A stretch of DNA of 64,000 nucleotides from a virus, in IMG/VR virus record IMGVR_UViG_3300028844_006119, positions 62,001 to 126,000 of that record. One strand, given 5' to 3'. The translations under genes and the position numbers were made by a program. The notes under the pieces were generated by a model. It was not told the DNA's origin. It ran no database searches and saw only the letters and a program-made list of their open reading frames with translations. This document shows positions 1 through 64,000 of the stretch, piece by piece; within the stretch, counting starts at the first letter, position 1, and every line of letters begins with the position of its first letter.

Positions 1-1674
1 AAATCTGCCTTTAACGGGCTAGGGCCCATTACAGGCATGTTTCAGCCACTTTACGGGTCCGCCGGAGGGTTCAGGTCAACCGAGAGGATCGGATACCTCA
101 CGGATTCGGCCCTGGATGCGGATATCACTGCCCTGGGGCTGGGGGACAATGCGTACACTTTGGGGACGAGTAACGACCAAGATTCGGTGAGGCTTGTAAA
201 TGAGCTCAATGGGTCGGGGGTATTGGGATCTGTCAACTCCAAGACTGCGGTCGCCCCCGCGCCAGCGGGCCTGGCAACTCCCCAAGGAATGAGTAGCGTA
301 GCGGTGCCGGACTCGGCCCTGAATCTGACATATACCGATCAGGGTCAGCCATGGGTTCAGGTAACGCACGACCAGTCTGTGCAGTTCCATAGGGGGGTTA
401 GCGGTGCGTCTATCGTAGGGCACCACTCAAACGACCCTCTTTGGTACCAGTGTGAGGCCCTCAGCCGCAAAAGAGGCTCCGTCTCCCAGTATCTAGTAAG
501 GGGAGTGTCGGACGGGTATACCTCTACGGCGCGCGATGCCGAGTTCCTATTCCATAGAAATGGCGTAGTAATGCCGGGCCCAACAGGATTTGTGGTCCCC
601 ATTGATGCCCCGGACGGAACCCTGCTCACAGAATTCTCGTGGCATGTGTCGATTACTCCCCGTGTTTGGTCTCAGACCACGGACATCTACGAATACAGCT
701 CTGAAAAGTCGGGTACCTACGCCGACGGCAGCCTCGACCCCCTACCGGACCACGTAAATACGCCAGAAAAGCAAGCGGATTGGGGGATTTACCACAGCTG
801 CCCTCAATCTGCCGATGGGGTTACCTCTCCGCCCCCCATTGGGGTGTCGGAGTCGTGCCTGTCCCATGCTGTCGGAGCGTGGGAGGCTAAGGCGGGGTTT
901 GCAGTAGATATCTACCGACTGAAGATAGGATCTTCGTCTAACCCGGAGGATTGGACTAACTTCGACCACCTAGAGGAGCATTCAATGGCCGAAAGGGTCC
1001 ATACCTCTACGGTCAGCCTGTCCTCCCTGGACAAGCAGCCCCACGAAGTGGTCGACCAGCACTACCCGGCAGCTACAGGACATTCCAGGTCAACGGGCGT
1101 CATTTTCAAATGGAGTGAGTCGGCCGTTGCTGTACCGGGCGCTGTAGGACATCCTCAGTATACGCCCCCCAATGAGTGCCACATTAAGGGCACAGAAGAC
1201 GTTTCGATAGAGATCGATAGATCTCAGTACACTTACTTCGCAGTAATCAGGGCATTTGTGACGGGTGACCGGCTGTTCACAAGTTTAGCCCACCTAGGTT
1301 CGTCAGAGGTGGCCTCAGCTACCGGGTTTGCGGACAGCGCAGGCTCTCTGTACTGGTACTCGCATTGCGGTCCTGGACAGCAGTTTCAGAATTCTGCCGG
1401 AGATCTGCCCGGAGTATGGGCCAGCGGTTGGTCCGAGCTCTCCGAGCCGTTGTCTCAAATCGACTCCTCTCTAGTCCCCCTTTGGGTCAACTCCCAGAAC
1501 GGAGCATCTAGTATGGGTAAGTCTGCTACCTGTCGAGTAGGCACCAATCCGTTTGGTGTTCCTGCCTTCTCCTATGACGTGCCGGGGCTAGGGTTCGGGC
1601 TTCGGGAGCACTTTACTCCCCCAGTATTTACGTTCCGGGCATCTAGATCGGCGTACAAGACGGACAAGCCGTGA
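1..1674 (+). CDS. Large virion/appendage protein, 5' end outside window
   Basis: The reading frame is open from base 1 with no stop before the first ATG at 37, so the true start probably lies upstream and only the C-terminal 557 or so residues are seen. The protein is rich in Ser, Thr, Gly, Tyr and Trp, has no Cys-pair zinc motif or membrane segment, and alternates short beta-prone stretches with polar loops. This composition is typical of tail fibre, tailspike or other appendage proteins. It ends with a short basic tail (YKTDKP). No specific family was recognised. It overlaps the next small gene by four bases (GTGA) and is convergent with the replication operon. The appendage assignment is inferred from composition only. 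Confidence 0.5.
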   Translation, partial: KSAFNGLGPITGMFQPLYGSAGGFRSTERIGYLTDSALDADITALGLGDNAYTLGTSNDQDSVRLVNELNGSGVLGSVNSKTAVAPAPAGLATPQGMSSVAVPDSALNLTYTDQGQPWVQVTHDQSVQFHRGVSGASIVGHHSNDPLWYQCEALSRKRGSVSQYLVRGVSDGYTSTARDAEFLFHRNGVVMPGPTGFVVPIDAPDGTLLTEFSWHVSITPRVWSQTTDIYEYSSEKSGTYADGSLDPLPDHVNTPEKQADWGIYHSCPQSADGVTSPPPIGVSESCLSHAVGAWEAKAGFAVDIYRLKIGSSSNPEDWTNFDHLEEHSMAERVHTSTVSLSSLDKQPHEVVDQHYPAATGHSRSTGVIFKWSESAVAVPGAVGHPQYTPPNECHIKGTEDVSIEIDRSQYTYFAVIRAFVTGDRLFTSLAHLGSSEVASATGFADSAGSLYWYSHCGPGQQFQNSAGDLPGVWASGWSELSEPLSQIDSSLVPLWVNSQNGASSMGKSATCRVGTNPFGVPAFSYDVPGLGFGLREHFTPPVFTFRASRSAYKTDKP

Positions 1675-1847
1675 GCTCTCCCTTAAGCCTGGACACTATG
1701 AAGCTTATGTGGGGGATCACCCCCACTAAGCGAGCTGACAGTGTCGAGGAGAAGAAGGAGATCAAGTCTGCGGATCAGGTCCTGTCCTCTCTCACAAAGA
1801 ACCAGCTAAAAAAGCGGCGCTCCTCCAACAAGAAGAAGCGCCGCTAG
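1671..1847 (+). CDS. Small basic protein (58 aa)
   Basis: The GTG start overlaps the upstream TGA (GTGA), and an internal ATG at 1698 would give a 49-residue form. No strong ribosome site is seen before either, so the start is uncertain. The C-terminal quarter is strongly basic (LKKRRSSNKKKRR), suggesting nucleic-acid or polyanion binding. Function unknown. The last codons contain a perfect 9-bp inverted repeat. The gene ends four bases before the convergent stop of the frameshift product. Confidence 0.5.
   Translation: MSSPLSLDTMKLMWGITPTKRADSVEEKKEIKSADQVLSSLTKNQLKKRRSSNKKKRR
1813..1845. terminator. Inverted repeat at convergent gene ends
   Basis: AGCGGCGCT at 1813-1821 and AGCGCCGCT at 1837-1845 form a perfect 9-bp GC-rich stem with a 15-base loop, exactly where plus and minus transcription units converge. 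No T-run follows on either strand, so it is not a canonical intrinsic terminator. It may still block read-through or protect 3' ends. It lies within coding sequence, so chance cannot be excluded. Confidence 0.35.
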
Positions 1848-1850
1848 TTC

Positions 1851-2839
1851 TCAGAGAGATAGGGAGATGATCCTACGAATCATGTCCTCCCTATCGCCCT
1901 CACTTGAGTACCCGAGATCGTCGAGAATGTCACGGAGACCTGAGAGGCTTACTGCCTCCAGATCGTCCGTAACGTCTACTAGACCCAGGTCGTCCCCTCT
2001 AGGGACGTGATCTCGTTTCCCGGATCTTGCTCTCCATTGTAGACCCAGCAGAGGTGCTCCTCAATGGTCTGCAACTTCTTGGTCAAGTTGGAGATCTCGC
2101 CCTGCAAGGCAGTGATCTCCTCATCACGAGCTGCGGCCGAGGCTGCGGCCTTATCCAGCATAGTTCCGATGGTCTGCAGCATGTCGACCATGAGAGCGTT
2201 GGGCTCCGTAGGCGGGGGAGTTGCCGCCGCCGCCGCCTTCTTGTTCCGGCGGGGACGCCGGCCTGGGGTCGCCTTGGCTCCCTCAACGGGAGCCTCCTCA
2301 ACGGGAGCTTCCTCGACCGGCTTCTTGCGTCGAGTGCGGCGCTGCTTGGGAGGGGCTTTCTCCTCAGGCGCAGCCTCGGGGGCCTCGGGGGCCTCGGCCT
2401 CCTTCTTTGGGGCCTTCGCCGCCTTCTTGGCGCCTCCGCCCAGGTCTGCTGCCAACGCCTGAAGGGCGGCGTCATCCATCTCTGCGACCCCGGAGTACAG
2501 CTGTTCCCCGTTGTCATTGGTCATGGCACTGATGGCATCTACCAAGGCCTGTGCCTTCATTGGAAAGGATTTGCCCTGGCTCACAGCCCCAGAAAGAACT
2601 GCCACCATGCGAAGGTGCTTGCGTGATCCGATGATATCCATATCTATGATTTGTCCTGGTTTTTGTTTGGTTTTTATTACTACTTCTGGTCCGAACAGAT
2701 CTACTGCCCGGACCCTGCCATTGAGCACAGAGTCTTCTACATTTTCGAAGACCCCACACCCTTCAAGGAGCATCACCATCTCCGGGGTCGCTTTTCTGCA
2801 GTGAGGCAGCGAAGCGCAGGAGATGCAGGGGCCTCTCAT
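1851..2839 (-). CDS. Frameshift product: 0-frame protein plus 54-residue acidic extension
   Basis: This is the long product predicted from a -1 ribosomal frameshift at 2015-2021. Ribosomes read 275 codons in frame 0, slip back one base on GGGAAAC and continue for 54 codons to TGA at 1851-1853, giving about 329 residues. The extension is rich in Asp and Leu (DDLGLVDVTDDL, LRDILDDLGYSSEGD) and looks like genuine protein. Its frame has no ATG, GTG or TTG start usable for a separate gene, because the only internal ATG would leave 10 codons. The body has an N-terminal Cys cluster, an Ala/Pro/Glu/Lys-rich linker and a C-terminal coiled coil. The gene lies last in the replication operon, so a DNA-metabolism role is possible. 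Two-product frameshift genes are known in dnaX and in phage tail chaperones, but no sequence family was recognised here. Confidence 0.6.
1979..2839 (-). CDS. Linker/coiled-coil protein, 0-frame product (286 aa)
   Basis: The start ATG at 2839 overlaps the upstream TGA (ATGA), and longer forms would lie deep in the upstream gene. The N-terminus has Cys at CISCASLPHC followed by a globular part of about 120 residues. A low-complexity Ala/Pro/Glu/Lys linker follows, containing the repeat PVEEAPVEEAPVEGA and basic patches (KQRRTRRKK, GRRPRRNKK). A predicted coiled coil (ITALQGEISNLTKKLQTIEEH) then runs almost to the end. Without frameshifting, translation stops 11 codons after the slippery site. 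Function unknown. Confidence 0.75.
   Translation of the reverse strand: MRGPCISCASLPHCRKATPEMVMLLEGCGVFENVEDSVLNGRVRAVDLFGPEVVIKTKQKPGQIIDMDIIGSRKHLRMVAVLSGAVSQGKSFPMKAQALVDAISAMTNDNGEQLYSGVAEMDDAALQALAADLGGGAKKAAKAPKKEAEAPEAPEAAPEEKAPPKQRRTRRKKPVEEAPVEEAPVEGAKATPGRRPRRNKKAAAAATPPPTEPNALMVDMLQTIGTMLDKAAASAAARDEEITALQGEISNLTKKLQTIEEHLCWVYNGEQDPGNEITSLEGTTWV
1991..2021 (-). promoter_or_regulatory. -1 programmed frameshift signal: slippery heptamer plus stem-loop
   Basis: Read on the minus strand, frame 0 contains CCG GGA AAC, so G GGA AAC is an exact X XXY YYZ slippery heptamer (2021-2015). After a seven-base spacer (GAGATCA) comes a perfect 6-bp hairpin, CGTCCC TAGAG GGGACG (2007-1991). Heptamer, spacer length and downstream stem match the known layout of -1 frameshift sites, and the -1 frame stays open for 54 more codons. 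The efficiency cannot be judged from sequence. Confidence 0.7.
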
Positions 2840-3126
2840 AGGATGTCTTCTTTGAGTCCCATCCAGCATCGAACGACGATCATGTTTGGGCACCCGTAGG
2901 ACACACACTTTCCATTACACCCCGGAAGTTGTGTCCGAAGTCTCCGGAAATTCCTACGGATATGGTCCTGCATCTCCTGTCTATGGGCAGAGAGAGGACA
3001 TTCCTCTCCTTCTTCCCCGTCTAGGGTGGCCTCGAGCTCCGACCGAGGCCCGTCTCTGTGGACATTCTTACCGTCCACTTCCCTGCAGAGCTCCTGGAGC
3101 TCCGTTCTATTCAGCTCGTCGTACAT
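2836..3126 (-). CDS. Small SAP-like, Cys-containing protein
   Basis: The N-terminal half (LNRTELQELCREVDGK followed by RSELEATLDGEE) resembles the two-helix SAP fold used for DNA binding, though this is read by eye. The C-terminal half has several cysteines (GCNGKCVSYGCP) that could bind a metal. The start is uncertain: ATG at 3126 is preceded by GGGAT, while ATG at 3138 adds four residues. It overlaps the upstream RusA-like gene and couples by ATGA to the next. Its position suggests a recombination accessory role, which is inference. Confidence 0.6.
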   Translation of the reverse strand: MYDELNRTELQELCREVDGKNVHRDGPRSELEATLDGEEGEECPLSAHRQEMQDHIRRNFRRLRTQLPGCNGKCVSYGCPNMIVVRCWMGLKEDIL

Positions 3127-3580
3127 CCGGGATCCCATAGTTTTCTGGGTCTCCGGGCCTCAGAATCATTCTAAGGCCTGTCGGCTCTCCCATGCTTTTG
3201 GTTAGGGTCAGACGGAAAAACAGGCAGTCGTCGATCTCTCCGAGAGTCTCTACGAGACAGTCCTCGACCAACTTACGCCTATTCCCTACGTCAAACTTCT
3301 TATGCAGTGTTTTGGCCTTCTTTTTCGCCCAGCCTTTATTGATCACTGTCTCGAAGAAGAAGTGAATATCAAGCTCGTAGATGCTCCGCTCGTCGTGAAG
3401 TCCTACGAATTGGCTCATTTCAATCAAGTAGTTTTGTCGAATATGCTCCGAGAAAAGCTTCTTGAAGTCGCGAGCCTCCTTTGAGTAAACCTGTCCTCCC
3501 TGCCACCTGTGAACCCGAATTCGGTTTTCAGAGGGAGGAAGGAAGGGGATGAACAGACTTAGCTCCCTATTTGAAGTCAT
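3107..3580 (-). CDS. RusA-like Holliday junction resolvase (157 aa)
   Basis: The N-terminus (PFLPPSENRIR) and the later block FDVGNRRKLVEDCL...IDDCLFF match the RusA layout, in which conserved Asp residues in D-x2-N...D and a final DD pair bind metal. RusA enzymes are small dimers that cut four-way junctions and other branched DNA, and they act in phage recombination or genome trimming. The start ATG at 3580 has a purine-rich GGGGG stretch upstream and overlaps the previous gene by 14 bases. A longer start at 3610 is less likely. The length fits the family. Confidence 0.75.
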   Translation of the reverse strand: MTSNRELSLFIPFLPPSENRIRVHRWQGGQVYSKEARDFKKLFSEHIRQNYLIEMSQFVGLHDERSIYELDIHFFFETVINKGWAKKKAKTLHKKFDVGNRRKLVEDCLVETLGEIDDCLFFRLTLTKSMGEPTGLRMILRPGDPENYGIPDVRRAE

Positions 3581-4133
3581 TGCCGCCCCCGCTCCACTTC
3601 TTCCGTCCAATGTTCCCGTCCCTGCGGTTCATGCTGATCTCCATCTCCTTGGTGGTGATGAGGCGCGACACCACGCGCAGGTCCCTGCTGGCGGCCTCCG
3701 CGCGGATCTCTACAAGTCTCGAGTACGTGTCCTCCTCAACGTAGTTGGCATTGGCCTCCACCCACCGAGAATCCGTTACCGTCTTGTCCTCTTTGTCCTG
3801 GACAGTGCCGGTCTGTCTCTTCCTGATCTGAGCCTTGGCCTGCTTCAGCTTCTGCTCTGCATTAGATGCGGCGGCCTTCGCCACTGTCAGCAGCCCGTGA
3901 ACCCAATCAGTAAAGCGGCACTGCAGAGAGTAGATCTCCCCCAGCTCTTTGTTGGTGTAGCTGTTGATATCCGCAGGGAGATGCCCGTCATAGTAGGACC
4001 CGTCATCCAGCATGGGACGTGGAGCCATCTGGAGGCCCACATCCTCAAGGCGCTGAATGGCTCTCATCGTCGCGTTGTCGTACTTCTCATCGGCCTCGTC
4101 CAGGCGAATGGAGTAATCCATGCCGCTTTTCAC
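3567..4133 (-). CDS. Coiled-coil protein of unknown function (188 aa)
   Basis: The GTG start overlaps the stop of the Cas4-like gene (GTGA), and ATG at 4121 is an alternative. The middle third is long, helical and Lys/Gln/Ala rich (AKAAASNAEQKLKQAKAQIR), followed by more helical sequence and a basic Gly-rich tail (NIGRKKWSGGGND). No catalytic motif is visible. It is wedged between two nucleases and downstream of RecA, so it may assist recombination. Confidence 0.6.
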   Translation of the reverse strand: MKSGMDYSIRLDEADEKYDNATMRAIQRLEDVGLQMAPRPMLDDGSYYDGHLPADINSYTNKELGEIYSLQCRFTDWVHGLLTVAKAAASNAEQKLKQAKAQIRKRQTGTVQDKEDKTVTDSRWVEANANYVEEDTYSRLVEIRAEAASRDLRVVSRLITTKEMEISMNRRDGNIGRKKWSGGGNDFK

Positions 4134-4942
4134 GACAGCCTCTGGTCACAGAAGTAGTTGTAGGGGCACTGCTGACACATGTTCTTGTCTGCATCTGCGA
4201 TAGGCGCGATGCCCGACTCAATCGCGTCATCTACTTTCTTGCCCTTATTTCTCCACCACTTCTTGTAGGTGCGCGGGTTGTACGGGACTACGAACTCCTT
4301 GACGGAGTGCGGCCACAGCTTCGACACGTACAGGAAGCTGATGAACGGGATGTCCAACGCCGTCGCATAGATGCCCTCTGCCTGAACCAGATGCTCCTTC
4401 TTGGGCTCGGTGAGCTTATCGAACTCCTTGCCGATGCTCTTGATCTCGAGAAGGACTCTTGCCTTCGGCAGCTCAACCACGCCATCTGTGCGGCTGTTCA
4501 GAACAAAAGCCTCGGGCAGATCCACCCGGACCTCATCCCTGAACTTTCCCGGTAGGGCGACGTGTAGCGCCCGCTGAACCACATCGTGGATTGCATGGCC
4601 CATGGAGAAGGTCACCAGAAGCTCTGGGCGGAACTCCGACTTTGGGGCTCTGTCCGCGATCACATCGTAGTACAGGCGACGCCGACACGTATGTGCGGAT
4701 GACGCGTGAATGGTCCCTACCGACCGCATCCCCTTCTTCCAAAGACCCGTGCCGTCGCAGGTCCGACAGGTTTCTGTTGGCGGAGCCTCCTTCCACTCCT
4801 CATACTCGTCGAGGGTGGATCCGGTCTCTCGGCCCATTTGTCGGGCACCCTTGTAGTAGTACTCACGGAGCTTGATCCCGCTCCGAACTTCCTCTACCTC
4901 TTCTGCGCTTGAGTTGAGCAAATCTTCAATTGTCCAAATCAT
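4130..4942 (-). CDS. Cas4/RecB-like PD-(D/E)XK nuclease with Fe-S cysteines (270 aa)
   Basis: The protein has a Cys near the start of the nuclease core (SAHTCRRRLYY), a GHAIHDVVQ helix, an Asp in RTDGVVEL, the EIKS active-site strand, a QAEGIYATAL helix and a terminal triplet CQQCPYNYFC. One early Cys plus three late Cys with the D...EIK core is the Cas4/AddB/RecB-type exonuclease pattern with a 4Fe-4S cluster. A further CRTCDGTG lies near the N-terminus. ATG at 4942 is chosen because GGAGG sits seven bases upstream, so a 26-residue longer version is unlikely. No CRISPR array or other cas gene is present, so a recombination or end-processing role is more likely. Confidence 0.8.
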   Translation of the reverse strand: MIWTIEDLLNSSAEEVEEVRSGIKLREYYYKGARQMGRETGSTLDEYEEWKEAPPTETCRTCDGTGLWKKGMRSVGTIHASSAHTCRRRLYYDVIADRAPKSEFRPELLVTFSMGHAIHDVVQRALHVALPGKFRDEVRVDLPEAFVLNSRTDGVVELPKARVLLEIKSIGKEFDKLTEPKKEHLVQAEGIYATALDIPFISFLYVSKLWPHSVKEFVVPYNPRTYKKWWRNKGKKVDDAIESGIAPIADADKNMCQQCPYNYFCDQRLS

Positions 4943-5393
4943 TAAATGCCTCCAGCATCTGGATGAACCAGTCCTCAGGTACGATGTAATAGGCCTGGCC
5001 CTGCTTTCGGAACTCCACATAGAACAGGGGAATCTGGTCCCCCTCGGACTGGTTGGCGATCTTCTGCAGTTCCTCGGCCTTCAAGCTGTATGACTTCTTA
5101 TCCGTGTACTTGCATTCGACGCGGACAGTGTCTGACCGGACATCCCCTTTATCGATGGGGGTCTGCCCGGAAGCGATGGTCTGACGAGCGCCTAGATTCT
5201 TGGCCACTCTTTTCTCTTGTTTATCTGCCTGCCTGCGGGTGCTTTTAGACTTAGGTTTCTTGGGTGTGTATTCCCGAGAAACGGCCTGGAACTTAGAGAA
5301 GGTTCTGCGGCATGTGCCACAAATGGTCTTCCCCAAGGCCCAGGCCTTGATGTTGAAGCCACCACAATGCGGGCATGAATCCCGCTTGCCCAT
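4926..5393 (-). CDS. Hjc-like Holliday junction resolvase with N-terminal zinc ribbon (155 aa)
   Basis: The N-terminus is a zinc ribbon (CPHCGG...CGTC). After a basic linker (TPKKPKSKSTRRQADKQ) comes a PD-(D/E)XK fold: Glu in QEKRVAKNLG, the segment SGQTPIDKGDVRSD, then VECKYTDKKS carrying the catalytic E-x-K. This order matches archaeal-type Hjc resolvases and related phage endonucleases. The start overlaps the RecA stop as TGATG, and its end overlaps the Cas4-like start by 17 bases, suggesting coupled translation of RecA, resolvase and nuclease. A RusA-like resolvase is encoded three genes further on. Confidence 0.72.
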   Translation of the reverse strand: MGKRDSCPHCGGFNIKAWALGKTICGTCRRTFSKFQAVSREYTPKKPKSKSTRRQADKQEKRVAKNLGARQTIASGQTPIDKGDVRSDTVRVECKYTDKKSYSLKAEELQKIANQSEGDQIPLFYVEFRKQGQAYYIVPEDWFIQMLEAFNDLDN

Positions 5394-6547
5394 CAGTGGC
5401 TACACCGGATTCCGGCCTTAGAGAGCGTAAGCCTCTCGATCTCGTCAAGCAGATCATTCTCGATGACGTACTGAGCCGCCTTTGCAGCTCCCTGTCCGAT
5501 CTGCTCTCCGTTGTACGAGTACCAGGCTCCCGCCCGCTCCACTACTCCATGTTGTGCGGCGACAGACACACTGTGCTCTGCTCGGGCAATCCCACACAGG
5601 GAGTAGTAGAAGTCGTACTTGCCCTGAGCCCCCTCGTGACCGCCAGCCTTCTGCTTTGTGATCTCCCAGCGGATCGTCTTTCCGATCTTGCCCTTCTTCG
5701 GATCCTTGATCGTAGCGACCGGGCTCATCTGCAGAGTGACCCACCGAGCGTGCTTCAGAGCCCAGCCCCCGGCTTCAATCGTCTTCGGGCTGTACTTGTT
5801 GGCGCGGTCAGTGTTGTCCCGGACCTGATTGATCGCCAGGACGCAGGTGAGGTTGGGGTTCCCCTTCTCGTCAGGCGCCATGGCGAAGTTCAGCTTTCTG
5901 GCGAAGCGGGTGTTCAGCATCGCTGCGCCACCCACTCGCTGAGACCCCGACAGATCGTTCTCGTCGTCATGCTCCGTCAGCAACGAGCCGAACGAATCAA
6001 TCAGTACGATGTCGAACTCCCGGCTGCCGATCAGCTCAAGGGCAATAGAGAGGCTGTCCTCTGCGGTGGACGGAGGTACGGTGACGAAGTCCCCTACCTG
6101 ATCCGTCAGCTCCTCAACCTCTTCGTCGGAGAGACCCTCTTCGCCCTCCCGCTCCATCTGGCGGTTGAGCTCGTTGACCTCTAGCTCTGAGAGTGCGACT
6201 CGCACCCCGCAGCTCTTCGCAAAGAGCTTGTCGTACACCATCTCCGTGCTGACTACGGCGATGGAGGTGTTCTCCCCATGTCGGATTTGGTGCTCCCTAA
6301 TCACCTGATTGGCGATCCAGTTCTTCCCGACACCCTGCTTCCCGGTCAGGAAGCTCATCCCTCCGGCGGGGAATCCGCCTGAGAGAGCGATGTCCAGGTC
6401 CAGGAGGGACGTAGACAAGCGCTTCAGCATCCAGGGCATTGTGTACTCCCCGGCGTTAAACACCTTTCCGGGGTACCGGGACTTTAGCTGGTTGAGTACT
6501 CCAGCAACGCCGCTACTTGCGGCGGTTTCCTTCTTCTTTCTTGGCAT
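5393..6547 (-). CDS. RecA-family recombinase (384 aa)
   Basis: A RecA-type ATPase core is clear: Walker A at FLTGKQGVGKNWIANQV, Walker B at FDIVLIDSFGSLL, then a strand ending LAINQVRDNTDR and a GGWALKHARW segment as in phage UvsX/RecA proteins. It should coat single-stranded DNA and drive strand exchange for recombination-dependent replication and repair. ATG at 6547 has GGGAG six bases upstream and is preferred to a GTG eight codons earlier. The tail is short, without the long acidic C-terminus of cellular RecA. The next gene starts on the stop codon. Confidence 0.9.
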   Translation of the reverse strand: MPRKKKETAASSGVAGVLNQLKSRYPGKVFNAGEYTMPWMLKRLSTSLLDLDIALSGGFPAGGMSFLTGKQGVGKNWIANQVIREHQIRHGENTSIAVVSTEMVYDKLFAKSCGVRVALSELEVNELNRQMEREGEEGLSDEEVEELTDQVGDFVTVPPSTAEDSLSIALELIGSREFDIVLIDSFGSLLTEHDDENDLSGSQRVGGAAMLNTRFARKLNFAMAPDEKGNPNLTCVLAINQVRDNTDRANKYSPKTIEAGGWALKHARWVTLQMSPVATIKDPKKGKIGKTIRWEITKQKAGGHEGAQGKYDFYYSLCGIARAEHSVSVAAQHGVVERAGAWYSYNGEQIGQGAAKAAQYVIENDLLDEIERLTLSKAGIRCSH

Positions 6548-6698
6548 TTTTCTCCCAGGGACGAGTCCCACAGTTCGGGCAATGAGGCGTCATGCCTCGG
6601 TAATTTACGGATCGAGACCCGCAGGAAGAGCAGGGGGCCGCCCCCTGCATAGCGGTCTTGTTCATTTCTTCGTCGGTTACGACTGCGTACTTGTCCAT
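6513..6698 (-). CDS. Small zinc-ribbon protein (61 aa)
   Basis: Two CxxC pairs (CSSCGSRSVNYRGMTPHCPNCG) form a typical zinc ribbon, flanked by an acidic N-terminus and a Lys-rich C-terminus. AGGAG lies eight bases before the ATG. It overlaps the start of recA and the end of the HU-like gene. Such ribbons usually bind nucleic acid or protein partners. The specific role is unknown. Confidence 0.75.
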   Translation of the reverse strand: MDKYAVVTDEEMNKTAMQGAAPCSSCGSRSVNYRGMTPHCPNCGTRPWEKNAKKEEGNRRK

Positions 6699-6964
6699 CT
6701 GTTCAACTCCTGTCGAAAGGCTCTCATTGGCTTTACTGAGAGTAGGAGCATCCTAACCTTCGACGTCGTCCCGTGGACAGGGTCTCGTAGCGTTTTCGGA
6801 CGCATAGCTGAGCGCAGACGGAAGAGGGACTTGAAAGCTACTTCCTCCTGTCTGGTCAACGCTTCTCTTATGACGTTGTTCTGCGTGTCCATGAACAAGC
6901 GCACCGCGTTGCGCGGCATGCCCGTCCTCTTAGCGATCTCTCGCTCCATCTCCTTATCCGTCAT
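6677..6964 (-). CDS. HU/IHF-like DNA-binding protein (95 aa)
   Basis: The length and pattern fit the bacterial histone-like family: two N-terminal helices (KEMEREIAKRTGMP, AVRLFMDTQNNVIREALT), a middle part with RLRSAMRPKTLRDPVHGTTSK in the place of the DNA-binding arm, and a C-terminal VKPMRAFRQELN helix like the family's xxPAFKAGKxLK. HU-like proteins bend and compact DNA. It sits between polA and recA, so a role in replication or nucleoid structure is likely. ATG at 6964 gives the family-length protein, while the longer frame adds 30 residues unlike HU. Confidence 0.68.
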   Translation of the reverse strand: MTDKEMEREIAKRTGMPRNAVRLFMDTQNNVIREALTRQEEVAFKSLFRLRSAMRPKTLRDPVHGTTSKVRMLLLSVKPMRAFRQELNRWTSTQS

Positions 6965-7163
6965 TGTTGACCACGGTGAAGGAGGCCGTACTGCCAAAAA
7001 CGAGAGCGCCTTTCTCACTCCGAAACAGCAGGCCAAGCTCCGAAGCCTCCTCAAAGGTGACTGCTATCGCTGGCTCAATTTTAATCCCATCGAGGGAGTA
7101 GAGAAGGACTTCTACTCCCTCTAAGGATCGAAGTTTGGGGCGATATTCTACGGTGACTCCCAT
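6954..7163 (-). CDS. Unknown small protein (69 aa)
   Basis: The ATG overlaps the polA stop (TGATG) and the gene overlaps the HU-like start by 11 bases, so it is embedded in the operon. The sequence alternates beta-prone segments (VTVEYRPKL, VEVLLYSLDG, PAIAVTF, GALVFGSTASFTVV) and looks like a small all-beta or alpha/beta domain. No cysteines or known motif. Function unknown. Confidence 0.6.
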   Translation of the reverse strand: MGVTVEYRPKLRSLEGVEVLLYSLDGIKIEPAIAVTFEEASELGLLFRSEKGALVFGSTASFTVVNNDG

Positions 7164-9574
7164 CACTTTGCTTCTCCCCAGCTGTGGGCCTGGTCCATGG
7201 AAATGATGATAGGAACGTCCATTGGGATGGGGTTCTCCATCAGCTCCTTGATCAAGCTCATCGCCTCTTCGATTACTTCCGGGATGTCAGGCACCTCGAA
7301 GACCAATTCGTCATGGATCTGCATCAGCATCCGTACTCCCAACGATCGGAGGTCCTTGCTGTACTCACAGTTCAGCATGGCCTCAACAGCGATGTCCGCT
7401 GCTGAGCCCTGAATGATCGAGTTGACCGACTGCCTGCGGGCCATTGACGCCATTGCCCGGTCATCACTAATGATATCCGGGAGCCTCCTGTATCTCCCCT
7501 GAATGGTCTGTACGTACAGATCTTCTTCGCACCGGTCGTGGGTGTCGTAGATGAATCGACGAACATTGGGGTAGATCTCGAAGTACGTCTCGATCAGCTC
7601 TTGTGCCTTGGGGCAGGAGTCGTACGTCCTCCCGTTCTTCATGGTCTTTGTGTGCAGCGGAAGTCCCAGCTGAGCGCCCAACTTTCCCGCCCCAATTCCA
7701 TACAGCAGGCCAAAACCAACAGCCTTCATTCCAGCACGAAGCTCGATGAGGGCTTTCTGGTCGTCTGTGGGACTGCTGGCTTTCTTTGCCGCAACAATCT
7801 CATCGTAGTCAGCGCCCACAGCAAGTGCGCCGGTCATGGAGTGAAGGTCTTTGCCCTCTCTGATTGTTTCAATCATCGTAGGATCCTGGCTCATGTGAGC
7901 CATGATCCGCATCTCCAGCTGCTCGTAGTCGGCCACGATCAGTGTCATGGGCTGGCGACAGTCGTAGTCAGGCAGAGAAATGTGGCGAAGCGGCCGAACC
8001 GTATGGTCCCCACAATCTCCGTACTTTCCGGCCACAAATAGCTCGCGCAGCCTTGTGCCCCACTCTCCACGGGAAGGGATGTTCTGGAGGTTTGGGTTTC
8101 CAGAAGAGAGACGCCCCGTGACGGTCCCGTGGATCTTCAGATCGGTGTGGATTCTGCCGATCTTGTCTGTAGTGGCGGGCAAGCCCGTCAGGTACGTCCC
8201 GTGCAGCTTCTTTAGGACACGGTGTTCCTGGAGACATTCTGCCAGAGGCTCTCCCTTTTCTGCCCACTCCTTGATCACCTCTTTGTTGGTGGAGGGGTTC
8301 TTGATCCCCGTAGACCCGCCTTTTGTCCAAACTCGAGGCTTGTTCCCAAAGGGGTCCTTCCAGTTTCCAGAAGCATCCTGAGAGAAGAACAGCTTCAGGA
8401 GCTGTTTGGGGCTGTTTGGGTTTACGTCCCACCCGGCCATACGCACCAGGGTTCTCTCCAACCTGTCGATGTCCTTGCCCATGGGGATGCGGAGAGCGTG
8501 CGTAGCTGGAAGGTCAATGAAGAACCCCCTCCGCTCCATGTTCCACAAAGTCCGAAGGAACTTAGTCGTAGTCTTGTAGTAGTACTCCTTCAGAGTCATT
8601 GAGTCGGTCATTTGGACCGCCTCCATCTCATCACAGAGGGTGTCCACCAGGGTGTAAGAGGCCCAAGCGTCCAAGGAGGCGTAGTCGCCTACCAGAAGCT
8701 TGAGCATCTCAAGGGGCTCCTCGTCTGCGCGCACCATGCCCTTCAGGCTCTCTAGGACGATCTCATGCGCGTCCTCCAATAAGAGAGGCTCTTGGAGCGC
8801 GTCTTTGTACTTGCTGCGCTCGTCTCTCTCCACCGCCGGGAGACCCAGTAGCTCCATAAAGTCGGACACGTACCCCAGACGGGTGCGGGTCTTTGGACAT
8901 ACCCCGAACTTTCGGGCAATGCTCAGGAGGCTCGACGCCGTCATCAGATTGGTTGCCTGACCGGAAGCTCGGAACTCTCCGAGGGCCTTGCTGACCTTCT
9001 TGAGGGCCTGGATCACAGCGTCGTCCCCATAGACCTTCCCCACCAGGGCCAGAAGTTCGAGCGCGTAGCCCTCGTCCTTGGCCTCCAGGGCGTCGTGCAT
9101 GTGAACCAGGGTCTCTACTTCCTTATCTATGGAGCCCACTCCCCCAAATACGTCCTTGAAGGGAGCCATACGAAGGCCCAGGTAGTCAGACGCGCACTGC
9201 TTCAGGCCGTGCCTGCCCCTGCGATTCTCATCCAACAGCCAGTCCATGGCTACTGTGTCTTCCAGGACGCCCCGCAAGTCGATGCCGTGACTGGCGACCA
9301 TGTGCATGTCGAACTTTGCATTCGTCATACGCTTCGAAATCTTGGGATCCTCCAAGATTCCCTTGAAGAAATCGAGCAGCCGCACCGGGGCGCAGATCCG
9401 AGTATCCCCATCTGAGAAGGAAAAGAACTTAACTCTAGCCGCTGTCTTGGATAGGCCTGTCGTCTCCGTGTCGAAACCAATCTTGTGGCAGCTTTCGTAG
9501 CGGGCTGCCCACTCCTCCGCTTCCTCTTCGGTATCAACGTATACCGGGTCTGGGGTCCTGATGAACCTATACAT
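7163..9574 (-). CDS. polA: Family A DNA polymerase with 3'-5' exonuclease domain (803 aa)
   Basis: This is the replicative polymerase. The N-terminal exonuclease domain begins with FDTETTGL around residue 35, which holds the metal-binding D and E. The polymerase domain shows motif A (VADYEQLEMRIMAHMS, about residue 548), motif B (KAVGFGLLYG, about 620) and motif C (MQIHDELVFEV, about 755), all near canonical. There is no 5'-3' exonuclease domain, as is usual for phage enzymes. The residue matching E. coli Phe762 is Phe. The region between exonuclease and palm is longer than in Klenow fragment. It is downstream of primase and the candidate ssDNA-binding protein and has its own hairpin-bearing leader. 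Confidence 0.96.
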   Translation of the reverse strand: MYRFIRTPDPVYVDTEEEAEEWAARYESCHKIGFDTETTGLSKTAARVKFFSFSDGDTRICAPVRLLDFFKGILEDPKISKRMTNAKFDMHMVASHGIDLRGVLEDTVAMDWLLDENRRGRHGLKQCASDYLGLRMAPFKDVFGGVGSIDKEVETLVHMHDALEAKDEGYALELLALVGKVYGDDAVIQALKKVSKALGEFRASGQATNLMTASSLLSIARKFGVCPKTRTRLGYVSDFMELLGLPAVERDERSKYKDALQEPLLLEDAHEIVLESLKGMVRADEEPLEMLKLLVGDYASLDAWASYTLVDTLCDEMEAVQMTDSMTLKEYYYKTTTKFLRTLWNMERRGFFIDLPATHALRIPMGKDIDRLERTLVRMAGWDVNPNSPKQLLKLFFSQDASGNWKDPFGNKPRVWTKGGSTGIKNPSTNKEVIKEWAEKGEPLAECLQEHRVLKKLHGTYLTGLPATTDKIGRIHTDLKIHGTVTGRLSSGNPNLQNIPSRGEWGTRLRELFVAGKYGDCGDHTVRPLRHISLPDYDCRQPMTLIVADYEQLEMRIMAHMSQDPTMIETIREGKDLHSMTGALAVGADYDEIVAAKKASSPTDDQKALIELRAGMKAVGFGLLYGIGAGKLGAQLGLPLHTKTMKNGRTYDSCPKAQELIETYFEIYPNVRRFIYDTHDRCEEDLYVQTIQGRYRRLPDIISDDRAMASMARRQSVNSIIQGSAADIAVEAMLNCEYSKDLRSLGVRMLMQIHDELVFEVPDIPEVIEEAMSLIKELMENPIPMDVPIIISMDQAHSWGEAK

Positions 9575-9614
9575 AGCTTTCCTAGGTGTTAAAGAACGAC
9601 GCGCGGTAGCGCGA

Positions 9615-9645
9615 GGTGTAGGAAGACTTAGAGCCTTCCTACACC
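9615..9645 (-). other. Strong stem-loop in the polA leader
   Basis: An 11-bp perfect inverted repeat (GGTGTAGGAAG at 9615-9625 and its complement at 9635-9645) encloses a nine-base loop. A smaller GCGC-GGTA-GCGC stem sits at 9601-9612, closer to polA. Neither is followed by a T-run on the minus strand, so this is not a simple terminator. It occupies the only sizeable gap of the replication operon, between the candidate SSB and polA, and may act in mRNA processing, protection or polA translation control. Confidence 0.55.
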
Positions 9646-9649
9646 CCGC

Positions 9650-9656
9650 TTATGAC
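9650..9656 (-). promoter_or_regulatory. GTCATAA element upstream of polA
   Basis: On the minus strand this reads GTCATAA, the element also found before several other minus-strand units in the window. It lies 75 bases before the polA ATG and just ahead of the tandem hairpins, so it may give polA a secondary promoter inside the operon. Assignment rests only on recurrence. Confidence 0.3.
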
Positions 9657-9664
9657 AGCTTTTC

Positions 9665-10804
9665 CTACTTCCTGAATCGGCCGTAGCCCTTGGAGCCGGA
9701 CTCGTACCCGATGTCATCTTCTCGTAGCTCAAGGAGCTCAGAGAAGTGGGCGTTGCCCTTGGCCTCCGTGTAGAGACCCAGGTCGAACTGAGCCTTTACC
9801 AGCTTGTCCAGATCCTCTGGGAAGATCAGCTTGCCCTCGGCGTCAAGCTCCGGGTTGCCGTCCTCGTCTACCGCGACGGGGGAGGTTCCGTCCGCAAGAC
9901 GGAAGTCTGCGAGAGGAATCACCTTATCGACTCGGATCGTAGGCCACTGGCCTTCCCGCACCTTGGTGATCTGCGCCGCCACTTCCCAGAAGTGAAGAGG
10001 CGTGGGGTCTTCACAGCTATCGCAGAGGCTCTGCGACTGTGGGTAGCCCACATGGCCGCACGCCCCACACCGAATACTGTTGTCTCCAAAACGCTTGACC
10101 TCTCCCTCGGTGAGATCGGTGTCTTCTACGTCCAGAAGGATGTCCTCACACGTCTCGCAGGTGTAGACAGCGGGGAACAGAGACCCCCCGCAGCCGCACA
10201 TCTGCCCCGCCTGGCGACCAATCTCCTTGATCTTCTCAAAGTGGGTGGCGGGCAGCTCGAGGAACTTCTTTCGGAAGAAGCAGCAGTCATCAAACTGTTG
10301 CTGCTTGATAGTGTCCTTCTTCTCACGAAGGGACTTGATGGCGTCCCACCGATGAACGATCTCGCCCTTGAGCTTGCCGTGGCGGTATCGCAGGGGAGCA
10401 CCACTCTTGTCGTTCACCTGCTCTCGGCGGAACAGATCGAAGTGGATGACATTCATGAAGAACCGGTTGGGCTCCCCGTAGCGAGGCGAGGAGACTCTAG
10501 TGTCTCCACAATCTGCGCGCTCGCTGAGAGTGCAGGTGCCCGACTCTTCTCCTCGGAAGTAGCCCCAGCTCTGGTTGCCCCACTTGTTCGTGTACTGAAC
10601 CTTGTACATGGGAAGCCCCAGAAACTGGGAACGGTCCCCTTCTTCTGCGGGGTAGTCTCCGGGGGTTAGGGAGATCCAGGCGGTGTCCCCGTCCTTGAGG
10701 CGGAGCTCATCGCTCCACTTCGCTGTCCAGCCGTTCCGCTTTCCGCGGTTGTTATTGCGTTGGTTGTCTCGCCGCGATGAGGCGGTCAAAGGGATATTTG
10801 CCAT
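9665..10804 (-). CDS. Candidate ssDNA-binding protein with zinc-binding insertions (379 aa)
   Basis: The protein lies between primase and polymerase genes, the usual place for a phage single-stranded-DNA-binding protein. It starts with a basic disordered region (SSRRDNQRNNNRGKRNGW), continues as a beta-rich domain, and carries two zinc-ribbon-like clusters (MCGCGG...CETCED and RCGACGHVGYP...CDSCED). It ends in an acidic region and a short basic tail. Zinc and an acidic C-terminal part recall T4 gp32, but no clear homology is visible, so the call rests on position and architecture. ATG at 10804 overlaps the primase end and has AAGG upstream. Confidence 0.45.
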   Translation of the reverse strand: MANIPLTASSRRDNQRNNNRGKRNGWTAKWSDELRLKDGDTAWISLTPGDYPAEEGDRSQFLGLPMYKVQYTNKWGNQSWGYFRGEESGTCTLSERADCGDTRVSSPRYGEPNRFFMNVIHFDLFRREQVNDKSGAPLRYRHGKLKGEIVHRWDAIKSLREKKDTIKQQQFDDCCFFRKKFLELPATHFEKIKEIGRQAGQMCGCGGSLFPAVYTCETCEDILLDVEDTDLTEGEVKRFGDNSIRCGACGHVGYPQSQSLCDSCEDPTPLHFWEVAAQITKVREGQWPTIRVDKVIPLADFRLADGTSPVAVDEDGNPELDAEGKLIFPEDLDKLVKAQFDLGLYTEAKGNAHFSELLELREDDIGYESGSKGYGRFRK

Positions 10805-11784
10805 TGTCGTTTTGCCTTACTGATAGTGATTGGCTTCTCGCAAAGAGTCCGCAGCTCTCCTTCCGTGAGGTCATCCGGTTGATGGATTCCCTCTGGAAGT
10901 GGAATTACGAATCTTCTTGATGTCGCCAACTGATTGCTGATTTTGATCGTTGCTCTTTGCCCGGCAACGTCATTATCCAGACAGAGAAGGATTCTCCGTC
11001 CGCTCTCCACCAGCTTTTTTTGCTGGAGTTCTGACATGTGGCTGCCCATTAGGGCGACCACGTTCTCTATTCCTGACTGCACGAACCAAAGAGCTGCTTT
11101 GAACCCCTCGACTACGTAGAGATCAGGAAGTTCTTCGCTCAGTGCTCGGTCTTCCCGCCACAGGTAGTTCGTCTTCGAAAAGGACGTCACCGTGAGGCCA
11201 TATTCTAGCAGTTCCCGGGTGTAGACCTTGTACTTACCGTATTCAGATTTCTCAGTCCTTCTGCCCACTATTCCCACCAGCTCTTCGAGCTGATTTCTGA
11301 CGGGGAAGGTCACCCGACGAAGTTTGCGATCGTATCCAATGTCATGGTCGAGCAGCAAATCTTCGTCGAACCCTTCTCTTAGTAGTGCCGTAGGGCAGAA
11401 GTCAAAGACCCCCAGAAGCTTCTCTGGGAGGACCTTTGTCTCGTCTTTCTCCTGGCTTTTAACTCGTCTCCGAGAGCCAGGGGCAGACTTCGGGAGGTTC
11501 TCTATCTTCCGGTCAATAGTTGACCGCTTCTCTCCCAGCTCCTTCAGGAATGTCCGGGCGTTCCCGCCCCCACATCCCGCAAAGCAGTACCACAGGCCTG
11601 ACTCCGAGTTCACGGAGAGACTGGGCTTTGATTTGCCTGGAGTCTCTCCGTGAATTGGACAAAAGCCCATGTAGTTGCTGTTGGCCCCAGGACGTAAGCC
11701 CTGCACGTACTCCTGATACAGCTCTAGGTAGTCAGCTTCTAAAGGGGCTGGGCCTCTTGGGGGCTTTCTTTGGGGCTTGTCCAC
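10786..11784 (-). CDS. dnaG: DnaG-type primase (332 aa)
   Basis: An N-terminal CHC2-type zinc finger is visible (YMGFCPIHGE...WYCFAGCGGG, residues about 40-75). A linker and RNA-polymerase-like core follow, then a TOPRIM domain with the catalytic Glu in YVVEGFKAAL and Asp pair in LLCLDNDVAGQ. It makes RNA primers at the fork with the adjacent DnaB-like helicase. No helicase-binding domain is obvious, and the protein is about half the length of cellular DnaG. The GTG at 11784 sits five bases after AGGAGG. A GTG two codons earlier would abut the ribosome site and is less likely. Confidence 0.92.
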   Translation of the reverse strand: MDKPQRKPPRGPAPLEADYLELYQEYVQGLRPGANSNYMGFCPIHGETPGKSKPSLSVNSESGLWYCFAGCGGGNARTFLKELGEKRSTIDRKIENLPKSAPGSRRRVKSQEKDETKVLPEKLLGVFDFCPTALLREGFDEDLLLDHDIGYDRKLRRVTFPVRNQLEELVGIVGRRTEKSEYGKYKVYTRELLEYGLTVTSFSKTNYLWREDRALSEELPDLYVVEGFKAALWFVQSGIENVVALMGSHMSELQQKKLVESGRRILLCLDNDVAGQRATIKISNQLATSRRFVIPLPEGIHQPDDLTEGELRTLCEKPITISKAKRQWQISL

Positions 11785-13129
11785 CGCCACCTCCTGAGCT
11801 CTGCTGAGCCTCTTTGTGCTCCATCTGCTTCTTGGTTTCTAGGAATTGCTTGATGTTCACTGACTTTTCGAGGACCGAGAAGTCAGCCCCAGGGCACGCG
11901 TTGATCACAAAAGGCCTCACAACTGCCTCACGAACCTTACTAAACACGAGCATGATGGATGCACCGCGACCGGTAGGGTTCGGTCCTCGAAAGGCTCTGA
12001 TCGCCATATCCGCGTCCATTCCGAGAGCGTCAGAGAACGACAAGTCGTCCAAATCCCCACTCGGCTCCTTGGCGTTCGCCCTGTTGGCCTGGGTTGTCCC
12101 GATTACGGGGCACTCCAGGTACTGGGCCATCCCCTTCAGGTCCTGGGAGATGTGAGCGATCTGCTTCCAGTCTGCGGATTTAACCCCAGACCGGGCATCT
12201 CGCATCAAGTAGAGCCCATCCACGACGACCAAGTCGGGCTGAAACCGCTCAGCGGCGGCAATCAAGTCGTCTACTGTCGAAGACTTCCTCTTTCCCTTAT
12301 CGCTGACACAGAGGAGGGATCTCCGCTGTGCTCCCACGCTCCCGTCTTCTTCAATGTCCTCCAGGGCCTCCAGAAGGTCGAAGTAGTGCTCCTCGTCCTC
12401 TACCGACAGGTTGCCGGTAGTCAGCTTTGCGTAGTCAACTCCGCCCAGAACCGAAGTAATTCTCCGCAGGATGTCCTTAGAGGAGATCTCCTTGGAGAAG
12501 AACATGACCCTCCGGTTAGCCTGCCAAGCATGGGCAGCCATCACACAAGCAAGCCAGGTCTTCATGTTCCCCGGCCTGCCGTAGATGACAATGAACTGCT
12601 CATCCTGCATCCCTCCAGTGGGGCGGTTCAGGATGGCCCAGGGAAAGGGGATTCCTATTACACCGCCGGCCTTCTTCTTTGTCGTGTACTCCAGCCGGAT
12701 GATCTCTGAGGCGTCCAAGAGCGTGATTCCTCCATCCTCGGAGGCCTCGACATTCAGCTCCCGCAGCCTGGGCAGAAAGCTGTCCAGGATCAGAGATGGG
12801 TCGGAGTCGGACAGCAGCTCATCGCTGACGCTCTCCACAAGCTGATGAAGCTTTACTTGGGTATTTTGCCTCTTAATATCCCCAACCAACGCCCCTACGT
12901 GGTTTCGGGTAGGGCTGAAGTCGAAGTCGGGAAACTTCCTCTTCAGTCTTTCTGCGGTGGGAACCTCTCCTCGCTGCTGTGGGTTGTGAAACTCGTCCCA
13001 CAGCCAGGAGAAGACCTCAGACGCAGAGTCGAGGGAGAACATCTCTCGAGTCACTCCCTTCTTCTTAATGGTCGAGAAATCTCCGGTGTTAATGATGTTG
13101 GAGATCAGCTCTAGTTCTGGATGAGCCAT
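11732..13129 (-). CDS. dnaB: DnaB-type replicative helicase (465 aa)
   Basis: A small N-terminal helical domain is followed by the RecA-like motor: Walker A in IYGRPGNMKTWLA (around residue 190), FFSKEIS as motif H1a, Walker B in DLVVVDGLYLM, and the VIGTTQANR segment matching the DnaB H3 region. The end is a Gly/Pro/Lys-rich tail. It unwinds DNA 5'-3' as a hexamer and works with the primase whose gene overlaps its 3' end. The start overlaps the previous stop as TAATG. Confidence 0.93.
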   Translation of the reverse strand: MAHPELELISNIINTGDFSTIKKKGVTREMFSLDSASEVFSWLWDEFHNPQQRGEVPTAERLKRKFPDFDFSPTRNHVGALVGDIKRQNTQVKLHQLVESVSDELLSDSDPSLILDSFLPRLRELNVEASEDGGITLLDASEIIRLEYTTKKKAGGVIGIPFPWAILNRPTGGMQDEQFIVIYGRPGNMKTWLACVMAAHAWQANRRVMFFSKEISSKDILRRITSVLGGVDYAKLTTGNLSVEDEEHYFDLLEALEDIEEDGSVGAQRRSLLCVSDKGKRKSSTVDDLIAAAERFQPDLVVVDGLYLMRDARSGVKSADWKQIAHISQDLKGMAQYLECPVIGTTQANRANAKEPSGDLDDLSFSDALGMDADMAIRAFRGPNPTGRGASIMLVFSKVREAVVRPFVINACPGADFSVLEKSVNIKQFLETKKQMEHKEAQQSSGGGGGQAPKKAPKRPSPFRS

Positions 13130-13401
13130 TACAGGGGATCCTCGTCTAAGCGGTTTAGGGACTCCTCCCGGTTTCGGTCGGATGGGGGGCGGAGACCGAG
13201 GTCTTGTAGGACGGATGCCTTAGCGGCAGTAACGAAGTCTTCCGCCAGGGACAGGACCTTCGGGTCGGTAACGACTGATTGCCCTCCGGCCACGGGGCCG
13301 GAGAACTCAGATGTCTCGAGGCATAGGATATAGGAAATCCTGACCTGGCCTTCCGAGGAGATAGTGACCTCCTGGATGTCCAGATCAAGCTCAATTTCCA
13401 T
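13129..13401 (-). CDS. Unknown small protein (90 aa)
   Basis: AAGGAG lies seven bases before the ATG at 13401. The protein is acidic with beta-prone N-terminal strands (IELDLDIQEVTISS, VRISYILCLE) and a helical, charged C-terminus (ADFVTAAKAS-like and REESLNRLDED). It overlaps both neighbours and ends in TAATG with dnaB. Function unknown. A fork-related role is suggested only by location. Confidence 0.62.
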   Translation of the reverse strand: MEIELDLDIQEVTISSEGQVRISYILCLETSEFSGPVAGGQSVVTDPKVLSLAEDFVTAAKASVLQDLGLRPPSDRNREESLNRLDEDPL

Positions 13402-13747
13402 TTCCTGTCTCCTTCTTGTACTTCTCGTACAGCCCCTTAGCTTCCAAGATGGCCTCCTGCACCATCTCCTGCGCCACCCCACTGGCGGCCTCGTAGGCAA
13501 AGCCAATAATGTCCTCGTCCTGGTCGCAGGACAGGGAGACCGATACATGAGCGTCAAACCCATTCCCGAAGTCTTTGTCCGACATACCATACGACACTGA
13601 GACCTTGGCCTTGGCGTCCCCGACCAAATCTGAAATTTCTTTTGCGCTCATGGCTAAATGCTCCGTGGTTAGTGCGTGATCGAACTTGAAGGACCTATGG
13701 CCGAGCCGGAGAGACCCCCGGATCTGGCCGACAGAGGCTACTTGCAC
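13391..13747 (-). CDS. Unknown protein (118 aa; possibly 86 aa)
   Basis: Two starts are possible. GTG at 13747 overlaps the upstream stop, and its extra segment (GQIRGSLRLGHRSFKFDH) looks coding. ATG at 13651 follows GGAG at long spacing. The shared part has beta strands (AKVSVSYGM, AHVSVSLSC) and a C-terminal amphipathic helix (VQEAILEAKGLYEKYKKE). Without the longer form the operon would have an unusual 87-base gap here. No family recognised. Confidence 0.58.
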   Translation of the reverse strand: MQVASVGQIRGSLRLGHRSFKFDHALTTEHLAMSAKEISDLVGDAKAKVSVSYGMSDKDFGNGFDAHVSVSLSCDQDEDIIGFAYEAASGVAQEMVQEAILEAKGLYEKYKKETGNGN

Positions 13748-14166
13748 AGGTTCTTCGGGAGGGAGACCCTAGCGGTCCCAGTCTTCTTAGTCCCCAGACC
13801 TGCGTAGACGGCCCGAAGGTCACCCGGCAGTCTCTCCAGCTGTTTCCCGTCCACCGTGTACTTCAGGAAGCCCGCGGACAGGAGATCCTCCAGGTGGTCT
13901 CCGTCTTCTGCCTCCATGACGATATCGTCAACATCGAAGACAATTTTGCTCGGGCCGGGAGTCACTCGGAAGACGAGGCCGTCCCCGAAGGTATGCGAGC
14001 CCGCGCCCAAGGAGCGCAGTTCCCGCTTAGCAGCCTCTGCTGCCTTGGCCACATCTCCCAGCATCTCCCTGAGAGCTCCGGTAAGCTCAGGGGCTTGGTC
14101 TGCGAGGGCCGTCCAGGCTTCCCCAATGTTTTCGTGTAGTTCTGTGAGTTCTTCGATAGCGCTCAT
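13738..14166 (-). CDS. Unknown protein (142 aa)
   Basis: The ATG overlaps the uracil-DNA glycosylase stop (ATGA), with GAGGAAG upstream. The first third is helical (LTELHENIGEAWTALADQ, DVAKAAEAAKRELRS), then beta strands (GLVFRVTPG, KIVFDVDDIVME) and a basic end. No cysteine pair or catalytic motif stands out. Function unknown. Confidence 0.62.
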   Translation of the reverse strand: MSAIEELTELHENIGEAWTALADQAPELTGALREMLGDVAKAAEAAKRELRSLGAGSHTFGDGLVFRVTPGPSKIVFDVDDIVMEAEDGDHLEDLLSAGFLKYTVDGKQLERLPGDLRAVYAGLGTKKTGTARVSLPKNLCK

Positions 14167-14879
14167 GTGTCACTTCCTCGGATAGTGTCGTAGTTTTTAA
14201 GCAGGGAGAGGCCGTATCGGAGGTCTCCCATTGTCTTGTATGTGTCCCCGGACTTCTTAGAGACCAGGGACTGGTCGCCTCGCCTCAGCAAGAAGCTGGG
14301 CGACAGGATCGCAAGCATGGGGTACCGGACGGTCCTGCCCGTTACGGGGGAGGGGATGCGGATGTCAAAGATGTCCCCCCTCTTGTCCATGATCGAAACC
14401 TTCTTCCCCAGCACTGCCGATGCTGCGATCTTTCCCGCAGCGATGATCAGTTTGGGGTCCACCGCGTAGATGGTCCGTTGCAGGCGCTCTCTGCAGTTCT
14501 TAATCTCCTCGACTGAGGGGCTTCTTTCGTGGGGCCGACAGAGTACGACGTTCGTGAAGAAGACCTTCTCCTCGACCACATCCCGTATCTGCCGGAAATA
14601 CTCCTCATTGTCCTCTAGAGAGCGCGCGGCCAGTGTCTCTTCTGTGTCCCCCCATACCATGTCCAGCATCTGTAGCAGGAGCTGCCCGGAGCGTCCCGCA
14701 AAGGGCACTCCGCTGGAGTCTTCGTCTGCGCCGGGAACTTCCCCGACGATCATGATATCCGCGCTGACACTACCCGAACCAAACACTACTTGAGTGCGGC
14801 TCTCACAGAGCAGTGGGCACTTCTCGCAGCCCTGATACTCATCGTAGAGCAGTCTTACTGCACGCCGTCCGTATGCCAT
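14163..14879 (-). CDS. Uracil-DNA glycosylase, Fe-S family 4/5-like (238 aa)
   Basis: The protein begins with a Cys cluster (CEKCPLLCESR), then motif 1 GEVPGADEDSSGVPFAGRSG, the VVLCRPHERSP...EIKNCRERL block and a final PSFLLRR segment. This is the family 4 layout, where four cysteines hold a 4Fe-4S cluster and GE(A/V)PG-x-(D/E)E forms the uracil pocket. It should remove uracil from phage DNA. One oddity is that the second motif, normally His-Pro-Ser/Ala, reads Ser-Pro-Ser. AGGAGG lies six bases before the ATG. Confidence 0.85.
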   Translation of the reverse strand: MAYGRRAVRLLYDEYQGCEKCPLLCESRTQVVFGSGSVSADIMIVGEVPGADEDSSGVPFAGRSGQLLLQMLDMVWGDTEETLAARSLEDNEEYFRQIRDVVEEKVFFTNVVLCRPHERSPSVEEIKNCRERLQRTIYAVDPKLIIAAGKIAASAVLGKKVSIMDKRGDIFDIRIPSPVTGRTVRYPMLAILSPSFLLRRGDQSLVSKKSGDTYKTMGDLRYGLSLLKNYDTIRGSDT

Positions 14880-14889
14880 ACGGGGCCTC

Positions 14890-16266
14890 CTATATTTGTT
14901 GTTTGGGTCTCCAGTCTCTTTTGACTCGATATCCGTTCCTTTTTGCTTCGTTGACGAGGGAGTAGATCATCCCTCTACAGAGGTCTACGTTGCTGTCCAG
15001 GAACAGGAAAACTGCAGGCGGCTTCTTACTGGGGTGCTCCCGAAGAATCCTCCCCACGCTCTGCTGAAACGTAATGGCAGAGTGCGCCCTTGCCGCAAAG
15101 GGGGTGACCAGCAGGAGCGTGTCGAGATCCTTACGGTTGTACGCCTCTTTGCCCACCCCTATAGTCGCGAACACCAGGTCCGAGCCATTCAGCTGATCCA
15201 GCCTATCGCCGGACTTTGTACCTCCGTGAATCAACGTGCTTCTGGGGTACCTCGCATGAAGCTCCTTCACATGTTCTACGCCGTGAGACAGGACGTAAGT
15301 AGTCCGGCCCTGATCCTTACAGTCCTTGAGGACCAGGTCTATTAGGGAGTTTCTGGCCCCGTTCTTGCCTAAAACGCCCCTCATCAGGCCCACGTTGATC
15401 TGGCCTGCTTTGTCGATCATCCCCCTATTCTCTTTGTCTGTGTACATGACCCCGGTGTCTACGAGGTAGACGGTGGGGACAAGATCCTGAGTGGTGTCGC
15501 TGAAGAACACGTTGCCCAGATGAGAGAAGAAGATCCCCTCGCATCTGTCCGTCCGGTTTGGGGTCGCACTCAGTCCAATGCGCTTCCCTATGCAGATATC
15601 GGCCGCGTTAGAGAAAAACTCTGCCGCCATGCAGTGACATTCGTCGTAGATGACTAGCCCAAATCGGCTCAGAAACTCAGCAGACGTTCTACCGTCCTGA
15701 ACTCTTCGGGCCAAGGTCTGTACCGTGGAGAGGCATATGTCTGCCTCGTACTCGAACTTTTTACCTTGAATCCATCCGATGCTCCCGGAGTGGTCGAAGA
15801 ACTGATTGAGCTCGTTGAGCCAGTTTTCCAGGTGGGCCTTCTGCGGAGATACAATCAGGGTCGGAACCTTTTCATGGCTGGCCTTCAGCCACCCTAGGAC
15901 GGTCTTGCCTTTACCGCAGGCCAGGTTCAGAATGCCTCCGTCCGACTTCTTTAGTGCTTCCCATGCCTCCGCCTGGTTGGGCCGCAGAGAAAATGAGGTC
16001 TTTGGGCTGAGGGAGATTGAAGGGAAAGAAGTAGGGCGAGCATCGATTACGGGGCATCCCATAGAGGAGAGCTGGCTGCTACTCAGTGCGCTTCGAGGAA
16101 CCTCATAGTGCGCGGGGTGTTCCTTGACCAGGACTCGGGGAGTCCCAGCAGAGTCCTCCCCAAACCGTAGAGTCCCTCGAAGCACCTTCCCTTGAATGTG
16201 ACTCTTCGGTAGGAACAGGGACCTCGCAATATAGGCGGAGCCCTCCTTCATCGGCAGTAGTTTCAT
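14890..16266 (-). CDS. SF2 DNA helicase, UvsW/XPB-like (458 aa)
   Basis: All main SF2 motifs are visible: a RPNQAEAW Q-motif-like segment, Walker A NLACGKGKT, motif II VIYDECHCM, motif III GLSATPNRTD and motif VI TFQQSVGRILRE. An N-terminal domain of about 110 residues precedes the motor. The arrangement resembles phage UvsW, which remodels recombination intermediates and reverses forks, and XPB/RadD-type helicases. Its ATG overlaps the previous stop (ATGA), with AAGGA upstream. The operon also has RecA and two resolvases, supporting a recombination role. Confidence 0.9.
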   Translation of the reverse strand: MKLLPMKEGSAYIARSLFLPKSHIQGKVLRGTLRFGEDSAGTPRVLVKEHPAHYEVPRSALSSSQLSSMGCPVIDARPTSFPSISLSPKTSFSLRPNQAEAWEALKKSDGGILNLACGKGKTVLGWLKASHEKVPTLIVSPQKAHLENWLNELNQFFDHSGSIGWIQGKKFEYEADICLSTVQTLARRVQDGRTSAEFLSRFGLVIYDECHCMAAEFFSNAADICIGKRIGLSATPNRTDRCEGIFFSHLGNVFFSDTTQDLVPTVYLVDTGVMYTDKENRGMIDKAGQINVGLMRGVLGKNGARNSLIDLVLKDCKDQGRTTYVLSHGVEHVKELHARYPRSTLIHGGTKSGDRLDQLNGSDLVFATIGVGKEAYNRKDLDTLLLVTPFAARAHSAITFQQSVGRILREHPSKKPPAVFLFLDSNVDLCRGMIYSLVNEAKRNGYRVKRDWRPKQQI

Positions 16267-16679
16267 TCCTTCTTTCCTCTCCCGAAGATGTTGCCCGTGT
16301 ACCTCTTGCGGGGGATATGAGATACTGCATCTGAGATCGTATCCACGAAGCCCTGCAGGGCATTAAGGCTACTGTTGTGTAGCGCAACTTCCCCGAAGGT
16401 ATCGCCCGGTTCCGGGTCTACCTCTGATAGGGAGTGGCTTCCGATTTTGGTCCTCTTGGTGGGTGTTTTTCCTCCTGTGGGTGAATTTCGTCTAGCTATC
16501 GGGGCGGAATTTTCCTCCCGCTTCTGCTTTCTGCGGATTACTAGCCCGCAGGTGGTGACCGAGGGACATGCTCGGCATGTTCGGTCATCCCGGTCGTAGT
16601 AATCTTCGTCTCCGTAGCACTCCGGCTTACTTGAGGTATTGGCCGTCGTGCTATATCTTTTGCTGAACTCGTCAGACAT
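16263..16679 (-). CDS. Cys-rich protein, first gene of replication operon (138 aa)
   Basis: The N-terminal half contains ECYGDEDYYDRDDRTCRACPSVTTCG, a C...C-x2-C...C pattern that could bind zinc or an Fe-S cluster. A basic linker (IRRKQKREE, RRNSPTGGKTPTKRTK) follows, then a short helical end. AGGAGG and a short AT-rich leader precede the ATG, with the GTCATAA element 31 bases further up. As the promoter-proximal gene it may be an early regulatory or DNA-binding protein. No family recognised. Confidence 0.65.
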   Translation of the reverse strand: MSDEFSKRYSTTANTSSKPECYGDEDYYDRDDRTCRACPSVTTCGLVIRRKQKREENSAPIARRNSPTGGKTPTKRTKIGSHSLSEVDPEPGDTFGEVALHNSSLNALQGFVDTISDAVSHIPRKRYTGNIFGRGKKE

Positions 16680-16710
16680 GGGCTATGCCTCCTATTAAGT
16701 GCCAAATTTG

Positions 16711-16717
16711 TTATGAC
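16711..16717 (-). promoter_or_regulatory. GTCATAA element before the replication operon
   Basis: On the minus strand GTCATAAC lies in the short divergent gap, 31 bases from the ATG of the first replication gene. It is shared with other minus-strand units and is the best candidate for the main promoter element of the 15-kb replication operon. Confidence 0.4.
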
Positions 16718-16757
16718 GCGGTATGGTAAGATCTACATGCTCGTCCGGAGTTTCCAC

Positions 16758-17936
16758 ATGTCTGTAATCGACCACCATGACGACCTATGCGAGTCCTTCC
16801 TGGCCTCTGTAGACCCCAATCAGGTGTCTGAGATCATGAAGACCTCTTCCTGGAGGGAGTCCTCGGACCTCCTGGACCGGGACTTTGCGCTCATCCTGGT
16901 GGACGAGGTCGGCAAGGAGCACAGGAAGTTTGCCTGTTTCGACTCCGGCAATGCGCTGATGTCGGAGTGGTACCTTTTGCACGCTGAGCACGGCCTAGAC
17001 AGCGACTCCGTCAAGACCGCCGCCGCCAACATCGTAGACTCCCTGGAGCACTACGGACTGACCCCTGCACCCGCTTCCGTTTACCTGGCAGACCGTACTT
17101 CCGGGGCAGATTCTCGGAGGGTTAAGGTAGCTGGGGCTCCAATGTCTGACTCCCACAGCTCTATTCGCGCCGCAAAGGGTGGGGCGATTGGGGGAGCAGC
17201 TCTGGGAGCGATTTCTGGAGCTAAGGGAGGGGGGACTCCTCTTCAGATCGCCGGTCGGATGCTAGGCAGAGGCGCCGCAGTGGGCACCGCTGGCGCGCTG
17301 GGAGTGGGCGGTATGGACTACACAGCCAAGAACGCCTCGGCGTTTGACTACGTAGCAGACGCTGCCGCTTCGTGGGACGACCTCGATCCGTACGACAGAC
17401 ACGAAGTTGCTGTAAATCTGGTGAAGGTCGCCTCCGCAGGCGGAGCAACCGTTCCTGGCCACATTCGCGCCTACAGCGGCACTTCCTTGAGCCCGAACTT
17501 CAAGAAGATCGCAGAGGCCCGCAGGGACTTCACCTCCCAGCAAGACACCCAGGACGGGTACACGCGGTTGTCGAAGATGGCCGCGGCCATGGACCCTGAT
17601 GATGTCGTCGAGGCCATGTACCTCCTAGACGAGCAGGCCCAGATCAACCACCGCTACGGAAGTCGCATCCCCGACCCAGTTCTGTCCGTCTATGGCACCA
17701 CCAAGGAGGCAGAGTTCTCCTGGACCCACGGCGGCGACTATGTGAACGAGAGGATGCTAAAGAGGTACGCGGGCAGCGATTCCTCCCAGAAGATGGAAGA
17801 TGTCTTCACCGATGATCTCAAGGATCTCTTTCGGAGAGACCCCATCTCTGTGTTCAAGCGGATGCCCGACGAGCAGAAGATCCTCCTCGCTAGAATGGCC
17901 TCCCAGTCCCGAGATAACAATAACGGCGGATACTGA
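16758..17936 (+). CDS. Putative virion protein with Gly/Ala-rich core (392 aa)
   Basis: ATG at 16758 is chosen because GGAG lies eight bases upstream. Two in-frame ATGs at 16713 and 16737 lack a good site. A Gly/Ala-rich stretch (GGAIGGAALGAISGAKGGG and a second block) sits near residues 135-185, flanked by helical, charged regions. Such membrane-like Gly/Ala segments recur in virion genes of this phage. VKTAAA and VKVASA motifs are present. It couples by TGATG to the next gene and opens the virion operon leading to the portal. Function unknown. Confidence 0.65.
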   Translation: MSVIDHHDDLCESFLASVDPNQVSEIMKTSSWRESSDLLDRDFALILVDEVGKEHRKFACFDSGNALMSEWYLLHAEHGLDSDSVKTAAANIVDSLEHYGLTPAPASVYLADRTSGADSRRVKVAGAPMSDSHSSIRAAKGGAIGGAALGAISGAKGGGTPLQIAGRMLGRGAAVGTAGALGVGGMDYTAKNASAFDYVADAAASWDDLDPYDRHEVAVNLVKVASAGGATVPGHIRAYSGTSLSPNFKKIAEARRDFTSQQDTQDGYTRLSKMAAAMDPDDVVEAMYLLDEQAQINHRYGSRIPDPVLSVYGTTKEAEFSWTHGGDYVNERMLKRYAGSDSSQKMEDVFTDDLKDLFRRDPISVFKRMPDEQKILLARMASQSRDNNNGGY

Positions 17937-18727
17937 TGTCCTTGTTCAAGGACGAGCAGGCTCATCCATTGATCCTCCTCAGGAAGTACCTGGGGATGTT
18001 CGGCATTGACGCCCTGGAGTGGGAGCCGCCCGTGATCAAGAGCTCGGTAGAGGATGAGACGGGGACTTCAATCGCCCGGATCAACCTGCTGAAGCTCATG
18101 GCCGCCATCGCCGTGGCCAATCACGATTCGTTCTGGAAGGACTGGCAGACGTTCCACTTCCTTACCGCTGCCTTGAACAACAACATCCCATCCGCCGCAG
18201 TCCTGTCGGATCAGACCGTGGGACAGATGATGACCGCGGTAGACATCGCGAACACCATACGTAAAGACTTGGGGAAGGCCACGTCAGTGCCTTCCTTTGG
18301 GGAGAAAGTCGCTCGGTACATCGCAGCGCAGGCCCTCGAGTCTGGAATTTGGTACCTGCCGTCCCCTCTAGGCTTCGCAAACAAGTACTGTGCCGGGCTC
18401 ATGCAGCGGTGCGGGAGATGCAGTAATGAGGAGGAGCGTCAGGATGACGGGCTCTGTAGTTATTGTACGGAGAGGTACAGCATGGACTCCCTGCAGAAGA
18501 TGGAGCCAGATCCCGACCTGGCAGGGCAATGGGACGCATCTAAGGTGAAGCCTTTTACCCTGCACCCATACGAGGGAGTAAGTCAGCGCCTGACCGAAGC
18601 TCTCACCCATAAGGACGTGGTCCTGGGGGAGACTCAGGATGACATCTGCGCCGCTAAACTGCTGACCGGACTGGAGTACATGAGCTATAGAAGGGCTCAA
18701 CTCAGGTCTCAAGGGGCGACTCAGTGA
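17936..18727 (+). CDS. Unknown virion-operon protein with Cys cluster (263 aa)
   Basis: The protein is mostly helical with a four-Cys zinc-ribbon-like site in the second half (MQRCGRCSNEEERQDDGLCSYCTERYS). The start overlaps the previous stop (TGATG) and the end overlaps the next start (GTGA), so it is co-translated with its neighbours two genes upstream of the portal. No catalytic motif found. Confidence 0.6.
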   Translation: MSLFKDEQAHPLILLRKYLGMFGIDALEWEPPVIKSSVEDETGTSIARINLLKLMAAIAVANHDSFWKDWQTFHFLTAALNNNIPSAAVLSDQTVGQMMTAVDIANTIRKDLGKATSVPSFGEKVARYIAAQALESGIWYLPSPLGFANKYCAGLMQRCGRCSNEEERQDDGLCSYCTERYSMDSLQKMEPDPDLAGQWDASKVKPFTLHPYEGVSQRLTEALTHKDVVLGETQDDICAAKLLTGLEYMSYRRAQLRSQGATQ

Positions 18728-19689
18728 TTTCCAGCGGCTCCCTCTTTTTCTTCAGCGACGAAATACAAAAGTGTGCAGGCATGCCTGCGCCTCAGCAAGC
18801 GCAGCAACCTGAGAAGAAACAGAGCTTTCTCTCCAGGAACAAGATGACTTTGGGAGCCGGCGCTCTTGCCGCAGGGATGATCCTAAAGAACCCCCAGGCA
18901 GCCTCCAAGTACCTGGGCCAAGTGAAGCAGATGGTCACTAACCCTAAGGCAGCCCTTCAGCGTGGCTGGAGATCTGGCTCATCCAACATCACCGGCAAGG
19001 TCCCCGGGGCCTCCGAGTCGGCGTCCAAGAGAGTCAGACTGTACAAGGACGTCTTAAGCTCGGCCGAGCAAGGCAAGCTTCAGTCCGTCAAATCCCTCGA
19101 CACTATTGGCGCGGGGGGAACTTCTGCGAGAGCTTCGGGCTGGGGAAGCGCGGGTAGGTCGTTCAGTAGAGCAGGACAAGAGCTAAAGATGTCCCCCGAT
19201 CTCACTAAGAGAGTGGGAGACATGCAAGCCAAGCTCAAGGCCGGAGAAGAAGTCTCAGAGCAAGCCTTGAAGGGCCTTTATGCTGAGATTCAGGGTGCTG
19301 GAAAGGGCCTTAAGATGAGGAAGGGCCTGTCGTACTATGCCCCTGGAGAGCGTACGATGATGACAGGTCTGGGCACAGGTCTGGGGGCAACGGCGGGCCT
19401 TGAGACCCACGATGCGGAAACAGGACGCAAGAGGGGCGTGGCGGAGCGAGTTGCTCGCGGGACTGTCGGTGCTGCGACTGGCACCGCGATGTCCTCCCTA
19501 TTCATGGGACGAGGCGCAAGGCTCAGCAGCAAGAACTTATTCACAGGAAATAGAGGCTCTCTGCTCAGCCAAAAGGGACTTCTGCCAGTCGCGGCAACGA
19601 CTCCCCTACTGGTGGGTACTGAGGCCGCTGGGGAGGTCGCGGGGAAGGGCGGAGAGCTGGCCGACAGAGCCTTTGGACAGAAATCATGA
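18724..19689 (+). CDS. Putative virion protein with FFSDE N-terminal motif (321 aa)
   Basis: GTG start within GTGA, with AAGGGGCG upstream. The N-terminus carries FFFSDEIQKCAGM, the short motif shared by at least four other small virion-region proteins. The rest is Gly/Ala/Lys rich with a TLGAGALAAGMIL segment near the start and a GLGTGLGATAG segment later, plus basic helices between. It directly precedes the portal gene with an ATGA overlap. It may be an internal or head-vertex protein. Function unknown. Confidence 0.62.
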   Translation: MISSGSLFFFSDEIQKCAGMPAPQQAQQPEKKQSFLSRNKMTLGAGALAAGMILKNPQAASKYLGQVKQMVTNPKAALQRGWRSGSSNITGKVPGASESASKRVRLYKDVLSSAEQGKLQSVKSLDTIGAGGTSARASGWGSAGRSFSRAGQELKMSPDLTKRVGDMQAKLKAGEEVSEQALKGLYAEIQGAGKGLKMRKGLSYYAPGERTMMTGLGTGLGATAGLETHDAETGRKRGVAERVARGTVGAATGTAMSSLFMGRGARLSSKNLFTGNRGSLLSQKGLLPVAATTPLLVGTEAAGEVAGKGGELADRAFGQKS

Positions 19690-21788
19690 ACGTAGTTTCT
19701 AGCGAATCAAACCGATTCAACCCGCGCCCTGTCGACTATGAGGGTGGCCGGGGCTTCGGCATTCGCTACCCGTCCCCCTTCTTCGATGTCGCGCAGCAGT
19801 TTCTTCCGTCCGACGTACACCAGCTCCATCACTGGTGTCGGTACTACTTTCTGACCAACCCGGTTATCAACGCTGCCTGCTCCAAGATGGCGGAGTACCC
19901 CGTCACTCCTCTCGTCTTTGAGACGGAAGACCCCAAGCTGGTAGAGCTGGGCAAGTCCCTAGAAGATCAGCTAAAGCTGCGATCTTTTCAGGTTGAAGTC
20001 GGACTAGACTACTTTGTCTACGGAAATGCGTTCATCTCGCTGTTCTTCCCGTTTGAGAAGTACCTCCTCTGCCCGAAGTGCAAGGAGCGTTACCGCGCCA
20101 GCAAGAACCGCTTCAGATACAAGTGGCGGAGCGGTCGCTTCTATCTGAAGGAGTGCAAGTGCGGGTACCAGGGGTACGCGAAGCAGCAGGATGTCTACAT
20201 CCGCAGCGCGCGCGACATTCGCCTGGTTCGGTGGAATCCAGAGAACGTCAACATCAAGTACAACGAGATCACAGGTAAGGCGAAGTACTACTTCAAGCTG
20301 CCTCGAGCGATCGCCAACGATATCAAGTTGGGCGACGCGGACACGATCGAGACGCTACCCCTTGAGTTCCTAGAGGCTGCCCGTAAGAAGAAGTCCCTCC
20401 TGTTTACTCAGGACAACCTCTATCACTTGAAGCGTCCGACGATTGCCCAGAAGGATCAGGGCTGGGGCACTCCCCTGATCTACCCCTTGCTGAAGGACGC
20501 GTTCTACCTGCAGGTCATGAAGAAGGCGAACGAGGCGGTCCTCATGGAACACATCGTTCCTATGAGGATACTCTTCCCTGGGCAGAGCACGGGCGGGAAT
20601 GAGGGTCCATACGGATCCTATAACCTGAGCAACTGGAAAAAGAAGGTAGACGCTGAGATCAACATGTGGCGTCGGGACCACAACTACATCCCAGTTCTGC
20701 CCGTGAACGTCGGGTTCCAGCAGATCGGCGGACAGGGCCGAGCCCTTCTGATGTACCAGGAGATGCGTCTTCTTTCGGAGCAGATGCTCGCGGGCGCAGG
20801 AATCCCTGTCGAGTTCATCTTCGGCGGGCTTCAGTGGAGCGGGTCCAGCACCTCCCTCCGGGCTCTGGAGAACATGTTCCTGGGGTACAACAAGCAGCGC
20901 CATGAGCTCGTAAACAAGTTCATCGTGGAGAAGGTTTGCTCCTTCATGCGTTGGCCCAAGATCTCGGTGCGCTTTGACAAGTTCAAGATGGCCGACGATC
21001 TGCAGAGAAGCATGTTCTACCTGCAGCTCAACCAGGCGCAGAAGGTCAGTGACCGCAGGCTGCTTGAGGAGATCGGAGAGAACTTCGATCTCGAGAACGA
21101 TCGCATGATGTCCGAGCTAAAGAAGAACCTTCAGACGCAGCGCACCATGCAGGTCGCCGGTGCTGACGTTCAGGGAGAGATCCAGCTTCGCACTTCCCGG
21201 TACCAGGCTAAGTCTCAGTCCCTAATGGCGAAGGCACAGGCCGAAGTCCAGATGGAGATGCAGAAGAAGCAGCTGGAGATGCAGCAGCAGATGCAGCAGC
21301 AGGTGCAGCAGGGTGCAAACCCTCAACAGGTTCAGGCGGCGCAGCAGGCGGCGCAGCAACAACAAGGCGCAGCAGCACAGGCCGCCCCGCAAGGTCAGGC
21401 TCAGCAGGGCGGAGGTCAGGCTCAGCAGACTCCCGGTATGCCGGACGGGGCCACCGCGTACGATGAGAACGCGAAGTCTCCTAACGACACGGGGATGCCC
21501 GCAGCTATGGCGGGTATGACTTCTCAGATCCAGCAGGGAGCTGGAGGAGTAGACCTTCGATACATCGCCCAGAGAGCCGCGGCGTTCTTGAAAACGGTCA
21601 AGAAGGAGCAGGGCCCTGAGGCCATGTACAAGTCTTTGGCCGAGATGCAAACCGGCAATCCGAATCTCTATCAGCTGGTTGTCCAGCTATTGAACGATAC
21701 AGGATCTAAGGAAAATCCCCAGAACGCCCAGGCGGCCCCCAAGCCTAACGGGAATCCGCAAGCGGATATTTCCCGTCAGGTGGGGTAG
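19686..21788 (+). CDS. Portal protein (700 aa)
   Basis: The length, the early Trp/Tyr-rich core (HHWCRYYFLTNPVINAACSKMAEYP) and the downstream block (QMLAGAGIPVEFIFGG...SSTSLRALENMFLGY) match large phage portals, which form the dodecameric head-tail channel. A zinc-ribbon insertion (CPKCKERY...CKCGYQGY) lies around residues 122-165, unusual for portals. The last 230 residues are low complexity, with a long Gln/Met-rich helix and an Ala/Gln-rich linker. It couples by ATGA to the gene before it. The terminase gene is 16 kb away. Confidence 0.85.
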   Translation: MNVVSSESNRFNPRPVDYEGGRGFGIRYPSPFFDVAQQFLPSDVHQLHHWCRYYFLTNPVINAACSKMAEYPVTPLVFETEDPKLVELGKSLEDQLKLRSFQVEVGLDYFVYGNAFISLFFPFEKYLLCPKCKERYRASKNRFRYKWRSGRFYLKECKCGYQGYAKQQDVYIRSARDIRLVRWNPENVNIKYNEITGKAKYYFKLPRAIANDIKLGDADTIETLPLEFLEAARKKKSLLFTQDNLYHLKRPTIAQKDQGWGTPLIYPLLKDAFYLQVMKKANEAVLMEHIVPMRILFPGQSTGGNEGPYGSYNLSNWKKKVDAEINMWRRDHNYIPVLPVNVGFQQIGGQGRALLMYQEMRLLSEQMLAGAGIPVEFIFGGLQWSGSSTSLRALENMFLGYNKQRHELVNKFIVEKVCSFMRWPKISVRFDKFKMADDLQRSMFYLQLNQAQKVSDRRLLEEIGENFDLENDRMMSELKKNLQTQRTMQVAGADVQGEIQLRTSRYQAKSQSLMAKAQAEVQMEMQKKQLEMQQQMQQQVQQGANPQQVQAAQQAAQQQQGAAAQAAPQGQAQQGGGQAQQTPGMPDGATAYDENAKSPNDTGMPAAMAGMTSQIQQGAGGVDLRYIAQRAAAFLKTVKKEQGPEAMYKSLAEMQTGNPNLYQLVVQLLNDTGSKENPQNAQAAPKPNGNPQADISRQVG

Positions 21789-22048
21789 CGCAGCATGGGG
21801 AGATCTATGCCCGCAGGGAACTTCAGCGGATCCCCGGCCCCTGAGGGGTACAGGTACGCAAGGATTTCCCTGGAGTTGTCTATTAGGCATCTTTCGTGGA
21901 AGATCGGCTCTTGGTCTCCTGAGTCGAAGTAGGTCTCCGATACGGTGTACCTCTTTGGCCTCCTCCCCACCTCATACCTGGACAGGCTGACCATCTTCTC
22001 ATTCTCTACGATCTGGGCCGTGCACCAGTCGCACTTGAATCTATCCAT
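21776..22048 (-). CDS. Small zinc-finger-like protein (90 aa)
   Basis: CDWC near the start and HERC in the middle (CxxC...HxxC) suggest a single zinc site of LIM/treble-clef type. Otherwise it is a basic and aromatic sequence with no recognised family. It overlaps the upstream gene's end by eight bases and ends 13 bases inside the portal gene on the opposite strand. It is last of four small genes facing the RNA polymerase gene. Confidence 0.62.
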   Translation of the reverse strand: MDRFKCDWCTAQIVENEKMVSLSRYEVGRRPKRYTVSETYFDSGDQEPIFHERCLIDNSREILAYLYPSGAGDPLKFPAGIDLPMLRYPT

Positions 22049-22352
22049 CGACGATGGCCAGCATCAGTACTCCGCTCTCATACCCGCAGATTTCGCATTT
22101 ACCGTTGCCGTAGTAAGGCTGTAGGATGAGACCCTCGGTGCAGGTCGAGCAGACCCACAAGTAGTCCCCAAACGCATTATCGATAAGAGAGCATGTCTCA
22201 CACGCCACATCACTACAGAGGCTTTCGGCCAAGGGACAGTACGCCGTATGTATCGGCTCGTCCCTCTGCTTCTTCTCTGTCGGGACCGCCGGGGCATCTA
22301 AAGAGAAGCCGGAGGGCCGGGCAAAAAGCCCGGCCCTCCTCTTCTTACTCAC
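22041..22352 (-). CDS. Small Cys-rich protein (103 aa)
   Basis: A basic N-terminus (MSKKRRAG) precedes about ten cysteines, including CETC, CSTC and CEIC pairs, consistent with two zinc ribbons. The GTG start overlaps the upstream gene's end by eight bases. It is encoded beside, and divergent from, the phage RNA polymerase. A transcription-related role is an attractive but unsupported guess. Confidence 0.6.
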   Translation of the reverse strand: MSKKRRAGLFARPSGFSLDAPAVPTEKKQRDEPIHTAYCPLAESLCSDVACETCSLIDNAFGDYLWVCSTCTEGLILQPYYGNGKCEICGYESGVLMLAIVDG

Positions 22353-22452
22353 CGTCGAGCTCGTCTAGCTCAGCGAGCGCGTCCTTCAGGACGCGCTCGC
22401 TCTGCTGCATCAGCCCCACCACGAAGGCGAGGCCGAATAGCCCCACGACCAC
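22345..22452 (-). CDS. Tiny membrane protein (35 aa)
   Basis: The GTG start shares a base with the upstream stop (TAGTG). The first 15 residues (MVVGLFGLAFVVGLM) form a hydrophobic segment long enough for a short membrane helix. The rest is a charged amphipathic helix (QQSERVLKDALAELDELDGE). It has the size and layout of small phage membrane effectors. Function unknown. Confidence 0.5.
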   Translation of the reverse strand: MVVGLFGLAFVVGLMQQSERVLKDALAELDELDGE

Positions 22453-22535
22453 TACGCCTCCCGAAAGAGGCGGTCAACCTCTTCTTGTGGGGTCTCGGGG
22501 GTCGGGGTCTCAGTCTCGTCAGCTGTATAGATCAT
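22452..22535 (-). CDS. Tiny acidic leader gene (27 aa)
   Basis: ATG at 22535 has AGGAG eight bases upstream and gives a 27-residue acidic Thr/Pro/Glu-rich peptide (ETETPTPETPQEEVDRL) ending in TAG, which overlaps the next GTG. It is the promoter-proximal gene of the four-gene minus operon and its ribosome site abuts the 11-bp hairpin at 22547-22574. It may be a small protein or a leader peptide. Confidence 0.45.
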   Translation of the reverse strand: MIYTADETETPTPETPQEEVDRLFREA

Positions 22536-22546
22536 TCTTCACTCCT

Positions 22547-22574
22547 TTTTGGTCGGGCTATGTCCCGACCAAAA
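22547..22574. other. 11-bp hairpin between divergent units
   Basis: TTTTGGTCGGG (22547-22557) pairs perfectly with CCCGACCAAAA (22564-22574) around a six-base loop. The T-run precedes rather than follows the stem on both strands, so it is not an intrinsic terminator. It lies in the leader of the minus operon touching its ribosome site, and about 30 bases before the RNA polymerase start. An operator or translation-control element is possible. Confidence 0.5.
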
Positions 22575-22577
22575 GAG

Positions 22578-22584
22578 TTATGAC
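22578..22584 (-). promoter_or_regulatory. GTCATAA element before the small minus operon
   Basis: On the minus strand GAGTCATAACTC contains the recurring element and here is palindromic at its edges. It is 42 bases from the first ATG of the four-gene operon and inside the divergent gap shared with the RNA polymerase gene. Confidence 0.35.
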
Positions 22585-22605
22585 TCGTAAACAATAAGGA
22601 TTCAC

Positions 22606-25600
22606 ATGGCAAACCTGGCTCCAGGGGACGCATACCGCCTCCTCGAAGAAAGAACCAAAGAAGCCATCAAGAGTCACTTCCCGGTCGAAGGCCGAGAAAA
22701 CAGACTCGAGTTGGTAGATATTTCCACGGATGAGGATGCCTCCTCTGCGTCTGGAAAGCACCACAGCTACAACCACACGTCTCAGACGGACGCAAAGCTC
22801 CATGACAGAACATGGGGTCCCAACATCGTAGGGACGTTCCGGCTCGTAAACATGGAGACGGGTAAGGTCGTAGACCAGGGGAAGCGCACCCTGGGCCAGC
22901 TGCCTAAGATCACCAGTCGGTACAGCTACATCGTTGAGGGGAACGAACGTCAAGTCGACAGCGTCTTCCGCCTTAACCCCGGCGCCTATCACGTAGAGGC
23001 CGACAACGGAGATCTTCTTGCGAAGTGGAACGTCGCCGCAGGATCCAAGGTTGGTTCGTTCAAGATCTCCATTGAGCGTAAGCATCCCAAGAAACTGGGG
23101 GCCATGTACCTGATTGTGAAGAGTGGCACGCAGTCTACTCGCAAGATCCCGGCGTACGGAATCCTCTCCGCCCTGGGAGTATCCGACCCTGCTATGCGCA
23201 AGGCGTGGGGAGAATCCGTATTCGAGGTAAACCGCAGGATCTCCAAGCCCAACGACCTTCTAAACTTTCACGAAGCGGTGGAGAAGCGCCGAGCGGGCAA
23301 GGATAAGTACGAGACGCCTACCCTCTCCGAGGCCCGCAAGTTTGCGAAGGAAGTCTTCGAGGGCGCAGAAGTAAACCCCGATACGATGCTTGCTACGCTG
23401 GGCAAGAAGTTCACCAACATCTCTGGGGACGCTCTCCTGGCCTCCTCGGCCAAGGTGGTGGGAATTAGCAAGGGGACCGCGGAGCCTGACGACAGACAGT
23501 CTCTCTCCAACAAGCGCCTCTTCGGGATGGAAGATTTCATCCACGAGGAGATCTCTAAGGGATCGTCTCGGTTCGAGATGCAGAAGAAGATCCGGAACAA
23601 CCTCGATCGTAAGGGCAAGATCTCAGACATTCTTCCGGCTGCGTCCGTGGGGTATGGGAGGCTGATCACGCGCAAGTTCAAGGCTGCCCAACTTCCGACC
23701 CAGACAAATCCCCTTCAGTTCGTGTCTAACCACACGAAGACGACCATTCTCGGTCAGGCGTTTGGCGGAATTAAGGGAGACAATGTCAACCTTGATCGAG
23801 ACAAGCTGATCAATCCCTCTCACTTGGGGCTGCTTGATCCTCTGCAGACACCAGAGAACACCTCTACCGGCGTCTCGCTGCACATCCCAATCGGGGCCAA
23901 TAAGAAAGGTCAGCAGCTTTACACAAAAGTCCTGAACGTAAAGACCGGGAAGTTCGAGAATAAAAACGCAGCGGAGATGGAGAAGGCCGTCGTTGCATAC
24001 CCCGACCAGGTGAAAATCACCCGCACGAAGACCGGAGCCACAGTCCGGCCCCTGCACCCCGACGTTGTCGTCTATGACTCAGACCGCAGCACGGCCAAGA
24101 GGCCCTGGAAGGACGTCCAGTACGTTCTTCCCAACGCAAAGACACTATTCTCGGTTAGCGCAAACATGATCCCGTTCGTTCAGAACGACAACGGGAACCG
24201 AGCCATGATGGCCGCTAAGCACCAGGAGCAAGCAGTCTCTCTGAAAGACCGAGAAGCCCCGCTGGTTCAGGCTGAATTTGCGGGAGGGGTCTCATTCGAC
24301 CAGATGATCGGCAAGTTGAACTCTACTACCGCTAGTGTGGCCGGAACTGTGTCGAGAATCACCAAGGATTCTGTTTACATAAAGGGCGCGGCAGGAAAAG
24401 CGGTGTCCCACCCGATCTACAACCACCATCCCCTCAACGGCACGAAGCACATGATGCATTCGACTCCGGTTGTGAAGGTGGGAGACAAGGTAAAGGTTGG
24501 ACAGCTCATCGCCGACTCTAACTTCACCAAGGACGGCACCCTATCCTTGGGTACGAATCTTCGCGTCGGGTATCTGCCGTACAAGGGCTACAACTTTGAG
24601 GACGGGACCGTCATCTCGGAGACTGCCGCCAAGAAGTTGGTGTCCACCCATCTCCACATCGAAGAAGCGGAGATGTTCGCCAACGTAGTCGTAAACAGGA
24701 AGCTGTGGAGAAACTTCGCTGGGGCCAACAAGGCCACGGCAGAAGTGATGAGCAAGCTGGACGAGGATGGCGTCATCAAGGAGGGAGCCAAGGTAGTTCC
24801 CGACGATGTGTTGATCACTCGGCTGGTCAAGGCGGAGATGACTCGAGAGAACCAGGACGTCAAGAGGTCCCTGAAGAAGGCTATCCGGGACTACAAAGAC
24901 GCCGCAGTGGTCTGGAAGCATGAGTACGGCGGCACTGTCGTTCGAGTCGTCAAGACTGCGAAGAAGATCCAGGTTCATATCCGCACTGAGCAGACAATGG
25001 AGCCCGGAGATAAGCTGTCGGGGCGTCACGGTAACAAGGGAATCATCACCAAGATCCTGCCTGACGATATGATGCCCAAGGATAAGAGCGGGAAGCCCGT
25101 CCATGTCCTGATGAGCCCCGCAGGCGTCCCATCCCGTATGAATGTCGGGCAGGTCCTGGAGACGGCTGCAAGTAAGATTGCCCGCAAGACGGGAAAGTCG
25201 TACAAGATCGAGAACTTCGATGCCTCCGTTGATTACTCCCAGAAGATTAAGGATGAGCTCAAGAAGCACAATCTTTCCGATACGGAGGAGCTTTTCGATC
25301 CCGAAACCGGAGAGTCTCTCGGGCAGATCTTTACGGGTGAGCAGTACATGCTCAAGCTGGACCACCAGGCCGAAAAGAAGGTGTCTGCCCGATCTGGAGG
25401 ATCTGGGTATGCCTATCGGCCCACCGGCGAGGCAATCTCCGGTTCGGGCATCGGGAAGGGCGGGCAACGAATTGGTGGCCTAGACACCTACGCTCTGCTG
25501 GCACACGGAGCCAAGAGAAATCTGATGGAGATGCAGACCTACAAGTCTGACTCCGAGCAGGCCCGGGATGTCTGGATTCGGGTGATGCAGGGACAGCGTC

Positions 25601-28600
25601 CGCCTCCCCCCAAGGTCCCTACCTCGATGGAGCACTTCAAGAAGTACCTACGGGCTACGGGGGTCTATGCCGAGGAGACTGGCGGTGTGTACTCCCTGTC
25701 TCCCATGACGGATGCTCAGACCCTAGGGCAGAGTAAAGGCGCGCTCGTAGCGGCGGATAAGACGCTGGTGGCAAAGGGGATGCTCACCAAGGAAGAAAAG
25801 GGCGGCCTGTTTGATAGGGGCAAGACCGGAGGCATGGAGGGCAAATTCTGGTCCCACATCGACATGAAGACCCGGATGCCCAACCCAATGTTTGAGACCG
25901 CAATCCAGTCTCTGCTCGGCCTAAAAAAGGCGGAGTTTGAAAAGCTGGTCTCCGAAAACGGAGCCGTGGGGAAGAAGTCCGGGTTCCAGATCATTGAGGA
26001 GCGTCTGCGCGCCATCAAGGTTCCCTCCGAGCTAAAGAAGGCGGAAGAGGAGCTGAAGACCGCTAAGAAGGCGGACCTCAACAAGAAGTACAAGAAGGTC
26101 CGGTATCTTCGCGCGCTGAAGGAGCTCAAGACCTCTCCGGTAGACGCCTATACGAACCAGCATCTCCCAGTGCTGCCTCCCATCTTGAGGCCGGTAAAGA
26201 TTGGATACGACGGCACACAGATGATTGATGCCGCGAATCAGTACTACGCCATGATCGGCCAGATGACCAAGCAGGTAGAGCAGGGGAAGAAGGAGGGGCT
26301 GCCGAAGGCCGACATCTTCAAGAGAGAAGCGCAGCTATACGACCTGGTCCGTGCGTTGCGCCTGAATGGCATGACTCAGGAAGGCAGGGAGCTTCCCAGT
26401 CTGATGGACAAGATGACGGGCTCGAAGCCCAAACACTCATTCTTTCAGCAGGGTGTTCTGTCGAAGCGGCAGGACTTGTCGGGCCGGACGGTCGTTACCC
26501 CAGAGCCCGCATTGAAGATGGACCAGGTGGGCATCCCTGTCGATATGGCGATGGAGACGTACAAGCCGTTCGTCATCAGAGAGCTGTGGCGTCGTATGGG
26601 AATCGCCAAGAGCCCTGGCGAAGCAAGACGCATGATCAAGAAGAACCACCCCTCCGCCAAGAAAGCGTTGGAGAGGGTGATTACTCAGCGTCCAGTAATC
26701 ATGAAGAGAGACCCTGCGCTTCATATGTTTTCTACTATGGCCTTCAAGCCAGTTCTTGTGCCGGGGAAGTCGATCAAGATCCACCCACTTGTGTGCGGCG
26801 GCTTCAACGCGGACTTCGATGGCGACACCATGGCCATGTATGTGCCCGTGACTGAGGAAGCTGCGGAGGAGGCCCTGGAGAAGATGCTCCCGTCTAAGAA
26901 CCTGTTTTCCCCCACACACGGGGGCCTCATGTTGACCCCCAGCCAGGATGCCGTTCTCGGCATCTACCAGGCTACAAAGTGGGGCAAGAAGGTTCCTGGA
27001 ATCCTTACGGAGGAGCAGGCGCTTCAGCAGCTGAAGAACGGAAAGTTGAAGTCTGACAACGTCATCACGGTCAAGGGCCACAAGAAGCCTACGACTGCGG
27101 GAAGACTGCGGATCAACAAGACCCTGCCCGGCAGCGTAAAGAATGATCCCGAGCTTCTATACGATCCCAAATTCCGCATGGCCAAGGGCGCTATGAAGGG
27201 ATTCGCAACTCGAGTAGCCCAATCCGATCCGGATGAGTTCTCCGGCATGATCGACGGATGGAAGGAGTTGGGGTTCACGCTGTCATATAAGAACGGTAGT
27301 TCGTTCAGCCTGAATGATTTTCACGACGGTAAGACCATCCGAGACAACGTCCTGAAGAAGTACAAGAAGGAAGAGAATGTGATTCGCAAGTCTGGTATTT
27401 CTCGTAAAAAGAAGGACCAGAAGATTATCGCCCTGTACCAAAAAGCAGGCGAGGAACTCAAGGTTATCGGGCAGGCCCACTACAAGGCTAAAAAAGACAA
27501 CCGTATGTGGGAGTGGGCTGAAAGCGGTGCGCGAAGCAACTGGGGCCAGTTCGGTCAGTTGGTCATGGGGCCCATGCTTGTGCAGAACCCCTCCAAGGAG
27601 TTTGTGCCTGTACCGCTCACTACCTCGTTTGGGGAGGGGCTCCCGATCTCTCAGTACTGGGCAGCGCTGCATGGCGCCCGAAAGGGAACCCTGGATCGCG
27701 CAGCAGGAACTAGAGACCCCGGAGCGCTCACCAAGGAGTTGATCAACACAGTCATTGCGTACTCTGTGACCGACAAGGACTGTGGTACTTCCAAGGGCAC
27801 TCTGATGTCCGTCATGGCGAAGGACATCGAGGGCAGGTACCTGGCGCGCGAGGTGCCCCTGAAGAGCGGGGACAAACTGACCCGTGGAACCCTGGTCAGC
27901 TCGGCATTGTTGACCAGGATGAAGAACTCCGGCCCCCAGAAGGTCCTGGTGCGCTCCCCTCTTCACTGCCAGCAGGCAACGGGCATTTGCGCCACTTGCT
28001 ATGGGCTTAACGAGAGAGGAACTCTCTACAAAAAGGGAACCAACGTTGGCATCATTGCCGGCCATGCCCTCGGAGAGCCAGTCACTCAGATGCAGATGCG
28101 GACGTTCCACACGGGCGGCGCCGGAACCGACGGGCTGACGGATTACTTCCAGCAGGCAAAGGACCTCTTCAAGGTGCCCGAGAAGCTACGAGGTGCCGCT
28201 ACGTTGGCGGAGGTCACCGGCAGGGTAGATAAAATCGAGACGGATGCCCTTGGCGGTAAGAAGGTCACGATTGGCGGAAAGCTGCACGTTGTCCCCCACT
28301 CGACCCCACTCCTCCCGAAGATTAGGGTCGGGGCGGACGTGAAGAAGACAGACGCGCTCTCTGTTGGTCGGAAAAATCCGCACGACATCCTTCGGATCTC
28401 CAACAACATCCATGCTGTCCGCAATCACCTCACGACAGAGCTAGACTCTCTGTACGTAGAGACTACGGGGAACGAGAGGCGGAGGAACATCGAGACGGTG
28501 ATCCGTGCGATGACCGATGTTGCGCAGGTGACCGAAAGCTCTGAGCACGAGAACCTGCTCAATGGGCAGATGATGTCTCTTTCCCGGATTGAGAACAGGA

Positions 28601-28944
28601 ACAAAGAGCTGAAGAAGTTGGGACTCCCCACCATCCAGCACAAGCCTCTGCTGAAGCCTATGGACAAAGTCCCGCTTTCCGGTAAAGAAGACTGGATGGC
28701 GCGACTAAACTTCCAGAGGCTTAAGGACACCCTTATCGAGGGCGGGGCACAGAACTGGAAGTCAGATATCCAGGGTCACCCCATCCCAGGCCTGGCGCAT
28801 GGTGCGGCGTTTGGACTGCAAGCCCCAAAGACCGCAGCCATAAGCTCCCCTTTCCCCAAGCCCCCCAAACCTGTTAAACTTCCGGCACCTGTGCCTGCCG
28901 CCCCGCAGGGCATCTTCGGGTCCTTCTTTGGAGCAAAGTCATGA
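22606..28944 (+). CDS. Single-chain fused beta-beta' RNA polymerase (2112 aa)
   Basis: One reading frame encodes both large subunits of bacterial-type RNA polymerase. The beta half shows LLDPLQTPENTSTGVSL, IPFVQNDNGNRAMMAAKHQ (rifampicin region), GYNFEDGTVISE, GDKLSGRHGNKG (residue 801) and SRMNVGQVLE. Beta ends near residue 1020. The beta' half shows HIDMKTRMPN (about 1085), LPVLPPILRP, GFNADFDGDTMAMYVP with the three catalytic Asp at 1403, 1405 and 1407, a bridge-helix block HGARKGTLDRA, the zinc site HCQQATGICATCYG and the trigger-loop region MRTFHTGGA. The beta' N-terminal zinc ribbon is absent. No alpha, omega or sigma gene is seen. The C-terminal 40 residues include PKTAA and a Pro/Lys-rich stretch. 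It lies among virion genes and couples (ATGA) to the next, suggesting packaging. Confidence 0.97.
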   Translation: MANLAPGDAYRLLEERTKEAIKSHFPVEGRENRLELVDISTDEDASSASGKHHSYNHTSQTDAKLHDRTWGPNIVGTFRLVNMETGKVVDQGKRTLGQLPKITSRYSYIVEGNERQVDSVFRLNPGAYHVEADNGDLLAKWNVAAGSKVGSFKISIERKHPKKLGAMYLIVKSGTQSTRKIPAYGILSALGVSDPAMRKAWGESVFEVNRRISKPNDLLNFHEAVEKRRAGKDKYETPTLSEARKFAKEVFEGAEVNPDTMLATLGKKFTNISGDALLASSAKVVGISKGTAEPDDRQSLSNKRLFGMEDFIHEEISKGSSRFEMQKKIRNNLDRKGKISDILPAASVGYGRLITRKFKAAQLPTQTNPLQFVSNHTKTTILGQAFGGIKGDNVNLDRDKLINPSHLGLLDPLQTPENTSTGVSLHIPIGANKKGQQLYTKVLNVKTGKFENKNAAEMEKAVVAYPDQVKITRTKTGATVRPLHPDVVVYDSDRSTAKRPWKDVQYVLPNAKTLFSVSANMIPFVQNDNGNRAMMAAKHQEQAVSLKDREAPLVQAEFAGGVSFDQMIGKLNSTTASVAGTVSRITKDSVYIKGAAGKAVSHPIYNHHPLNGTKHMMHSTPVVKVGDKVKVGQLIADSNFTKDGTLSLGTNLRVGYLPYKGYNFEDGTVISETAAKKLVSTHLHIEEAEMFANVVVNRKLWRNFAGANKATAEVMSKLDEDGVIKEGAKVVPDDVLITRLVKAEMTRENQDVKRSLKKAIRDYKDAAVVWKHEYGGTVVRVVKTAKKIQVHIRTEQTMEPGDKLSGRHGNKGIITKILPDDMMPKDKSGKPVHVLMSPAGVPSRMNVGQVLETAASKIARKTGKSYKIENFDASVDYSQKIKDELKKHNLSDTEELFDPETGESLGQIFTGEQYMLKLDHQAEKKVSARSGGSGYAYRPTGEAISGSGIGKGGQRIGGLDTYALLAHGAKRNLMEMQTYKSDSEQARDVWIRVMQGQRPPPPKVPTSMEHFKKYLRATGVYAEETGGVYSLSPMTDAQTLGQSKGALVAADKTLVAKGMLTKEEKGGLFDRGKTGGMEGKFWSHIDMKTRMPNPMFETAIQSLLGLKKAEFEKLVSENGAVGKKSGFQIIEERLRAIKVPSELKKAEEELKTAKKADLNKKYKKVRYLRALKELKTSPVDAYTNQHLPVLPPILRPVKIGYDGTQMIDAANQYYAMIGQMTKQVEQGKKEGLPKADIFKREAQLYDLVRALRLNGMTQEGRELPSLMDKMTGSKPKHSFFQQGVLSKRQDLSGRTVVTPEPALKMDQVGIPVDMAMETYKPFVIRELWRRMGIAKSPGEARRMIKKNHPSAKKALERVITQRPVIMKRDPALHMFSTMAFKPVLVPGKSIKIHPLVCGGFNADFDGDTMAMYVPVTEEAAEEALEKMLPSKNLFSPTHGGLMLTPSQDAVLGIYQATKWGKKVPGILTEEQALQQLKNGKLKSDNVITVKGHKKPTTAGRLRINKTLPGSVKNDPELLYDPKFRMAKGAMKGFATRVAQSDPDEFSGMIDGWKELGFTLSYKNGSSFSLNDFHDGKTIRDNVLKKYKKEENVIRKSGISRKKKDQKIIALYQKAGEELKVIGQAHYKAKKDNRMWEWAESGARSNWGQFGQLVMGPMLVQNPSKEFVPVPLTTSFGEGLPISQYWAALHGARKGTLDRAAGTRDPGALTKELINTVIAYSVTDKDCGTSKGTLMSVMAKDIEGRYLAREVPLKSGDKLTRGTLVSSALLTRMKNSGPQKVLVRSPLHCQQATGICATCYGLNERGTLYKKGTNVGIIAGHALGEPVTQMQMRTFHTGGAGTDGLTDYFQQAKDLFKVPEKLRGAATLAEVTGRVDKIETDALGGKKVTIGGKLHVVPHSTPLLPKIRVGADVKKTDALSVGRKNPHDILRISNNIHAVRNHLTTELDSLYVETTGNERRRNIETVIRAMTDVAQVTESSEHENLLNGQMMSLSRIENRNKELKKLGLPTIQHKPLLKPMDKVPLSGKEDWMARLNFQRLKDTLIEGGAQNWKSDIQGHPIPGLAHGAAFGLQAPKTAAISSPFPKPPKPVKLPAPVPAAPQGIFGSFFGAKS

Positions 28945-29363
28945 ACAAGATCGCCGCATACGAAATCGCACTCGAGAGAATCGAACTTGAGAAGCGGGCT
29001 GACTCCCTGGTGGAGGCCTACGGCACCAGTGAGGGCTACATGCCGGGTGCCTACCTTCAGGCGTTTGATCAGATCGAGAAGGAAGCCGGAATCCAGGCTA
29101 TCGCAAATATCGGGAGCCGCCTCTCAACAGCGGCGCGAGGCACCATTAAAGGGATGATGGGGAGCGGCGGGGCAGTAGTCCGAAAGGGCGGGAAGATGCA
29201 GCTTAGCAGGGGAGCCGGACTTGGGGACACGGCTAAGTACTACGGAGCTCGAGGCGTGCAGCGCGCGGGAAGATTCGCCATGCAGAATCCCGGCGCGACT
29301 GCAGCTGTTGGCGGGGTCGGAGGTGTCGGAGCTGCCGGCCTCGGGTACAAGGCTCTGAAGTAG
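28941..29363 (+). CDS. Putative virion protein (140 aa), MNKIA N-terminus
   Basis: The ATG overlaps the RNA polymerase stop (ATGA). The N-terminus MNKIAAYE is nearly repeated in the unrelated small protein at 60345. A charged helical first half (ERIELEKRADSLVEAY, QIEKEAG) is followed by a basic middle and a Gly/Ala-rich hydrophobic end (GATAAVGGVGGVGAAGLGY). This layout recurs in virion genes here. Being coupled to the polymerase, it could help package or anchor it. That is inference. Confidence 0.62.
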   Translation: MNKIAAYEIALERIELEKRADSLVEAYGTSEGYMPGAYLQAFDQIEKEAGIQAIANIGSRLSTAARGTIKGMMGSGGAVVRKGGKMQLSRGAGLGDTAKYYGARGVQRAGRFAMQNPGATAAVGGVGGVGAAGLGYKALK

Positions 29364-29364
29364 A

Positions 29365-30564
29365 ATGCCCGCACCCGTCTCCCCAGCAGCGCCTTCTCCG
29401 GCATTGATCCTCCAAGGGCGCATCTCTGAAGTAGATGCGCCCCGGTGGCTATGCAAGGTGCGGGTTGACGGGAGAGACGATGATGTGACCACGACCATCC
29501 CATCTGTGTACTCTCATCCGATGAACGGGGAGGGGATCCACTTCTTGCCGGAGGTTGGAGCGTTTTGCTACGTCTGCTTTAGCTCCGACAAGAAGACCAT
29601 CCCCTTCCTGCTTTCTGCTGGAGCCGCAACGGTGCCGAAGGATCGGTCTTCATCCGAAGGCCTTCCCGGGTCGATGGATATGTTCCGTCCCCTCCTGACC
29701 GCAGGGGACATTGCCCTTCTCACTAGAGACGGCAACGGCCTTACCCTGCGCAGAGGAGGAGTGACGGAACTCAAGGGCACGTCCCTGGCTAAGATCGTGT
29801 TCAACCCGACGATGAACCAGGTGTTCACCATCGCTGAGAACTACCGGGTCCAGACGTTTGGAGGATCTACTGAGTGGAAGAACCTCCGACGCGAGGAAAA
29901 CCCAGATGGCCAGGTCAGGACGCGGCTCTCTACTGTGGTCAAGGAGTACGCCACCTCCAAGGGCTACAGTGTCCGTCTCCAGATGGGTGCCACTGAGGGA
30001 GCGCCTGTTGCGCTTCAGGGCGACGATTCGGCAGAGAAAGCGCCGGACAAGGTGGTGGAAGAGTCGGAAGCTGTGACGCTCTCCGGTACAGGAGATACAT
30101 ACACGGTCACGGTGCCCAAGTCTGTTCCGCTGCTGGACAGCACTAGGGTTGTGGACTTCAGGATCTACGAGGACGAGACGGTCGCTGAAGATGCGCTAGA
30201 GGTAGTGATGAATCTCGGCATGGACCGAGAAGGAGACATCCAACTCGAGACCGATGGCGCTATGAAGATCGACGTGCCCAAGAAGTGGGTGGAGATTGTC
30301 GTTGGAGGCAGCACTCCGTTTATCAATACGGAAGCGGCAGGGGCGCAGAAGGTACTGGTAACTACTGGGACACAGGGCAACACTGAGCCGGTGATCAAGG
30401 GATTCGCATTCCTGTCAGATCTTGCGGCCTCTCTGACCGAGATTAAGACGGCCCTGAACGGGCTCGGCATTCCGACTGTCTCGACGGATGCCCTATTGGC
30501 AAACATCCTTACTTCTGTGGCGGACGGAGCTCCATATCTGTCTACTACTCTGGAGAGTGAATAA
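29365..30564 (+). CDS. Baseplate assembly/spike protein, gpV/gp5 OB-fold-like (399 aa)
   Basis: The first 90 residues (LILQGRISEVDAPRWLCKVRV...IPSVYSHPMNGEGIHFLPEVGAFCYVCF) match the OB-fold domain of gpV/gp5 spike and baseplate hub proteins. Repeating beta-strand sequence follows (GDIALLTRDGNGLTLRRGGV, MKIDVPKKWVEIVVGG), suggesting a trimeric beta-helical shaft, and a helical C-terminus. Such proteins form the membrane-puncturing needle of contractile tails. The ATG follows the previous stop by one base. Confidence 0.7.
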   Translation: MPAPVSPAAPSPALILQGRISEVDAPRWLCKVRVDGRDDDVTTTIPSVYSHPMNGEGIHFLPEVGAFCYVCFSSDKKTIPFLLSAGAATVPKDRSSSEGLPGSMDMFRPLLTAGDIALLTRDGNGLTLRRGGVTELKGTSLAKIVFNPTMNQVFTIAENYRVQTFGGSTEWKNLRREENPDGQVRTRLSTVVKEYATSKGYSVRLQMGATEGAPVALQGDDSAEKAPDKVVEESEAVTLSGTGDTYTVTVPKSVPLLDSTRVVDFRIYEDETVAEDALEVVMNLGMDREGDIQLETDGAMKIDVPKKWVEIVVGGSTPFINTEAAGAQKVLVTTGTQGNTEPVIKGFAFLSDLAASLTEIKTALNGLGIPTVSTDALLANILTSVADGAPYLSTTLESE

Positions 30565-30797
30565 TGCCCCTCACCGGCACCGAAGATGCTCTCTCTGCTG
30601 CGATTAAGGCTAAGGTCCAGACTAATAACCCTGACTTTGCCAGTAAGATCGGGGATGATTGGGATTGGCTGTTTGACTCTATCGCCAAGGCGGTTGTAGA
30701 TCACGTCAGAGACAATATTTTGGTCGCCGGCACTACGGTTACGACGTGTGGTGCTGGTGCCGGTTCCGGTGTCTTCACCCACGTTTCCACTTCTTGA
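30564..30797 (+). CDS. Small baseplate-region protein (77 aa)
   Basis: The ATG overlaps the spike gene stop (TAATG). Helical N-terminal part (EDALSAAIKAKVQTN, WDWLFDSIAKAVVDHVRDN), then a Gly/Thr/Cys-rich end (VTTCGAGAGSGVF). It follows the OB-fold protein, so it may be a spike tip or baseplate component. No family recognised, and the PAAR fold is not evident. Confidence 0.55.
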   Translation: MPLTGTEDALSAAIKAKVQTNNPDFASKIGDDWDWLFDSIAKAVVDHVRDNILVAGTTVTTCGAGAGSGVFTHVSTS

Positions 30798-30805
30798 GGA
30801 CTAAA

Positions 30806-32146
30806 ATGGCACAACTCCTATTTCTGCCTGATGTCGACCCGAATTCCTTTTTCGAGAAGGAGGCGTCGATCTCGAAGATGCCCGAGGACGAGAAGGATTG
30901 GCCCAGCCACATCCTGAGCATGCTGTACGAGCAGCTGCCCTTCCTCAGCAAGTTCTCGGTCAACATCATGATCCAGAGAATGGAGCCGGAGGCAGGATTT
31001 GCGTTTGGTTACGCCCTGGTTCTGTCTAAGAGCGATCCGCGGGTCTCCACTGAGTCCAAGAACGTTGAGAACGGGATCCGCATTCCTCTCATCGTGGCAG
31101 ATCGGCAGCTCCAGCCGTTCCATACCTTTGAGCTGAAGGGACAGGTCCGGCCCCTTACTCCTGAACGAGTCGCGGCTGCCATGATGAACCCCGCGATGTT
31201 CGACGGCCCGGCCACAAAGCCCGAGACTCAGAAGTCTCTCGTCGATCAGATGTACCCGCCCTACCAGCAGCGCCAGGGCTTCGGCATGACCAGCAGTGGA
31301 AATGCAGGAGGCATGGGTAAGGTCAGTTCTATGCCCCTCTCTGCTATGACGGCCCCACAGCTAAAGCAGCACGCCCGACTGAAGGAAACTGAGAGGGGAG
31401 ATGCCGCTGCGGCATCCATGACCAGCGGTCAGCGGCTGGAGCAGGCAGGAAGAGCTGCCATTGTCCCCACTGCTGCGGGTGCGTTGATCTCGGCAGGCAG
31501 AGGTGCCATGAAAGGCGGCGGGACTTGGAAAAACAGACTTGCCCGTGGGGCGGCTGGGGTCACTACCGGAGCCCTAACGGGTGCGGGAATCTCTGCAGTA
31601 AATACCGGAGTTCAGGAGTCCGCTAGAGTGGCACGGGATGCTCAGAGGGCTAAGTTGGCCTCCCGGATTAAGAAGGGTCTGCCTCCTGCGCTCGCCCGCA
31701 ACGCAGCAAAGGTAAAAGCAGTGCAGAATCCGGAGGCGGGCGCAGAGGTCCCTGCGGGGCTGCGGAAGAAGGGTTCGGTAAGGGAAGCCCACGTAAAGGA
31801 AGCACTGGCCCGCCTGGACTTCAATCCCAGCCGTAGGATTCCTTCAAACATGGTTATGAAGGGCTCTAAGGTCAAGGTGATGCCGGGCGTTACCGCCATG
31901 TCCCTGCGCTTCTTCCCCGTCATGGGAACAAAATTTGTAATAGGCGTGGATACCAAGCTGGCGAAGAAGCTCGGGAAGATGAAGGATCAGAATCAGATCC
32001 GGCAAGCACTAATGGGGCCCATGAAGGCGGAGATCCGGGCTGCGCGCGGTAAGCGCCCCTCCCCCGGAATGTTCATGCTCTTCTCCAAGACGAAGACGGG
32101 ATACGCGTACCAGGTTCCCACCCCCATCCCCGGGATGGCCGCGTGA
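30806..32146 (+). CDS. Putative virion protein (446 aa)
   Basis: GAGG and a TAAA spacer precede ATG at 30806, and longer frames are not supported. The N-terminus contains FFEKEASISKM, related to the recurring virion motif, then a globular domain of about 130 residues. A Gly/Ala-rich basic middle (GRAAIVPTAAGALISAGRGAMKGGG) and a Lys/Arg-rich C-terminal domain follow. The end overlaps the next GTG. No enzymatic motif. Probably an internal or baseplate-associated virion protein. Confidence 0.6.
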   Translation: MAQLLFLPDVDPNSFFEKEASISKMPEDEKDWPSHILSMLYEQLPFLSKFSVNIMIQRMEPEAGFAFGYALVLSKSDPRVSTESKNVENGIRIPLIVADRQLQPFHTFELKGQVRPLTPERVAAAMMNPAMFDGPATKPETQKSLVDQMYPPYQQRQGFGMTSSGNAGGMGKVSSMPLSAMTAPQLKQHARLKETERGDAAAASMTSGQRLEQAGRAAIVPTAAGALISAGRGAMKGGGTWKNRLARGAAGVTTGALTGAGISAVNTGVQESARVARDAQRAKLASRIKKGLPPALARNAAKVKAVQNPEAGAEVPAGLRKKGSVREAHVKEALARLDFNPSRRIPSNMVMKGSKVKVMPGVTAMSLRFFPVMGTKFVIGVDTKLAKKLGKMKDQNQIRQALMGPMKAEIRAARGKRPSPGMFMLFSKTKTGYAYQVPTPIPGMAA

Positions 32147-32961
32147 TTCCCTTCTACCCCAAGTTTGGAAGCCAGGAGGATGCTCCAGGGTATGGCCCTG
32201 CTGCGTCCGAGGATAAGTGCGAGAACTGCGCGCATTATCGTAACTTGGGGAACCAAGGGCACTGCGAGAAGTTCTCGTTTATGTGCCAGCCTGAGTACGC
32301 CTGTGACGACTTCCGGCCTTCGGGAGTAATCAAGGAGTCCAGCGTGGTTGCGGAGGCTGCGGCCCTCCCCCGGAAGAAGGTCGAGGCGGTACAGGACACT
32401 GCGCGTGCCCTAAAAGAGAGAAACATCTCTCGAGCCCTGAACTCTGCCCAAAAAGACCTGATGCCGGGGAGATACGACAAGGCCATTGAGAACCTAAAGC
32501 ATCTATACCCCAAAGAGGCTGCTTCTCCTTTCATGCAGGGACTCGATCCTCTTGCAGGGGAGGTCGCCCGGGGAGCTATCCGGGATCGGCTGAATCCCGA
32601 CGTCTCTTCGGAGGAAATGACCCGCAGACGGAGACTCGCGACGCTGGGCGGAGTAGTCGGAGGCGGAGTCCTGGTCCCTGGCGCAGTCTCCGCTGTCCTA
32701 GGGGCCGGTGTTGGAGCTATGGGGAATAGAGGGTTGGGGAGAGTTACGGGAGCCGCGCGCCAGGCAGGGCGGGCTCTGCGAGGAACCTTTACCCGGGCAG
32801 GAAGTCCTGCTCTTATTGCCGGGGCAGGGATCGGAGCAATGGGGGCTCGCTCCCAATACGATTTAGGGGCGGGGCTTGCCGAGCTTGCCGCCGAGAAGCA
32901 CGCCTCTACCGACCACAGCTTGCGGTCTTTTCTTAGGAAGAATCATGAACAAGAACGCTAA
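32143..32961 (+). CDS. Putative virion protein with Cys-rich domain (272 aa)
   Basis: GTG start within GTGA. Residues about 25-57 hold CENCAHYRNLGNQGHCEKF and MCQPEYACDDF, a compact Cys-rich motif (C-x2-C-x11-C, then C-x6-C) that may bind metal. A charged helical region and two Gly/Ala-rich hydrophobic segments (GGVVGGGVLVPGAVSAVLG, ALIAGAGIGAMG) follow. The end overlaps the next gene. Function unknown. Confidence 0.6.
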   Translation: MIPFYPKFGSQEDAPGYGPAASEDKCENCAHYRNLGNQGHCEKFSFMCQPEYACDDFRPSGVIKESSVVAEAAALPRKKVEAVQDTARALKERNISRALNSAQKDLMPGRYDKAIENLKHLYPKEAASPFMQGLDPLAGEVARGAIRDRLNPDVSSEEMTRRRRLATLGGVVGGGVLVPGAVSAVLGAGVGAMGNRGLGRVTGAARQAGRALRGTFTRAGSPALIAGAGIGAMGARSQYDLGAGLAELAAEKHASTDHSLRSFLRKNHEQER

Positions 32962-34933
32962 GGTCTTTGGGGCCACCCACGACTCCGACAGAGCGAACAA
33001 TGCGGCCATCCCCTACTCTGGTAGGCGGCGGGAATATGTTCTCTACCTCAATGCGAAGTCTAAGGAATCCCCCACCAAGCTGGTTACGGCGCTCCTAACT
33101 GGGGCAGGTCTCGGAGGACTGGCGGGAGGACTTGCCGGCCTTGGTGGGGGCGCGAAAGGTGCCCTAGTTGGTATCCTTGCTGGGGCCCTTGGTGGCTCCC
33201 TCTTCGGCGCCCTGGCTAAGGCCATCGATGATGGGAACATTCAAGAGGCTAAGCGCATCCTCCGTAAGGGCCACATCGACCAGGGGCTTGGGGAAGCCAT
33301 CATGCGAAACCAGCGAGCCAAGGAACAGGTGGCCCGGAGCAGACACTCCGAGACCCAACGCCGTCTCTCTGGAATCGAGAGAGGTATGAGTCGAGCCAGC
33401 AGCTACCCACACCGTAGTCGTAGGGTCACTGTGAAGGTCGGATCTCTTTGTTCCAAGATCGCAGGTACCTTGAACGAGTCCGACTTCGAGCGCTTCAATG
33501 AGGTGTTTTCCGACGCCAATACTCGACGAATGATTGAGAAGAACGCCTCCGTCATGGAGTGCCTCACCCTCCTGACTGACTCGGAGATTCACAGCACCGA
33601 CAAGATGGCTTCGGCGGCGGCCTCGGCATTCACGATGGGCTACGACGTGGTCCAGGTGAGACCTTCCGGCTACGGCTACACAGTCAAGGTGTCCGCTGCT
33701 CCGCAGGGCGTGGCCCCGCAAGAAACCCAGATGACTCAGCAGCAGGCTCAGCAGGCTCTTCCTCCTGAGATGCTTCAGGCTGCAGACCAGCAGGGCGCTG
33801 GCACGGTCACCAACGTGCAGGCAGACCCCGATCCGCTCGCGGAGAAGATGGCGCCGGCTACCGGGTTCGGCCTCTACAAGGTCACCGATGCTACTTCAGG
33901 CAAGCAGGTCGTTGGCTATGTCATTCCCGGACTGTTTGATCCGGTCTCGGGACAGCCCTCGCAGGTGAGCCTGTTCACCAACGGCTCCGCATACTGCGTG
34001 CAGCCGGTCATCAGCGGCTCCCTGTTGGGCGTGAACTTCAATCTTCCCATCCCGGAGAGCCCGGAAGTTCGCGGTTTGGGCGTGTTCGTCAAGAACAACG
34101 AGAAGGCCATCATCGCGACCATGCCGTACAACATCATCACTAAGGTGTCGGTTGAAGGTAAGGGCTACTTCGCCGCGCAGGACATGCAGGGCAACGACAT
34201 CCGCATCATCCCTTCTGAGGGCATTGCAAAGCCGGTTGCGACCTCTGCCACCGAGATTGTGATTCCCGCAGACTACAAGTTCATGCCTCTCGAGAACCCC
34301 ATCCAGCTTGCTGGCGGGGAAGAGCTGATGAAGTCCGCTCAGGCCAACGCGTTCCATACGATGATGGAGCTCCGGGCCTGGAGTGGAGGATGTCGCCTCG
34401 ATGGTCCCGTCTTCGAGAAGGTGGGATCGGGTGAGCACGACTGGGCCGACGGTGTCTTCTGGATGGCCGCTGCCGGTGTCCCCCAGAACGTAGGCTCTGC
34501 ACTTCTGGAGAAGGCAGCTTCCACAGGAGAGCCTCTCCGTCTGTTTGGTCTTGCGCCGCTTTCTACTCGAGAGGAGTACGTGGTCGAGGCAGAGAAGGAA
34601 GCCATGGCGGAAATGGCAGACATCGAGATTCCCCAGAGAGTCAACCTCCTTAAGGAGATCGCAGCGGTGACCTTCTCCAAGGAAGCATCGGCACTTGTGG
34701 ACACTACGTCTGTGGATGCCGTGCTTGCCCTCAACTTCCTCAACCCCGAGAATGTTGAGACCTTTGTAGAGCACCTGCCGCAGCTTGAGCACGCTTCCGA
34801 GAAGCTTGCCAATATCGTTCTGGCGTCTCAGCTGGGGCTTCAGTCCATCTCTAAGACCGCAGCCGTCCGTGCGATGTTTGCACTTGAAGATGTCATCTCA
34901 GGACTCAAGAGCCTCAAGACGTACTCGGTGTAA
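32945..34933 (+). CDS. Large putative virion protein (662 aa)
   Basis: ATG at 32945 has AGGAAG upstream. A Gly/Ala-rich hydrophobic stretch (LLTGAGLGGLAGGLAGLGGGAKGALVG) lies near residues 50-90, with basic helices around it. A Gln-rich linker (QMTQQQAQQALPPE) precedes a beta-rich domain of about 200 residues. The protein holds several copies of the K-x-A-S type motif (DKMASAAA, IEKNASVM, LEKAASTG, FSKEASAL, SKTAAV), many in the C-terminal helical part. It may be ejected with DNA or be part of the baseplate. No family recognised. Confidence 0.6.
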   Translation: MNKNAKVFGATHDSDRANNAAIPYSGRRREYVLYLNAKSKESPTKLVTALLTGAGLGGLAGGLAGLGGGAKGALVGILAGALGGSLFGALAKAIDDGNIQEAKRILRKGHIDQGLGEAIMRNQRAKEQVARSRHSETQRRLSGIERGMSRASSYPHRSRRVTVKVGSLCSKIAGTLNESDFERFNEVFSDANTRRMIEKNASVMECLTLLTDSEIHSTDKMASAAASAFTMGYDVVQVRPSGYGYTVKVSAAPQGVAPQETQMTQQQAQQALPPEMLQAADQQGAGTVTNVQADPDPLAEKMAPATGFGLYKVTDATSGKQVVGYVIPGLFDPVSGQPSQVSLFTNGSAYCVQPVISGSLLGVNFNLPIPESPEVRGLGVFVKNNEKAIIATMPYNIITKVSVEGKGYFAAQDMQGNDIRIIPSEGIAKPVATSATEIVIPADYKFMPLENPIQLAGGEELMKSAQANAFHTMMELRAWSGGCRLDGPVFEKVGSGEHDWADGVFWMAAAGVPQNVGSALLEKAASTGEPLRLFGLAPLSTREEYVVEAEKEAMAEMADIEIPQRVNLLKEIAAVTFSKEASALVDTTSVDAVLALNFLNPENVETFVEHLPQLEHASEKLANIVLASQLGLQSISKTAAVRAMFALEDVISGLKSLKTYSV

Positions 34934-34934
34934 A

Positions 34935-35801
34935 ATGGCACATCCTGCAGAGTTCTTCATTAAGTACCTATTGGTAGCCGACGAGGGTATCTCGTTGGAC
35001 TCCATCAATAGTACGTTGGAGCTCCACGGGATCTCATCGATTGAGGGCTCTGACCTAAAGATCATTCGAGAGGATCTTGGGCAGAGACCCTCTGACTTTC
35101 AGCCGTGGGACAGGTCTCATAGGGCTACAAATAGCTGGCTAAAAAAGAAGCGCATCTTCTCGCTTGTGCATCCTGATGTCAGCACGTTGGAGATGAAGAA
35201 GACTATCCTCTCCAGTGGCCGGACTCGGGAGAAGGTGGACCGACTTCTCTTGGGGAACGTCTCGTACTTGGAGGCTTCCCACAGGGTCACCAAGCTTGGG
35301 ATGCGCGTCTCCGATGCTGCGATCTCCGAGTACTGTCACTACTTCTGGAACACCCAGACGATGGGCGTGAGTGATTGGGCGGCGTACCTGGAGCGAGATT
35401 CTTCGGAGAGAACCTCTGCTGTGCGGAGCGCCTACTCCCTGGCGATGATGGCAGGCCCGGATGCCGCGATGTACCGCATCGGCGTCAAGAAGCAGCTGGA
35501 CGGCAAGAAGATCATGATGGAGGTGCAGGCAGAGCTGTACCACACCTTCTTGGAGACCAGAACACTGCCGCTATCCACGAAGAAGGTGGAGATGCTCTCG
35601 GCATTGGCTCGCGGACTTGCTAGAATCGACGAGCGCGTTCAGGCGGGGGACTCTGCACTGCAGGAAACCCTGAAGAAGTTCGAGAAGTTCAAGGTCCTAC
35701 ATAACGAGGCCAAGCCTCCCAGCCTTCTAGAGCTTGCACCTGCGGGATCTGTTAGCAATAGGTCTCGCGACGAAATCCTTACCTCCGGGGCACAAAAATG
35801 A
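34935..35801 (+). CDS. Helical protein, possible small terminase subunit (288 aa)
   Basis: A mixed N-terminal region is followed by helices (TREKVDRLLLGNVSYLEASHRV) that could form a helix-turn-helix, a Trp/Tyr-rich segment (ISEYCHYFWNTQTMGVSDW) and a long coiled-coil-like C-terminus. DNA-binding helices plus an oligomerising helix is the usual small-terminase layout, and the large terminase is about 2 kb downstream. Without motif-level similarity this stays a guess. The ATG follows the previous stop by one base. Confidence 0.35.
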   Translation: MAHPAEFFIKYLLVADEGISLDSINSTLELHGISSIEGSDLKIIREDLGQRPSDFQPWDRSHRATNSWLKKKRIFSLVHPDVSTLEMKKTILSSGRTREKVDRLLLGNVSYLEASHRVTKLGMRVSDAAISEYCHYFWNTQTMGVSDWAAYLERDSSERTSAVRSAYSLAMMAGPDAAMYRIGVKKQLDGKKIMMEVQAELYHTFLETRTLPLSTKKVEMLSALARGLARIDERVQAGDSALQETLKKFEKFKVLHNEAKPPSLLELAPAGSVSNRSRDEILTSGAQK

Positions 35802-36745
35802 CCATCAAAGCAAGAACTACTCGGACGGAGAACGATCTCGTTGCCTTCGCCAATGCCAACAACATCCCCCTGTCCACGCTAGACCACACGGTCAACAGCT
35901 CTGGGATGTTCACGGTGTTCCATTCGGATGCAACGGTGGACCATGGCGCGGTAGTCTACGGCACGGACGGTACTACGGGGGCTGCGCCTGGCGTCACCAA
36001 TATCGCCACGGCCATTGCTTCGGGATCGTACACGCAGCCCATCAACGTAGCAAACTCTGGGTCTCTTACCCTTTGGCTCACGGTAGTGGCGAGTAACAAC
36101 TCCAAGCTAGATATCTACGTTCGGGAGTCTCGGCTTGGCGAGCCCGACGCGGCCGTAGCTACAAATTGGCATCTCCCTCGGTTCGAGACGCGAGCAAGCG
36201 GATCGGGAACTGTTGTTCTCAAGGAGCACAAGACTGAGCTACAGAGCTCGGACATGAATGTCGCCGGCGGCAAGTACGTGTTCAGCATTCCAGTTGACCA
36301 CGCGAACTGGGTCTCCCTAGTATTCGTCGGAAATGCCGTTCACAGAATCACCGTCATTGCAGAGGTACCGAACTGTACCGAACTGATGAGTACGCCTGAC
36401 TTTATGCAAGATCCCGATCGCTCAAAGCCGGGACATGAGGTTGCCTTCAACGTTCCCCCTCGTATGCTGTACGAGGGCCGAAACTTCAAGGCAGAGATCG
36501 TCACTCGAGGAGATGATCTCATCTACCAGTTCTTTCGTACGCGCCACACGGACTTCCGAAGCCTGGTAGCAGAGATCATCGAAGACCACTTCGGGGACTC
36601 CTCTAAGTTCTCCGCAGCCACTGTCCCGGAGCTCAAGTCTCTGGGTGTTCGTGCTCGGGGCGTTCTGGACGCTCCATTTTTCAATCTAGACCACTACACG
36701 TCCTCCTTTTTGGGCCTGGTCGATGCTTGCCTCGACGAAGGCTAA
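35798..36745 (+). CDS. Beta-rich structural protein (315 aa)
   Basis: ATGA overlap with the previous gene. The first 200 residues are Ser/Thr/Asn-rich beta sequence (SLTLWLTVVASNNSKLDIYVRE, WVSLVFVGNAVHRITVIAEV) as in phage decoration or tail domains. The last third is mixed helix/strand. No cysteine pairs or enzymatic motif. Probably a virion component of unknown place. Confidence 0.55.
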   Translation: MTIKARTTRTENDLVAFANANNIPLSTLDHTVNSSGMFTVFHSDATVDHGAVVYGTDGTTGAAPGVTNIATAIASGSYTQPINVANSGSLTLWLTVVASNNSKLDIYVRESRLGEPDAAVATNWHLPRFETRASGSGTVVLKEHKTELQSSDMNVAGGKYVFSIPVDHANWVSLVFVGNAVHRITVIAEVPNCTELMSTPDFMQDPDRSKPGHEVAFNVPPRMLYEGRNFKAEIVTRGDDLIYQFFRTRHTDFRSLVAEIIEDHFGDSSKFSAATVPELKSLGVRARGVLDAPFFNLDHYTSSFLGLVDACLDEG

Positions 36746-36761
36746 GATGGAGAGACTTAAG

Positions 36762-37178
36762 ATGGATCCAGTTACTGCAATTGTTATTGCCATCCTTGTT
36801 GGGGTTGGTGCGGGCATTGGTACTGGCGTGGGCATTAGCGGTGCCGCGCATTCAAAGGCTACTGCCAAGGCGATTGAAGCGCAGGCAGACAACATCGAGG
36901 CGCTGCAGTCGGGCCAGGCAGTCATTCTAGAGAATGCCACCAAGCCGATTGTGATTGATGCGGAGATCCGCAGCACGCTGGCAGATGTCCCAGTCCAGTG
37001 CCGCACAGAAGTTGGCGGAGACCCTACGACGGTAGAGTGTCAGTGGGCTACCTGCATTCAGTACGGGCAAAGCAGCGCGAACCGACCGGAGTGCCGGGAA
37101 GTCGAAAAGCTGATGATCGCAAAGCTGCAGGAAGTGGCCTGCCCTGAGCCCGCTATTGGCGACGACGAGGGCGAGTAG
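36762..37178 (+). CDS. Small membrane protein with Cys-rich domain (138 aa)
   Basis: GGAGAG lies eight bases before ATG at 36762, though ATG at 36747 with AAGG upstream is possible. The N-terminus is a membrane segment (AIVIAILVGVGAGIGTGVGISGAA), then a charged helix (SKATAKAIEAQADNIEAL) and a C-terminal part with five cysteines (CRTE, VECQWATC, PECRE, ACPEP), ending acidic. The layout could suit a lysis-related or envelope protein, but this is a guess. Its 3' end overlaps the convergent gene by 26 bases. Confidence 0.5.
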   Translation: MDPVTAIVIAILVGVGAGIGTGVGISGAAHSKATAKAIEAQADNIEALQSGQAVILENATKPIVIDAEIRSTLADVPVQCRTEVGGDPTTVECQWATCIQYGQSSANRPECREVEKLMIAKLQEVACPEPAIGDDEGE

Positions 37179-37488
37179 CGTCCTTCTTGAAGGGCGTGTT
37201 GTCCTGCACTGGACCGAGTCCTTTGATCAAAATCAGCGCCTTAAAGTCCCACTTACTCCAGTGGGACTTTTTGTATACGGCGTCATTGGCCTCGCACCAC
37301 TCCTTCAATAGGGACCTAAAAAAAGCGACCTCCTCTTTGCGCACTCTCCGGTGAAGCCGCAAGTGGAACACCCAACGAAGGGGGTCCACTTGCGGCTTCA
37401 AGTCCCAGGCGTAGAGATCACCGAGCAGGGCTCGCTGAAAGCTCTCCACCGCTCTGGGTACCCATTTGAGGGAGAGGGGTGTACTCAC
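37153..37488 (-). CDS. Unknown basic protein (111 aa)
   Basis: The GTG start has an excellent AGGAGG site, although it lies 71 bases inside the upstream gene. The protein is basic and Trp-rich (LYAWDLKPQ, LRWVFHLRLHRRVRKEEV, SHWSKWDFKALILIKGLG) and looks like a small globular domain with a Lys/Arg-rich tail (KKDATRPRRRQ). No known family. Confidence 0.55.
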   Translation of the reverse strand: MSTPLSLKWVPRAVESFQRALLGDLYAWDLKPQVDPLRWVFHLRLHRRVRKEEVAFFRSLLKEWCEANDAVYKKSHWSKWDFKALILIKGLGPVQDNTPFKKDATRPRRRQ

Positions 37489-37981
37489 CGAGTCCCTCCT
37501 TTAGGGTGTGTTTCTTCTTCCTAGCATCCCACTCTACCTCGATCATGAGACCGAGTGGGTATTCCGAGACGAGGTCTCGGAAGGTGGAATTCCACACACT
37601 CCTCACTTGCTCTTTGTTGTAGAGCCGCATCTTAGCCTCCACAGCGAGGACCGCGATGTTTCGCGGCCCCTGTGGAGTCTTGATCTCGCAGTGGAGCCAA
37701 CACTGCATTCCGAACCATTTATGGAACGTGATCGTGTGGCCCCTTACGGGAAGGATCCCCTCGTCCTGGCAGCGCCAGGAGTAGAAGCGCTTACAGCGCC
37801 TCTTGATCTCCTCGGCGGACTCGTCGTATGTCTTTCCTACATCCGAGGCCAAATCCTCCTCGTCCAGAATGGAAAAGGTATGGACCCGGAGAAGAGGATC
37901 CTGGAGATGGACGAGAGTAAACTCTCGGCCTCTCATCATCCTCTTCTCTACTCCGCACAGCAAAAATTCTGATTCTGACAT
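37418..37981 (-). CDS. Unknown protein (187 aa)
   Basis: AGGAGG is seven bases before the ATG at 37981, with the G(T/G)CATAA element 29 bases further up. The sequence is mixed alpha/beta with EFLLCGVEKRM, then HTITFHKWFGMQCWLHCEIKTP and IAVLAVEAKMRLYNKEQ. The E-x-K in the strand LAVEAKMRLY slightly recalls nuclease folds but lacks other support. The end is a Gly/Ser/Pro tail that overlaps the next gene by 71 bases. Function unknown. Confidence 0.55.
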   Translation of the reverse strand: MSESEFLLCGVEKRMMRGREFTLVHLQDPLLRVHTFSILDEEDLASDVGKTYDESAEEIKRRCKRFYSWRCQDEGILPVRGHTITFHKWFGMQCWLHCEIKTPQGPRNIAVLAVEAKMRLYNKEQVRSVWNSTFRDLVSEYPLGLMIEVEWDARKKKHTLKEGLGEYTPLPQMGTQSGGELSASPAR

Positions 37982-38010
37982 TAGTGCCTCCTTTTTTGTT
38001 AGCAGAGGAC

Positions 38011-38017
38011 TTATGCC
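38011..38017 (-). promoter_or_regulatory. GGCATAA element in the gap before terminase
   Basis: On the minus strand GTAAGGCATAAGTCC precedes the 187-residue gene by 29 bases and lies in the divergent gap shared with the terminase gene. It differs from the GTCATAA form by one base. Confidence 0.33.
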
Positions 38018-38046
38018 TTACAATGGTCCAAACTTTAGGAGGCCAG

Positions 38047-39771
38047 ATGGATAACTCTGAGCCCTGGGATTATGCTCCTCCCTCAGTCGACCCGGACTTG
38101 GAGCAGGCATACGAAGAGGAAACCGCGGACATCCGCCTCCCCGTGTTGCCGTCCCAGTTCATTGAGACTTCCGTCTTGATGCCAGATCCGCACACGCGGA
38201 GCCTCACCAACTTTTCCTTTGGCGAGAGAAAGTATCTTCGGGAGATCTACGACATCCGGGCTCCGAGAGTCCTTCTTATGTGCGGCAGGCAGGTTGAGAA
38301 AAGTACTACGCTGGGCAACAAGGCCCTTGCCTACTCGTGCCTCATTCCGCACTTCAAGATTCTCTATGTCTCTCCGTCTAGTACGCAGACCAAGGAGTTC
38401 TCCAAGACGAGACTGAAGGAGCCCCTCGAGACGTGCCCGGACCTGAAGACCTGGTTCCCGTCTCATTTGACGGACAACGTCTTCGAGAAGAAGGCCATCA
38501 ACCGGAGTCAGATCACTCTCCGGTATGCGTTCCTGAACGCCGATAGATGCCGTGGCCTCTCGGCAGACCTCATCTGCATGGACGAGTTTCAGGATCTGCT
38601 CCTGGACAACATTCCGGTCATCGAAGAGGCCGCCTCGCACAGCCCCTTCAAGTGGTTCATCTACAGTGGGACGCCTAAGTCCCTGGACAACCCCATCCAG
38701 CACTACTGGGATACCTACTCCACGCAGAACGAGTGGGTGGTTCCGTGTGATAGGCACGGCACCCCAAACAACCCAGGGTCGTGGCACTGGAACATCCTTG
38801 GGGAAAAGAACATCGGCATCAATGGGCTGATCTGCGACAAGTGCGGAAACCTCATCAAGCCCGACCACCCCATGTCTCAATGGGTGAAAACCGGAAATCC
38901 CAACCCCAAGTACGACACGTTTGAGGGGTACCGCATCCCCCAGCTGATGGTGCCCTGGATTGAGTGGTCGAACATCCTCACCAAGTACAACCAGTACCCC
39001 AGAGGTAAGTTCTACAATGAGGTTTTAGGCGCAAGCTTCGACTCTGGGCAGCGCCCACTGACTCGTCAGGATGTCTACGACAACTGCGACCCAGAGATGA
39101 GCATGTCTGTGGAGGGCGTTCAGAAGAACAAGACCGGAGCCACGCAGCTCTACGCCGGGATCGACTGGGGACAGGACAGCACAAACTCCTACACCATCGT
39201 CACCATCGGCGGATACATCGGCGGCAAGTTCAAGATTATCTTCGCGCACAGGTTCAGCGGCGCGGAATCTGAGCCCAAAGTCCAGATCGAGAAGATCAAG
39301 AAGCTCCTGGTCAGCTTCAATGTCGTTCGGGTAGGAGTTGACTATGGTGGAGGTTATTGGCCGAATGACGAGCTGCTGAGAAGCTTTGGCTCTCAGAGGA
39401 TTGTCAGGTACCAGTACTCCACCCCAAAGACGATGATGAAGTACGACTCGAACAAGGGCCGGTTCTTGATCCACCGGTCTGAAGTGATGAGTGCTGTGTT
39501 CAATGCGATCAAGCGTCGGTCGGTCTTTCGGTTCCCCAAGTGGCCTGAGTGGGGAACTCCTTTCGGGTCCGACATGCTGGCCATCTTCAGCGAGTACAAT
39601 GAGCGAAGTCGGAACACCGAGTACAAGAAGTCCCCTAATACGACGGATGATACGTTTCACGCGCTGGTGCTGTGCTTCTTGGCGTCGATGATAGACAACC
39701 CTCGACCCGACATCCTGGTTCCAAACCAGGCTATTGACCGCAGGCTAAACGATCTCGAAGATTACAGCTAA
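38047..39771 (+). CDS. Terminase large subunit (574 aa)
   Basis: ATG at 38047 is fixed by AGGAGG five bases upstream, and longer frames lack a site. The ATPase domain shows a variant Walker A (LLMCGRQVEKSTTLGN), Walker B (LICMDEFQD) and an IYSGTP coupling motif. The nuclease domain shows GIDWGQDSTNS, VGVDYGGG and TTDDTFHAL, giving the RNase H-like metal site. A zinc-binding pair (CDRHG...CDKCGN) lies between them. It pumps DNA into the prohead through the portal. The gene stands alone in plus orientation between two minus clusters. Confidence 0.94.
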   Translation: MDNSEPWDYAPPSVDPDLEQAYEEETADIRLPVLPSQFIETSVLMPDPHTRSLTNFSFGERKYLREIYDIRAPRVLLMCGRQVEKSTTLGNKALAYSCLIPHFKILYVSPSSTQTKEFSKTRLKEPLETCPDLKTWFPSHLTDNVFEKKAINRSQITLRYAFLNADRCRGLSADLICMDEFQDLLLDNIPVIEEAASHSPFKWFIYSGTPKSLDNPIQHYWDTYSTQNEWVVPCDRHGTPNNPGSWHWNILGEKNIGINGLICDKCGNLIKPDHPMSQWVKTGNPNPKYDTFEGYRIPQLMVPWIEWSNILTKYNQYPRGKFYNEVLGASFDSGQRPLTRQDVYDNCDPEMSMSVEGVQKNKTGATQLYAGIDWGQDSTNSYTIVTIGGYIGGKFKIIFAHRFSGAESEPKVQIEKIKKLLVSFNVVRVGVDYGGGYWPNDELLRSFGSQRIVRYQYSTPKTMMKYDSNKGRFLIHRSEVMSAVFNAIKRRSVFRFPKWPEWGTPFGSDMLAIFSEYNERSRNTEYKKSPNTTDDTFHALVLCFLASMIDNPRPDILVPNQAIDRRLNDLEDYS

Positions 39772-39790
39772 AGTGTGCCGGTAGGGCACA

Positions 39791-39822
39791 GCCCGGCCCC
39801 CGAAGGGGCCGGGCCTATTTTC
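39791..39822 (+). terminator. Intrinsic terminator after terminase
   Basis: GCCCGGCCCC pairs with GGGGCCGGGC around a CGAA tetraloop, followed by CTATTTT. It lies 20 bases after the terminase stop and is a strong plus-strand intrinsic terminator. Confidence 0.85.
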
Positions 39823-39833
39823 TGCTGGCCAGC

Positions 39834-40211
39834 TTAGATGGCCCCGACGACCTCGCGGGCGCCGGGAGCCTTGTTCTCGGCATCTTTGACCTCCGCGAGG
39901 AGACGGCGGATCTCCTTCTTGGTCTTGTCGTTGATGCGGCCGGCCTTGAGCTCGCGCTCGACACTTGCCGCGATCAACTGGGACGAGACCCCCTCGTCAA
40001 CGAGCAGCTTGCGGGCTGTCATGGACAGCCCCAGTCCAGCGAAGGCACCCGCAAAGGGCGCCCACCAGTTGTTTGCGATCATCTCGACCCCGGCGTACTT
40101 GCCGACGGCGAAGGTCCCAGCGCCCGCGGCTCCGGCGTGAACGGCGTGCGTGCCGTTCTTGCCCAATCCGAGAGAACCTTCCATGAAGTTGTAGTAACCG
40201 TATGCACTCAT
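39834..40211 (-). CDS. Putative membrane-associated small protein (125 aa)
   Basis: The N-terminal half is Gly/Ala/Tyr-rich with a hydrophobic segment (HAGAAGAGTFAVGKYAGVE, WWAPFAGAFAGLGLSM). The C-terminal half is a charged helix (VERELKAGRINDKTKKEIRRLLAEVKDAE). The composition recalls the Gly/Ala-rich virion proteins of this phage, although it is in a small minus cluster. Its leader holds a 7-bp hairpin (40226-40248) and the GTCATAA element. Function unknown. Confidence 0.58.
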   Translation of the reverse strand: MSAYGYYNFMEGSLGLGKNGTHAVHAGAAGAGTFAVGKYAGVEMIANNWWAPFAGAFAGLGLSMTARKLLVDEGVSSQLIAASVERELKAGRINDKTKKEIRRLLAEVKDAENKAPGAREVVGAI

Positions 40212-40225
40212 GATATCTCTCCATG

Positions 40226-40248
40226 CAGAGGAGTTAGATCCCCTCTGC
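40226..40248 (-). other. Leader hairpin of the 125-residue gene
   Basis: GCAGAGG and CCTCTGC form a 7-bp stem around a nine-base loop, 14 bases before the ATG at 40211. It sits between the GTCATAA element and the gene. No T-run follows, so an mRNA-stability or translation-control role is more likely than termination. Confidence 0.4.
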
Positions 40249-40255
40249 TCAATGT

Positions 40256-40262
40256 TTATGAC
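40256..40262 (-). promoter_or_regulatory. GTCATAA element before the 125-residue gene
   Basis: On the minus strand GGTCATAAACATTG lies 44 bases before the ATG at 40211. The adjoining GACCCATTTTTTGGGCCTTT, read on the plus strand, also resembles a hairpin with a T-run and could terminate residual plus transcription. Confidence 0.33.
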
Positions 40263-40284
40263 CCATTTTTTGGGCCTTTTTAGA

Positions 40285-40749
40285 CTAAGCCAGGTACCGC
40301 TTGTACTTGACTCTTAGCTTCTGGATCAGAGCCTCGTGCTCCTGCACGAGCGCCTCTTGAACCCCCATCCAGGGAGCGACTACGTCGCGCAGCCTGGTGA
40401 CTCGTTCATTGACCGACGCCACAGATAGGGGAGCATTCTCCCCGACGTTCCCCGCCCGGTAGGTCTCGACCAAGCCGTCGACCCGTCCCTCTAGCGCCGC
40501 AACCTGCTTGCGGAGCTTCGTGTTCTCGCCCTTGAGGGCGGCGACCTGCTTCGCCGTGGGAGGCGTGAGGTTCTTGATCGCCTCCTTCTCTTCTTCGAGA
40601 GCCTGCGAGAAGCTCTCACCCGCCTCCTCCATCCTCTTGTCAAGCCGAGCCATGAGCTCGGCCTCAAGGGCCGGCAGGCCCTTCTTCAATTCTGCAGTCA
40701 GAATTGACAGGGACTCTCGCCCCTCCCTGGTGATCGCTTGCACGGCCAT
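40285..40749 (-). CDS. Coiled-coil protein (154 aa)
   Basis: GGAGAA lies before the ATG. Nearly the whole protein is charged helix with heptad-like spacing (ELKKGLPALEAELMARLDKRMEE, LKGENTKLRKQVAALEGRVDGLVE) and a basic end (QKLRVKYKRYLA). It could be a scaffold, tether or chaperone. No family recognised. Confidence 0.6.
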   Translation of the reverse strand: MAVQAITREGRESLSILTAELKKGLPALEAELMARLDKRMEEAGESFSQALEEEKEAIKNLTPPTAKQVAALKGENTKLRKQVAALEGRVDGLVETYRAGNVGENAPLSVASVNERVTRLRDVVAPWMGVQEALVQEHEALIQKLRVKYKRYLA

Positions 40750-40786
40750 GTGTTCTCCTTCGCTAAGGTAGTCCTCAACGAAAGTC

Positions 40787-40793
40787 TTATGCC
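40787..40793 (-). promoter_or_regulatory. GGCATAA element at the end of the HTH gene
   Basis: On the minus strand GGCATAA overlaps the stop of the upstream HTH gene and lies 37 bases before the coiled-coil gene. Because its last bases are a stop codon, this instance is weaker evidence than the purely intergenic ones. Confidence 0.22.
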
Positions 40794-41494
40794 GTGTTTT
40801 CTCCCCTTTTTAAGATCTTACGGAATAGGGCATCTGAGGTCGTAGAGGTCCCTACGTGCTGCCCCTCCAACTCCGGGGCGACGGCCCCCGCAAGCTCTCC
40901 GTAGATAAACGCGCTGATCCGCAACTTTCTTCGGGAGGATGCCAATATTTTGTGGAGCCCCTGCAGCTCCAGGGAAGCCGCATACTCTGGCCGAGTAACG
41001 ACAAACCCCATCATCATGGTGCAGAGCCGCAAGAATGTTCTCCAGGGGTGGATATCGGAGGTCTGCCCTGCCATCACTACGAAGTCATCCTCGGAGAGCC
41101 TGTCGAAGATCTCTACCCACGGAGCGATCTCCGTCGTCTCCCAGGCTCCTCTCTTCGTGTGGGCCACCGCAAACGTATACAGCTCTGAAGAGTAGGAGGG
41201 GCTCAGCCCCAGTGCCGCATCCTTCGCGTCTAAGATTCTAAGGACGACCTCCATGTGCGACTCCAGCCGGCGCACCTTAGAGCGCAGGCGAATCAGCTCC
41301 TGCCTGGAGACGACAGGGGACGCGGAGTCCATGTCTTCTTTCAGGTCCTGGACCTCCTCCGGGCGAAGGTATACGCTCCGGCCCTTCTTCTCCTTGGACA
41401 GCAAGCCTTTTTTGATATAGTTTCTGACGGTCCTGTCGGTTACTGAGAGGAACCTAGCTGCGTCCTGTAGCGTCATCATGTTATCGTGACTCAT
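40787..41494 (-). CDS. HTH regulator, MerR/excisionase-like N-terminus (235 aa)
   Basis: The first 55 residues (MTLQDAARFLSVTDRTVRNYIKKGLLSKEKKGRSVYLRPEEV) form a clear winged helix-turn-helix of the MerR/excisionase class. A coiled stretch follows (ELIRLRSKVRRLESHMEVVLRIL), then a C-terminal domain of unknown fold. It is divergent from the scaffold-like gene at 41513 with nearly touching starts, so it could control that late operon or itself. GGAG lies upstream. This is the only clear transcription-factor candidate in the window besides the RNA polymerase. Confidence 0.7.
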   Translation of the reverse strand: MSHDNMMTLQDAARFLSVTDRTVRNYIKKGLLSKEKKGRSVYLRPEEVQDLKEDMDSASPVVSRQELIRLRSKVRRLESHMEVVLRILDAKDAALGLSPSYSSELYTFAVAHTKRGAWETTEIAPWVEIFDRLSEDDFVVMAGQTSDIHPWRTFLRLCTMMMGFVVTRPEYAASLELQGLHKILASSRRKLRISAFIYGELAGAVAPELEGQHVGTSTTSDALFRKILKRGENTA

Positions 41495-41512
41495 CCCTAC
41501 TCCGGGCGGTTC

Positions 41513-42394
41513 ATGTTTGGTTTAAGCATCACTAAAGACGATCTGAGAGAGCTGGCCTCCTGTGCCGCTACAGATTTTCTTGAGACTAAGACCCCGCTCA
41601 CCGAAGCGGTAGTCAAGGTCGCAAGTGGCTGCGAGAGGGATCTTACCTCAGAACACGTTCGCCGCATCTGTGAGATGACCTATCACGACGCGTATGAGAG
41701 ACTGCACAAGTCTGCCTCGGCTGCCGACAGGTACATTACTTTCGACCCGCCGGACGCGCCTACAGCAATTGGCATGCTTCGGGCTAAGAAGGTAGAATCC
41801 ATGCACAAGGCGGCCAGCTTTGCAGGAGCCGGAACCATGATCGATAAGACCGCAAGCGCCCCACACCGGACCAAGTTTCAGGCTGCGAATGCCTTTGACG
41901 CTCTGATGAAGACCGCCTCTGTCGAGGAAGAGGGTGTCGACCATCGATACTTGCACCGTATCCGTCAGGATCTCAAGGAGGCAGTGGCCTCGGTAAGCTC
42001 TGAGCACGCTGGCGTTGTGGTTGCGGCCGACCTGGAGATGGGCTCCCTGATCAAGGAGGCGTACTCCTCCTACCGAGATGGGTACTCCGTGGAGGAGATC
42101 CTGCACGCGTGCTTCTCCGGGGCGGACCTGTCCGAGATCCCTAGATCTGCCTCCGTCAAGGTGGCCTCCATCCTCTCTGCTGAGCTGGCAAGAAAGGCCG
42201 TGAAGACCGCAGGTCTCGGAATCAACAAGACTGCCTCTCTCGGGGAAGTCGATCCTACACACCCGCTGCCCTCCCGCTTTACGAAGGCGGCGCAGCTAGA
42301 GACTGAGCGGGCACATCTGGAGCTTACTCTGTCGGACCTCAAGCGGGACCGGGACGGTTTCCGTAAAAAGGTCGAGTCTCTGTATGACCGATAG
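41513..42394 (+). CDS. Helical protein with eight K-x-A-(S/G) repeats, scaffold candidate (293 aa)
   Basis: The protein is helical and punctuated by VKVAS, HKSAS, HKAAS, DKTAS, MKTAS, VKVAS, VKTAG and NKTAS at intervals of about 20-60 residues. It opens the head operon that leads to the capsid gene, so it may be a scaffold or core protein cut by the maturation protease at these sites (inference). The start is uncertain: ATG at 41513 has only GGGCGG upstream, while a GTG at 41486 overlaps the start of the divergent HTH gene. A coiled coil ends the protein. Confidence 0.6.
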   Translation: MFGLSITKDDLRELASCAATDFLETKTPLTEAVVKVASGCERDLTSEHVRRICEMTYHDAYERLHKSASAADRYITFDPPDAPTAIGMLRAKKVESMHKAASFAGAGTMIDKTASAPHRTKFQAANAFDALMKTASVEEEGVDHRYLHRIRQDLKEAVASVSSEHAGVVVAADLEMGSLIKEAYSSYRDGYSVEEILHACFSGADLSEIPRSASVKVASILSAELARKAVKTAGLGINKTASLGEVDPTHPLPSRFTKAAQLETERAHLELTLSDLKRDRDGFRKKVESLYDR

Positions 42395-42677
42395 CCTGCT
42401 AACTCCCCAAGTCATGACGGCGTTCTCCGACGAGATCGAGAAGCTCGCCTTCTCCGTAATTGGCCGGGCGGCTAAGGGAGCTGCGGACATGGGGTTTAAG
42501 GGCGTCGGTTCCGTGGCTAAGGCAGCGGTAAACAACCCCAAAGCGGCTCTCATGGGAACCGCAGCACTCGGCGCAACCGGCCTCGGGGGAGCCCACGTAC
42601 TTAAGAAGTCCAGGCAGGGCTTTGAGGCCCAGAGTATGGGCTCTCTTCCTGGCCGGCATGGTACTTTAACCACATAG
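42384..42677 (+). CDS. Small virion protein with FSDE motif (97 aa)
   Basis: The N-terminus has TAFSDEIEKLAFSV, the recurring virion motif. A basic helix and a Gly/Ala hydrophobic segment (AALMGTAALGATGLGGAHVL) follow. It overlaps the upstream gene by 11 bases. The layout, motif then hydrophobic segment then basic end, is the same as in the larger protein before the portal. Function unknown. Confidence 0.6.
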   Translation: MTDSLLTPQVMTAFSDEIEKLAFSVIGRAAKGAADMGFKGVGSVAKAAVNNPKAALMGTAALGATGLGGAHVLKKSRQGFEAQSMGSLPGRHGTLTT

Positions 42678-42687
42678 GAGTCTAATC

Positions 42688-43209
42688 ATGGAAATTCCCG
42701 CAGAAGCATACGAGCTTTACGCTCGAGGCGAGATCACTGACCGGGAGATGCACGAGCTTGAGAAGTTCGCAGAGGCTCTCGAGAAGACCGCCTTCGATTA
42801 TGGGAAGGCGGGGCTGATGATGGGCGGAATGGCGCTGGCTGCTCCGGCGCTGGCGTATGCCGCAAACCAGGTCCCTAAGACCTTGCAGGGTATGGCGAAC
42901 TCCATGCGCTTCGAGTCCGGCCTAAACAAGGCTCTCGAGATCAACCCGCAGCTCGGTAGTGCTAAGGACCCGAACTTGCGCATGGCGTACAAGACGCTCC
43001 AGACGACCAACCCGGACTACGCCAAGGATCCTCTGATCGCCGGTACCATTCTGGACATGGTCATGTCGAACCGCATGGACCCTGATGATCCCGGCAGCGC
43101 ACCTCGTTTCGACCCGACACTTCTCAATGAGATTCAGAAGAGCGCTCCCAGATCGCCTGACATGACCCAAACCATGGGAAGCGCGGCAATGACCGCCGCC
43201 AAGGGATAG
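42688..43209 (+). CDS. Small virion protein (173 aa)
   Basis: AGGAG precedes the ATG. The N-terminal 30 residues hold two motif-like segments (HELEKFAEALEKTAF), followed by a hydrophobic stretch (LMMGGMALAAPALAY) and a helical, Met/Pro-containing C-terminus. It lies between the scaffold candidate and the protease candidate. Function unknown. Confidence 0.6.
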   Translation: MEIPAEAYELYARGEITDREMHELEKFAEALEKTAFDYGKAGLMMGGMALAAPALAYAANQVPKTLQGMANSMRFESGLNKALEINPQLGSAKDPNLRMAYKTLQTTNPDYAKDPLIAGTILDMVMSNRMDPDDPGSAPRFDPTLLNEIQKSAPRSPDMTQTMGSAAMTAAKG

Positions 43210-43218
43210 AGGTCTGAT

Positions 43219-45192
43219 TTGGACAAGTACGCGCTATACCCCGGAAAGGCTGCTGACGGCCGGCCCAGAGTTCACCTGGTTGAGCCGGGTACTGGGTATG
43301 GTATGGCCAGTACTGACGGAGTCACCAAGACCGCGTCGGGAGAGCACCTTCCGGAAGTCATGGAGCTTATTGAGTCGATCGAGGCGCAGCCCGGAAGGCT
43401 GTACTTGGTCAACTCAGCTCTGGGTGCTGGGGAGAACGTTGGGTTCAATCTTCGAGGTGACTGGTTCACTGAGAAGGGCCTGAATCACACTCCTCCCGGA
43501 TTCGAGCAGATCCCGGTGTGGGATATCGAAGCGCGGAGAAAAGCCGCAAACATCACAGAGGCTGTGCCTCGGTGGGGGTCTTTGGCGTGGGGCTACCCTA
43601 CGTTCTACAACGCGCATAGATTCCGGCACCACGTCAACAAGGACCCAAACAAAGCCTACGGATTCATTCTGGGGGCTTTTTGGGATGACCGTATGAAGCG
43701 GGTCATCCTGGTGTCTGAGCTGATTAAGACCATGTGCGCCAAGATGGGGGCTCTTGATCTGTACAACCGGATCCAGGGTGGGGACTTTCCAGACTCCAGC
43801 ATGGGCAGCAAGGTCCCGTACGACCGATGCGCTATTTGTAACCACCATGCCCGCACACCAATGCAGTATTGTGAGCATGTCCGTAAGGGAGCTTCTCCTC
43901 CCTATGGAATGAAGTCCATGCTCCCGGACGGGCGTATCTGCGGTGTTTACAACGACTACCCGAGATTCTTCGACGATTCATTTGTGTTTGTCGGGGCCGA
44001 GCGATCTGCGAAGGTGATGTCGGATGTCACGAATCAGGTCTCGGGGAGAAACGCGTACTCCCAGAAGATCTACCCGTTCTCGCGCCCCATCCAGAAGATT
44101 GCTTCTGCAGCCGGGGTAGCGGATGTAACTCCTATCTCTGATGCTCCGTCTCCGCAGACGCAGAAGCCGAACATCCCGGACTTTGTTTTAGAGGAAAAAC
44201 TTACTCGGGCTGTCCAGCTGATTCCCGTAAGCACCTCTGCTGAGCGAGAGACGCTTAGATTCTTCATGCAAGAGCGCCTAGCGGAGGAAAGAGTCCGTGC
44301 GGGGACAATGTCCTCCACTGAGATGCAGATGTGGAAGGACCTCTCGCGGAACGTATTACTGAGGCAGTACGGGGTCTCCCCAGAGCAGATGGTCCACCTA
44401 AAGGTACTGTTCAACACCCGAGCAAATCAGGTACTTGGGATTACTAAGGTTGCGGAGATGCCCAAGTGGGCAGAGATTCTGAAGAGAATCCCCGCCCCCT
44501 CTCCGGAGCACATGAGCATCGTGCGTAGAGAGGAGAAGTGCCTCCCCGAGATTCCTAGAGAAATCCTGGACGAAATCGCAGATGCTCCTGGGCCAAATCT
44601 CCGTGCTGCAGCACGGATGGGCATCGTGGCCCGTCCCAATGAGTTCCAGTACATCATGCTGCGGCAAAGAGACCCGGACTTAGCGAGTAGACTCCACACG
44701 AATAGAGTGGTATTTCGCCCTACTTCCCTTCGTAGGGAGACATCAGCGTTCAATACGGGCTATGTCCCTCGCGACACTATGCACTCCATCATCCATAAGT
44801 TGGCACCTCTTATAGCCTCACGCTCCTTTGCGCCTTCGGCTATTAGAGCGCGGATCATTAAGATCACGCCCATGCCTAAGATCGCAGAGTTCTCAGAGAC
44901 CGAGAACTTGGATGAGGTCTCAGAGCTATACAATCAGTATCGCCTGGGGCTTATGCTATCTCCTACAGACCTCACGGCAGTGACCGTGCCCTCTGTTTTC
45001 TCCGATAGAATCGATGACGATGTGAAAATTGCCGGTGATTCTGTTAGTCTTTCTGCCCTAATGACGAGCCTTGCCTATTGGCCCGGTTTACAGTTAGGAT
45101 TAAACTCGGCTGAGGGGTCCTCCTCCGAAGACGCCACCCACTCTCAACCCCATATTGGAGAAATCCATCATGTCACTCCTTACGGAGCTTGA
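43219..45192 (+). CDS. Candidate head maturation protease or capsid-associated protein (657 aa)
   Basis: The start is TTG at 43219 with GAGG eight bases upstream. The N-terminal 270 residues form a distinct domain: FYNAHRFRHHVNKDP, GFILGAFWDDRMKRVIL and GGDFPDSSMGSKVPYD, then a Cys/His cluster (CAICNHHARTPMQYCEH). The order of a His in the first block and a Ser in the SMG block, upstream of the capsid gene, would fit a serine prohead protease. Which residues are catalytic cannot be proved here. The other 380 residues are helical with KTASG and QKIASA motifs. A structural role remains possible. Confidence 0.4.
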   Translation: MDKYALYPGKAADGRPRVHLVEPGTGYGMASTDGVTKTASGEHLPEVMELIESIEAQPGRLYLVNSALGAGENVGFNLRGDWFTEKGLNHTPPGFEQIPVWDIEARRKAANITEAVPRWGSLAWGYPTFYNAHRFRHHVNKDPNKAYGFILGAFWDDRMKRVILVSELIKTMCAKMGALDLYNRIQGGDFPDSSMGSKVPYDRCAICNHHARTPMQYCEHVRKGASPPYGMKSMLPDGRICGVYNDYPRFFDDSFVFVGAERSAKVMSDVTNQVSGRNAYSQKIYPFSRPIQKIASAAGVADVTPISDAPSPQTQKPNIPDFVLEEKLTRAVQLIPVSTSAERETLRFFMQERLAEERVRAGTMSSTEMQMWKDLSRNVLLRQYGVSPEQMVHLKVLFNTRANQVLGITKVAEMPKWAEILKRIPAPSPEHMSIVRREEKCLPEIPREILDEIADAPGPNLRAAARMGIVARPNEFQYIMLRQRDPDLASRLHTNRVVFRPTSLRRETSAFNTGYVPRDTMHSIIHKLAPLIASRSFAPSAIRARIIKITPMPKIAEFSETENLDEVSELYNQYRLGLMLSPTDLTAVTVPSVFSDRIDDDVKIAGDSVSLSALMTSLAYWPGLQLGLNSAEGSSSEDATHSQPHIGEIHHVTPYGA

Positions 45193-46123
45193 ATCACGGG
45201 GCGTCACAGCTGAGGATCTTGAGAAAGCGGCATCTGTCCGTTTATTTGAGAAGGCTGCTGCCGCCGAAGACGTGGATCTCGGCTCACTTGATGAAAATCA
45301 GGTAGAAGACCTCTACGTCACATTCCTTTCCAACCAGTCCAATGATGACTACACAAAAGAGGCTTCCGCCATGAACGACGAAATCGTTGACCTTTTCGAA
45401 AAGACCGCTGCAGCCGAGGGCATTGACCTCGACGACATGGCGGACCACGAGCTTGCTGAGCTCTACAACCACTACGTTGAGAACGTTCTGCCCGAGCAGG
45501 TCGAAGAGTACGAGAAGGGTGCTTCGTACGAGGTCGACGAGGCCACCGAGAAGCTCGCTGAGGCCGAGATTCTCGGTCGCCACATGGCGCGTGCCTACAT
45601 GGATGAGTTCGACAAGGAGGCTGCGAGCGCAGCAGCGGCCGGTGCCAGACTGGACGCTGCTGCGGCCGAGGCCGGACGATGGGGCCAGTCGGGCAAGGTC
45701 GAGGCGCAGAACGCCGCGAACCGTGCCAAGGAATCGATTGGACGAGGCTACGAGTCTGCCAAGGCGAAGGGCAAGGCTGGCTATGAAGCTGGTGTCCGTG
45801 GTGCTAAGGCCACTGGTGCCGCAGTTGCTTCCGGTGCTCGGTCCTACGGCAATGCTATGACTGGTAAGCAGTTGCGAGAGGCTGTCTCCACCATGCGTAA
45901 GCAGAAGGGTGGATATCGATCTTCCGCAATGGGCCGCGGTAAGGCCCTTCGTGGCGGTGCCAAGACGCTAGCCGCATGGGGCGCAACCGGTGCAGCTGGC
46001 TACGGCGCCAAGAAGGGCTACGACAGGATGACCAAGAAGTCCTCGATTGACGAGATCATTGAGGACCGCGCCAACGAGCTTCTCGGAGAGTTCCTCTTCG
46101 AGAGCGGTGTCGAGCTGGACTGA
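45170..46123 (+). CDS. Virion/scaffold-like protein with internal duplication (317 aa)
   Basis: ATG at 45170 has GGAG upstream and overlaps the previous gene by 23 bases. The first half is very acidic and holds two related units of about 43 residues, starting LFEKAAAAEDVDLGSLDE and LFEKTAAAEGIDLDDMAD and each ending with a (K/E)(E/G)AS segment. A third partial unit follows. The second half is Ala/Gly/Lys/Arg-rich with a Gly/Ala hydrophobic segment. An acidic-then-basic architecture just before the capsid gene suits an internal scaffold. Function inferred from context. Confidence 0.6.
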   Translation: MSLLTELESRGVTAEDLEKAASVRLFEKAAAAEDVDLGSLDENQVEDLYVTFLSNQSNDDYTKEASAMNDEIVDLFEKTAAAEGIDLDDMADHELAELYNHYVENVLPEQVEEYEKGASYEVDEATEKLAEAEILGRHMARAYMDEFDKEAASAAAAGARLDAAAAEAGRWGQSGKVEAQNAANRAKESIGRGYESAKAKGKAGYEAGVRGAKATGAAVASGARSYGNAMTGKQLREAVSTMRKQKGGYRSSAMGRGKALRGGAKTLAAWGATGAAGYGAKKGYDRMTKKSSIDEIIEDRANELLGEFLFESGVELD

Positions 46124-46125
46124 GA

Positions 46126-46413
46126 GTGGAAATGCCTGCCAACACAGACATCATGAGATTCTTCTCAGACGAGATCTGTAAGTTGGCAGGCATGCCCGCA
46201 CTCAAGGTTCCGGGCATGGGCAGTAAGGGACAACTATCTTCATTGATGGCCCGACCTGCCCATGCCCAGGCCGGTAACTTCGCAAAAGCACAAAAAGCAC
46301 TGAAAACACCCACCACAGGAAGCGCCCCGAAAGGGATTAATCATGCTTCGTTAAAGGCGGTGGGCTCCACGGGATCTGTATCTTTACCGCCACCTCCCGT
46401 GAAAACCGTCTAA
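46126..46413 (+). CDS. Small virion protein with FFSDE motif (95 aa)
   Basis: GTG at 46126 or ATG at 46132 can start it, with GAGAGTGGAA upstream. The N-terminus is MRFFSDEICKLAGMPAL, almost the same as in the protein before the portal (FFFSDEIQKCAGMPAP). The remainder is Lys/Ala/Pro/Gly-rich and probably unstructured. The motif occupies the first 25 residues, like a detachable tag. Confidence 0.6.
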   Translation: MEMPANTDIMRFFSDEICKLAGMPALKVPGMGSKGQLSSLMARPAHAQAGNFAKAQKALKTPTTGSAPKGINHASLKAVGSTGSVSLPPPPVKTV

Positions 46414-46437
46414 ACTTCCCACTTTTAGGGTGACCCA

Positions 46438-47178
46438 ATGAGCAACTACCGAAGCATGATTGATGACGCACTCCAGAGTGCAAGAGCCCGTATCGATGGC
46501 GGCAGCGCAGATCTGATGAAGACCGCTTCTGCCCCCGAGAACAGCATGGTCAAGGAGGCGTCCGAACTCGCAGACGCCCTTGAGTATGTTGCCCACGCCT
46601 CTACGAACACTGGCTCCGCCGCTGACGCTGTTCGTGGCGAAATGGTTCGTTCCTTCTTTAAGAGCGCGGCAGGCGCTCCTGCCCAGAGCAGCACATCTGT
46701 TCAGGGCACCCAGGCACACGCCCCCACTGGAAAGAAGATCCAGGCAAAGGGCCAGTCTGTCGGAGGCTCGGCTCCTCAGTCGGAGACCACTCCCGCCCCC
46801 GCAGATGGCCAGAAGCCGCTGCTCGAGTCCTTCAAGCAGGCAGAGGGTCAGTCTCTCTACGACATCCTGATGGCCAGTAAGACCGCAGGCAAGGGTGGCC
46901 CCTCCGAGAGCACGGCTACTGAGTCTGCTCAGGGCATTCCTTCTGGTAACGAGAACTCCAACCGTCAGGCGATTCTCGAGAGCAACGAGGCTCCGGTCAA
47001 CGCGACCCGCCGTCAGGCTAAGGCTCCCGTCCGTAAGCGCCTCGCGGAGGCGTTTGCCCACACGAACAGCACCACTGGCGACTCCACGCTGAATGCAATG
47101 TTCCCTCAGGCCGCAGGTAAGGGATCCCACAAGATCGCCTCCGTGAAAGATCGGCTGAGCGCAATGGCTGGTGAGTAA
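46438..47178 (+). CDS. Low-complexity head-operon protein (246 aa)
   Basis: Ser/Ala/Gln/Thr-rich protein with LMKTASAPE, VKEASELAD and HKIASVKD motifs at its ends, and a likely disordered middle. It lies three genes before the capsid-proximal proteins. Its composition suits a cleaved scaffold or internal protein. No family recognised. Confidence 0.6.
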   Translation: MSNYRSMIDDALQSARARIDGGSADLMKTASAPENSMVKEASELADALEYVAHASTNTGSAADAVRGEMVRSFFKSAAGAPAQSSTSVQGTQAHAPTGKKIQAKGQSVGGSAPQSETTPAPADGQKPLLESFKQAEGQSLYDILMASKTAGKGGPSESTATESAQGIPSGNENSNRQAILESNEAPVNATRRQAKAPVRKRLAEAFAHTNSTTGDSTLNAMFPQAAGKGSHKIASVKDRLSAMAGE

Positions 47179-47179
47179 T

Positions 47180-47485
47180 ATGTCCTCTATTAGAGACAGG
47201 CTTGAGAAGATCGCTGCTGCCAAGGACGATAAGGGTGACCTCGCCCTTTATGTCTCTAAGAAGCTCTCGGAGAAAAGAGCATCCGTTGCGGAGTACTCTG
47301 TGCTCTTCGATAAGGTTGCCTCCGGTGACCTAGGAGAGCACACCCGTCAGGCCCTACTCGGCATCTGCGACACGATCCCAGAACCCACTACTCTTTCGGA
47401 AAAGACAGCATCTGTGTATGATGTTATGGACTTTTCTGAGAATGACGCAAGAAGAGCTAGACTAGATCAGCTCCTAAAGCGTTAA
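47180..47485 (+). CDS. Small head-operon protein (101 aa)
   Basis: ATG at 47180 lies just past the previous stop, with GGTGAG upstream, and GTG at 47171 is an in-frame alternative. Helical and charged, with RLEKIAAAKDD, FDKVASGD and SEKTASVYD motifs. It ends with a basic helix (ARRARLDQLLKR). Function unknown; scaffold-like. Confidence 0.6.
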   Translation: MSSIRDRLEKIAAAKDDKGDLALYVSKKLSEKRASVAEYSVLFDKVASGDLGEHTRQALLGICDTIPEPTTLSEKTASVYDVMDFSENDARRARLDQLLKR

Positions 47486-47509
47486 ACTTCCTTCCGCCGG
47501 AGAATTAAC

Positions 47510-47875
47510 ATGATGAAGATCGGGAATGCACAGCTTGCTGCTGTCTCCGCAAAGGGGGCGGCGACTATCCGTACTCTGGTGGAGAAAGTCGCTAGCTTGG
47601 AGACGGAGAACGTCTCCCTCCGAACAAAACTAGCTTCTATTGCGCGCGACTCTCAGATCTCTGAGCTTGCACGCGAGATGGAAGACAAGAGCCTTAATGT
47701 TGACATGACTTTCGAAGAAAAGGTTGCACACCTGCGGGGTCAGGCAAACCTAGAGAACGTCACTGAAGCAGTAAAGATGGCGAGCGCGGGCCATGTCCGA
47801 CTTGCCGATGTTTCCGACCATCCCGGGACGGGAGCGATCGACCCACTCACCTCTTTCTGCCTTTCCGGCGAATAA
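47510..47875 (+). CDS. Coiled-coil head-operon protein (121 aa)
   Basis: GGAG precedes the ATG. A leucine-heptad-like coil (TIRTLVEKVASLETENVSLRTKL) dominates the first half, with VEKVASLE and VKMASAGH motifs. The C-terminus turns Gly/Pro-rich (SDHPGTGAIDPLTSFCLSG). Two genes before the capsid gene, it is a plausible small scaffold or capsid-assembly partner. Confidence 0.58.
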   Translation: MMKIGNAQLAAVSAKGAATIRTLVEKVASLETENVSLRTKLASIARDSQISELAREMEDKSLNVDMTFEEKVAHLRGQANLENVTEAVKMASAGHVRLADVSDHPGTGAIDPLTSFCLSGE

Positions 47876-47893
47876 TCAACTAGGAGATACGTC

Positions 47894-48508
47894 ATGGCTG
47901 GCACTTTCGTCACGCTCGTTAATCCCGGGTATTCCTCTCTGTTTACCCGAGACCTTTCCACTGCTACGACGGCTAACGTCGAGGGCAGTACTTCCCTGAA
48001 TCTGTTTGATCCCGATTCGACCCATCCTCTTCAGGAGGGTGAGTGGCTCGGCATCAACAGTAGCTACAAGTTCTCTCGTCCTTCGGGCGGAGACGTCACG
48101 GGATCTTCCAACTCGACCGGAGTCCTGGAGATCGTCGAGGACGCGCAGAACACGGCCGCTACCGGCCTGTGCTACATGTACTTCCAGGAGCGCGGTCGTT
48201 ACGACGCCCAAGTCACCAAGAAGGCTCACTGCATCGTCGGACCGGGGAACTTCGAGTTCCGCACCAAGATGATCGTCTGCGCAGCCGGGGACGAAGGCGA
48301 AAAGGTCTTCGTGTATGTCTGCCAGGACTCCAGCAACCGTCTAGTCTCGGCTTTGGTCTCCGCTAGCGCGGCCATCGCTGCGACTACGGCTGTCGCTCCC
48401 GCCGTGGGTACCGCCGCCACCACTGACGGCTCTTGGTACGCTGGTGTTATTTCCCGTGTTCACGGGACCAACGACGCTACCGTGCTGTTCCAGCCCGGCT
48501 TCCTCTAA
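47894..48508 (+). CDS. Candidate capsid decoration protein (204 aa)
   Basis: A beta-rich, Ser/Thr/Ala-rich protein (FVTLVNPGYSSLF, CIVGPGNFEFRTKMIVCA, WYAGVISRVHGTNDATVLF) encoded immediately before the major capsid gene, where many phages keep head decoration or cement proteins. AGGAG precedes the ATG. No motif-level match was made, so the role is inferred from position and composition. Confidence 0.45.
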   Translation: MAGTFVTLVNPGYSSLFTRDLSTATTANVEGSTSLNLFDPDSTHPLQEGEWLGINSSYKFSRPSGGDVTGSSNSTGVLEIVEDAQNTAATGLCYMYFQERGRYDAQVTKKAHCIVGPGNFEFRTKMIVCAAGDEGEKVFVYVCQDSSNRLVSALVSASAAIAATTAVAPAVGTAATTDGSWYAGVISRVHGTNDATVLFQPGFL

Positions 48509-48531
48509 ACCCCCAGTCCTAGGAGAACATC

Positions 48532-49668
48532 ATGGATTATTCCGCTGAAATGGTGAATTCGGGCTTCATTGAGCGCCTCGAGACTGAGGGTTCCACGAAG
48601 ACCGCCGCCGCCTCTCTCAACTACATCAAGGATCGCCTGCGCGAGTCCAGCTTTGCCGACATGATCGTTCCGAACGAGCGTGTTGTGCGTGGCGACTTGC
48701 AGCGCAGCACCCAGCACGACACCCTCGTGAAGATCGTCGACATCGAGCCGGGTTCCCGCGCGATGGCCGTCAACTTCCGTGGTCAGCCTACCGCTGAGTA
48801 CGTGTCTGGTAAGCGCTACGCAATCGGCTTCTTCACCATCTCGAGCCTCAAGTTCGAAATCGTGGAGCAGGAGCTGATGGCATACGAGATGCCCGTCACC
48901 CGCATCATCGAGGAGAACAGCCTCAAGGACATGGTCGAGGTCAAGGATCGCGAGTTCCTGAACCACGTCGAGTCCTGCATCGATGCAATGCAGAGCGAGG
49001 GTGGTATCACCACCTTCAACACCTCGACTTGGACAGCTGGTTCCCAGTTCTCGAAGATCAAGGGCTCTCTGGCTCTGCAGCAGACCACCGACAACTTCAA
49101 CGTCCAGGCAATCCAGCGGACTGACATTGTGGAGCTCAAGAAGCTTCTCAAGCGTCAGGTGCTTGATAGCTCCGGTAACGTGGTTCGTCAGGGTCGTCTT
49201 CGTCCCGCGCTGATGCTCATGACTGAGTCCGACGCTGACGACTTCGATCAGTGGACTCACGAGGACTACGGTGATCGTCTCCAGAGCGAAACCGCTCTCG
49301 ACGGCTACACCTACAACAAGGTCCTCGGTCTGCGCATCGTCCGTACCATCAAGAACGACATCCTGCGTGAGGGCAACGTTTACGTGTTCACCGCACCGGA
49401 GTTCTTCGGCCGGAACTACACGCTGAACGATGTCAAGTTCTACATCGATAAGATTGCGAACCGCATCTTCTGGCAGGCATGGATGGACGTGGGCATGGGC
49501 TTCGGCAACATCGCCTCGGTCGTCAAGCTTGAGCTCTACTCCGGTAGTGTCAGTGGCACGCCGGATTCCGGCTTTGCTGCAGCGATGCCGACTGACGAAG
49601 AGAACCTGGGTGGCCAGAACAACAAGGCCGCTGATGGTCTGACCTACCCGAGCCTCAACATCTTCTAG
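48532..49668 (+). CDS. Major capsid protein, HK97-like (378 aa)
   Basis: The length, the strong AGGAG site, the following terminator and regular codon use (mostly C-ending) fit the highly expressed capsid gene. The N-terminus has about 25 residues ending in the STKTAAAS motif, which could be a removable propeptide. The body shows E-loop-like and long-helix segments (IEQELMAYEMPVTRIIEE-like region), a P-domain-like middle and a C-terminal FYIDKIANRIFWQAWMDVGM block near the end. Subunits should form the icosahedral shell. Confidence 0.82.
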   Translation: MDYSAEMVNSGFIERLETEGSTKTAAASLNYIKDRLRESSFADMIVPNERVVRGDLQRSTQHDTLVKIVDIEPGSRAMAVNFRGQPTAEYVSGKRYAIGFFTISSLKFEIVEQELMAYEMPVTRIIEENSLKDMVEVKDREFLNHVESCIDAMQSEGGITTFNTSTWTAGSQFSKIKGSLALQQTTDNFNVQAIQRTDIVELKKLLKRQVLDSSGNVVRQGRLRPALMLMTESDADDFDQWTHEDYGDRLQSETALDGYTYNKVLGLRIVRTIKNDILREGNVYVFTAPEFFGRNYTLNDVKFYIDKIANRIFWQAWMDVGMGFGNIASVVKLELYSGSVSGTPDSGFAAAMPTDEENLGGQNNKAADGLTYPSLNIF

Positions 49669-49697
49669 TCTATCGCTAGAAAGAGTTGACTCTTTTC

Positions 49698-49737
49698 AGG
49701 GCCCCGGTTCCCATAAGGGGGCTGGGGCCCTTTCGTT
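49698..49737 (+). terminator. Intrinsic terminator after major capsid gene
   Basis: AGGGCCCC (49698-49705) and GGGGCCCT (49724-49731) form a GC-rich stem with a further pairing inner arm, followed by TTCGTTTT. A small AAAGAGTTGACTCTTT palindrome precedes it. It lies 30 bases after the capsid stop and should separate capsid mRNA from the connector and tail genes. Confidence 0.85.
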
Positions 49738-49758
49738 TTCTCAGAGGAATTCATCGCT

Positions 49759-50325
49759 ATGAAACTGATGATCAGAAACACATCTAGGGATAAGACGACC
49801 GCTGCCATGCGAAAAGCGCGGCCTGGAGATGTCCAGCCAAACCCTACGATCAAGAAGGTCAGACTTCCTCCCGGCGGATCCCTTACCGTTGATTCCAATG
49901 ATCTGAGCAGCCTCGACGCACGGCTGATTCAGAAGCTTATGGGCTGTGGATGCCTCCGCACATTTGCGATGACATCCTCGGGGCCTATGCGCGCTATCGA
50001 TGCCGATGAGATCGGAGAGCTGTGTGATCTTTCGATCCCTGTTCCCCCTCCGGCGCCTGCGCCCGCACCCACGATTCCTGAGCCCGAGCCCGCAGTCGAA
50101 GAGATTGTGGCGGCCCCCGAGCCTGAACCGGAACCCGAACCGGAACCCGAACCGGAGCCAGAGGAAGACCTCGGCCCCGAAGAGGCTCCATACCTAGAAG
50201 CGGAGCTAAAGGCGATGAAAAACGTTGACCTTCGCTCCATCCTTTCTGACATGGACTTCGGCCGGACTACCGGCATGAACAAGTCCTCCCTAGTCAACGC
50301 AATCCTCGAGATGCAGGAGTCTTAA
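49759..50325 (+). CDS. Head-tail region protein with Pro-Glu repeat and HeH/SAP-like end (188 aa)
   Basis: A mixed N-terminal domain of about 90 residues is followed by a Pro/Ala/Glu linker with nine consecutive EP-type dipeptides (EPEPEPEP). A C-terminal helix-extended-loop-helix-like segment (VDLRSILSDMDFGRTTGMNKSSLVNAIL) resembles SAP/HeH/LEM domains that bind DNA ends or termini. AGAGGAA precedes the ATG. It is the first gene after the capsid terminator. Function unknown. Confidence 0.6.
   Translation: MKLMIRNTSRDKTTAAMRKARPGDVQPNPTIKKVRLPPGGSLTVDSNDLSSLDARLIQKLMGCGCLRTFAMTSSGPMRAIDADEIGELCDLSIPVPPPAPAPAPTIPEPEPAVEEIVAAPEPEPEPEPEPEPEPEEDLGPEEAPYLEAELKAMKNVDLRSILSDMDFGRTTGMNKSSLVNAILEMQES
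50118..50160 (+). repeat. Short tandem repeat encoding EP dipeptides
   Basis: The 12-base unit GAACCGGAACCC repeats about three times with few changes and encodes the Glu-Pro linker of the protein at 49759. It is in frame, so copy-number change would only alter linker length. Confidence 0.75.
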
Positions 50326-50326
50326 A

Positions 50327-50803
50327 ATGCCGCAGGTTCGCATTCACAACATCACCGATCGTCCCAATGTCGATACCCCTGCGTACGCAGTCAAGGTTGC
50401 GGGTCAGCGGGTTCGCCCCGGCAAGTCTATTTCCGTGGATGATGGCCTGCTGTCTCCTAAGTTTCGTAAGCTGCACGGCACGGACATTTGGATTGGGGCA
50501 CAGGTCCCCGCCAAGTACAAGGCCACCAGCAAGGCGGCTCTCCGGGCCCTCAACGAGAACACCCCTCCGATGACGGCAGACCAGGCACGCGAGTACTTGG
50601 CGACCCTTCCGAAGAGCGATCTTCTCCAGCTGTGTGATCATATGAGCCCCTCGCTCTCCTTCGCCAAGGAGCCTTCCAGCCGGATGCTCGTGGTCAAGGT
50701 CGCACGCGCTGCCTTCTCCGATTCTCGAGTTCTGAGCCCAGAGCACTTCTTCTGGCTCCGGCGATGGAACAAGCAGGGCAATACCTTCGTTGAGCGCGAC
50801 TGA
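50327..50803 (+). CDS. Putative connector/neck protein (158 aa)
   Basis: A beta-rich first half (VRIHNITDRPNVDTPAYAVKVAG, VRPGKSISVDD) and a helical second half (QAREYLATLPKSDLLQLCDHM). It lies between capsid and sheath genes, where head-completion proteins are normally encoded. No direct family match. Its end overlaps the next start (TGATG). Confidence 0.5.
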   Translation: MPQVRIHNITDRPNVDTPAYAVKVAGQRVRPGKSISVDDGLLSPKFRKLHGTDIWIGAQVPAKYKATSKAALRALNENTPPMTADQAREYLATLPKSDLLQLCDHMSPSLSFAKEPSSRMLVVKVARAAFSDSRVLSPEHFFWLRRWNKQGNTFVERD

Positions 50804-51300
50804 TGTTCTCCACCACCACTCAGATCCCGGCAGCAAGCAAAAGAATGAACCAGATGGTGGCGATGATTCGCCTCTATCTTCGGGACTTTCCCGAGCTGAA
50901 CCGGCTGATTAGTGGTGAGGAGACCAGTGACCGTATGATCGCCTGGTCGATCATCGATGCCCTCGACGACTACAACACGACTCCTCCGTTCATCGGGGCG
51001 GCTAGTCTCACCAGCTTCCCCTCCACCTCGCTATTGCGCGAGGGGGCTGTAATCCGAATTCTCGAGTCCGTCGGACTCTTGCAGGTTCGGAATCAGATGA
51101 ACTACTCGGACGGAGGGGTCTCTGTTTCGGTCTCCGATAAGGCACCTCTGTTGATGGGCTGGATTCAGATGTTCCGGCAATCCTATGAGCAGAAGAAAGT
51201 CCGCATCAAATCGTCTATGAACGTAGAGATGGCGTTCGAGGGAGACGGAATTCACTCCGAATACTTCGTCGTCAACGGCATCTACTTCTCTGGCTTTTAG
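50803..51300 (+). CDS. Putative head-tail connector protein (165 aa)
   Basis: Helical N-terminus (MNQMVAMIRLYLRDFPELNRL, SDRMIAWSIIDALDDYN), a variable loop, then further helices and a short beta end. Several phage connector proteins that sit below the portal are small helical proteins like this. Coupled by TGATG to the previous gene. Confidence 0.5.
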   Translation: MFSTTTQIPAASKRMNQMVAMIRLYLRDFPELNRLISGEETSDRMIAWSIIDALDDYNTTPPFIGAASLTSFPSTSLLREGAVIRILESVGLLQVRNQMNYSDGGVSVSVSDKAPLLMGWIQMFRQSYEQKKVRIKSSMNVEMAFEGDGIHSEYFVVNGIYFSGF

Positions 51301-51309
51301 GAGCTCTAA

Positions 51310-52158
51310 ATGTCTGACTGGTTCAAGAATCCCGCCTCTGAAATCCCCGATGAGATGTGGAGAGCTCCTGCCCCCATGCAGCGCCAGGCGGACGCCGTGG
51401 TGATGTGGGCTGAGCTCACGGGCAAGCACGCTTCCTTCGACGGCGTCAAGGCGTTTGGGCAAACCCTTCGGCTAAACCCGCGAAGTGATGATCTAGAGAA
51501 TGCCTTTGCTCACTATGAGAAAAAGACGGGCAAACGTAGGAACCAGATGTCCCAGAGAGACGTCTACAACTCTTTGCGGGCTACGGGCATGGGAAAGTCC
51601 GCCGCATTCAAGCCCCTCTGGGAGCAACAGGGCGTCAAATCGTGGGCACAGGAAGATGCTTTGATGGCGGCCATCAAAGCCGAGGCTACTCCTGCAAGAA
51701 AGGCAAAGCTTATTCAGAGGCTCCGTAAGTTAGAGAGCTCCAACCTAGAAGGGGATTACGGCATTAAAAGTGCCTCCCTTGCTGAGATGGTGGGGCACAA
51801 AGAAGCCGCCTGGAAGCCTGGAGTCAAAAAGGCCATTCACATGGCTGGGGACAACATCGAGCTCACGGGTGCTGCAATCGGAGCGCCACTTGGCGGCCTA
51901 AAGGCATACACGGACTATCGTGAGGGGAAGGGTGGGATTAGCAAGGCCGAGGCAACCCTTAAGGGGGAGATCACCAAGGCGCAGTCTCAGAAGGCGGACA
52001 AGAAGCGGATCGCTAAGCTGAGGCAGAAGCTCCAGACCGCCAAGTCCCGCAGAGAGAACATCGGCGCAACGACCGCAAAGGGGATCGGCCTCGGGGCGAC
52101 GACTGGAGCCCTCGGCATGCACGCAATTAAGCGGATGCGCGGGGCAGGGCCGAAGTGA
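51310..52158 (+). CDS. Putative virion protein, basic helical (282 aa)
   Basis: GGAGCT precedes the ATG. The first half is helical with many charged and aromatic residues. The second half is Lys/Ala-rich coiled helix (KAEATLKGEITKAQSQKADKKRIAKLRQKLQTAKSRREN) framed by Gly/Ala segments (IELTGAAIGAPLGGL, GIGLGATTGALG). It is in the neck gene cluster, and its end overlaps the next GTG. Function unknown. Confidence 0.58.
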   Translation: MSDWFKNPASEIPDEMWRAPAPMQRQADAVVMWAELTGKHASFDGVKAFGQTLRLNPRSDDLENAFAHYEKKTGKRRNQMSQRDVYNSLRATGMGKSAAFKPLWEQQGVKSWAQEDALMAAIKAEATPARKAKLIQRLRKLESSNLEGDYGIKSASLAEMVGHKEAAWKPGVKKAIHMAGDNIELTGAAIGAPLGGLKAYTDYREGKGGISKAEATLKGEITKAQSQKADKKRIAKLRQKLQTAKSRRENIGATTAKGIGLGATTGALGMHAIKRMRGAGPK

Positions 52159-53033
52159 TCAAGTTTTGCAATGAAAGAGTGCTCTCTTTTGAGCTGGATT
52201 ACCTGGACGTCATGTGGGAAATCGAGCCCACAACTGAGGACGTTCAGGAGTACCAGTTCTTTGTAGAGCGCTCTGAGGCGGAGGCAGGGCCTTGGCTTCA
52301 GATTGCAGGACCCCTCGTCGATGTCTACCGATTCCGGGACAACGCTACTCCCCAGATTACGACCAATGCCCGGACTCTCTTCTACCGAGTAAAGGCACTT
52401 CATTCCCCTACCGGAAGGATTGTCTACTCTCCTCTTTTCGACCAAGAGGGGCCTATTTCTTTACACGCTAAAGAAATGGTGAGACTGGAGAGAGTGCTGT
52501 TTGAGGAATTCGTCGCAATCCACTGTTGGATTTTCCCTCGCCGCACGTTTGGGCAGAGATGCCCGAACTGCTATGACGACGTCCTGGACAAAGTCATTGA
52601 TGACTCCTGCCCTACCTGCTGGAGTACCGGATTCAGTGGCGGTTACCACCACCCCATCTCTTTTTGGGCCCAGATTGATGCCCCAGAGCAAACGGAGCAG
52701 GTGTCTCTTGAGGACCACCGAAGGGTGCTGTATTACCAGATTCGGTGTGGCCCAAGCCCCGCGCTGAAGCCTATGGACCTAATCATCGATCACCAAAACA
52801 GAAGGTACCGGGTGGTGACGGTCTCCGGCACTGCCCGACTGGGGGTAACTGTTCGGCAGGAGGCACGTCTGGTCCAGATCCAGAGGGGCTCCATCGAGGA
52901 CAAGATCCCGCTGAAGGTAGATACTGCTACAGTAAAGAGATTCCCAGAAAAGGTCTTTACCAACCCCCACTCGTTAGAGGCCGCAGAGCCTGACATCTCT
53001 AGCATCTTCGGTGCCTACGGATACACCCCATGA
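52155..53033 (+). CDS. Putative neck/tail-completion protein with Cys pairs (292 aa)
   Basis: GTG start in GTGA. The N-terminal 100 residues look like a fibronectin-III-type beta sandwich (YLDVMWEIEP, YQFFVERSEAEAGPWLQI, TLFYRVKAL). A zinc site follows (CPNCYDDVLDKVIDDSCPTC), then a beta-rich domain. Beta sandwich plus zinc clip is plausible for a neck protein. The role is inferred. Confidence 0.52.
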   Translation: MIKFCNERVLSFELDYLDVMWEIEPTTEDVQEYQFFVERSEAEAGPWLQIAGPLVDVYRFRDNATPQITTNARTLFYRVKALHSPTGRIVYSPLFDQEGPISLHAKEMVRLERVLFEEFVAIHCWIFPRRTFGQRCPNCYDDVLDKVIDDSCPTCWSTGFSGGYHHPISFWAQIDAPEQTEQVSLEDHRRVLYYQIRCGPSPALKPMDLIIDHQNRRYRVVTVSGTARLGVTVRQEARLVQIQRGSIEDKIPLKVDTATVKRFPEKVFTNPHSLEAAEPDISSIFGAYGYTP

Positions 53034-53386
53034 CGAATCGCAAGACGGACAACGGAAGGCCCTTCACTCGAGGGATGCTTCTTCCGGCTGCAGCAACCGG
53101 CGCTGGGATGTTTGCCGGAGGCATGATGGGTGCCGCCGGAGCACGGGCCATTCTCCGCTCCCCCGGTATGGCAGAAAAGCTCCGCAGAATGAGCCCGGCA
53201 CAAAGAAAGGTCTTCGGCGAGCGAGCCCTTCTGGTGACTAATACCGCAGGCAACATGGCTGGGGCTGGGGCCGGGTACCTCGCCCACTCGCTCTTTCAGG
53301 ACGAGATGGACAAGAGAAAGAAGAGCAGGGAGAAGACTGCCTCCGCGTTTCTCTACTGCTTGGAGTACCTAAACAGCTATGAGTAG
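53030..53386 (+). CDS. Small virion protein with hydrophobic core and KTAS motif (118 aa)
   Basis: ATGA overlap. Basic N-terminus, then a Gly/Ala/Met hydrophobic stretch (GMLLPAAATGAGMFAGGMMGAAGA), a basic middle, and REKTASAFLYCLEYL at the end. The motif is here at the C-terminus rather than the N-terminus. Function unknown. Confidence 0.57.
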   Translation: MTNRKTDNGRPFTRGMLLPAAATGAGMFAGGMMGAAGARAILRSPGMAEKLRRMSPAQRKVFGERALLVTNTAGNMAGAGAGYLAHSLFQDEMDKRKKSREKTASAFLYCLEYLNSYE

Positions 53387-54218
53387 CCCCACTATCAGAC
53401 GATCTGCGCTTGAGTTGGGCCGGGGAGACGACCCAGTTGTCTACTCCCTGCGTCTATACGTGCAGTATCTTCAGGGGCTTTTTAACTTCATGCCTAAGGG
53501 CTCCTTTTATTGGGACCCAGACAAGGAAGTCTCTGAGATCGTCATTAGGGCGCAGGCTCCTTTAGATCTCAAGACGGTAGGGAAACGCCCCGCGATCACT
53601 GTGGTGATGGGCCCATATAACTTCTCCAATATCGGCCTCGACAATCTTTTATCGTATAATCCTCGGACGGGGGCTCGGGTCCGAACGGATCTGATCAGCG
53701 GCCACTTGGTGGTATACTGTATAGCGAATTCGGACATCCTGGCGATGAGGCTGTCCCACCTGGTCGCGCACCACACTCGAGTCAACCAGCGCCTACTGGA
53801 GAGCCCGGGAGGATTTCATTCTATCGCTCGACCTGCCCCTCAGGTAAACTCCCCCAGCCCTCCGGGACAGCTGGTGATGGGTGACCCAGGACAGCTGATC
53901 ATGACTCAGGTCAATATCCCCTTTCAGATGCAATGGACGTGGGAAACTACCCCAAAGCAGTCCGCTCAGTTAAGGTCGCTTAGCATGATCACCGATAACC
54001 GCCGCCCCTCAGAGGTTGAATATCAGGAGCCTACGCAGGTAGAATCAATTACTCTTGCTATGTCGACTTCTGATGTGCGGGTGCGTCGATTAAACAATAG
54101 AAGTATCATCACCCAAAGTGACGGACTTCCCACCAGTTCAAAGCCCTCGGTAGTCAAGATCCACGATGGTATTGATGACTTCCAAACTTCCGGCCTAGAA
54201 TCTTTTCAGGAGAATTAA
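53379..54218 (+). CDS. Putative tail-completion/terminator protein (279 aa)
   Basis: Beta-rich protein (PVVYSLRLYVQYLQGLF, AITVVMGPYNFSNIG, HLVVYCIANSDILAMRLSHLV) encoded directly before the sheath gene, the usual place of the tail terminator. A Pro/Ser/Gln-rich linker follows the first 160 residues. The ATG overlaps the end of the previous gene. Confidence 0.5.
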   Translation: MSSPTIRRSALELGRGDDPVVYSLRLYVQYLQGLFNFMPKGSFYWDPDKEVSEIVIRAQAPLDLKTVGKRPAITVVMGPYNFSNIGLDNLLSYNPRTGARVRTDLISGHLVVYCIANSDILAMRLSHLVAHHTRVNQRLLESPGGFHSIARPAPQVNSPSPPGQLVMGDPGQLIMTQVNIPFQMQWTWETTPKQSAQLRSLSMITDNRRPSEVEYQEPTQVESITLAMSTSDVRVRRLNNRSIITQSDGLPTSSKPSVVKIHDGIDDFQTSGLESFQEN

Positions 54219-54221
54219 TCA

Positions 54222-57200
54222 ATGGCTTCCGAGACCCGCCCTGGCGTTATCGTTGTGCAGGAGCTTTCAGAGACGCCCGCGGCTGTCTCGGCCCCTACAC
54301 TTGTTCCTGTTGTTGTCGGCCCTTGCTATCAGATCGTCGAGGCTCTTGAGAGCGACGGCTCTCTGAATGCAGACGCACAGTATGCCGACGAGCAGTACAA
54401 CCAGGTGGCACTTGCCATCCCGCAGGCAGATCTGCCTGACCCCCGCAGCAACATCACCGAAGTCAATATCGATGAGTCGCAGGTGGGCCTGAGTCTGTAC
54501 TTCGGTGGCCTGCTGGCCACGGTTGCGCGGGGCTCCAACAGCAGCACTGGGTCTTCCTTCCTTAAGGGAGTCAACCTCTGCGCGAAGCCCGCAATCTTCA
54601 CGGACGAAGTCAGCGGCACCTACGATTTCACCAGCTACGGCGATGCCGGTGCGCTGCTGACTCTGGCCTTTGATCTTCCCAGCTCCTCCGTCACCTCCAA
54701 CGACGTGACGATTACGTTCACTGGTTCGATGACGGCAACCGAGGTTGCGGACGCGATCAATGGCGCTGTGGGCGCAGATGTCGCCGAAGTCGTCGACAGC
54801 ACCAACAGCTACGGGATCTCCAGCTTTACTAGCGCCGCTTACGAGCTGGTTCTGATCTACACAGCAGGGTTCGGCGCGACCTCGAACATCACTGTTCGGG
54901 CCAACGGCTCGGCTCTCGCAGTCCTCTTCACCGGACTGTCCACCTCCGTGGACCACCGCATCGAAGGTGCTGGCTTCCGCGGAGAGGATGATGATGACGG
55001 AGACCTCACTACGCCTTGGATCGAGTGGCACCGCGGGGCGTACAAGTTTGGTACCCCCGGTACCGCGCTGACAGGCAACGCCTCCGCAGATGACGCGTTC
55101 AACACTTCCGGCGGCCCCGGCCCCTCTGCTGCAGACTTTGTGGGGCTCATTGACCTGAATGGTGCGTACACCGGCTCCAAGGCCACGGATGTCACCTTTA
55201 CCGGAAGTGCTCCGGTCGTTCCTCTTTCGGCAGCCACGACCACCCTCGAAGGGGATGAGTTCTGGGGCGATGGCTCTCAGGTCGGAGACGGCGTAATCAC
55301 TGTCGTAGAGCAGCGACGGTTTAAGGTCGGCGTCCTGGACAACGCACTGTCTACCTTTGACGGTAACGGTGACCCCACTTCGGCGGTCTACACTACCCTC
55401 GAGGTCAACACCCCCTCCCACGGAACCCCGTTTTCTCCGAAGTACTCGTACTTCGTTGCGAACAACTTGGTCTACGGGGAGGTCACTCCCGAGGGAACTG
55501 CAGCCGCAGTCACGGGCTCGATCACTGGCCTCGCTCCGCAGTCGGCCACGGTTTATACCTCGACGGTTTCTTCTTCCTGGCTCACGGCTATGCCGGCCAC
55601 CGACGTACTCCTGTCTGGGGGCACTCTGACCATCCAGATCACGGAGGACGGAGTTCAGGGTGACGAAGTTACCTTTAACTTTGCCGAAGGTGCCGCGCAC
55701 GCTGGTGCGTATGCGACCGTCGCAGAGATTGCGGCCGATCTGACCTCCGGGTTTGACGGTGTCACAGTTACTGCGTTTGATTCTGATGGCGACGGAGAGG
55801 ATGACTCCCTGGTCTTCCAGACCACTAAGACTGGCTCCGACCAGAGCATCAGCGTGAAGACGACGGGCACCAACAGCATCGCGTCTAGCTTGGGCATCAC
55901 CTCTACCCTTACCGGTACCGGTAAGGACTACGAGTTCGCAGAGCAGGCGATCATCACGGGCGATTACATCACCGTGCCGCTGCCCTCCGACCAGAGCGCT
56001 GCCATTGAGTTCACCGTCGTTGACTCCTTTGGTACGCATACCTTCGACGCAGGGGCTGCCGCTACCACAGCACTGGCGGACCTGGATGCTCTCGGACAGG
56101 CAATCTCGGGAGACACCTCGCACGCCAGTGGCGTCTACAGCGTCAACCTGAACGCGACCTCTGGCGGCTTTGAAGTCGCGACTCTGTACTTCATCGACGA
56201 AGACGGAGATGTCATCACCAACCCTGTCGGCGCCCTCAATGGTCGCATGGTCATCAAGACCACGCAGGGCGGTAGCAGCGTCGACGTGTCCGTGGATTCT
56301 ACGGACGACACGGATCTGATCCTTCTCGGCTTCACGGACACCGGCTTCGCTGCGGAGCTCAGCGGTGACGTCGTGGATGGAAGTAGCATCCTTGTAAACA
56401 CCGCTGGCGATACTCTCACGGTGTACGACGGCACTACGACTTGGACGTTCACCGCTTCCGGGGACATTACTACGGCGGCTGCGCTAGTCGCTGCGCTGAA
56501 CGATGATGCTGAGGCACAGTGGGGCGGAGATGCTGCTGCGGTAACTGCGGCGGCTCACTTCTTTGTGGTTCCCCAGTCTGTTGTGGGAACGAACCAGATC
56601 GGGGTCCGGCTAATCAACGGCGGAACTCTAACTCTAGGCGGCACCCAGACTCAGAGCCTTACCGGCGGAGCCGACGACTCGGTTGCAGCGGCCAGCAACA
56701 CCGATACCGGAGTGGATGAGCTCTCGGGCACGCGCCTGGCGTTCACCCTCGATGAGAACCCTTACGTCTACGAGATCGACTTCACGTCGAACTCGCTCGA
56801 CGACGGTGTCACTCTCATCAACACCACTATCGGCGGCTCTTCCGACATCGCCTCTGAGAGCGGCGGTGCCTTGGCACTGACCTCCAGCTTTGCTGGTGCG
56901 GCTTCTCGGGTCACGATTGACGACACAACGACTGCTGAGGTCACCAACGACAACGCCGAGGACGCAGGTACGGTCCTGGGAGTTACCAGTGGTGATTCGA
57001 CAGGCTCTGGCCGCCCCAACCCTGATTTCTACCAGGACGGTTCCGGCACGGTGTACGTCGGCGCGAACATCCTGCGAAACCGAAGCACTGGCGTTCCGTA
57101 CAGCCTGGCTTCCGCCCTTGCAGACATCTACTTTGACTATGTCGGCCTCCGGCTGGATGTCTCGCCTGCTGCTGCCGACCCGGCGCTGCTGAGCTTCAAC

Positions 57201-58535
57201 GATGTGACCACGATGATTGCGGCCATTGGCCCGGTCAGCACGGACAACCCGTTGGCTCTTGCCTGCTTCCTGCAGCTCTCGAACGCTCCCAGTCAGTCGG
57301 TCTCGGCTCTGGGCCTCAGCGAGACTTCCGCCGCCGCACCCCTGGGTTCGGTGACGGCACATGCAGAGGCTCTGGACTTCCTGGAGGCTAAGGAGGTCTA
57401 CGCAATCGCTCCTCTGACGGATGATGGATTCGTTCATCAGCTGTACGCGACGCACGTAGAGTCCATGTCCGCTCCTTCCGAGCGGGGTGAGCGCATCGCC
57501 ATCGTGTGGGCTCCGCAGCCTACCCGTGACACGGATGACTCCATCCAGTCCGGCACAGACGCGGAGACCAACGGCACCGACAGCTCAGTGACTCTGGGAA
57601 GCAACCCAGTCAGTGCCATCATCGGTGCGGGCGCCTCGGATGTTTCCGCTCTCACCGTGGCGGACGGCATCTACATGGAGGTGGTCATCGTCAGCCTCGG
57701 GTCTACCGAGGTCCGAAACTACAGCCTCTCGTCTCAGACCGGCGTGATCAGTGCCTTCCGCACTTCTTTCGCCTCGGGCGAGAATGACGATGGCTTCTAC
57801 TCGACCACCGCATTGGATGGAGATGCTGGGTACACCAGCATGACCTACGCTATTCGTAAGCGTGGGGAACTCCTGTTGGTGACGGGAACGACCATCCCCG
57901 ACTATGGGGCGATTGCAACCGCCGCCGCCGCGACTGGAGCTTCTTACGCCAGCCGTCGTGTCTTCCATGTCTACTGTGACTCGGTCGATACTTCGATCGA
58001 CGGTGTTGTGACCAACGTGCCCGGCTACTACACCTGCGCTGCGATCACCGGCATGATTGCTGAGCAGCCTCCGCAGCAGCCCTTTACTCGCCTGTCCATG
58101 ACCGGTTTCTCCAAGGTGTACGGCTCTGACGACACCTTCAGCGAGAACCAGATGGACACTATCGCTGATGGGGGTCGGTACATCCTCATCAACCAGGGTG
58201 GTCGGATCGCATCCCGCCACCAGAGGTCTACCGCGAGTACCAGTATCGAGGCTCGTGAGCTCTCGATTACTAAGGCGATTGACTACCTGGCCAAGGGTCT
58301 TCGGGCCACGAACCGGGTGTACATCGGTCGTTACGTCATCAACCCCGGATTTATCGACCAGCTGGTCATGTCGAACGAGGGTTTCCTCGCTCGCACCGTC
58401 CAGTCGGGCGTGGTGAACTCCGCCGCACTTAAGAGCGTGCTCCAGGATGAGAGTGCGCCCGATACAGTCCTCATTGAGGTCGAGGTTGCCCCGGCCTACC
58501 CCTGCAACAAGATTCGAATCACCATCGTTTCGTAA
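54222..58535 (+). CDS. Giant tail sheath protein (1437 aa)
   Basis: The N-terminus (RPGVIVVQELSETP) and the C-terminal 400 residues (ALDFLEAKEVYAIAPL, RYILINQGGRIASRHQRST, ITKAIDYLAKGLRATNRVYIGRYVINP) match contractile sheath proteins, which polymerise around the tube and drive contraction. Usual sheaths are 350-700 residues. Here roughly 900 residues of Asp/Ser/Thr/Gly-rich beta sequence are inserted, with loops such as DSDGDGEDDS near residue 518 that resemble calcium-binding loops. The insertion probably decorates the sheath surface. Strong ribosome site and the following tube gene support the call. Confidence 0.82.
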   Translation: MASETRPGVIVVQELSETPAAVSAPTLVPVVVGPCYQIVEALESDGSLNADAQYADEQYNQVALAIPQADLPDPRSNITEVNIDESQVGLSLYFGGLLATVARGSNSSTGSSFLKGVNLCAKPAIFTDEVSGTYDFTSYGDAGALLTLAFDLPSSSVTSNDVTITFTGSMTATEVADAINGAVGADVAEVVDSTNSYGISSFTSAAYELVLIYTAGFGATSNITVRANGSALAVLFTGLSTSVDHRIEGAGFRGEDDDDGDLTTPWIEWHRGAYKFGTPGTALTGNASADDAFNTSGGPGPSAADFVGLIDLNGAYTGSKATDVTFTGSAPVVPLSAATTTLEGDEFWGDGSQVGDGVITVVEQRRFKVGVLDNALSTFDGNGDPTSAVYTTLEVNTPSHGTPFSPKYSYFVANNLVYGEVTPEGTAAAVTGSITGLAPQSATVYTSTVSSSWLTAMPATDVLLSGGTLTIQITEDGVQGDEVTFNFAEGAAHAGAYATVAEIAADLTSGFDGVTVTAFDSDGDGEDDSLVFQTTKTGSDQSISVKTTGTNSIASSLGITSTLTGTGKDYEFAEQAIITGDYITVPLPSDQSAAIEFTVVDSFGTHTFDAGAAATTALADLDALGQAISGDTSHASGVYSVNLNATSGGFEVATLYFIDEDGDVITNPVGALNGRMVIKTTQGGSSVDVSVDSTDDTDLILLGFTDTGFAAELSGDVVDGSSILVNTAGDTLTVYDGTTTWTFTASGDITTAAALVAALNDDAEAQWGGDAAAVTAAAHFFVVPQSVVGTNQIGVRLINGGTLTLGGTQTQSLTGGADDSVAAASNTDTGVDELSGTRLAFTLDENPYVYEIDFTSNSLDDGVTLINTTIGGSSDIASESGGALALTSSFAGAASRVTIDDTTTAEVTNDNAEDAGTVLGVTSGDSTGSGRPNPDFYQDGSGTVYVGANILRNRSTGVPYSLASALADIYFDYVGLRLDVSPAAADPALLSFNDVTTMIAAIGPVSTDNPLALACFLQLSNAPSQSVSALGLSETSAAAPLGSVTAHAEALDFLEAKEVYAIAPLTDDGFVHQLYATHVESMSAPSERGERIAIVWAPQPTRDTDDSIQSGTDAETNGTDSSVTLGSNPVSAIIGAGASDVSALTVADGIYMEVVIVSLGSTEVRNYSLSSQTGVISAFRTSFASGENDDGFYSTTALDGDAGYTSMTYAIRKRGELLLVTGTTIPDYGAIATAAAATGASYASRRVFHVYCDSVDTSIDGVVTNVPGYYTCAAITGMIAEQPPQQPFTRLSMTGFSKVYGSDDTFSENQMDTIADGGRYILINQGGRIASRHQRSTASTSIEARELSITKAIDYLAKGLRATNRVYIGRYVINPGFIDQLVMSNEGFLARTVQSGVVNSAALKSVLQDESAPDTVLIEVEVAPAYPCNKIRITIVS

Positions 58536-58547
58536 TAGGAGAACAAA

Positions 58548-58994
58548 ATGGCCGTTTCCGCAACAGCTAAGTCCCTCATCAACGCCGACAGCTACAGCAC
58601 CAAGTGGCATCAGAAGCGCATTCACCGCAAGCTGGATGACCGCGATGATGTCCTGGACGAGGCTCTTCAGATCATCGAGTCCCATGACGCAAGTGCGCTT
58701 CCCCGCATGACCGGCATGACCGGCTTCGGTCTTTCTCAGGCCAGCCCCGGCTCGTCCTCCGCGACTCTGACTGTCGGAGGAGCCGGCTGCACGGCTGCCT
58801 CTACGGTCACGCTTGTCCTGGGCGCTACTTCCATCGATGTCACTGCCGGCGTCAACGAGGTCACGGTCGACACCGACGGCGACGTAGACACCGTTATTGC
58901 GGCTACTACCGCAGGCGGTAAGGACGTAGTCCCGGTCTACCTGACGGTGGATGGTGTGCTTTGCCCCGTCATCACCCTGATTACTCTGGCCTAA
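58548..58994 (+). CDS. Tail-associated protein sharing a N-terminal module (148 aa)
   Basis: AGGAG precedes the ATG. The first 45 residues (WHQKRIHRKLDDRDDVLDEAL) are closely similar to those of the next gene, while the rest is a separate beta-rich Thr/Val/Gly domain (TLTVGGAGCTAASTVTLVL) of immunoglobulin-like composition. It suggests a shared anchor with exchangeable outer domains, lying between sheath and tube genes. Confidence 0.6.
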   Translation: MAVSATAKSLINADSYSTKWHQKRIHRKLDDRDDVLDEALQIIESHDASALPRMTGMTGFGLSQASPGSSSATLTVGGAGCTAASTVTLVLGATSIDVTAGVNEVTVDTDGDVDTVIAATTAGGKDVVPVYLTVDGVLCPVITLITLA

Positions 58995-59003
58995 GATAAG
59001 TAA

Positions 59004-59612
59004 ATGCCAGTCTCTAAAGCCCTAGAAAGCGCTACCAACTACGCTACTCGCTGGACCAGCGAGCGCGTGGAGCGCCGTTTGGACGATAGAGACGACCTAC
59101 TTAGCGAAGGCCTCTACAACCTCGAGAACCGTACCGTCACTCTCTCGGGAGACGCTACGGGGACCGGAACCGTAGACAGTAGTGGTGATCTAGACATTGC
59201 GGTCTCCCTAGCAAGCTCGTCCTTCGCGGGACTTGCTTCTACGGGAGATCTTGATGTCGACGGCGACACTACGATGGGTGGCGATCTAACATTCGATAGC
59301 ACCGTCTCCCAATCCATCACCGGACCGGTGACCGCATCTCTTTCGCTATCGCCCGGAGCTGCGGATCAGTCCCTACTTCTGTCTATTCCTACCTACGGGA
59401 ATATGGTGGAGATGAACGGCCCCAACATGGGGTTTTTCAGAGCAAGTCCTGTCGGGCAGCCCTCGAGCACCGGGGAGACCTCCGGCGTCACTGCAGGATT
59501 GGGCACTGCCCTTAATGATGATTCTACTTTCACTGGTGGAGTCGGTACGACTGCATACACCATTAGTGATATTGTGAAGCATCTCAAAAACCTAGGCCTG
59601 CTCGCGCAGTGA
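59004..59612 (+). CDS. Tail-associated protein, second copy of the N-terminal module (202 aa)
   Basis: The N-terminal module (WTSERVERRLDDRDDLLSEGLYNLE) matches the previous gene. It is followed by a Ser/Thr/Gly/Asp-rich beta domain with short repeats (GDATGTGTVDSSGDLDIAVSL, STGDLDVDGDTTMGGDLTF) like a fibre or beta-helix, and a helical end. Paralogy with the neighbour through the first domain only. Likely a tail-surface component. Confidence 0.6.
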   Translation: MPVSKALESATNYATRWTSERVERRLDDRDDLLSEGLYNLENRTVTLSGDATGTGTVDSSGDLDIAVSLASSSFAGLASTGDLDVDGDTTMGGDLTFDSTVSQSITGPVTASLSLSPGAADQSLLLSIPTYGNMVEMNGPNMGFFRASPVGQPSSTGETSGVTAGLGTALNDDSTFTGGVGTTAYTISDIVKHLKNLGLLAQ

Positions 59613-59635
59613 TCTCCATCCTTTAGGAGCCTAAA

Positions 59636-60334
59636 ATGGCATCTCTTTCTCAGTGGTCTCCGTACGAGGACAACGTCCAGGGCGGCATGTCCGACGGGCG
59701 CTTCATGAACGCCGCATACACGGTCGTGTGTGCAGGCCCTCCTCGCCTCTCCCAGGTCGGCGGTCCCGAGTTCCTCGGCGCTGCCCTGGCTGCCGGCTCC
59801 GGTACCGAGGACATGCTCGCGTACCCGATTGGCGTGATTCAGAACTTCAATCTGAGCCACAACATGCAGCTGAGCCGGATCTTTGAGCTCGGCTCTGTCC
59901 GGTCGTACTTCATCCCCGGTCGGGTGATGGGTCAGATTGGTCTTGGTCGCGTGCTGTACCACGGCCCGTCGCTTCTGCGCGTGCTGTACGCGTACTACAC
60001 CGACATCATCCCGCCCACGTTTGTGGATCCGGTCTTCTCGAACATTGGCGCTGCTACGGTCGCCAACCCGCACGATGTCATCATCCCGCCGGGCTACGAG
60101 AACATCTTCCTCAACCTGGCTTCGGACCTCTTTACTCAGCCTGTCGGTCTGCTTCTCCTCATGAAGGACAGCAACGAGGACACTCTGGGTGCTGGTTACT
60201 TCGAGTCGTGCTACATCCCCAACCACAGCATCTCTACTGACGCCATGGGCACGCTCATCCAGGAGCAGGCCGGTGTGCAGTTTGAGCGCATGGTTCCCGT
60301 CAACACCGAGGTTGTCGGCCTAATCACCGGATAA
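59636..60334 (+). CDS. Probable tail tube protein (232 aa)
   Basis: Tube proteins usually follow the sheath in contractile phages and are 150-250 residues of mixed beta structure. This protein fits by length, place and sequence (IGVIQNFNLSHNMQLSRIFELGSVRSYFIPGRVMGQIGLGRV). Good AGGAG site and smooth, C-ending codon use point to high expression. It should polymerise into the inner tube inside the sheath. No signature motif, so the call is by context. Confidence 0.65.
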   Translation: MASLSQWSPYEDNVQGGMSDGRFMNAAYTVVCAGPPRLSQVGGPEFLGAALAAGSGTEDMLAYPIGVIQNFNLSHNMQLSRIFELGSVRSYFIPGRVMGQIGLGRVLYHGPSLLRVLYAYYTDIIPPTFVDPVFSNIGAATVANPHDVIIPPGYENIFLNLASDLFTQPVGLLLLMKDSNEDTLGAGYFESCYIPNHSISTDAMGTLIQEQAGVQFERMVPVNTEVVGLITG

Positions 60335-60344
60335 AGGAAGAGAC

Positions 60345-60587
60345 ATGAATAAGATCGCAATGTACGAAGAGCTGCTCGAAAATCACCCTCTCTGGAGCAA
60401 AGAAGGAGGCATTAGTTCGGGGCTGAAGGCCCTGAAGGCCTCCGGTCTGAAGGCCTCCGGTCTGAAGGCGGGGACGGCTAAGAAGATGCTTGCAGCACGA
60501 CCGATGTCGCAGGGGGGGTCGCAGAGATGGATGATGAAGAGCACACCATCGCTGAGGCAGAATGTCGGGTCTCTTTTCAAGAGGTAG
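60345..60587 (+). CDS. Small protein with MNKIA start and LKASG repeats (80 aa)
   Basis: The N-terminus MNKIAMYEELL nearly matches that of the gene coupled to RNA polymerase (MNKIAAYEIAL). Residues about 27-42 contain tandem LKASG units encoded by a 15-base DNA repeat. The end is basic. It follows the tube gene where tail-assembly chaperones are often found, but it does not look like one. Function unknown. Confidence 0.55.
   Translation: MNKIAMYEELLENHPLWSKEGGISSGLKALKASGLKASGLKAGTAKKMLAARPMSQGGSQRWMMKSTPSLRQNVGSLFKR
60432..60466 (+). repeat. 15-bp tandem repeat encoding LKASG
   Basis: CTGAAGGCCTCCGGT occurs twice in direct succession (60432-60461) with partial copies on each side, in frame with the 80-residue gene. 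Copies are identical, so the expansion looks recent. Confidence 0.8.
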
Positions 60588-60594
60588 GTAAGCG

Positions 60595-60882
60595 GTGGAT
60601 CTTGAAGTCCTACATTTCTTCTCTGATGAGGTGGAGAAGACTGCGTCTGGCCCGTGGAATCAGAACGCTGGCGCGTTCGCAAGTGTCGCCGGGGAGCTGG
60701 ACGATGGCGGCGGGTTCACTGTCTCTGATCTTCGGAAGTACCTGCGCTACCCACAGTCGCGATCCTCAGTTCAGCGACCTACTAAGCCTACGGTGATGTG
60801 GACCTCCTCGGATGCAGAGGACTGGCTCATCTTCAGCCCAAACAAGCACCGGGCGTTTGTTCGCTGGGCTAGAGGCAAATGA
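60595..60882 (+). CDS. Small virion protein, FFSDE motif copy A (95 aa)
   Basis: The GTG start gives MDLEVLHFFSDEVEKTASG. The next gene begins with almost the same 15 residues and nearly the same bases, so one N-terminal cassette was copied. The remainder differs: residues about 40-95 look like a short alpha/beta domain with many aromatic and basic residues. Function unknown. The stop overlaps the next start. Confidence 0.58.
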   Translation: MDLEVLHFFSDEVEKTASGPWNQNAGAFASVAGELDDGGGFTVSDLRKYLRYPQSRSSVQRPTKPTVMWTSSDAEDWLIFSPNKHRAFVRWARGK

Positions 60883-61127
60883 TGGATCTCGAAGTCTTAC
60901 ATTTCTTTTCTGATGAGGTGGAGAAGCTCGCAGCGAAGAGTCGGCACAACTACTACATGCGGAATCGTAATCAGATTCTGCAGAAGCAGCGTCAGTACCG
61001 AGCCAAGAACAAGGCCGGTATTGCACGCAGGCAGAAGATGTACCGGCGGAAGGTAAAGATGGGCGCGCATAGACAGCGTAAGCGCATCTCTACGGGCCAC
61101 TCCTACACCTACGGCGGGTACAGATAG
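60879..61127 (+). CDS. Small basic virion protein, FFSDE motif copy B (82 aa)
   Basis: ATG at 60879 overlaps the previous stop (ATGA), and ATG at 60882 is an alternative. After MDLEVLHFFSDEVEKLA the protein is almost entirely Arg/Lys/Tyr/Gln rich (RQYRAKNKAGIARRQKMYRRKVKMG) and should bind nucleic acid. A tagged, highly basic protein could be packaged with DNA. The end overlaps the next GTG (TAGTG). Confidence 0.58.
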   Translation: MMDLEVLHFFSDEVEKLAAKSRHNYYMRNRNQILQKQRQYRAKNKAGIARRQKMYRRKVKMGAHRQRKRISTGHSYTYGGYR

Positions 61128-62062
61128 TGGATGTCCCTGACCTATTCGACCAGAAGAGGAAGAAGGTCTCTGGGCTAAAGATGCCCAGGCAGTTTACTCC
61201 GCGGTTACCCGGCGCATCCACTAAGGGGCAGGCTCCCATAAACCCGTTCTCAGGAAATAAGATGAAGGTCGCATCCCTGTCTTCTTTCCGAGAAGCTCAG
61301 CTCATAAAGACTGCCTCTGCGGAAGACGCTCATCTCTACTTTGAGATGTGCAAGCTTGCGGATACTGGGGATGAGCTTAAGATTCGCATGTTCCTAGCGC
61401 AGCATCCTGAGATGGAGAAAGACGCTGGGATCATCGGCCACGGCTTCAGGCTGCTGAGTAAGGCCCTGGGAGGGGCAGGTAAGACTTTCAACAGTAGCCG
61501 CTTGACTGCCGCCGCAGGCAAAGCTGAATACGCAGCAGCAAAAAGGTTCAGCGGGGCGGCGGTAAATCCTAGAAACCTAGGGCAGGCCGCTAAGGAAACC
61601 CAGTACGCCTCTCTAGCGGGAGCTTCTGGTAAGCGGGGAGGGGAGCTCACCGCTGCCGCAAAAAACATCCGAGAAGCCAAAGCCGTCAAATCTCAGGTAA
61701 ATGCTGGGCAGTTTGCTGCACCTGCTGCGGCTCCTGCTCCCTCTAACGTCGTCCCTGGCGCCCCTTCCGCGTTTAAGGGACAGCCGGACAAATATGTAAA
61801 GGCATATGCGGACGTCGGGGATGAGACAGCTAAGAGGACCCTGGCCGGCAGAGTAAGTGAGAAGCAGCTCGAAGCTGTCGCGAAGACCGCTCCTACTCCT
61901 AAGACGGAGCTGCTCTCGAACAGTACTCTCGGCAAGGCCATCGTGGGCACGGCCGCCGTAGGCGGGGTCGGGGCTGTGGGCTACGGAGGCTACAAGGGCG
62001 TTCAGCGCGGAAAGGCGCAGAACCTGCAGCAGCAGGCTCGCGGGTTCAACTACGGGATGTAG
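61127..62062 (+). CDS. Putative virion protein, Ala/Gly-rich (311 aa)
   Basis: GTG start on TAGTG. Residues about 45-90 contain MKVASLSSFREAQLIKTASAEDAHLYFEMCKLADTGDE-type motif segments, followed by a long Ala/Lys/Gly region and a Gly/Ala/Val hydrophobic segment near the end (IVGTAAVGGVGAVGYGGY). It is last in the plus operon and overlaps the convergent gene by 17 bases. Function unknown. Confidence 0.58.
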   Translation: MDVPDLFDQKRKKVSGLKMPRQFTPRLPGASTKGQAPINPFSGNKMKVASLSSFREAQLIKTASAEDAHLYFEMCKLADTGDELKIRMFLAQHPEMEKDAGIIGHGFRLLSKALGGAGKTFNSSRLTAAAGKAEYAAAKRFSGAAVNPRNLGQAAKETQYASLAGASGKRGGELTAAAKNIREAKAVKSQVNAGQFAAPAAAPAPSNVVPGAPSAFKGQPDKYVKAYADVGDETAKRTLAGRVSEKQLEAVAKTAPTPKTELLSNSTLGKAIVGTAAVGGVGAVGYGGYKGVQRGKAQNLQQQARGFNYGM

Positions 62063-62318
62063 ACACGGCTCTTAGGAGCCCTTCAGTGTCGAAGCTGGTA
62101 GACCTGCCTTTCTTCTCCGCCTGGCATACCTTCTTGCGCAGAGGGTCCATAGGCTCTGATGTCTGAGGGTCATAGATCCCCTCGTCCTCGATGGCCGTGT
62201 CGATAAGCGCGTACAGCACTTCCTTCTTGCTGACTTTCCTGTCCAGTCTCTCAGACAGGGTCCTGGCAGTTCGCTCCAGGTAGGCAGATTGGTGCTGATT
62301 AATCGTCATGGTCGGCAT
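62046..62318 (-). CDS. Small charged protein (90 aa), DNA-binding candidate
   Basis: ATG at 62318 has AGGTGG upstream, and ATG at 62309 is possible. The first 45 residues (YLERTARTLSERLDRKVSKKEVLYALIDTAIED) are two basic helices that could form a ribbon-helix-helix-like fold. The rest is hydrophilic. It is separated from the VWA gene by a terminator hairpin, so it may be expressed by read-through or its own start. Function unknown. Confidence 0.52.
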   Translation of the reverse strand: MPTMTINQHQSAYLERTARTLSERLDRKVSKKEVLYALIDTAIEDEGIYDPQTSEPMDPLRKKVCQAEKKGRSTSFDTEGLLRAVSTSRS

Positions 62319-62331
62319 AAAAGTTCCACCT

Positions 62332-62359
62332 AAAAGACAGTGGGGTTTCCCCCACTGTC
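62332..62359 (-). terminator. Intrinsic terminator after the VWA gene
   Basis: On the minus strand GACAGTGGGG pairs with CCCCACTGTC around a four-base loop and is followed by TTTTAG. It sits six bases after the VWA gene stop and before the 90-residue gene, acting as terminator or attenuator. Confidence 0.8.
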
Positions 62360-62364
62360 AGACC

Positions 62365-64000
62365 TCATCGGCCCATGTGTGACTCAATCATAACCCGAGC
62401 GCTCTCTTCGAGGGCCTTGGGCAGATCGGGTACGGTTGCTACAAGCCCGTAGCGCCCCACACCAAAGGCATTGTCGTAGTAGTCAGAGTTCTGAGATCCA
62501 ATGCCCAGAATCGATACCACGATCCCATCTACTCGCATCTCCCGAAGGACTGCGTGAAGGTCTTCTACGGCGTTCCCGGTGCTTCTCCGCCCTCGGCAGC
62601 TAGTCGGGAACCCGTCTGTAATCATCAAGACGGCCCTATCTGTCTTGGCCGTCTTGGCCCATTCCCAGGCGGCATCCAAGGCCTGGACCATAGAGGTCAT
62701 CCCCATTGTAAGTCCGGGGACGTTCTTTGGGCTGCCCACCTTGGAGAAGAAGAAGAGCTCGGAAGAGAACCCCCAGAGCTGAAGTCGGACATTCACTCCC
62801 TTGCAGGCAAAGTCGATATTAGCGACTGCCTGGTCCAGGAGGTCCATGCCCCACCCAGCCATGGACCCGGACACGTCCATCAGGACCAACAGGTCCATGC
62901 CTCCGTACTTACGAGTCTCCTTAAAGAGCTTGGTCGTAGAAAACGAGTTCGAGATCTTTGCGTTGATCACGGACTCAATGTCCAGGTCTTGCCCTGTCCA
63001 GGCCCTACGCATCTCCTTCTTCATCTTCACGTTCTCGAGATGCCTGCGCATGCGGGCCGCCCGAGGCGTGGGACTAGGAAGTCTCTGGGAGGGGGTGACC
63101 ATAGATCCCCGAATGCCGGAGACCTTGGCTGCAGACAGGAGGATGTCCTCTTGCCCACGCTTTCGGCTCTTCTTAGCCTTCCCCAGCTCCTTCTTGGCTA
63201 CCTGAATTCGGGAGAACATCTTCTCAGTCCCGCTCTTTAGGAGCTTCTCCAGGGAAGAGTCTTCCTTCGAGCCGTCCTTTCCGGTCTTGCTGTCATCGTC
63301 CTTGGCTGTCATCAGCTTCTGGATCTCAAGCAGCTTCTTGGCGGAGACCTTCTTCTTCCTCTTCCTGCCAGTAGGGTCATTCTCGGGCTGGAGGTCTTTC
63401 CCTCCAAGTGGATTGTCCTCGTTATCCCCGTGGCCTTTTCCCGAATCTCCCATGTTGGAGATGGCCTTGTTCAGCAGGTCCAGCTTCATCTGCTGCTGTT
63501 GCTGTCGGGTGCTGTTTTGCTGCGGATCTGGCGGGAACTGCTTCAACAGCTCATCGGCGATGTCGTCGACTAGGCGGGACGTAAGGGCAATACACGCCTT
63601 GTTGTCTACAAGCTCTACTCTCGAGCGAGCAATCTTCATATGCTTGGCACATGCCTTGAACTCATCGGGAGCGCCAGGGGTCTCCACCCCGGCAGCGATT
63701 CTTCCCAGGTAGGAGATCAAGTCCTTCTCAGCCTGATCCTCCATGTCGTTTGCCGCAATGTCATGCCATCTCTGCCGAAGAAGGTCTGCACCTCCAGCGT
63801 ACAGTTCTCCCCACACCGAACAGCACCGCCAGTCCTCCAGGACGTTCCACAGGTGATGAACCAGGCCCTCCAGCTTAGCTGTATAGGGAATGGCGTCCGG
63901 GTGGGTCTTGGGAATGCTGGCTTTCTTCAGTAGCCGCTCTACCGCCTTCTCACGGAAAGCCTCCGTCAGCTCGAGGTCTGTGCCCCCGAATGGGTGGCTG
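62365..64000 (-). CDS. CobT-like VWA-domain protein, 5' end outside window
   Basis: The frame remains open to the window edge, so at least 545 residues are encoded and the start is missing. The C-terminal 200 residues are a von Willebrand A domain with the MIDAS sequence LMDVSGSMAG and the ITDGFPTS strand. Before it are a long charged Lys/Asp/Gln-rich linker and an N-terminal part with HHLWNVLEDWRCCSVWGEL. This order resembles CobT of cobaltochelatase and the VWA partners of MoxR-type AAA ATPases, which some large phages carry as CobS/CobT pairs. The partner ATPase would be expected upstream, outside the window. The reaction in phage is unknown. Confidence 0.72.
   Translation of the reverse strand, partial: SHPFGGTDLELTEAFREKAVERLLKKASIPKTHPDAIPYTAKLEGLVHHLWNVLEDWRCCSVWGELYAGGADLLRQRWHDIAANDMEDQAEKDLISYLGRIAAGVETPGAPDEFKACAKHMKIARSRVELVDNKACIALTSRLVDDIADELLKQFPPDPQQNSTRQQQQQMKLDLLNKAISNMGDSGKGHGDNEDNPLGGKDLQPENDPTGRKRKKKVSAKKLLEIQKLMTAKDDDSKTGKDGSKEDSSLEKLLKSGTEKMFSRIQVAKKELGKAKKSRKRGQEDILLSAAKVSGIRGSMVTPSQRLPSPTPRAARMRRHLENVKMKKEMRRAWTGQDLDIESVINAKISNSFSTTKLFKETRKYGGMDLLVLMDVSGSMAGWGMDLLDQAVANIDFACKGVNVRLQLWGFSSELFFFSKVGSPKNVPGLTMGMTSMVQALDAAWEWAKTAKTDRAVLMITDGFPTSCRGRRSTGNAVEDLHAVLREMRVDGIVVSILGIGSQNSDYYDNAFGVGRYGLVATVPDLPKALEESARVMIESHMGR

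What the first reader, a model, noticed from the sequence alone, without database searches (positions are those of the whole stretch)
22606..28944. A phage gene for a complete single-chain beta-beta' RNA polymerase with near-canonical catalytic motifs
Beta and beta' are fused in one 2112-residue reading frame. The active-site NADFDGD, the rifampicin-region block, the bridge-helix block, the second zinc site and the trigger-loop region are all close to cellular bacterial enzymes. Known phage multi-subunit polymerases (phiKZ group) are split and divergent, and known single-chain phage enzymes (YonO, crAss-like, P23-45) are very divergent. A conserved full fusion is therefore unusual and points to a separate capture of rpoB-rpoC.
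Basis: partly seen in the sequence, partly recalled or inferred. Interest (0 to 1): 0.95.

Follow-up and report, generated by a model that had tools for sequence, protein, structure and literature searches.

The report
Single-chain bacterial-type phage RNA polymerase
This phage carries the two big halves of a bacteria-like RNA-making enzyme joined in one very long protein, together with its own sigma (promoter-finding) factor; the same joined enzyme occurs in many uncultured phages, and a laboratory phage of the same lineage carries its version inside the virus particle.

Summary
Window 22606-28944 is one intact gene of 2112 codons encoding beta and beta-prime in one chain. It is not an assembly error: intact fused ORFs occur in 66 clusters (95% identity) of IMG/VR contigs.

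Catalytic aspartates, active-site lysines, trigger-loop histidine and the second zinc site are conserved. Identity to bacteria is only 25-31% overall, against at least 50% among sampled bacteria. The N-terminal zinc domain is lost; usual sigma-contact and several rifampicin-site residues are changed.

The enzyme is not phiKZ-, crAss- or YonO-like, but it is not solitary. It forms one clade with the split polymerases of Salmonella phage Arash and Vibrio phages D69/D148/D181. Those keep the beta/beta-prime junction and are broken elsewhere, so the fusion is probably ancestral to the clade. The clade probably overlaps 'mReC' (Weinheimer & Aylward 2020), whose main text reports no fusion for it; not verified.

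The genome also encodes a sigma-70-type factor, found in 32 of 40 related records, and no detectable alpha. Best explanation: a virion-packaged single-chain core plus phage sigma that transcribes phage genes on entry. Packaging is inferred from Arash, where polymerase and sigma were detected in virion preparations.

The parts
22606..28944 (+). single-chain beta-beta' RNA polymerase, 2112 aa
   Evidence: homologous intact ORFs
22606..25662 (+). beta moiety, residues 1-1019 (approximate boundary)
   Evidence: alignment with rpoB; AF2 model of residues 1-1180 (mean pLDDT 79), best PDB matches bacterial beta chains, TM about 0.61-0.64 by query length
24598..24603 (+). beta active-site E665 D666 (E. 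coli E813 D814)
   Evidence: D in 37/37 and E in 36/37 fused members
25012..25038 (+). beta active-site lysines, KLSGRHGNK, residues 803-811 (E. coli K1065, K1073)
   Evidence: 37/37
25657..25704 (+). beta/beta' junction, residues 1018-1033: predicted beta hairpin joining the beta C-terminus to the beta' N-terminus with essentially no linker
   Evidence: alignments; DSSP strands 1021-1025 and 1028-1032 in one model, equivalent strands in the other
25687..28836 (+). beta' moiety, residues about 1028-2077
   Evidence: alignment; AF2 model of residues 930-2112, mean pLDDT 81, pTM 0.74; bacterial beta' best in PDB, TM up to 0.79 by query length
25819..25854 (+). site where the N-terminal zinc-binding domain (E. 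coli C70/C72/C85/C88) is missing
   Evidence: cysteines absent in 37/37 fused and 11/11 split members, present in 24/24 bacterial rows
26230..26367 (+). clamp coiled coil, residues 1209-1254: kept as a helical hairpin, but bacterial sigma-contact residues R275 and E295 replaced
26806..26826 (+). NADFDGD, catalytic aspartates 1403/1405/1407
   Evidence: 37/37
27646..27753 (+). bridge helix region (GARKG at 1690-1694)
   Evidence: aligned with E. coli 769-804; R780 37/37
27781..27999 (+). second zinc site, C1726/C1788/C1795/C1798
   Evidence: 37/37
28078..28179 (+). trigger loop (Q1828, M1831, R1832, F1834, H1835); no SI3 insertion
   Evidence: Q and H 37/37
28819..28941 (+). proline-rich, probably disordered C-terminal tail with a short aromatic motif, found in the window's near relatives; many other family members end in tyrosine
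   Evidence: pLDDT below 50
28941..29363 (+). 140-aa ORF starting in a 4-base ATGA overlap with the polymerase stop
19686..21788 (+). portal protein, next large + strand gene upstream of the polymerase, as in Arash and D69
   Evidence: BLASTP to Arash gp204 30%, E 3e-94; synteny
29365..30564 (+). possible baseplate protein (weak, just below the Pfam cut-off)
   Evidence: Phage_base_V E 3e-4
37984..39771 (+). terminase large subunit
   Evidence: phrog_675 4.7e-60; Arash gp1 29%, E 1e-50
48532..49668 (+). major capsid protein (probable)
   Evidence: phrog_2522 E 5e-5

Best explanation
A catalytically complete, bacterial-type DNA-dependent RNA polymerase whose beta and beta-prime subunits are one polypeptide. 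It works with the phage's own sigma-70-type factor (G000:32958-33785, outside the window) and probably without alpha or omega. Core and sigma are made from the structural gene block, packed into the particle, enter the cell with the DNA and start phage transcription without the host polymerase. SHOWN by sequence: the fusion, the conserved active site, the loss of the N-terminal zinc domain, the sigma gene and its conservation, no detectable alpha in this (possibly incomplete) record, placement among structural genes. SHOWN FOR A RELATIVE: Arash polymerase parts and sigma in virion preparations (PMC10585845). INFERRED: packaging in this phage, use of the phage sigma, independence from host polymerase, timing.
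For: Active-site residues kept in 36-37 of 37 members. Fold is bacterial beta-prime and beta. Own sigma: Sigma70_r3 E 2e-8, phrog_351 E 1.5e-10, family profile to SigA in the PDB E 2.5e-17; found in 32 of 40 related records including Arash and D69. Portal, terminase and a large structural gene near sigma are also shared with Arash. In Arash virion preparations gp206 (beta plus the first part of beta-prime) is the most detected protein with 3516 spectra, gp216 has 1210 and sigma gp10 has 467. The polymerase follows the portal gene and overlaps the next gene by 4 bases. No alpha domain in the record, with 13 of 14 controls ringing. Both the beta-prime sigma-contact residues and sigma region 2 have drifted from the bacterial form, as expected if they co-evolved.
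Against: No biochemistry or virion proteome for this phage. The record is linear and may be a fragment, so alpha, omega or a second polymerase could lie outside it. Arash's authors note that the enzymes could be carry-over of abundant proteins from infection. Sigma-core contact was not modelled. No promoter motif was found.
Confidence: 0.65

Rival explanations
1. A non-virion enzyme: made after infection from host-transcribed early genes and used with the phage sigma for middle or late genes only.
For: Some phage-encoded polymerases act this way (for example P23-45 gp64, PMC10770324). Only one polymerase is seen in this record. Arash spectra could reflect carry-over, as its authors say.
Against: The gene lies in the structural block next to the portal. 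Arash core and sigma are prominent in the virion preparation.
Confidence: 0.24
2. A hybrid enzyme: the fused core is assembled on host alpha and programmed by host sigma.
For: The core is bacterial-type and no alpha was found in the record.
Against: Residues that contact bacterial sigma (R275, E295, flap tip L901/F906) are not conserved. A phage sigma is conserved.
Confidence: 0.06
3. Recent capture of a host rpoB-rpoC operon, or a chimaeric assembly of two genes.
For: Near-canonical active-site motifs; natural rpoB-rpoC fusions exist in some bacteria (own knowledge: Helicobacter, Wolbachia).
Against: 25-31% identity to all bacteria sampled, while those share at least 50% with each other. One strongly supported phage clade. 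66 separate clusters with the same intact ORF.
Confidence: 0.02
4. On evolution: the lineage started with separate beta and beta-prime genes and fused more than once, the split Arash forms being the older state.
For: The tree does not reject the split group as sister to all fused members (AU p 0.456).
Against: All 25 split relatives checked still carry the beta/beta-prime junction inside one ORF and are broken about 100 residues or more downstream, at constant places near P0001 residues 1124-1160 and 1490, which points to breakage of a fused ancestor.
Confidence: 0.05

Closest known systems
Split RNA polymerases of Salmonella phage Arash and Vibrio phages D69, D148, D181
   Same: Same clade (support 1.000 and 100), same portal-polymerase order, homologous sigma and terminase, same beta/beta-prime junction, N-terminal zinc domain lost.
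   Different: About 30% identity; chain broken after the catalytic domain (two parts), in some environmental relatives also early in beta-prime (three parts); catalytic motif AADYDGD instead of NADFDGD.
mReC (multimeric RNAP-encoding Caudovirales; Weinheimer & Aylward 2020, PMC7481178)
   Same: Caudovirales contigs, partly from IMG/VR, with COG0085/COG0086-type polymerase in a clade apart from bacteria.
   Different: Described as encoding beta and beta-prime subunits; the main text speaks of fusion only for crAssphage. Its capsid/terminase Pfam families (PF07068, PF03237) were not those found here (PF05876 terminase; capsid without Pfam match). Identity of the two lineages could not be checked by contig.
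phiKZ/AR9-type jumbo phage RNA polymerases (virion and non-virion)
   Same: Phage-encoded two-barrel enzyme; one of the two types is packaged in virions.
   Different: Those are split into at least four or five polypeptides, are far more divergent, and no sigma factor is found in those phages (PMC7598289, PMC7824862); here one chain plus sigma.
Single-chain crAss-like gp66, Thermus phage P23-45 gp64/gp96, YonO
   Same: Both catalytic barrels in one polypeptide (crAss-like, P23-45).
   Different: Many of those show no significant similarity beyond a small region around DxDxD (PMC10770324); this one keeps the bacterial beta and beta-prime domain order and the second zinc site.
Cellular fused rpoB-rpoC (Helicobacter, Wolbachia; own knowledge)
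   Same: beta joined to beta-prime in the same order.
   Different: To my knowledge cellular fusions belong to ordinary bacterial enzymes with alpha and omega; not tested here.

Membership tests
Bacterial-type two-barrel RNA polymerase core | beta and beta-prime domain order with catalytic NADFDGD, beta lysines, bridge helix and trigger loop | tested here: met
Bacterial-type two-barrel RNA polymerase core | second beta-prime zinc site | tested here: met
   four cysteines in 37/37
Bacterial-type two-barrel RNA polymerase core | N-terminal zinc-binding domain of beta-prime | tested here: not met
   cysteines absent 37/37
Bacterial-type two-barrel RNA polymerase core | alpha subunit gene in the same genome | tested here: inconclusive
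   no RNA_pol_L match, controls ring in 13 of 14, but the record may be a fragment
Arash/D69 polymerase lineage | one phylogenetic clade | tested here: met
   support 1.000 and 100
Arash/D69 polymerase lineage | shared gene neighbourhood (portal-polymerase) and homologous sigma | tested here: met
Arash/D69 polymerase lineage | polymerase and sigma in the virion | not testable with these tools
   reported for Arash only
mReC | polymerase clade distinct from cellular homologues | tested here: met
   no archaeal or eukaryotic rows
mReC | MCP of PF07068 and TerL of PF03237 where detected | tested here: not met
   TerL matches PF05876, MCP no Pfam match; in the paper only a minority of mReC had a detected MCP or TerL
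mReC | polymerase groups with the published mReC sequences | not testable with these tools
   supplementary data not open; the named mReC1-3 contigs were not among the hits
phiKZ/AR9 jumbo polymerases | beta and beta-prime split in four or more chains, no sigma | tested here: not met
   one chain, sigma present; AR9/PBS1 match only about 10% of the query
crAss/P23-45/YonO single-subunit clade | little or no similarity to bacterial beta/beta-prime outside the catalytic region | tested here: not met
   alignment with bacterial rpoB-rpoC over nearly the whole length
sigma-70 factor (companion gene) | regions 2-4 by profile | tested here: met
   family profile aligns over SigA 169-359, E 2.5e-17; Pfam region 2 alone matches in only 2 of 16 members

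The most novel reading that the evidence does not exclude
A two-polypeptide holoenzyme: a one-chain bacterial-type core plus a dedicated phage sigma, working without alpha or omega and carried in the virion, from a lineage that separated from cellular polymerases before the bacterial phyla diverged, with the fusion at its root and later re-breakage at new sites in the Arash branch.
Probability: 0.3. Interest if true: 0.9.

Novelty: new variant of a known kind. Interest (0 to 1): 0.72.

Why it matters
If true it would be one of the simplest bacterial-type transcription machines found in nature: one core chain and one sigma. One could then ask directly what alpha, omega and the N-terminal zinc domain are needed for. 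It links a large uncultured phage lineage to isolates that can be grown (Arash, Vibrio D69), and shows that an enzyme annotated there as a 'beta subunit' is really beta plus part of beta-prime. The lineage sits apart from all sampled bacteria, so it also bears on when phages took RNA polymerase from cells.

Tried and rejected
Assembly error or frameshift: rejected by independent contigs. Recent host capture: rejected by the uniform 25-31% identity to bacteria. phiKZ/YonO membership: not supported. Proof of direction (fusion first) from the tree alone: failed, AU p 0.456; replaced by the junction evidence. Sigma search with Pfam region 2 in the genome: negative; the sigma was found from the ORF list and region 3 instead. 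Cellular genomes for a host or provirus: none found with the window protein; the second scan's kept hits were bacterial rpoBC. Promoter motif by k-mer enrichment upstream of 32 genes: nothing clear. T7-type polymerase search: uninformative, no control rang. Contig-level match to the published mReC examples: not reached. Several protein hits in the phage collection (Salmonella, Enterococcus, Staphylococcus, Listeria records) look like bacterial rpoBC sequence and were not counted as phage polymerases. Papers: no description of this fusion found in the open library; subscription papers and preprints outside it were not searched.
Full report
Observation. Window 22606-28944 (+) is one uninterrupted reading frame of 2112 aa in a 142,186-base IMG/VR virus record. 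Pfam finds Rpb2 domains 6 and 7 followed by Rpb1 domains 2, 3 and 5. The gene has a plausible ribosome site, and its stop overlaps the next start (ATGA). The surroundings are those of a tailed phage: portal, terminase, probable capsid, family A DNA polymerase, DnaB-like helicase.

Not an artefact. A scan of IMG/VR with the protein alone gave 15 loci with the same full-length fused frame at 63-69% identity. Profile scans gave 197 and at least 544 relatives, of which at most 80 are returned per scan. Of the loci returned, 124 carry an intact fused frame, in 66 clusters at 95% identity. The longest frame per cluster is usually 2016-2244 aa; in five clusters it is 2408-2986 aa and in one 3259 aa, with long inserts, one of which has a LAGLIDADG domain. 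So the fusion is the common state of a large phage lineage, not a rarity.

Anatomy. Against 24 bacterial rows, 37 fused members all keep the catalytic aspartates, beta D814, K1065, K1073, R1106, beta-prime K334, R352, R425, R780, the four Zn2 cysteines and trigger-loop Q929/H936 (E. coli numbers); E813 is kept in 36 of 37. In all of them the cysteines of the beta-prime N-terminal zinc domain are gone. In the window protein the trigger-loop insertion SI3 is also absent. The bacterial sigma-contact residues R275 and E295 and the flap tip are not conserved, although the clamp coiled coil is still predicted as a helical hairpin. Rifampicin-site F514, D516, H526, S531 and I572 are replaced, which predicts resistance (inference). 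The join is nearly linker-free: the C-terminal strand of beta and the N-terminal strand of beta-prime form one predicted hairpin, residues 1018-1033. Both half models match bacterial beta-prime and beta chains best in the PDB.

Relationships. Identity of fused members to bacteria is 27% at the median (25-31%), whereas the sampled bacteria share at least 50% with each other, and no phylum is clearly nearer to the window protein. FastTree and IQ-TREE (LG+C20) place all fused members together with the split polymerases of Arash and Vibrio phages in one clade, support 1.000 and 100. Whether the split forms are nested inside the fused ones is not resolved (AU p 0.456). The gene structure is more telling. 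In 25 split relatives the 'beta' frame always runs on past the junction by about 100 residues or more, and the breaks fall at constant new places, near P0001 1124-1160 and near 1490. The simplest account is a fused ancestor that broke once after the catalytic domain (Arash, D69) and, in part of the group, once more early in beta-prime. Arash gp206, deposited as 'beta subunit', is therefore beta plus the first part of beta-prime.

Sigma and virion evidence. Outside the window, at G000:32958-33785, lies a 276-aa sigma-70-type factor. Its family profile matches SigA over regions 2-4 in the PDB at E 2.5e-17. It is found in 32 of 40 related records, including Arash gp10 and D69; the eight without it are records of 43-134 kb that may be fragments. 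A large structural gene, a small ORF and sigma follow one another in Arash too, and the large genes are weakly similar. In Arash virion preparations gp206 gives the highest spectral count of all proteins (3516), gp216 gives 1210 and the sigma 467 (PMC10585845). No alpha domain was found.

Mechanism. I commit to a virion-packaged single-chain core with its own sigma that starts transcription on entry (0.65). Catalytic competence and the presence of sigma are supported by sequence. Packaging is supported for Arash only. Sigma use, alpha independence and timing are inferred. The main rival is a non-virion enzyme for later genes (0.24).

Prior knowledge. Weinheimer & Aylward (PMC7481178) described mReC, Caudovirales contigs with bacterial-like beta and beta-prime in a clade of their own. 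Their main text mentions fusion only for crAssphage. Their search (both COG HMMs, at least 800 aa, NADxDGD) would also accept a fused protein, so mReC probably overlaps this lineage, but I could not check their contigs. phiKZ-type enzymes are split and sigma-free, and many single-chain phage enzymes share little more than the catalytic region with cellular ones (PMC7598289, PMC7824862, PMC10770324). I therefore rate this a new variant of a known kind. The points I did not find described are the covalent fusion as the likely ancestral state, the conserved sigma partner, and the junction retained in 'split' isolates.

Limits. No archaeal or eukaryotic outgroup, a possibly incomplete genome record, an open-access-only literature search and no experiments.

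Noticed in passing
window 18748, 46159, 60616, 60903 (+); L129:7249-7851 (-); similar at window 42384: Several small proteins of the structural region begin with a shared peptide like HFFSDEVEKLA; others carry KTA/KEA/KIA motifs near the N-terminus. It may be a virion-targeting or processing signal.
   Followed up: partly
L060:7001-14224, L083, L111, L117-L119, L121: Fused polymerase frames of 2408-3259 aa: probable inteins or similar inserts in the polymerase; a LAGLIDADG_3 domain was found in L060, no insert domain recognised in L117.
   Followed up: partly
OQ632216.1 gp206 (L002:7962-12539); D69 L003:7962-12545: Arash gp206, deposited as beta subunit, is really beta plus the first part of beta-prime including the catalytic motif (AADYDGD); the Vibrio D69 equivalent is annotated hypothetical.
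   Followed up: yes
window 28819-28941 and C-termini of relatives: Many fused polymerases end in a tyrosine (GPY, HVY); the window and its near relatives instead have a proline-rich tail with an aromatic end such as SFF/SFL. Purpose unknown.
   Followed up: no
L324, L328: Two relatives in which the catalytic motif lies in a shorter frame (1030 and 1276 aa); possibly further split sites, inserts or sequencing errors.
   Followed up: no
OZ196140.1 and OZ196545.1 (Vibrio phages D181, D148): A homing endonuclease gene lies inside the polymerase region in two of the three Vibrio phages.
   Followed up: no
L129:2466-3464 (G000 about 127965-128963): ParB-like protein encoded in this phage (Pfam ParB_N 1e-8).
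   Followed up: no
phages collection: OR846602, OR844998, OR849902, OR847295, AFYI01000006, AGRM01000005: Records in the phage collection that appear to hold bacterial rpoBC sequence.
   Followed up: partly

Follow-up and report, generated by a model that had tools for sequence, protein, structure and literature searches.

A Lys-any-Ala motif shared by the head proteins of a widespread phage group and its probable role as a prohead protease site

Prohead protease sites in described systems

The prohead proteases that have been studied recognize two anchor residues around a free one and cut after the second, the motif being [LI]-x-E in T4 and A-x-E|S in SPN3US. P1 Pro cuts at E|S (PMC9024508), and the P3-x-P1|P1' geometry with a preference for Ser at P1' applies to SPN3US gp245, phiKZ gp175 (S-x-E) and P1 Pro (PMC10052503, PMC5694885; PMC9024508). 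In T4, the gene of the protease gp21 adjoins those of the scaffold and the capsid protein, the scaffold has many sites, the capsid protein has one N-terminal site, and short N-terminal propeptides occur. T4 and P1 also have capsid targeting sequences, short shared N-terminal segments on small or internal head proteins, which in T4 terminate in a protease site. The release and maturation sites of herpesvirus assemblin are Ala|Ser, with Ala at P1 and Ser at P1'.

The phage locus described here resembles the gp21 system in all these respects: the adjoining genes, the many-site scaffold-type proteins, the capsid site, the predicted propeptides and the two anchors around a free residue, to which a weak fold match of the protease can be added. 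It differs in its anchors, with Lys where T4 has Leu/Ile and Ala where T4 has Glu, and in its protease, which is 657 aa long (gp21, 212 aa) and carries a Cys-rich stretch (CxxC...C) following the invariant Ser. The spacing of the anchors is that of T4-type motifs; the residues, Lys and Ala, depart from the Glu of those motifs. The proteases of SPN3US, phiKZ and P1 cut after Glu, whereas here Ala takes that place and Lys stands two residues before it. A shared motif with Glu at P1 was not found, the dominant pattern of the head module being KxA with Ala at the equivalent position. The P1 Ala and P1' Ser proposed below are those of assemblin, but this is a resemblance only and assemblin does not require Lys at P3. 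Among the open papers, to which the search was confined, none was found to describe a K-x-A site for a prohead protease.

Distribution of the motif in the genome

The window is a stretch of 64,000 bases (62,001-126,000 of a virus record of 142,186 bases), and genes were called over the whole record. Its late region holds the genes for the terminase (37984), the portal (19686, a relative of the phage G portal), the protease (43219) and the capsid protein (48532), and a minus-strand block (1979-16679) encodes DNA polymerase A, a DnaB helicase, a UvsX-like recombinase and a DEAD helicase. The head module was taken as the 11 proteins (2,682 aa) from 41513 through the capsid gene, none of which had a Pfam match above the curated cut-offs.

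Within this module K-x-A-S occurs 22 times, against 1.57 times in composition-preserving shuffles (Poisson P ~4e-18), and the strict form K[TVSA]AS 13 times against 0.48 (shuffle maximum 3). The remaining 40,736 aa outside the module contain 11 strict copies, and the 12,018 aa of minus-strand genes, replication genes included, none. Counted per protein, the strict form is present in 6/11 module proteins versus 0/56 minus-strand proteins (Fisher P 5e-6). The first-pass annotation, which had noticed the motif in virion-region proteins and not in replication proteins, was right on both counts, and the equal frequency in replication genes that it had named beforehand as evidence to the contrary was not observed. 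The Lys-any-Ala tag, usually followed by Ser, is confirmed and stronger than first described; nearly every head protein adjoining the capsid gene, here and in dozens of distant relatives, carries it. The invariant core is K-x-A; the next residue is most often Ser, although others occur, and the middle residue varies. Its extended form can be written h-[ED]-K-x-A-[SA]: position -2 is hydrophobic, and position -1 is frequently acidic.

The strict motif or the capsid variant is found in the proteins at 41513, 43219, 45170, 46438, 47180, 47510 and in the capsid protein, and a broader form in those at 42384, 42688 and 46126; all genes of the module features described here are on the plus strand. 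A core or scaffold-type head protein of 293 aa (41513..42394), matching Gp220 of Salmonella phage Arash, has eight K-x-A-[SG] sites, KVAS35, KSAS66, KAAS99, KTAS112, KTAS133, KVAS216, KTAG231 and KTAS239 (K codons at 41615, 41708, 41807, 41846, 41909, 42158, 42203 and 42227). Eight was also the number first reported for it, and seven are of the strict form; of 18 homologues, 16 keep site 35, 18 keep site 112 and 15 keep site 239. A second core or scaffold-type protein (45170..46123) has 6-7 K-x-A sites (19, 28, 63, 78, 116, 128, 149), most of which are kept in 16-20 of 21 homologues, and a core-type protein (46438..47178) has sites at 28, 39, 75, 133, 148 and 232, kept in 14-17 of 17. Further carriers are a small head protein (47180..47485; sites 10, 45, 75), in which KTAS75 is kept in 9/9 and KRAS32 in 5/9 homologues, a small coiled-coil-like head protein (47510..47875; sites 26, 40, 71, 89) and a protein with KFAE26 and KTAF33 (42688..43209). 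The sole motif-free protein among the module proteins examined (47894..48508) lies directly 5' of the capsid gene and is decoration-like by its position, which is equivalent to that of phage G gp26 (annotated as capsid decoration). Outside the module the motif was found at 16758, 32945, 53030, 60595, 60882 and 61127, and every site named in the first pass is present. The proteins concerned, also on the plus strand, include one with six K-x-A sites, among them KVAS223 (16758..17936), one with five, among them KMAS220, KAAS523 and KEAS579 (32945..34933), one with KTAS102 (53030..53386) and one with KVAS47 and KTAS61 (61127..62062).

Head proteins are Ala-rich and mostly helical, and the 45170 protein has an internal repeat (LFEKxAAAEgIDL), as would suit the view that K-x-A recurs without function, either through paralogy of the proteins or because they form Ala/Lys-rich coiled coils. 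This explanation is already disfavoured, and we rate it as highly improbable. The shuffles, which preserve composition, give 1.6 sites versus 22, and the control patterns in the module stay near expectation, both when reversed (SA.K 1, expected 1.5; A.K 16, expected 19.6) and when substituted (R.AS 1, expected 1.5; E.AS 2, expected 2.0; K-x-G likewise not enriched). Moreover, in eight families the motif Lys is retained at 0.68 versus 0.42 for other Lys residues (P 5e-5) and the motif Ala at 0.74 versus 0.44 for other Ala residues (P 1.5e-7), with the residue in between free to vary. The differences in size and flanks among the proteins weigh against this view too.

Pattern ranking in relatives and in phages with known sites

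Salmonella phage Arash, Vibrio phages D69, D148 and D181 and at least 50 distinct contigs make up the phage group, and a profile search with the protease recovered 79 viral loci and 3 loci in bacterial assemblies. A blind scan used shuffles to score all 1,600 two-residue patterns with spacings of 1-4. In it KxA ranked first in the module itself (56 vs 19.6, z 9.4), in the relatives L022, L025, L032, L039 and L040, which are of decreasing similarity, in the head modules of the cultured phages D69 and Arash, and in most of around 60 further loci. Neither in the minus-strand genes of the phage itself nor in phage G did it reach the top patterns. K-x-A enrichment was absent from phage G, Myrna and Pupper, which have distantly homologous proteases, so the motif is a property of the clade.

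Applied to T4 gp67, 68, 21, 22 and 23, the same scan placed LxE first and IxE fourth, thereby recovering the known specificity of gp21 and providing a positive control. [LI]xE was found 39 times against 16.8, with 16 sites in the scaffold gp22 and one at residue 65 of gp23, and the reversed pattern was at expectation. A mild LxE enrichment is also present in the proteins of the present phage, those of the minus-strand genes among them; the T4 signal may therefore in part be generic, and the control is supportive rather than perfect. For SPN3US propeptides, ES, AxxS and VA were among the top patterns, matching the published cleavage logo VAxE|S. With SPN3US proteins taken at full length, AxE stood at rank 151 and showed no enrichment, the motif emerging from the propeptide regions only; a lack of enrichment would therefore not have excluded cleavage. 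Having recovered the T4 motif, the scan could be applied to phages with unknown protease specificity.

The protease and capsid proteins

On the basis of sequence similarity, the 657-aa protein encoded at 43219..45192 is a head maturation protease homologue (PHROG head maturation protease phrog_18299, E 9.6e-5), and tblastn connects it to phage G gp19 (E 2e-10) and to the capsid maturation protease of Gordonia phage Pupper (E 2e-3). Pfam gave no family match for it and a PDB profile search yielded chance matches only. His137, His138 and Ser194 are invariant in 17 sequences and have a gp21-like spacing, with Ser194 in a Ser194-Met-Gly context; judged by this conservation and by analogy with gp21 they are likely the catalytic residues. 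The AlphaFold model is of weak to moderate confidence (pLDDT 58), a point against the reading proposed below. Of the PDB structures, T4 gp21 (5jbl) matched it best, with Z 4.7 and an rmsd of 3.5 for 113 residues, ahead of the next entry at Z 3.4, and prohead proteases recur among the matches in a viral fold library. The proteases of HCMV, HSV-1 and pseudorabies virus ranked far down among the fold matches (Z 2.4-2.5), not above background. Some relatives have long insertions with intein-like features directly after Ser-Met-Gly.

Within the head module the protease gene precedes the capsid gene, an order kept in the relatives, D69 and Arash. Its product has an N-terminal site, K37-T-A-S (43327-43338), and further sites at 293, 410, 416, 554 and 603. 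K-x-A is present in 52/53 distinct protease N-termini, ahead of a conserved GxNxxGD block, the exception having K-V-S; in shuffles, any K-x-A in the same region has a chance of 0.17.

The major capsid protein (378 aa; 48532..49668; phrog_2522) was connected by a PDB profile search to phage G gp27 (6WKK, E 1e-5); its AlphaFold model had a pLDDT of 38. The motif reported near residue 22 was found as K23-T-A|A (48598-48606), where it separates a 25-aa N-terminal arm from the conserved body. K23 and A25 are invariant among the capsid relatives, and all 46 distinct N-termini have a K-x-A within the first 60 residues, at residues 20-29 in 45 and at 26-28 in the remaining one (shuffle chance for the same region, 0.22). 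In 45 of the 46 it precedes a conserved [YFW]xxDxxRE segment, and the residue that follows it is usually E, A or Q, not S, which counts against the cleavage reading below. The capsid protein of D69 is only 25% identical to that of the window. Phage G, which has the homologous protease gp19 and the capsid fold relative gp27, differs in that the corresponding stretch of its capsid protein reads EEGRVALAQAM, without K-x-A.

Cleavage, targeting and the N-terminal tag

Maturation cleavage or a packaging signal had been put forward from the sequence to explain the motif. This is supported by the enrichment, the fixed N-terminal sites of capsid protein and protease and the multi-site core-type proteins, and is favoured as well by the protease gene within the module and by the recovery of the T4 motif (and partly that of SPN3US) in the blind scan. 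Considering the T4-like layout of a multi-site core, a capsid site, a protease site and tagged small proteins, cleavage is the most economical reading, and K-x-A-(S) is in our view quite probably the recognition and cleavage motif of the prohead protease encoded at 43219-45192. The scissile bond would most likely follow Ala, with Lys at P3, P2 free, Ala at P1 and Ser or Ala/Glu/Gly at P1'. During assembly, the protease would join the core proteins in the prohead and cut itself near residue 39; the core proteins would then be cut at their many sites, the capsid protein would be trimmed after about residue 25, and propeptides of 15-35 residues would be removed from the N-termini of small head proteins. 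If this is true, sequence alone has yielded the specificity of the protease in a phage group that is widespread and almost unstudied, and this specificity is not the one for Glu known from T4-like systems. It would also predict where the mature capsid protein begins and which of the otherwise unannotated proteins go into the head.

That the processing is done by a protease of the host, or by a phage protease other than this one, has a very slim chance of being correct. It can be upheld in so far as proteolysis by the 43219 protein is something that we infer, but the motif is conserved at the N-terminus of this very protein, its gene sits in the head module and the same pattern occurs in phages that infect different hosts.

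Published proteomics of Arash found most of the homologues in purified particles, with coverage alone given (PMC10585845). For several multi-site proteins the coverage was near-complete (Gp223 100%, Gp220 95.8%; PMC10585845), as would be expected of intact protein, and this counts against cleavage. However, the coverage column is inconsistent, several rows giving 100% from 2 unique peptides, and the list of virion proteins includes many replication enzymes. For the capsid protein 41/307 residues are lacking, which may be the N-terminal 25-29 plus others or a single tryptic peptide of 41 residues (237-277); fitting both accounts, the coverage favours neither a cleaved nor an intact N-terminus.

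Several small proteins have an N-terminus of the form F-[FS]-D-E-h-x-K-x-A (h, hydrophobic) in common. Within the module these are the proteins at 42384..42677 (AFSDEIEKLA|F, K20, codon 42441) and 46126..46413 (RFFSDEICKLA|G, K19), and elsewhere on the plus strand those at 60595..60882 (HFFSDEVEKTA|S, K15), 60882..61127 (HFFSDEVEKLA|A, K15) and, directly upstream of the portal, 18724..19689 (FFFSDEIQKCA|G). On the basis of this tag they are predicted to be head proteins, including the distant ones at 18724, 60595 and 60882. A search with the tag as a DNA pattern, which was probably too strict, returned only 10 viral stretches.

The tag raises the alternative of docking or targeting without cleavage, in which K-x-A-S and the preceding amphipathic segment form a short helix that recruits proteins into the prohead by binding the scaffold, the inner face of the capsid or the protease. 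An amphipathic acidic helix does often precede the sites (a hydrophobic residue at -2, E or D at -1), the tag is common to several small proteins, and N-terminal targeting sequences are known in T4 and P1. Nevertheless we think this unlikely: the spread of sites along the core proteins and the fixed N-terminal site of the protease suit cleavage better, and a pair of anchors with a free residue between them is typical of protease subsites. In addition, since the T4 targeting sequences themselves end in a protease site, targeting and cleavage are not exclusive. Under the cleavage reading the tagged propeptides may, by analogy with T4, double as a capsid-targeting signal. The putative signal shares with the T4 and P1 sequences its short N-terminal form on small or internal head proteins and, as regards T4, the terminal protease site (both the cut and the head location would apply here by prediction), but it is unrelated to them in sequence. 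If true, F-[FS]-D-E-h-x-K-x-A is a candidate sequence tag for loading proteins into capsids.

A wider variant, which we likewise hold to be doubtful, is that K-x-A-S serves as a general assembly address in a broad uncultured phage group, a short docking helix that recurs along the core proteins and sits at N-termini, sorting dozens of proteins into the prohead by binding rather than, or before, cutting. Such an address could possibly take in a virion RNA polymerase. The fused beta-beta' RNA polymerase of the phage (22606..28944, plus strand; 2112 aa; identified by Pfam and by matches in D69 and Arash) had been noted to carry the motif at its end; a motif is indeed there, at residue 2075, but it reads KTAA and not KTAS. 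Distant homologues of this polymerase were found in Arash virions (PMC10585845).

Giant protein and RNA polymerase

A protein of 2334 aa spans the start of the window (record bases 56670-63674; its end part corresponds to window 37-1674) and contains three K-T-A-A/E sites, variants of the putative protease cleavage motif of the head module; it is a candidate giant virion protein. The RNA polymerase beta and beta' domains are fused within a single gene (22606-28944, 2112 aa), whereas they are encoded by two genes in the cultured relatives Vibrio phage D69 and Salmonella phage Arash. RNA polymerase beta was the virion protein detected most in Arash (PMC10585845). The coverage column of Table 2 in that study should be read with caution, because several proteins, including DNA ligase, are listed at 100% coverage with just 2 unique peptides each.

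Surroundings and distribution of the head module

Between the terminase and the first core protein lies a MerR/excisionase-like helix-turn-helix gene (40787-41494, minus strand), which faces the head module and has similar proteins in many relatives. The module itself also occurs on contigs of three bacterial assemblies (L137-L139), Deltaproteobacteria and Methylococcales among them; these possibly provide a host clue, or else represent co-binned phage.

Protease insertion and paired small genes

In three viral relatives the gene of the predicted prohead protease (L024:2660-5800, L025:3159-6299, L040:4241-6928) carries a long intein-like insertion, starting with CFPAGxxV and ending with VHN, immediately after the Ser-Met-Gly active-site motif. 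The spot right behind an active-site motif is typical for inteins.

The products of two small neighbouring genes (60595-60882 and 60882-61127) share an identical stretch of 15 N-terminal residues (MDLEVLHFFSDEVEK) and diverge beyond it, resembling one N-terminal tag reused on different cargo.
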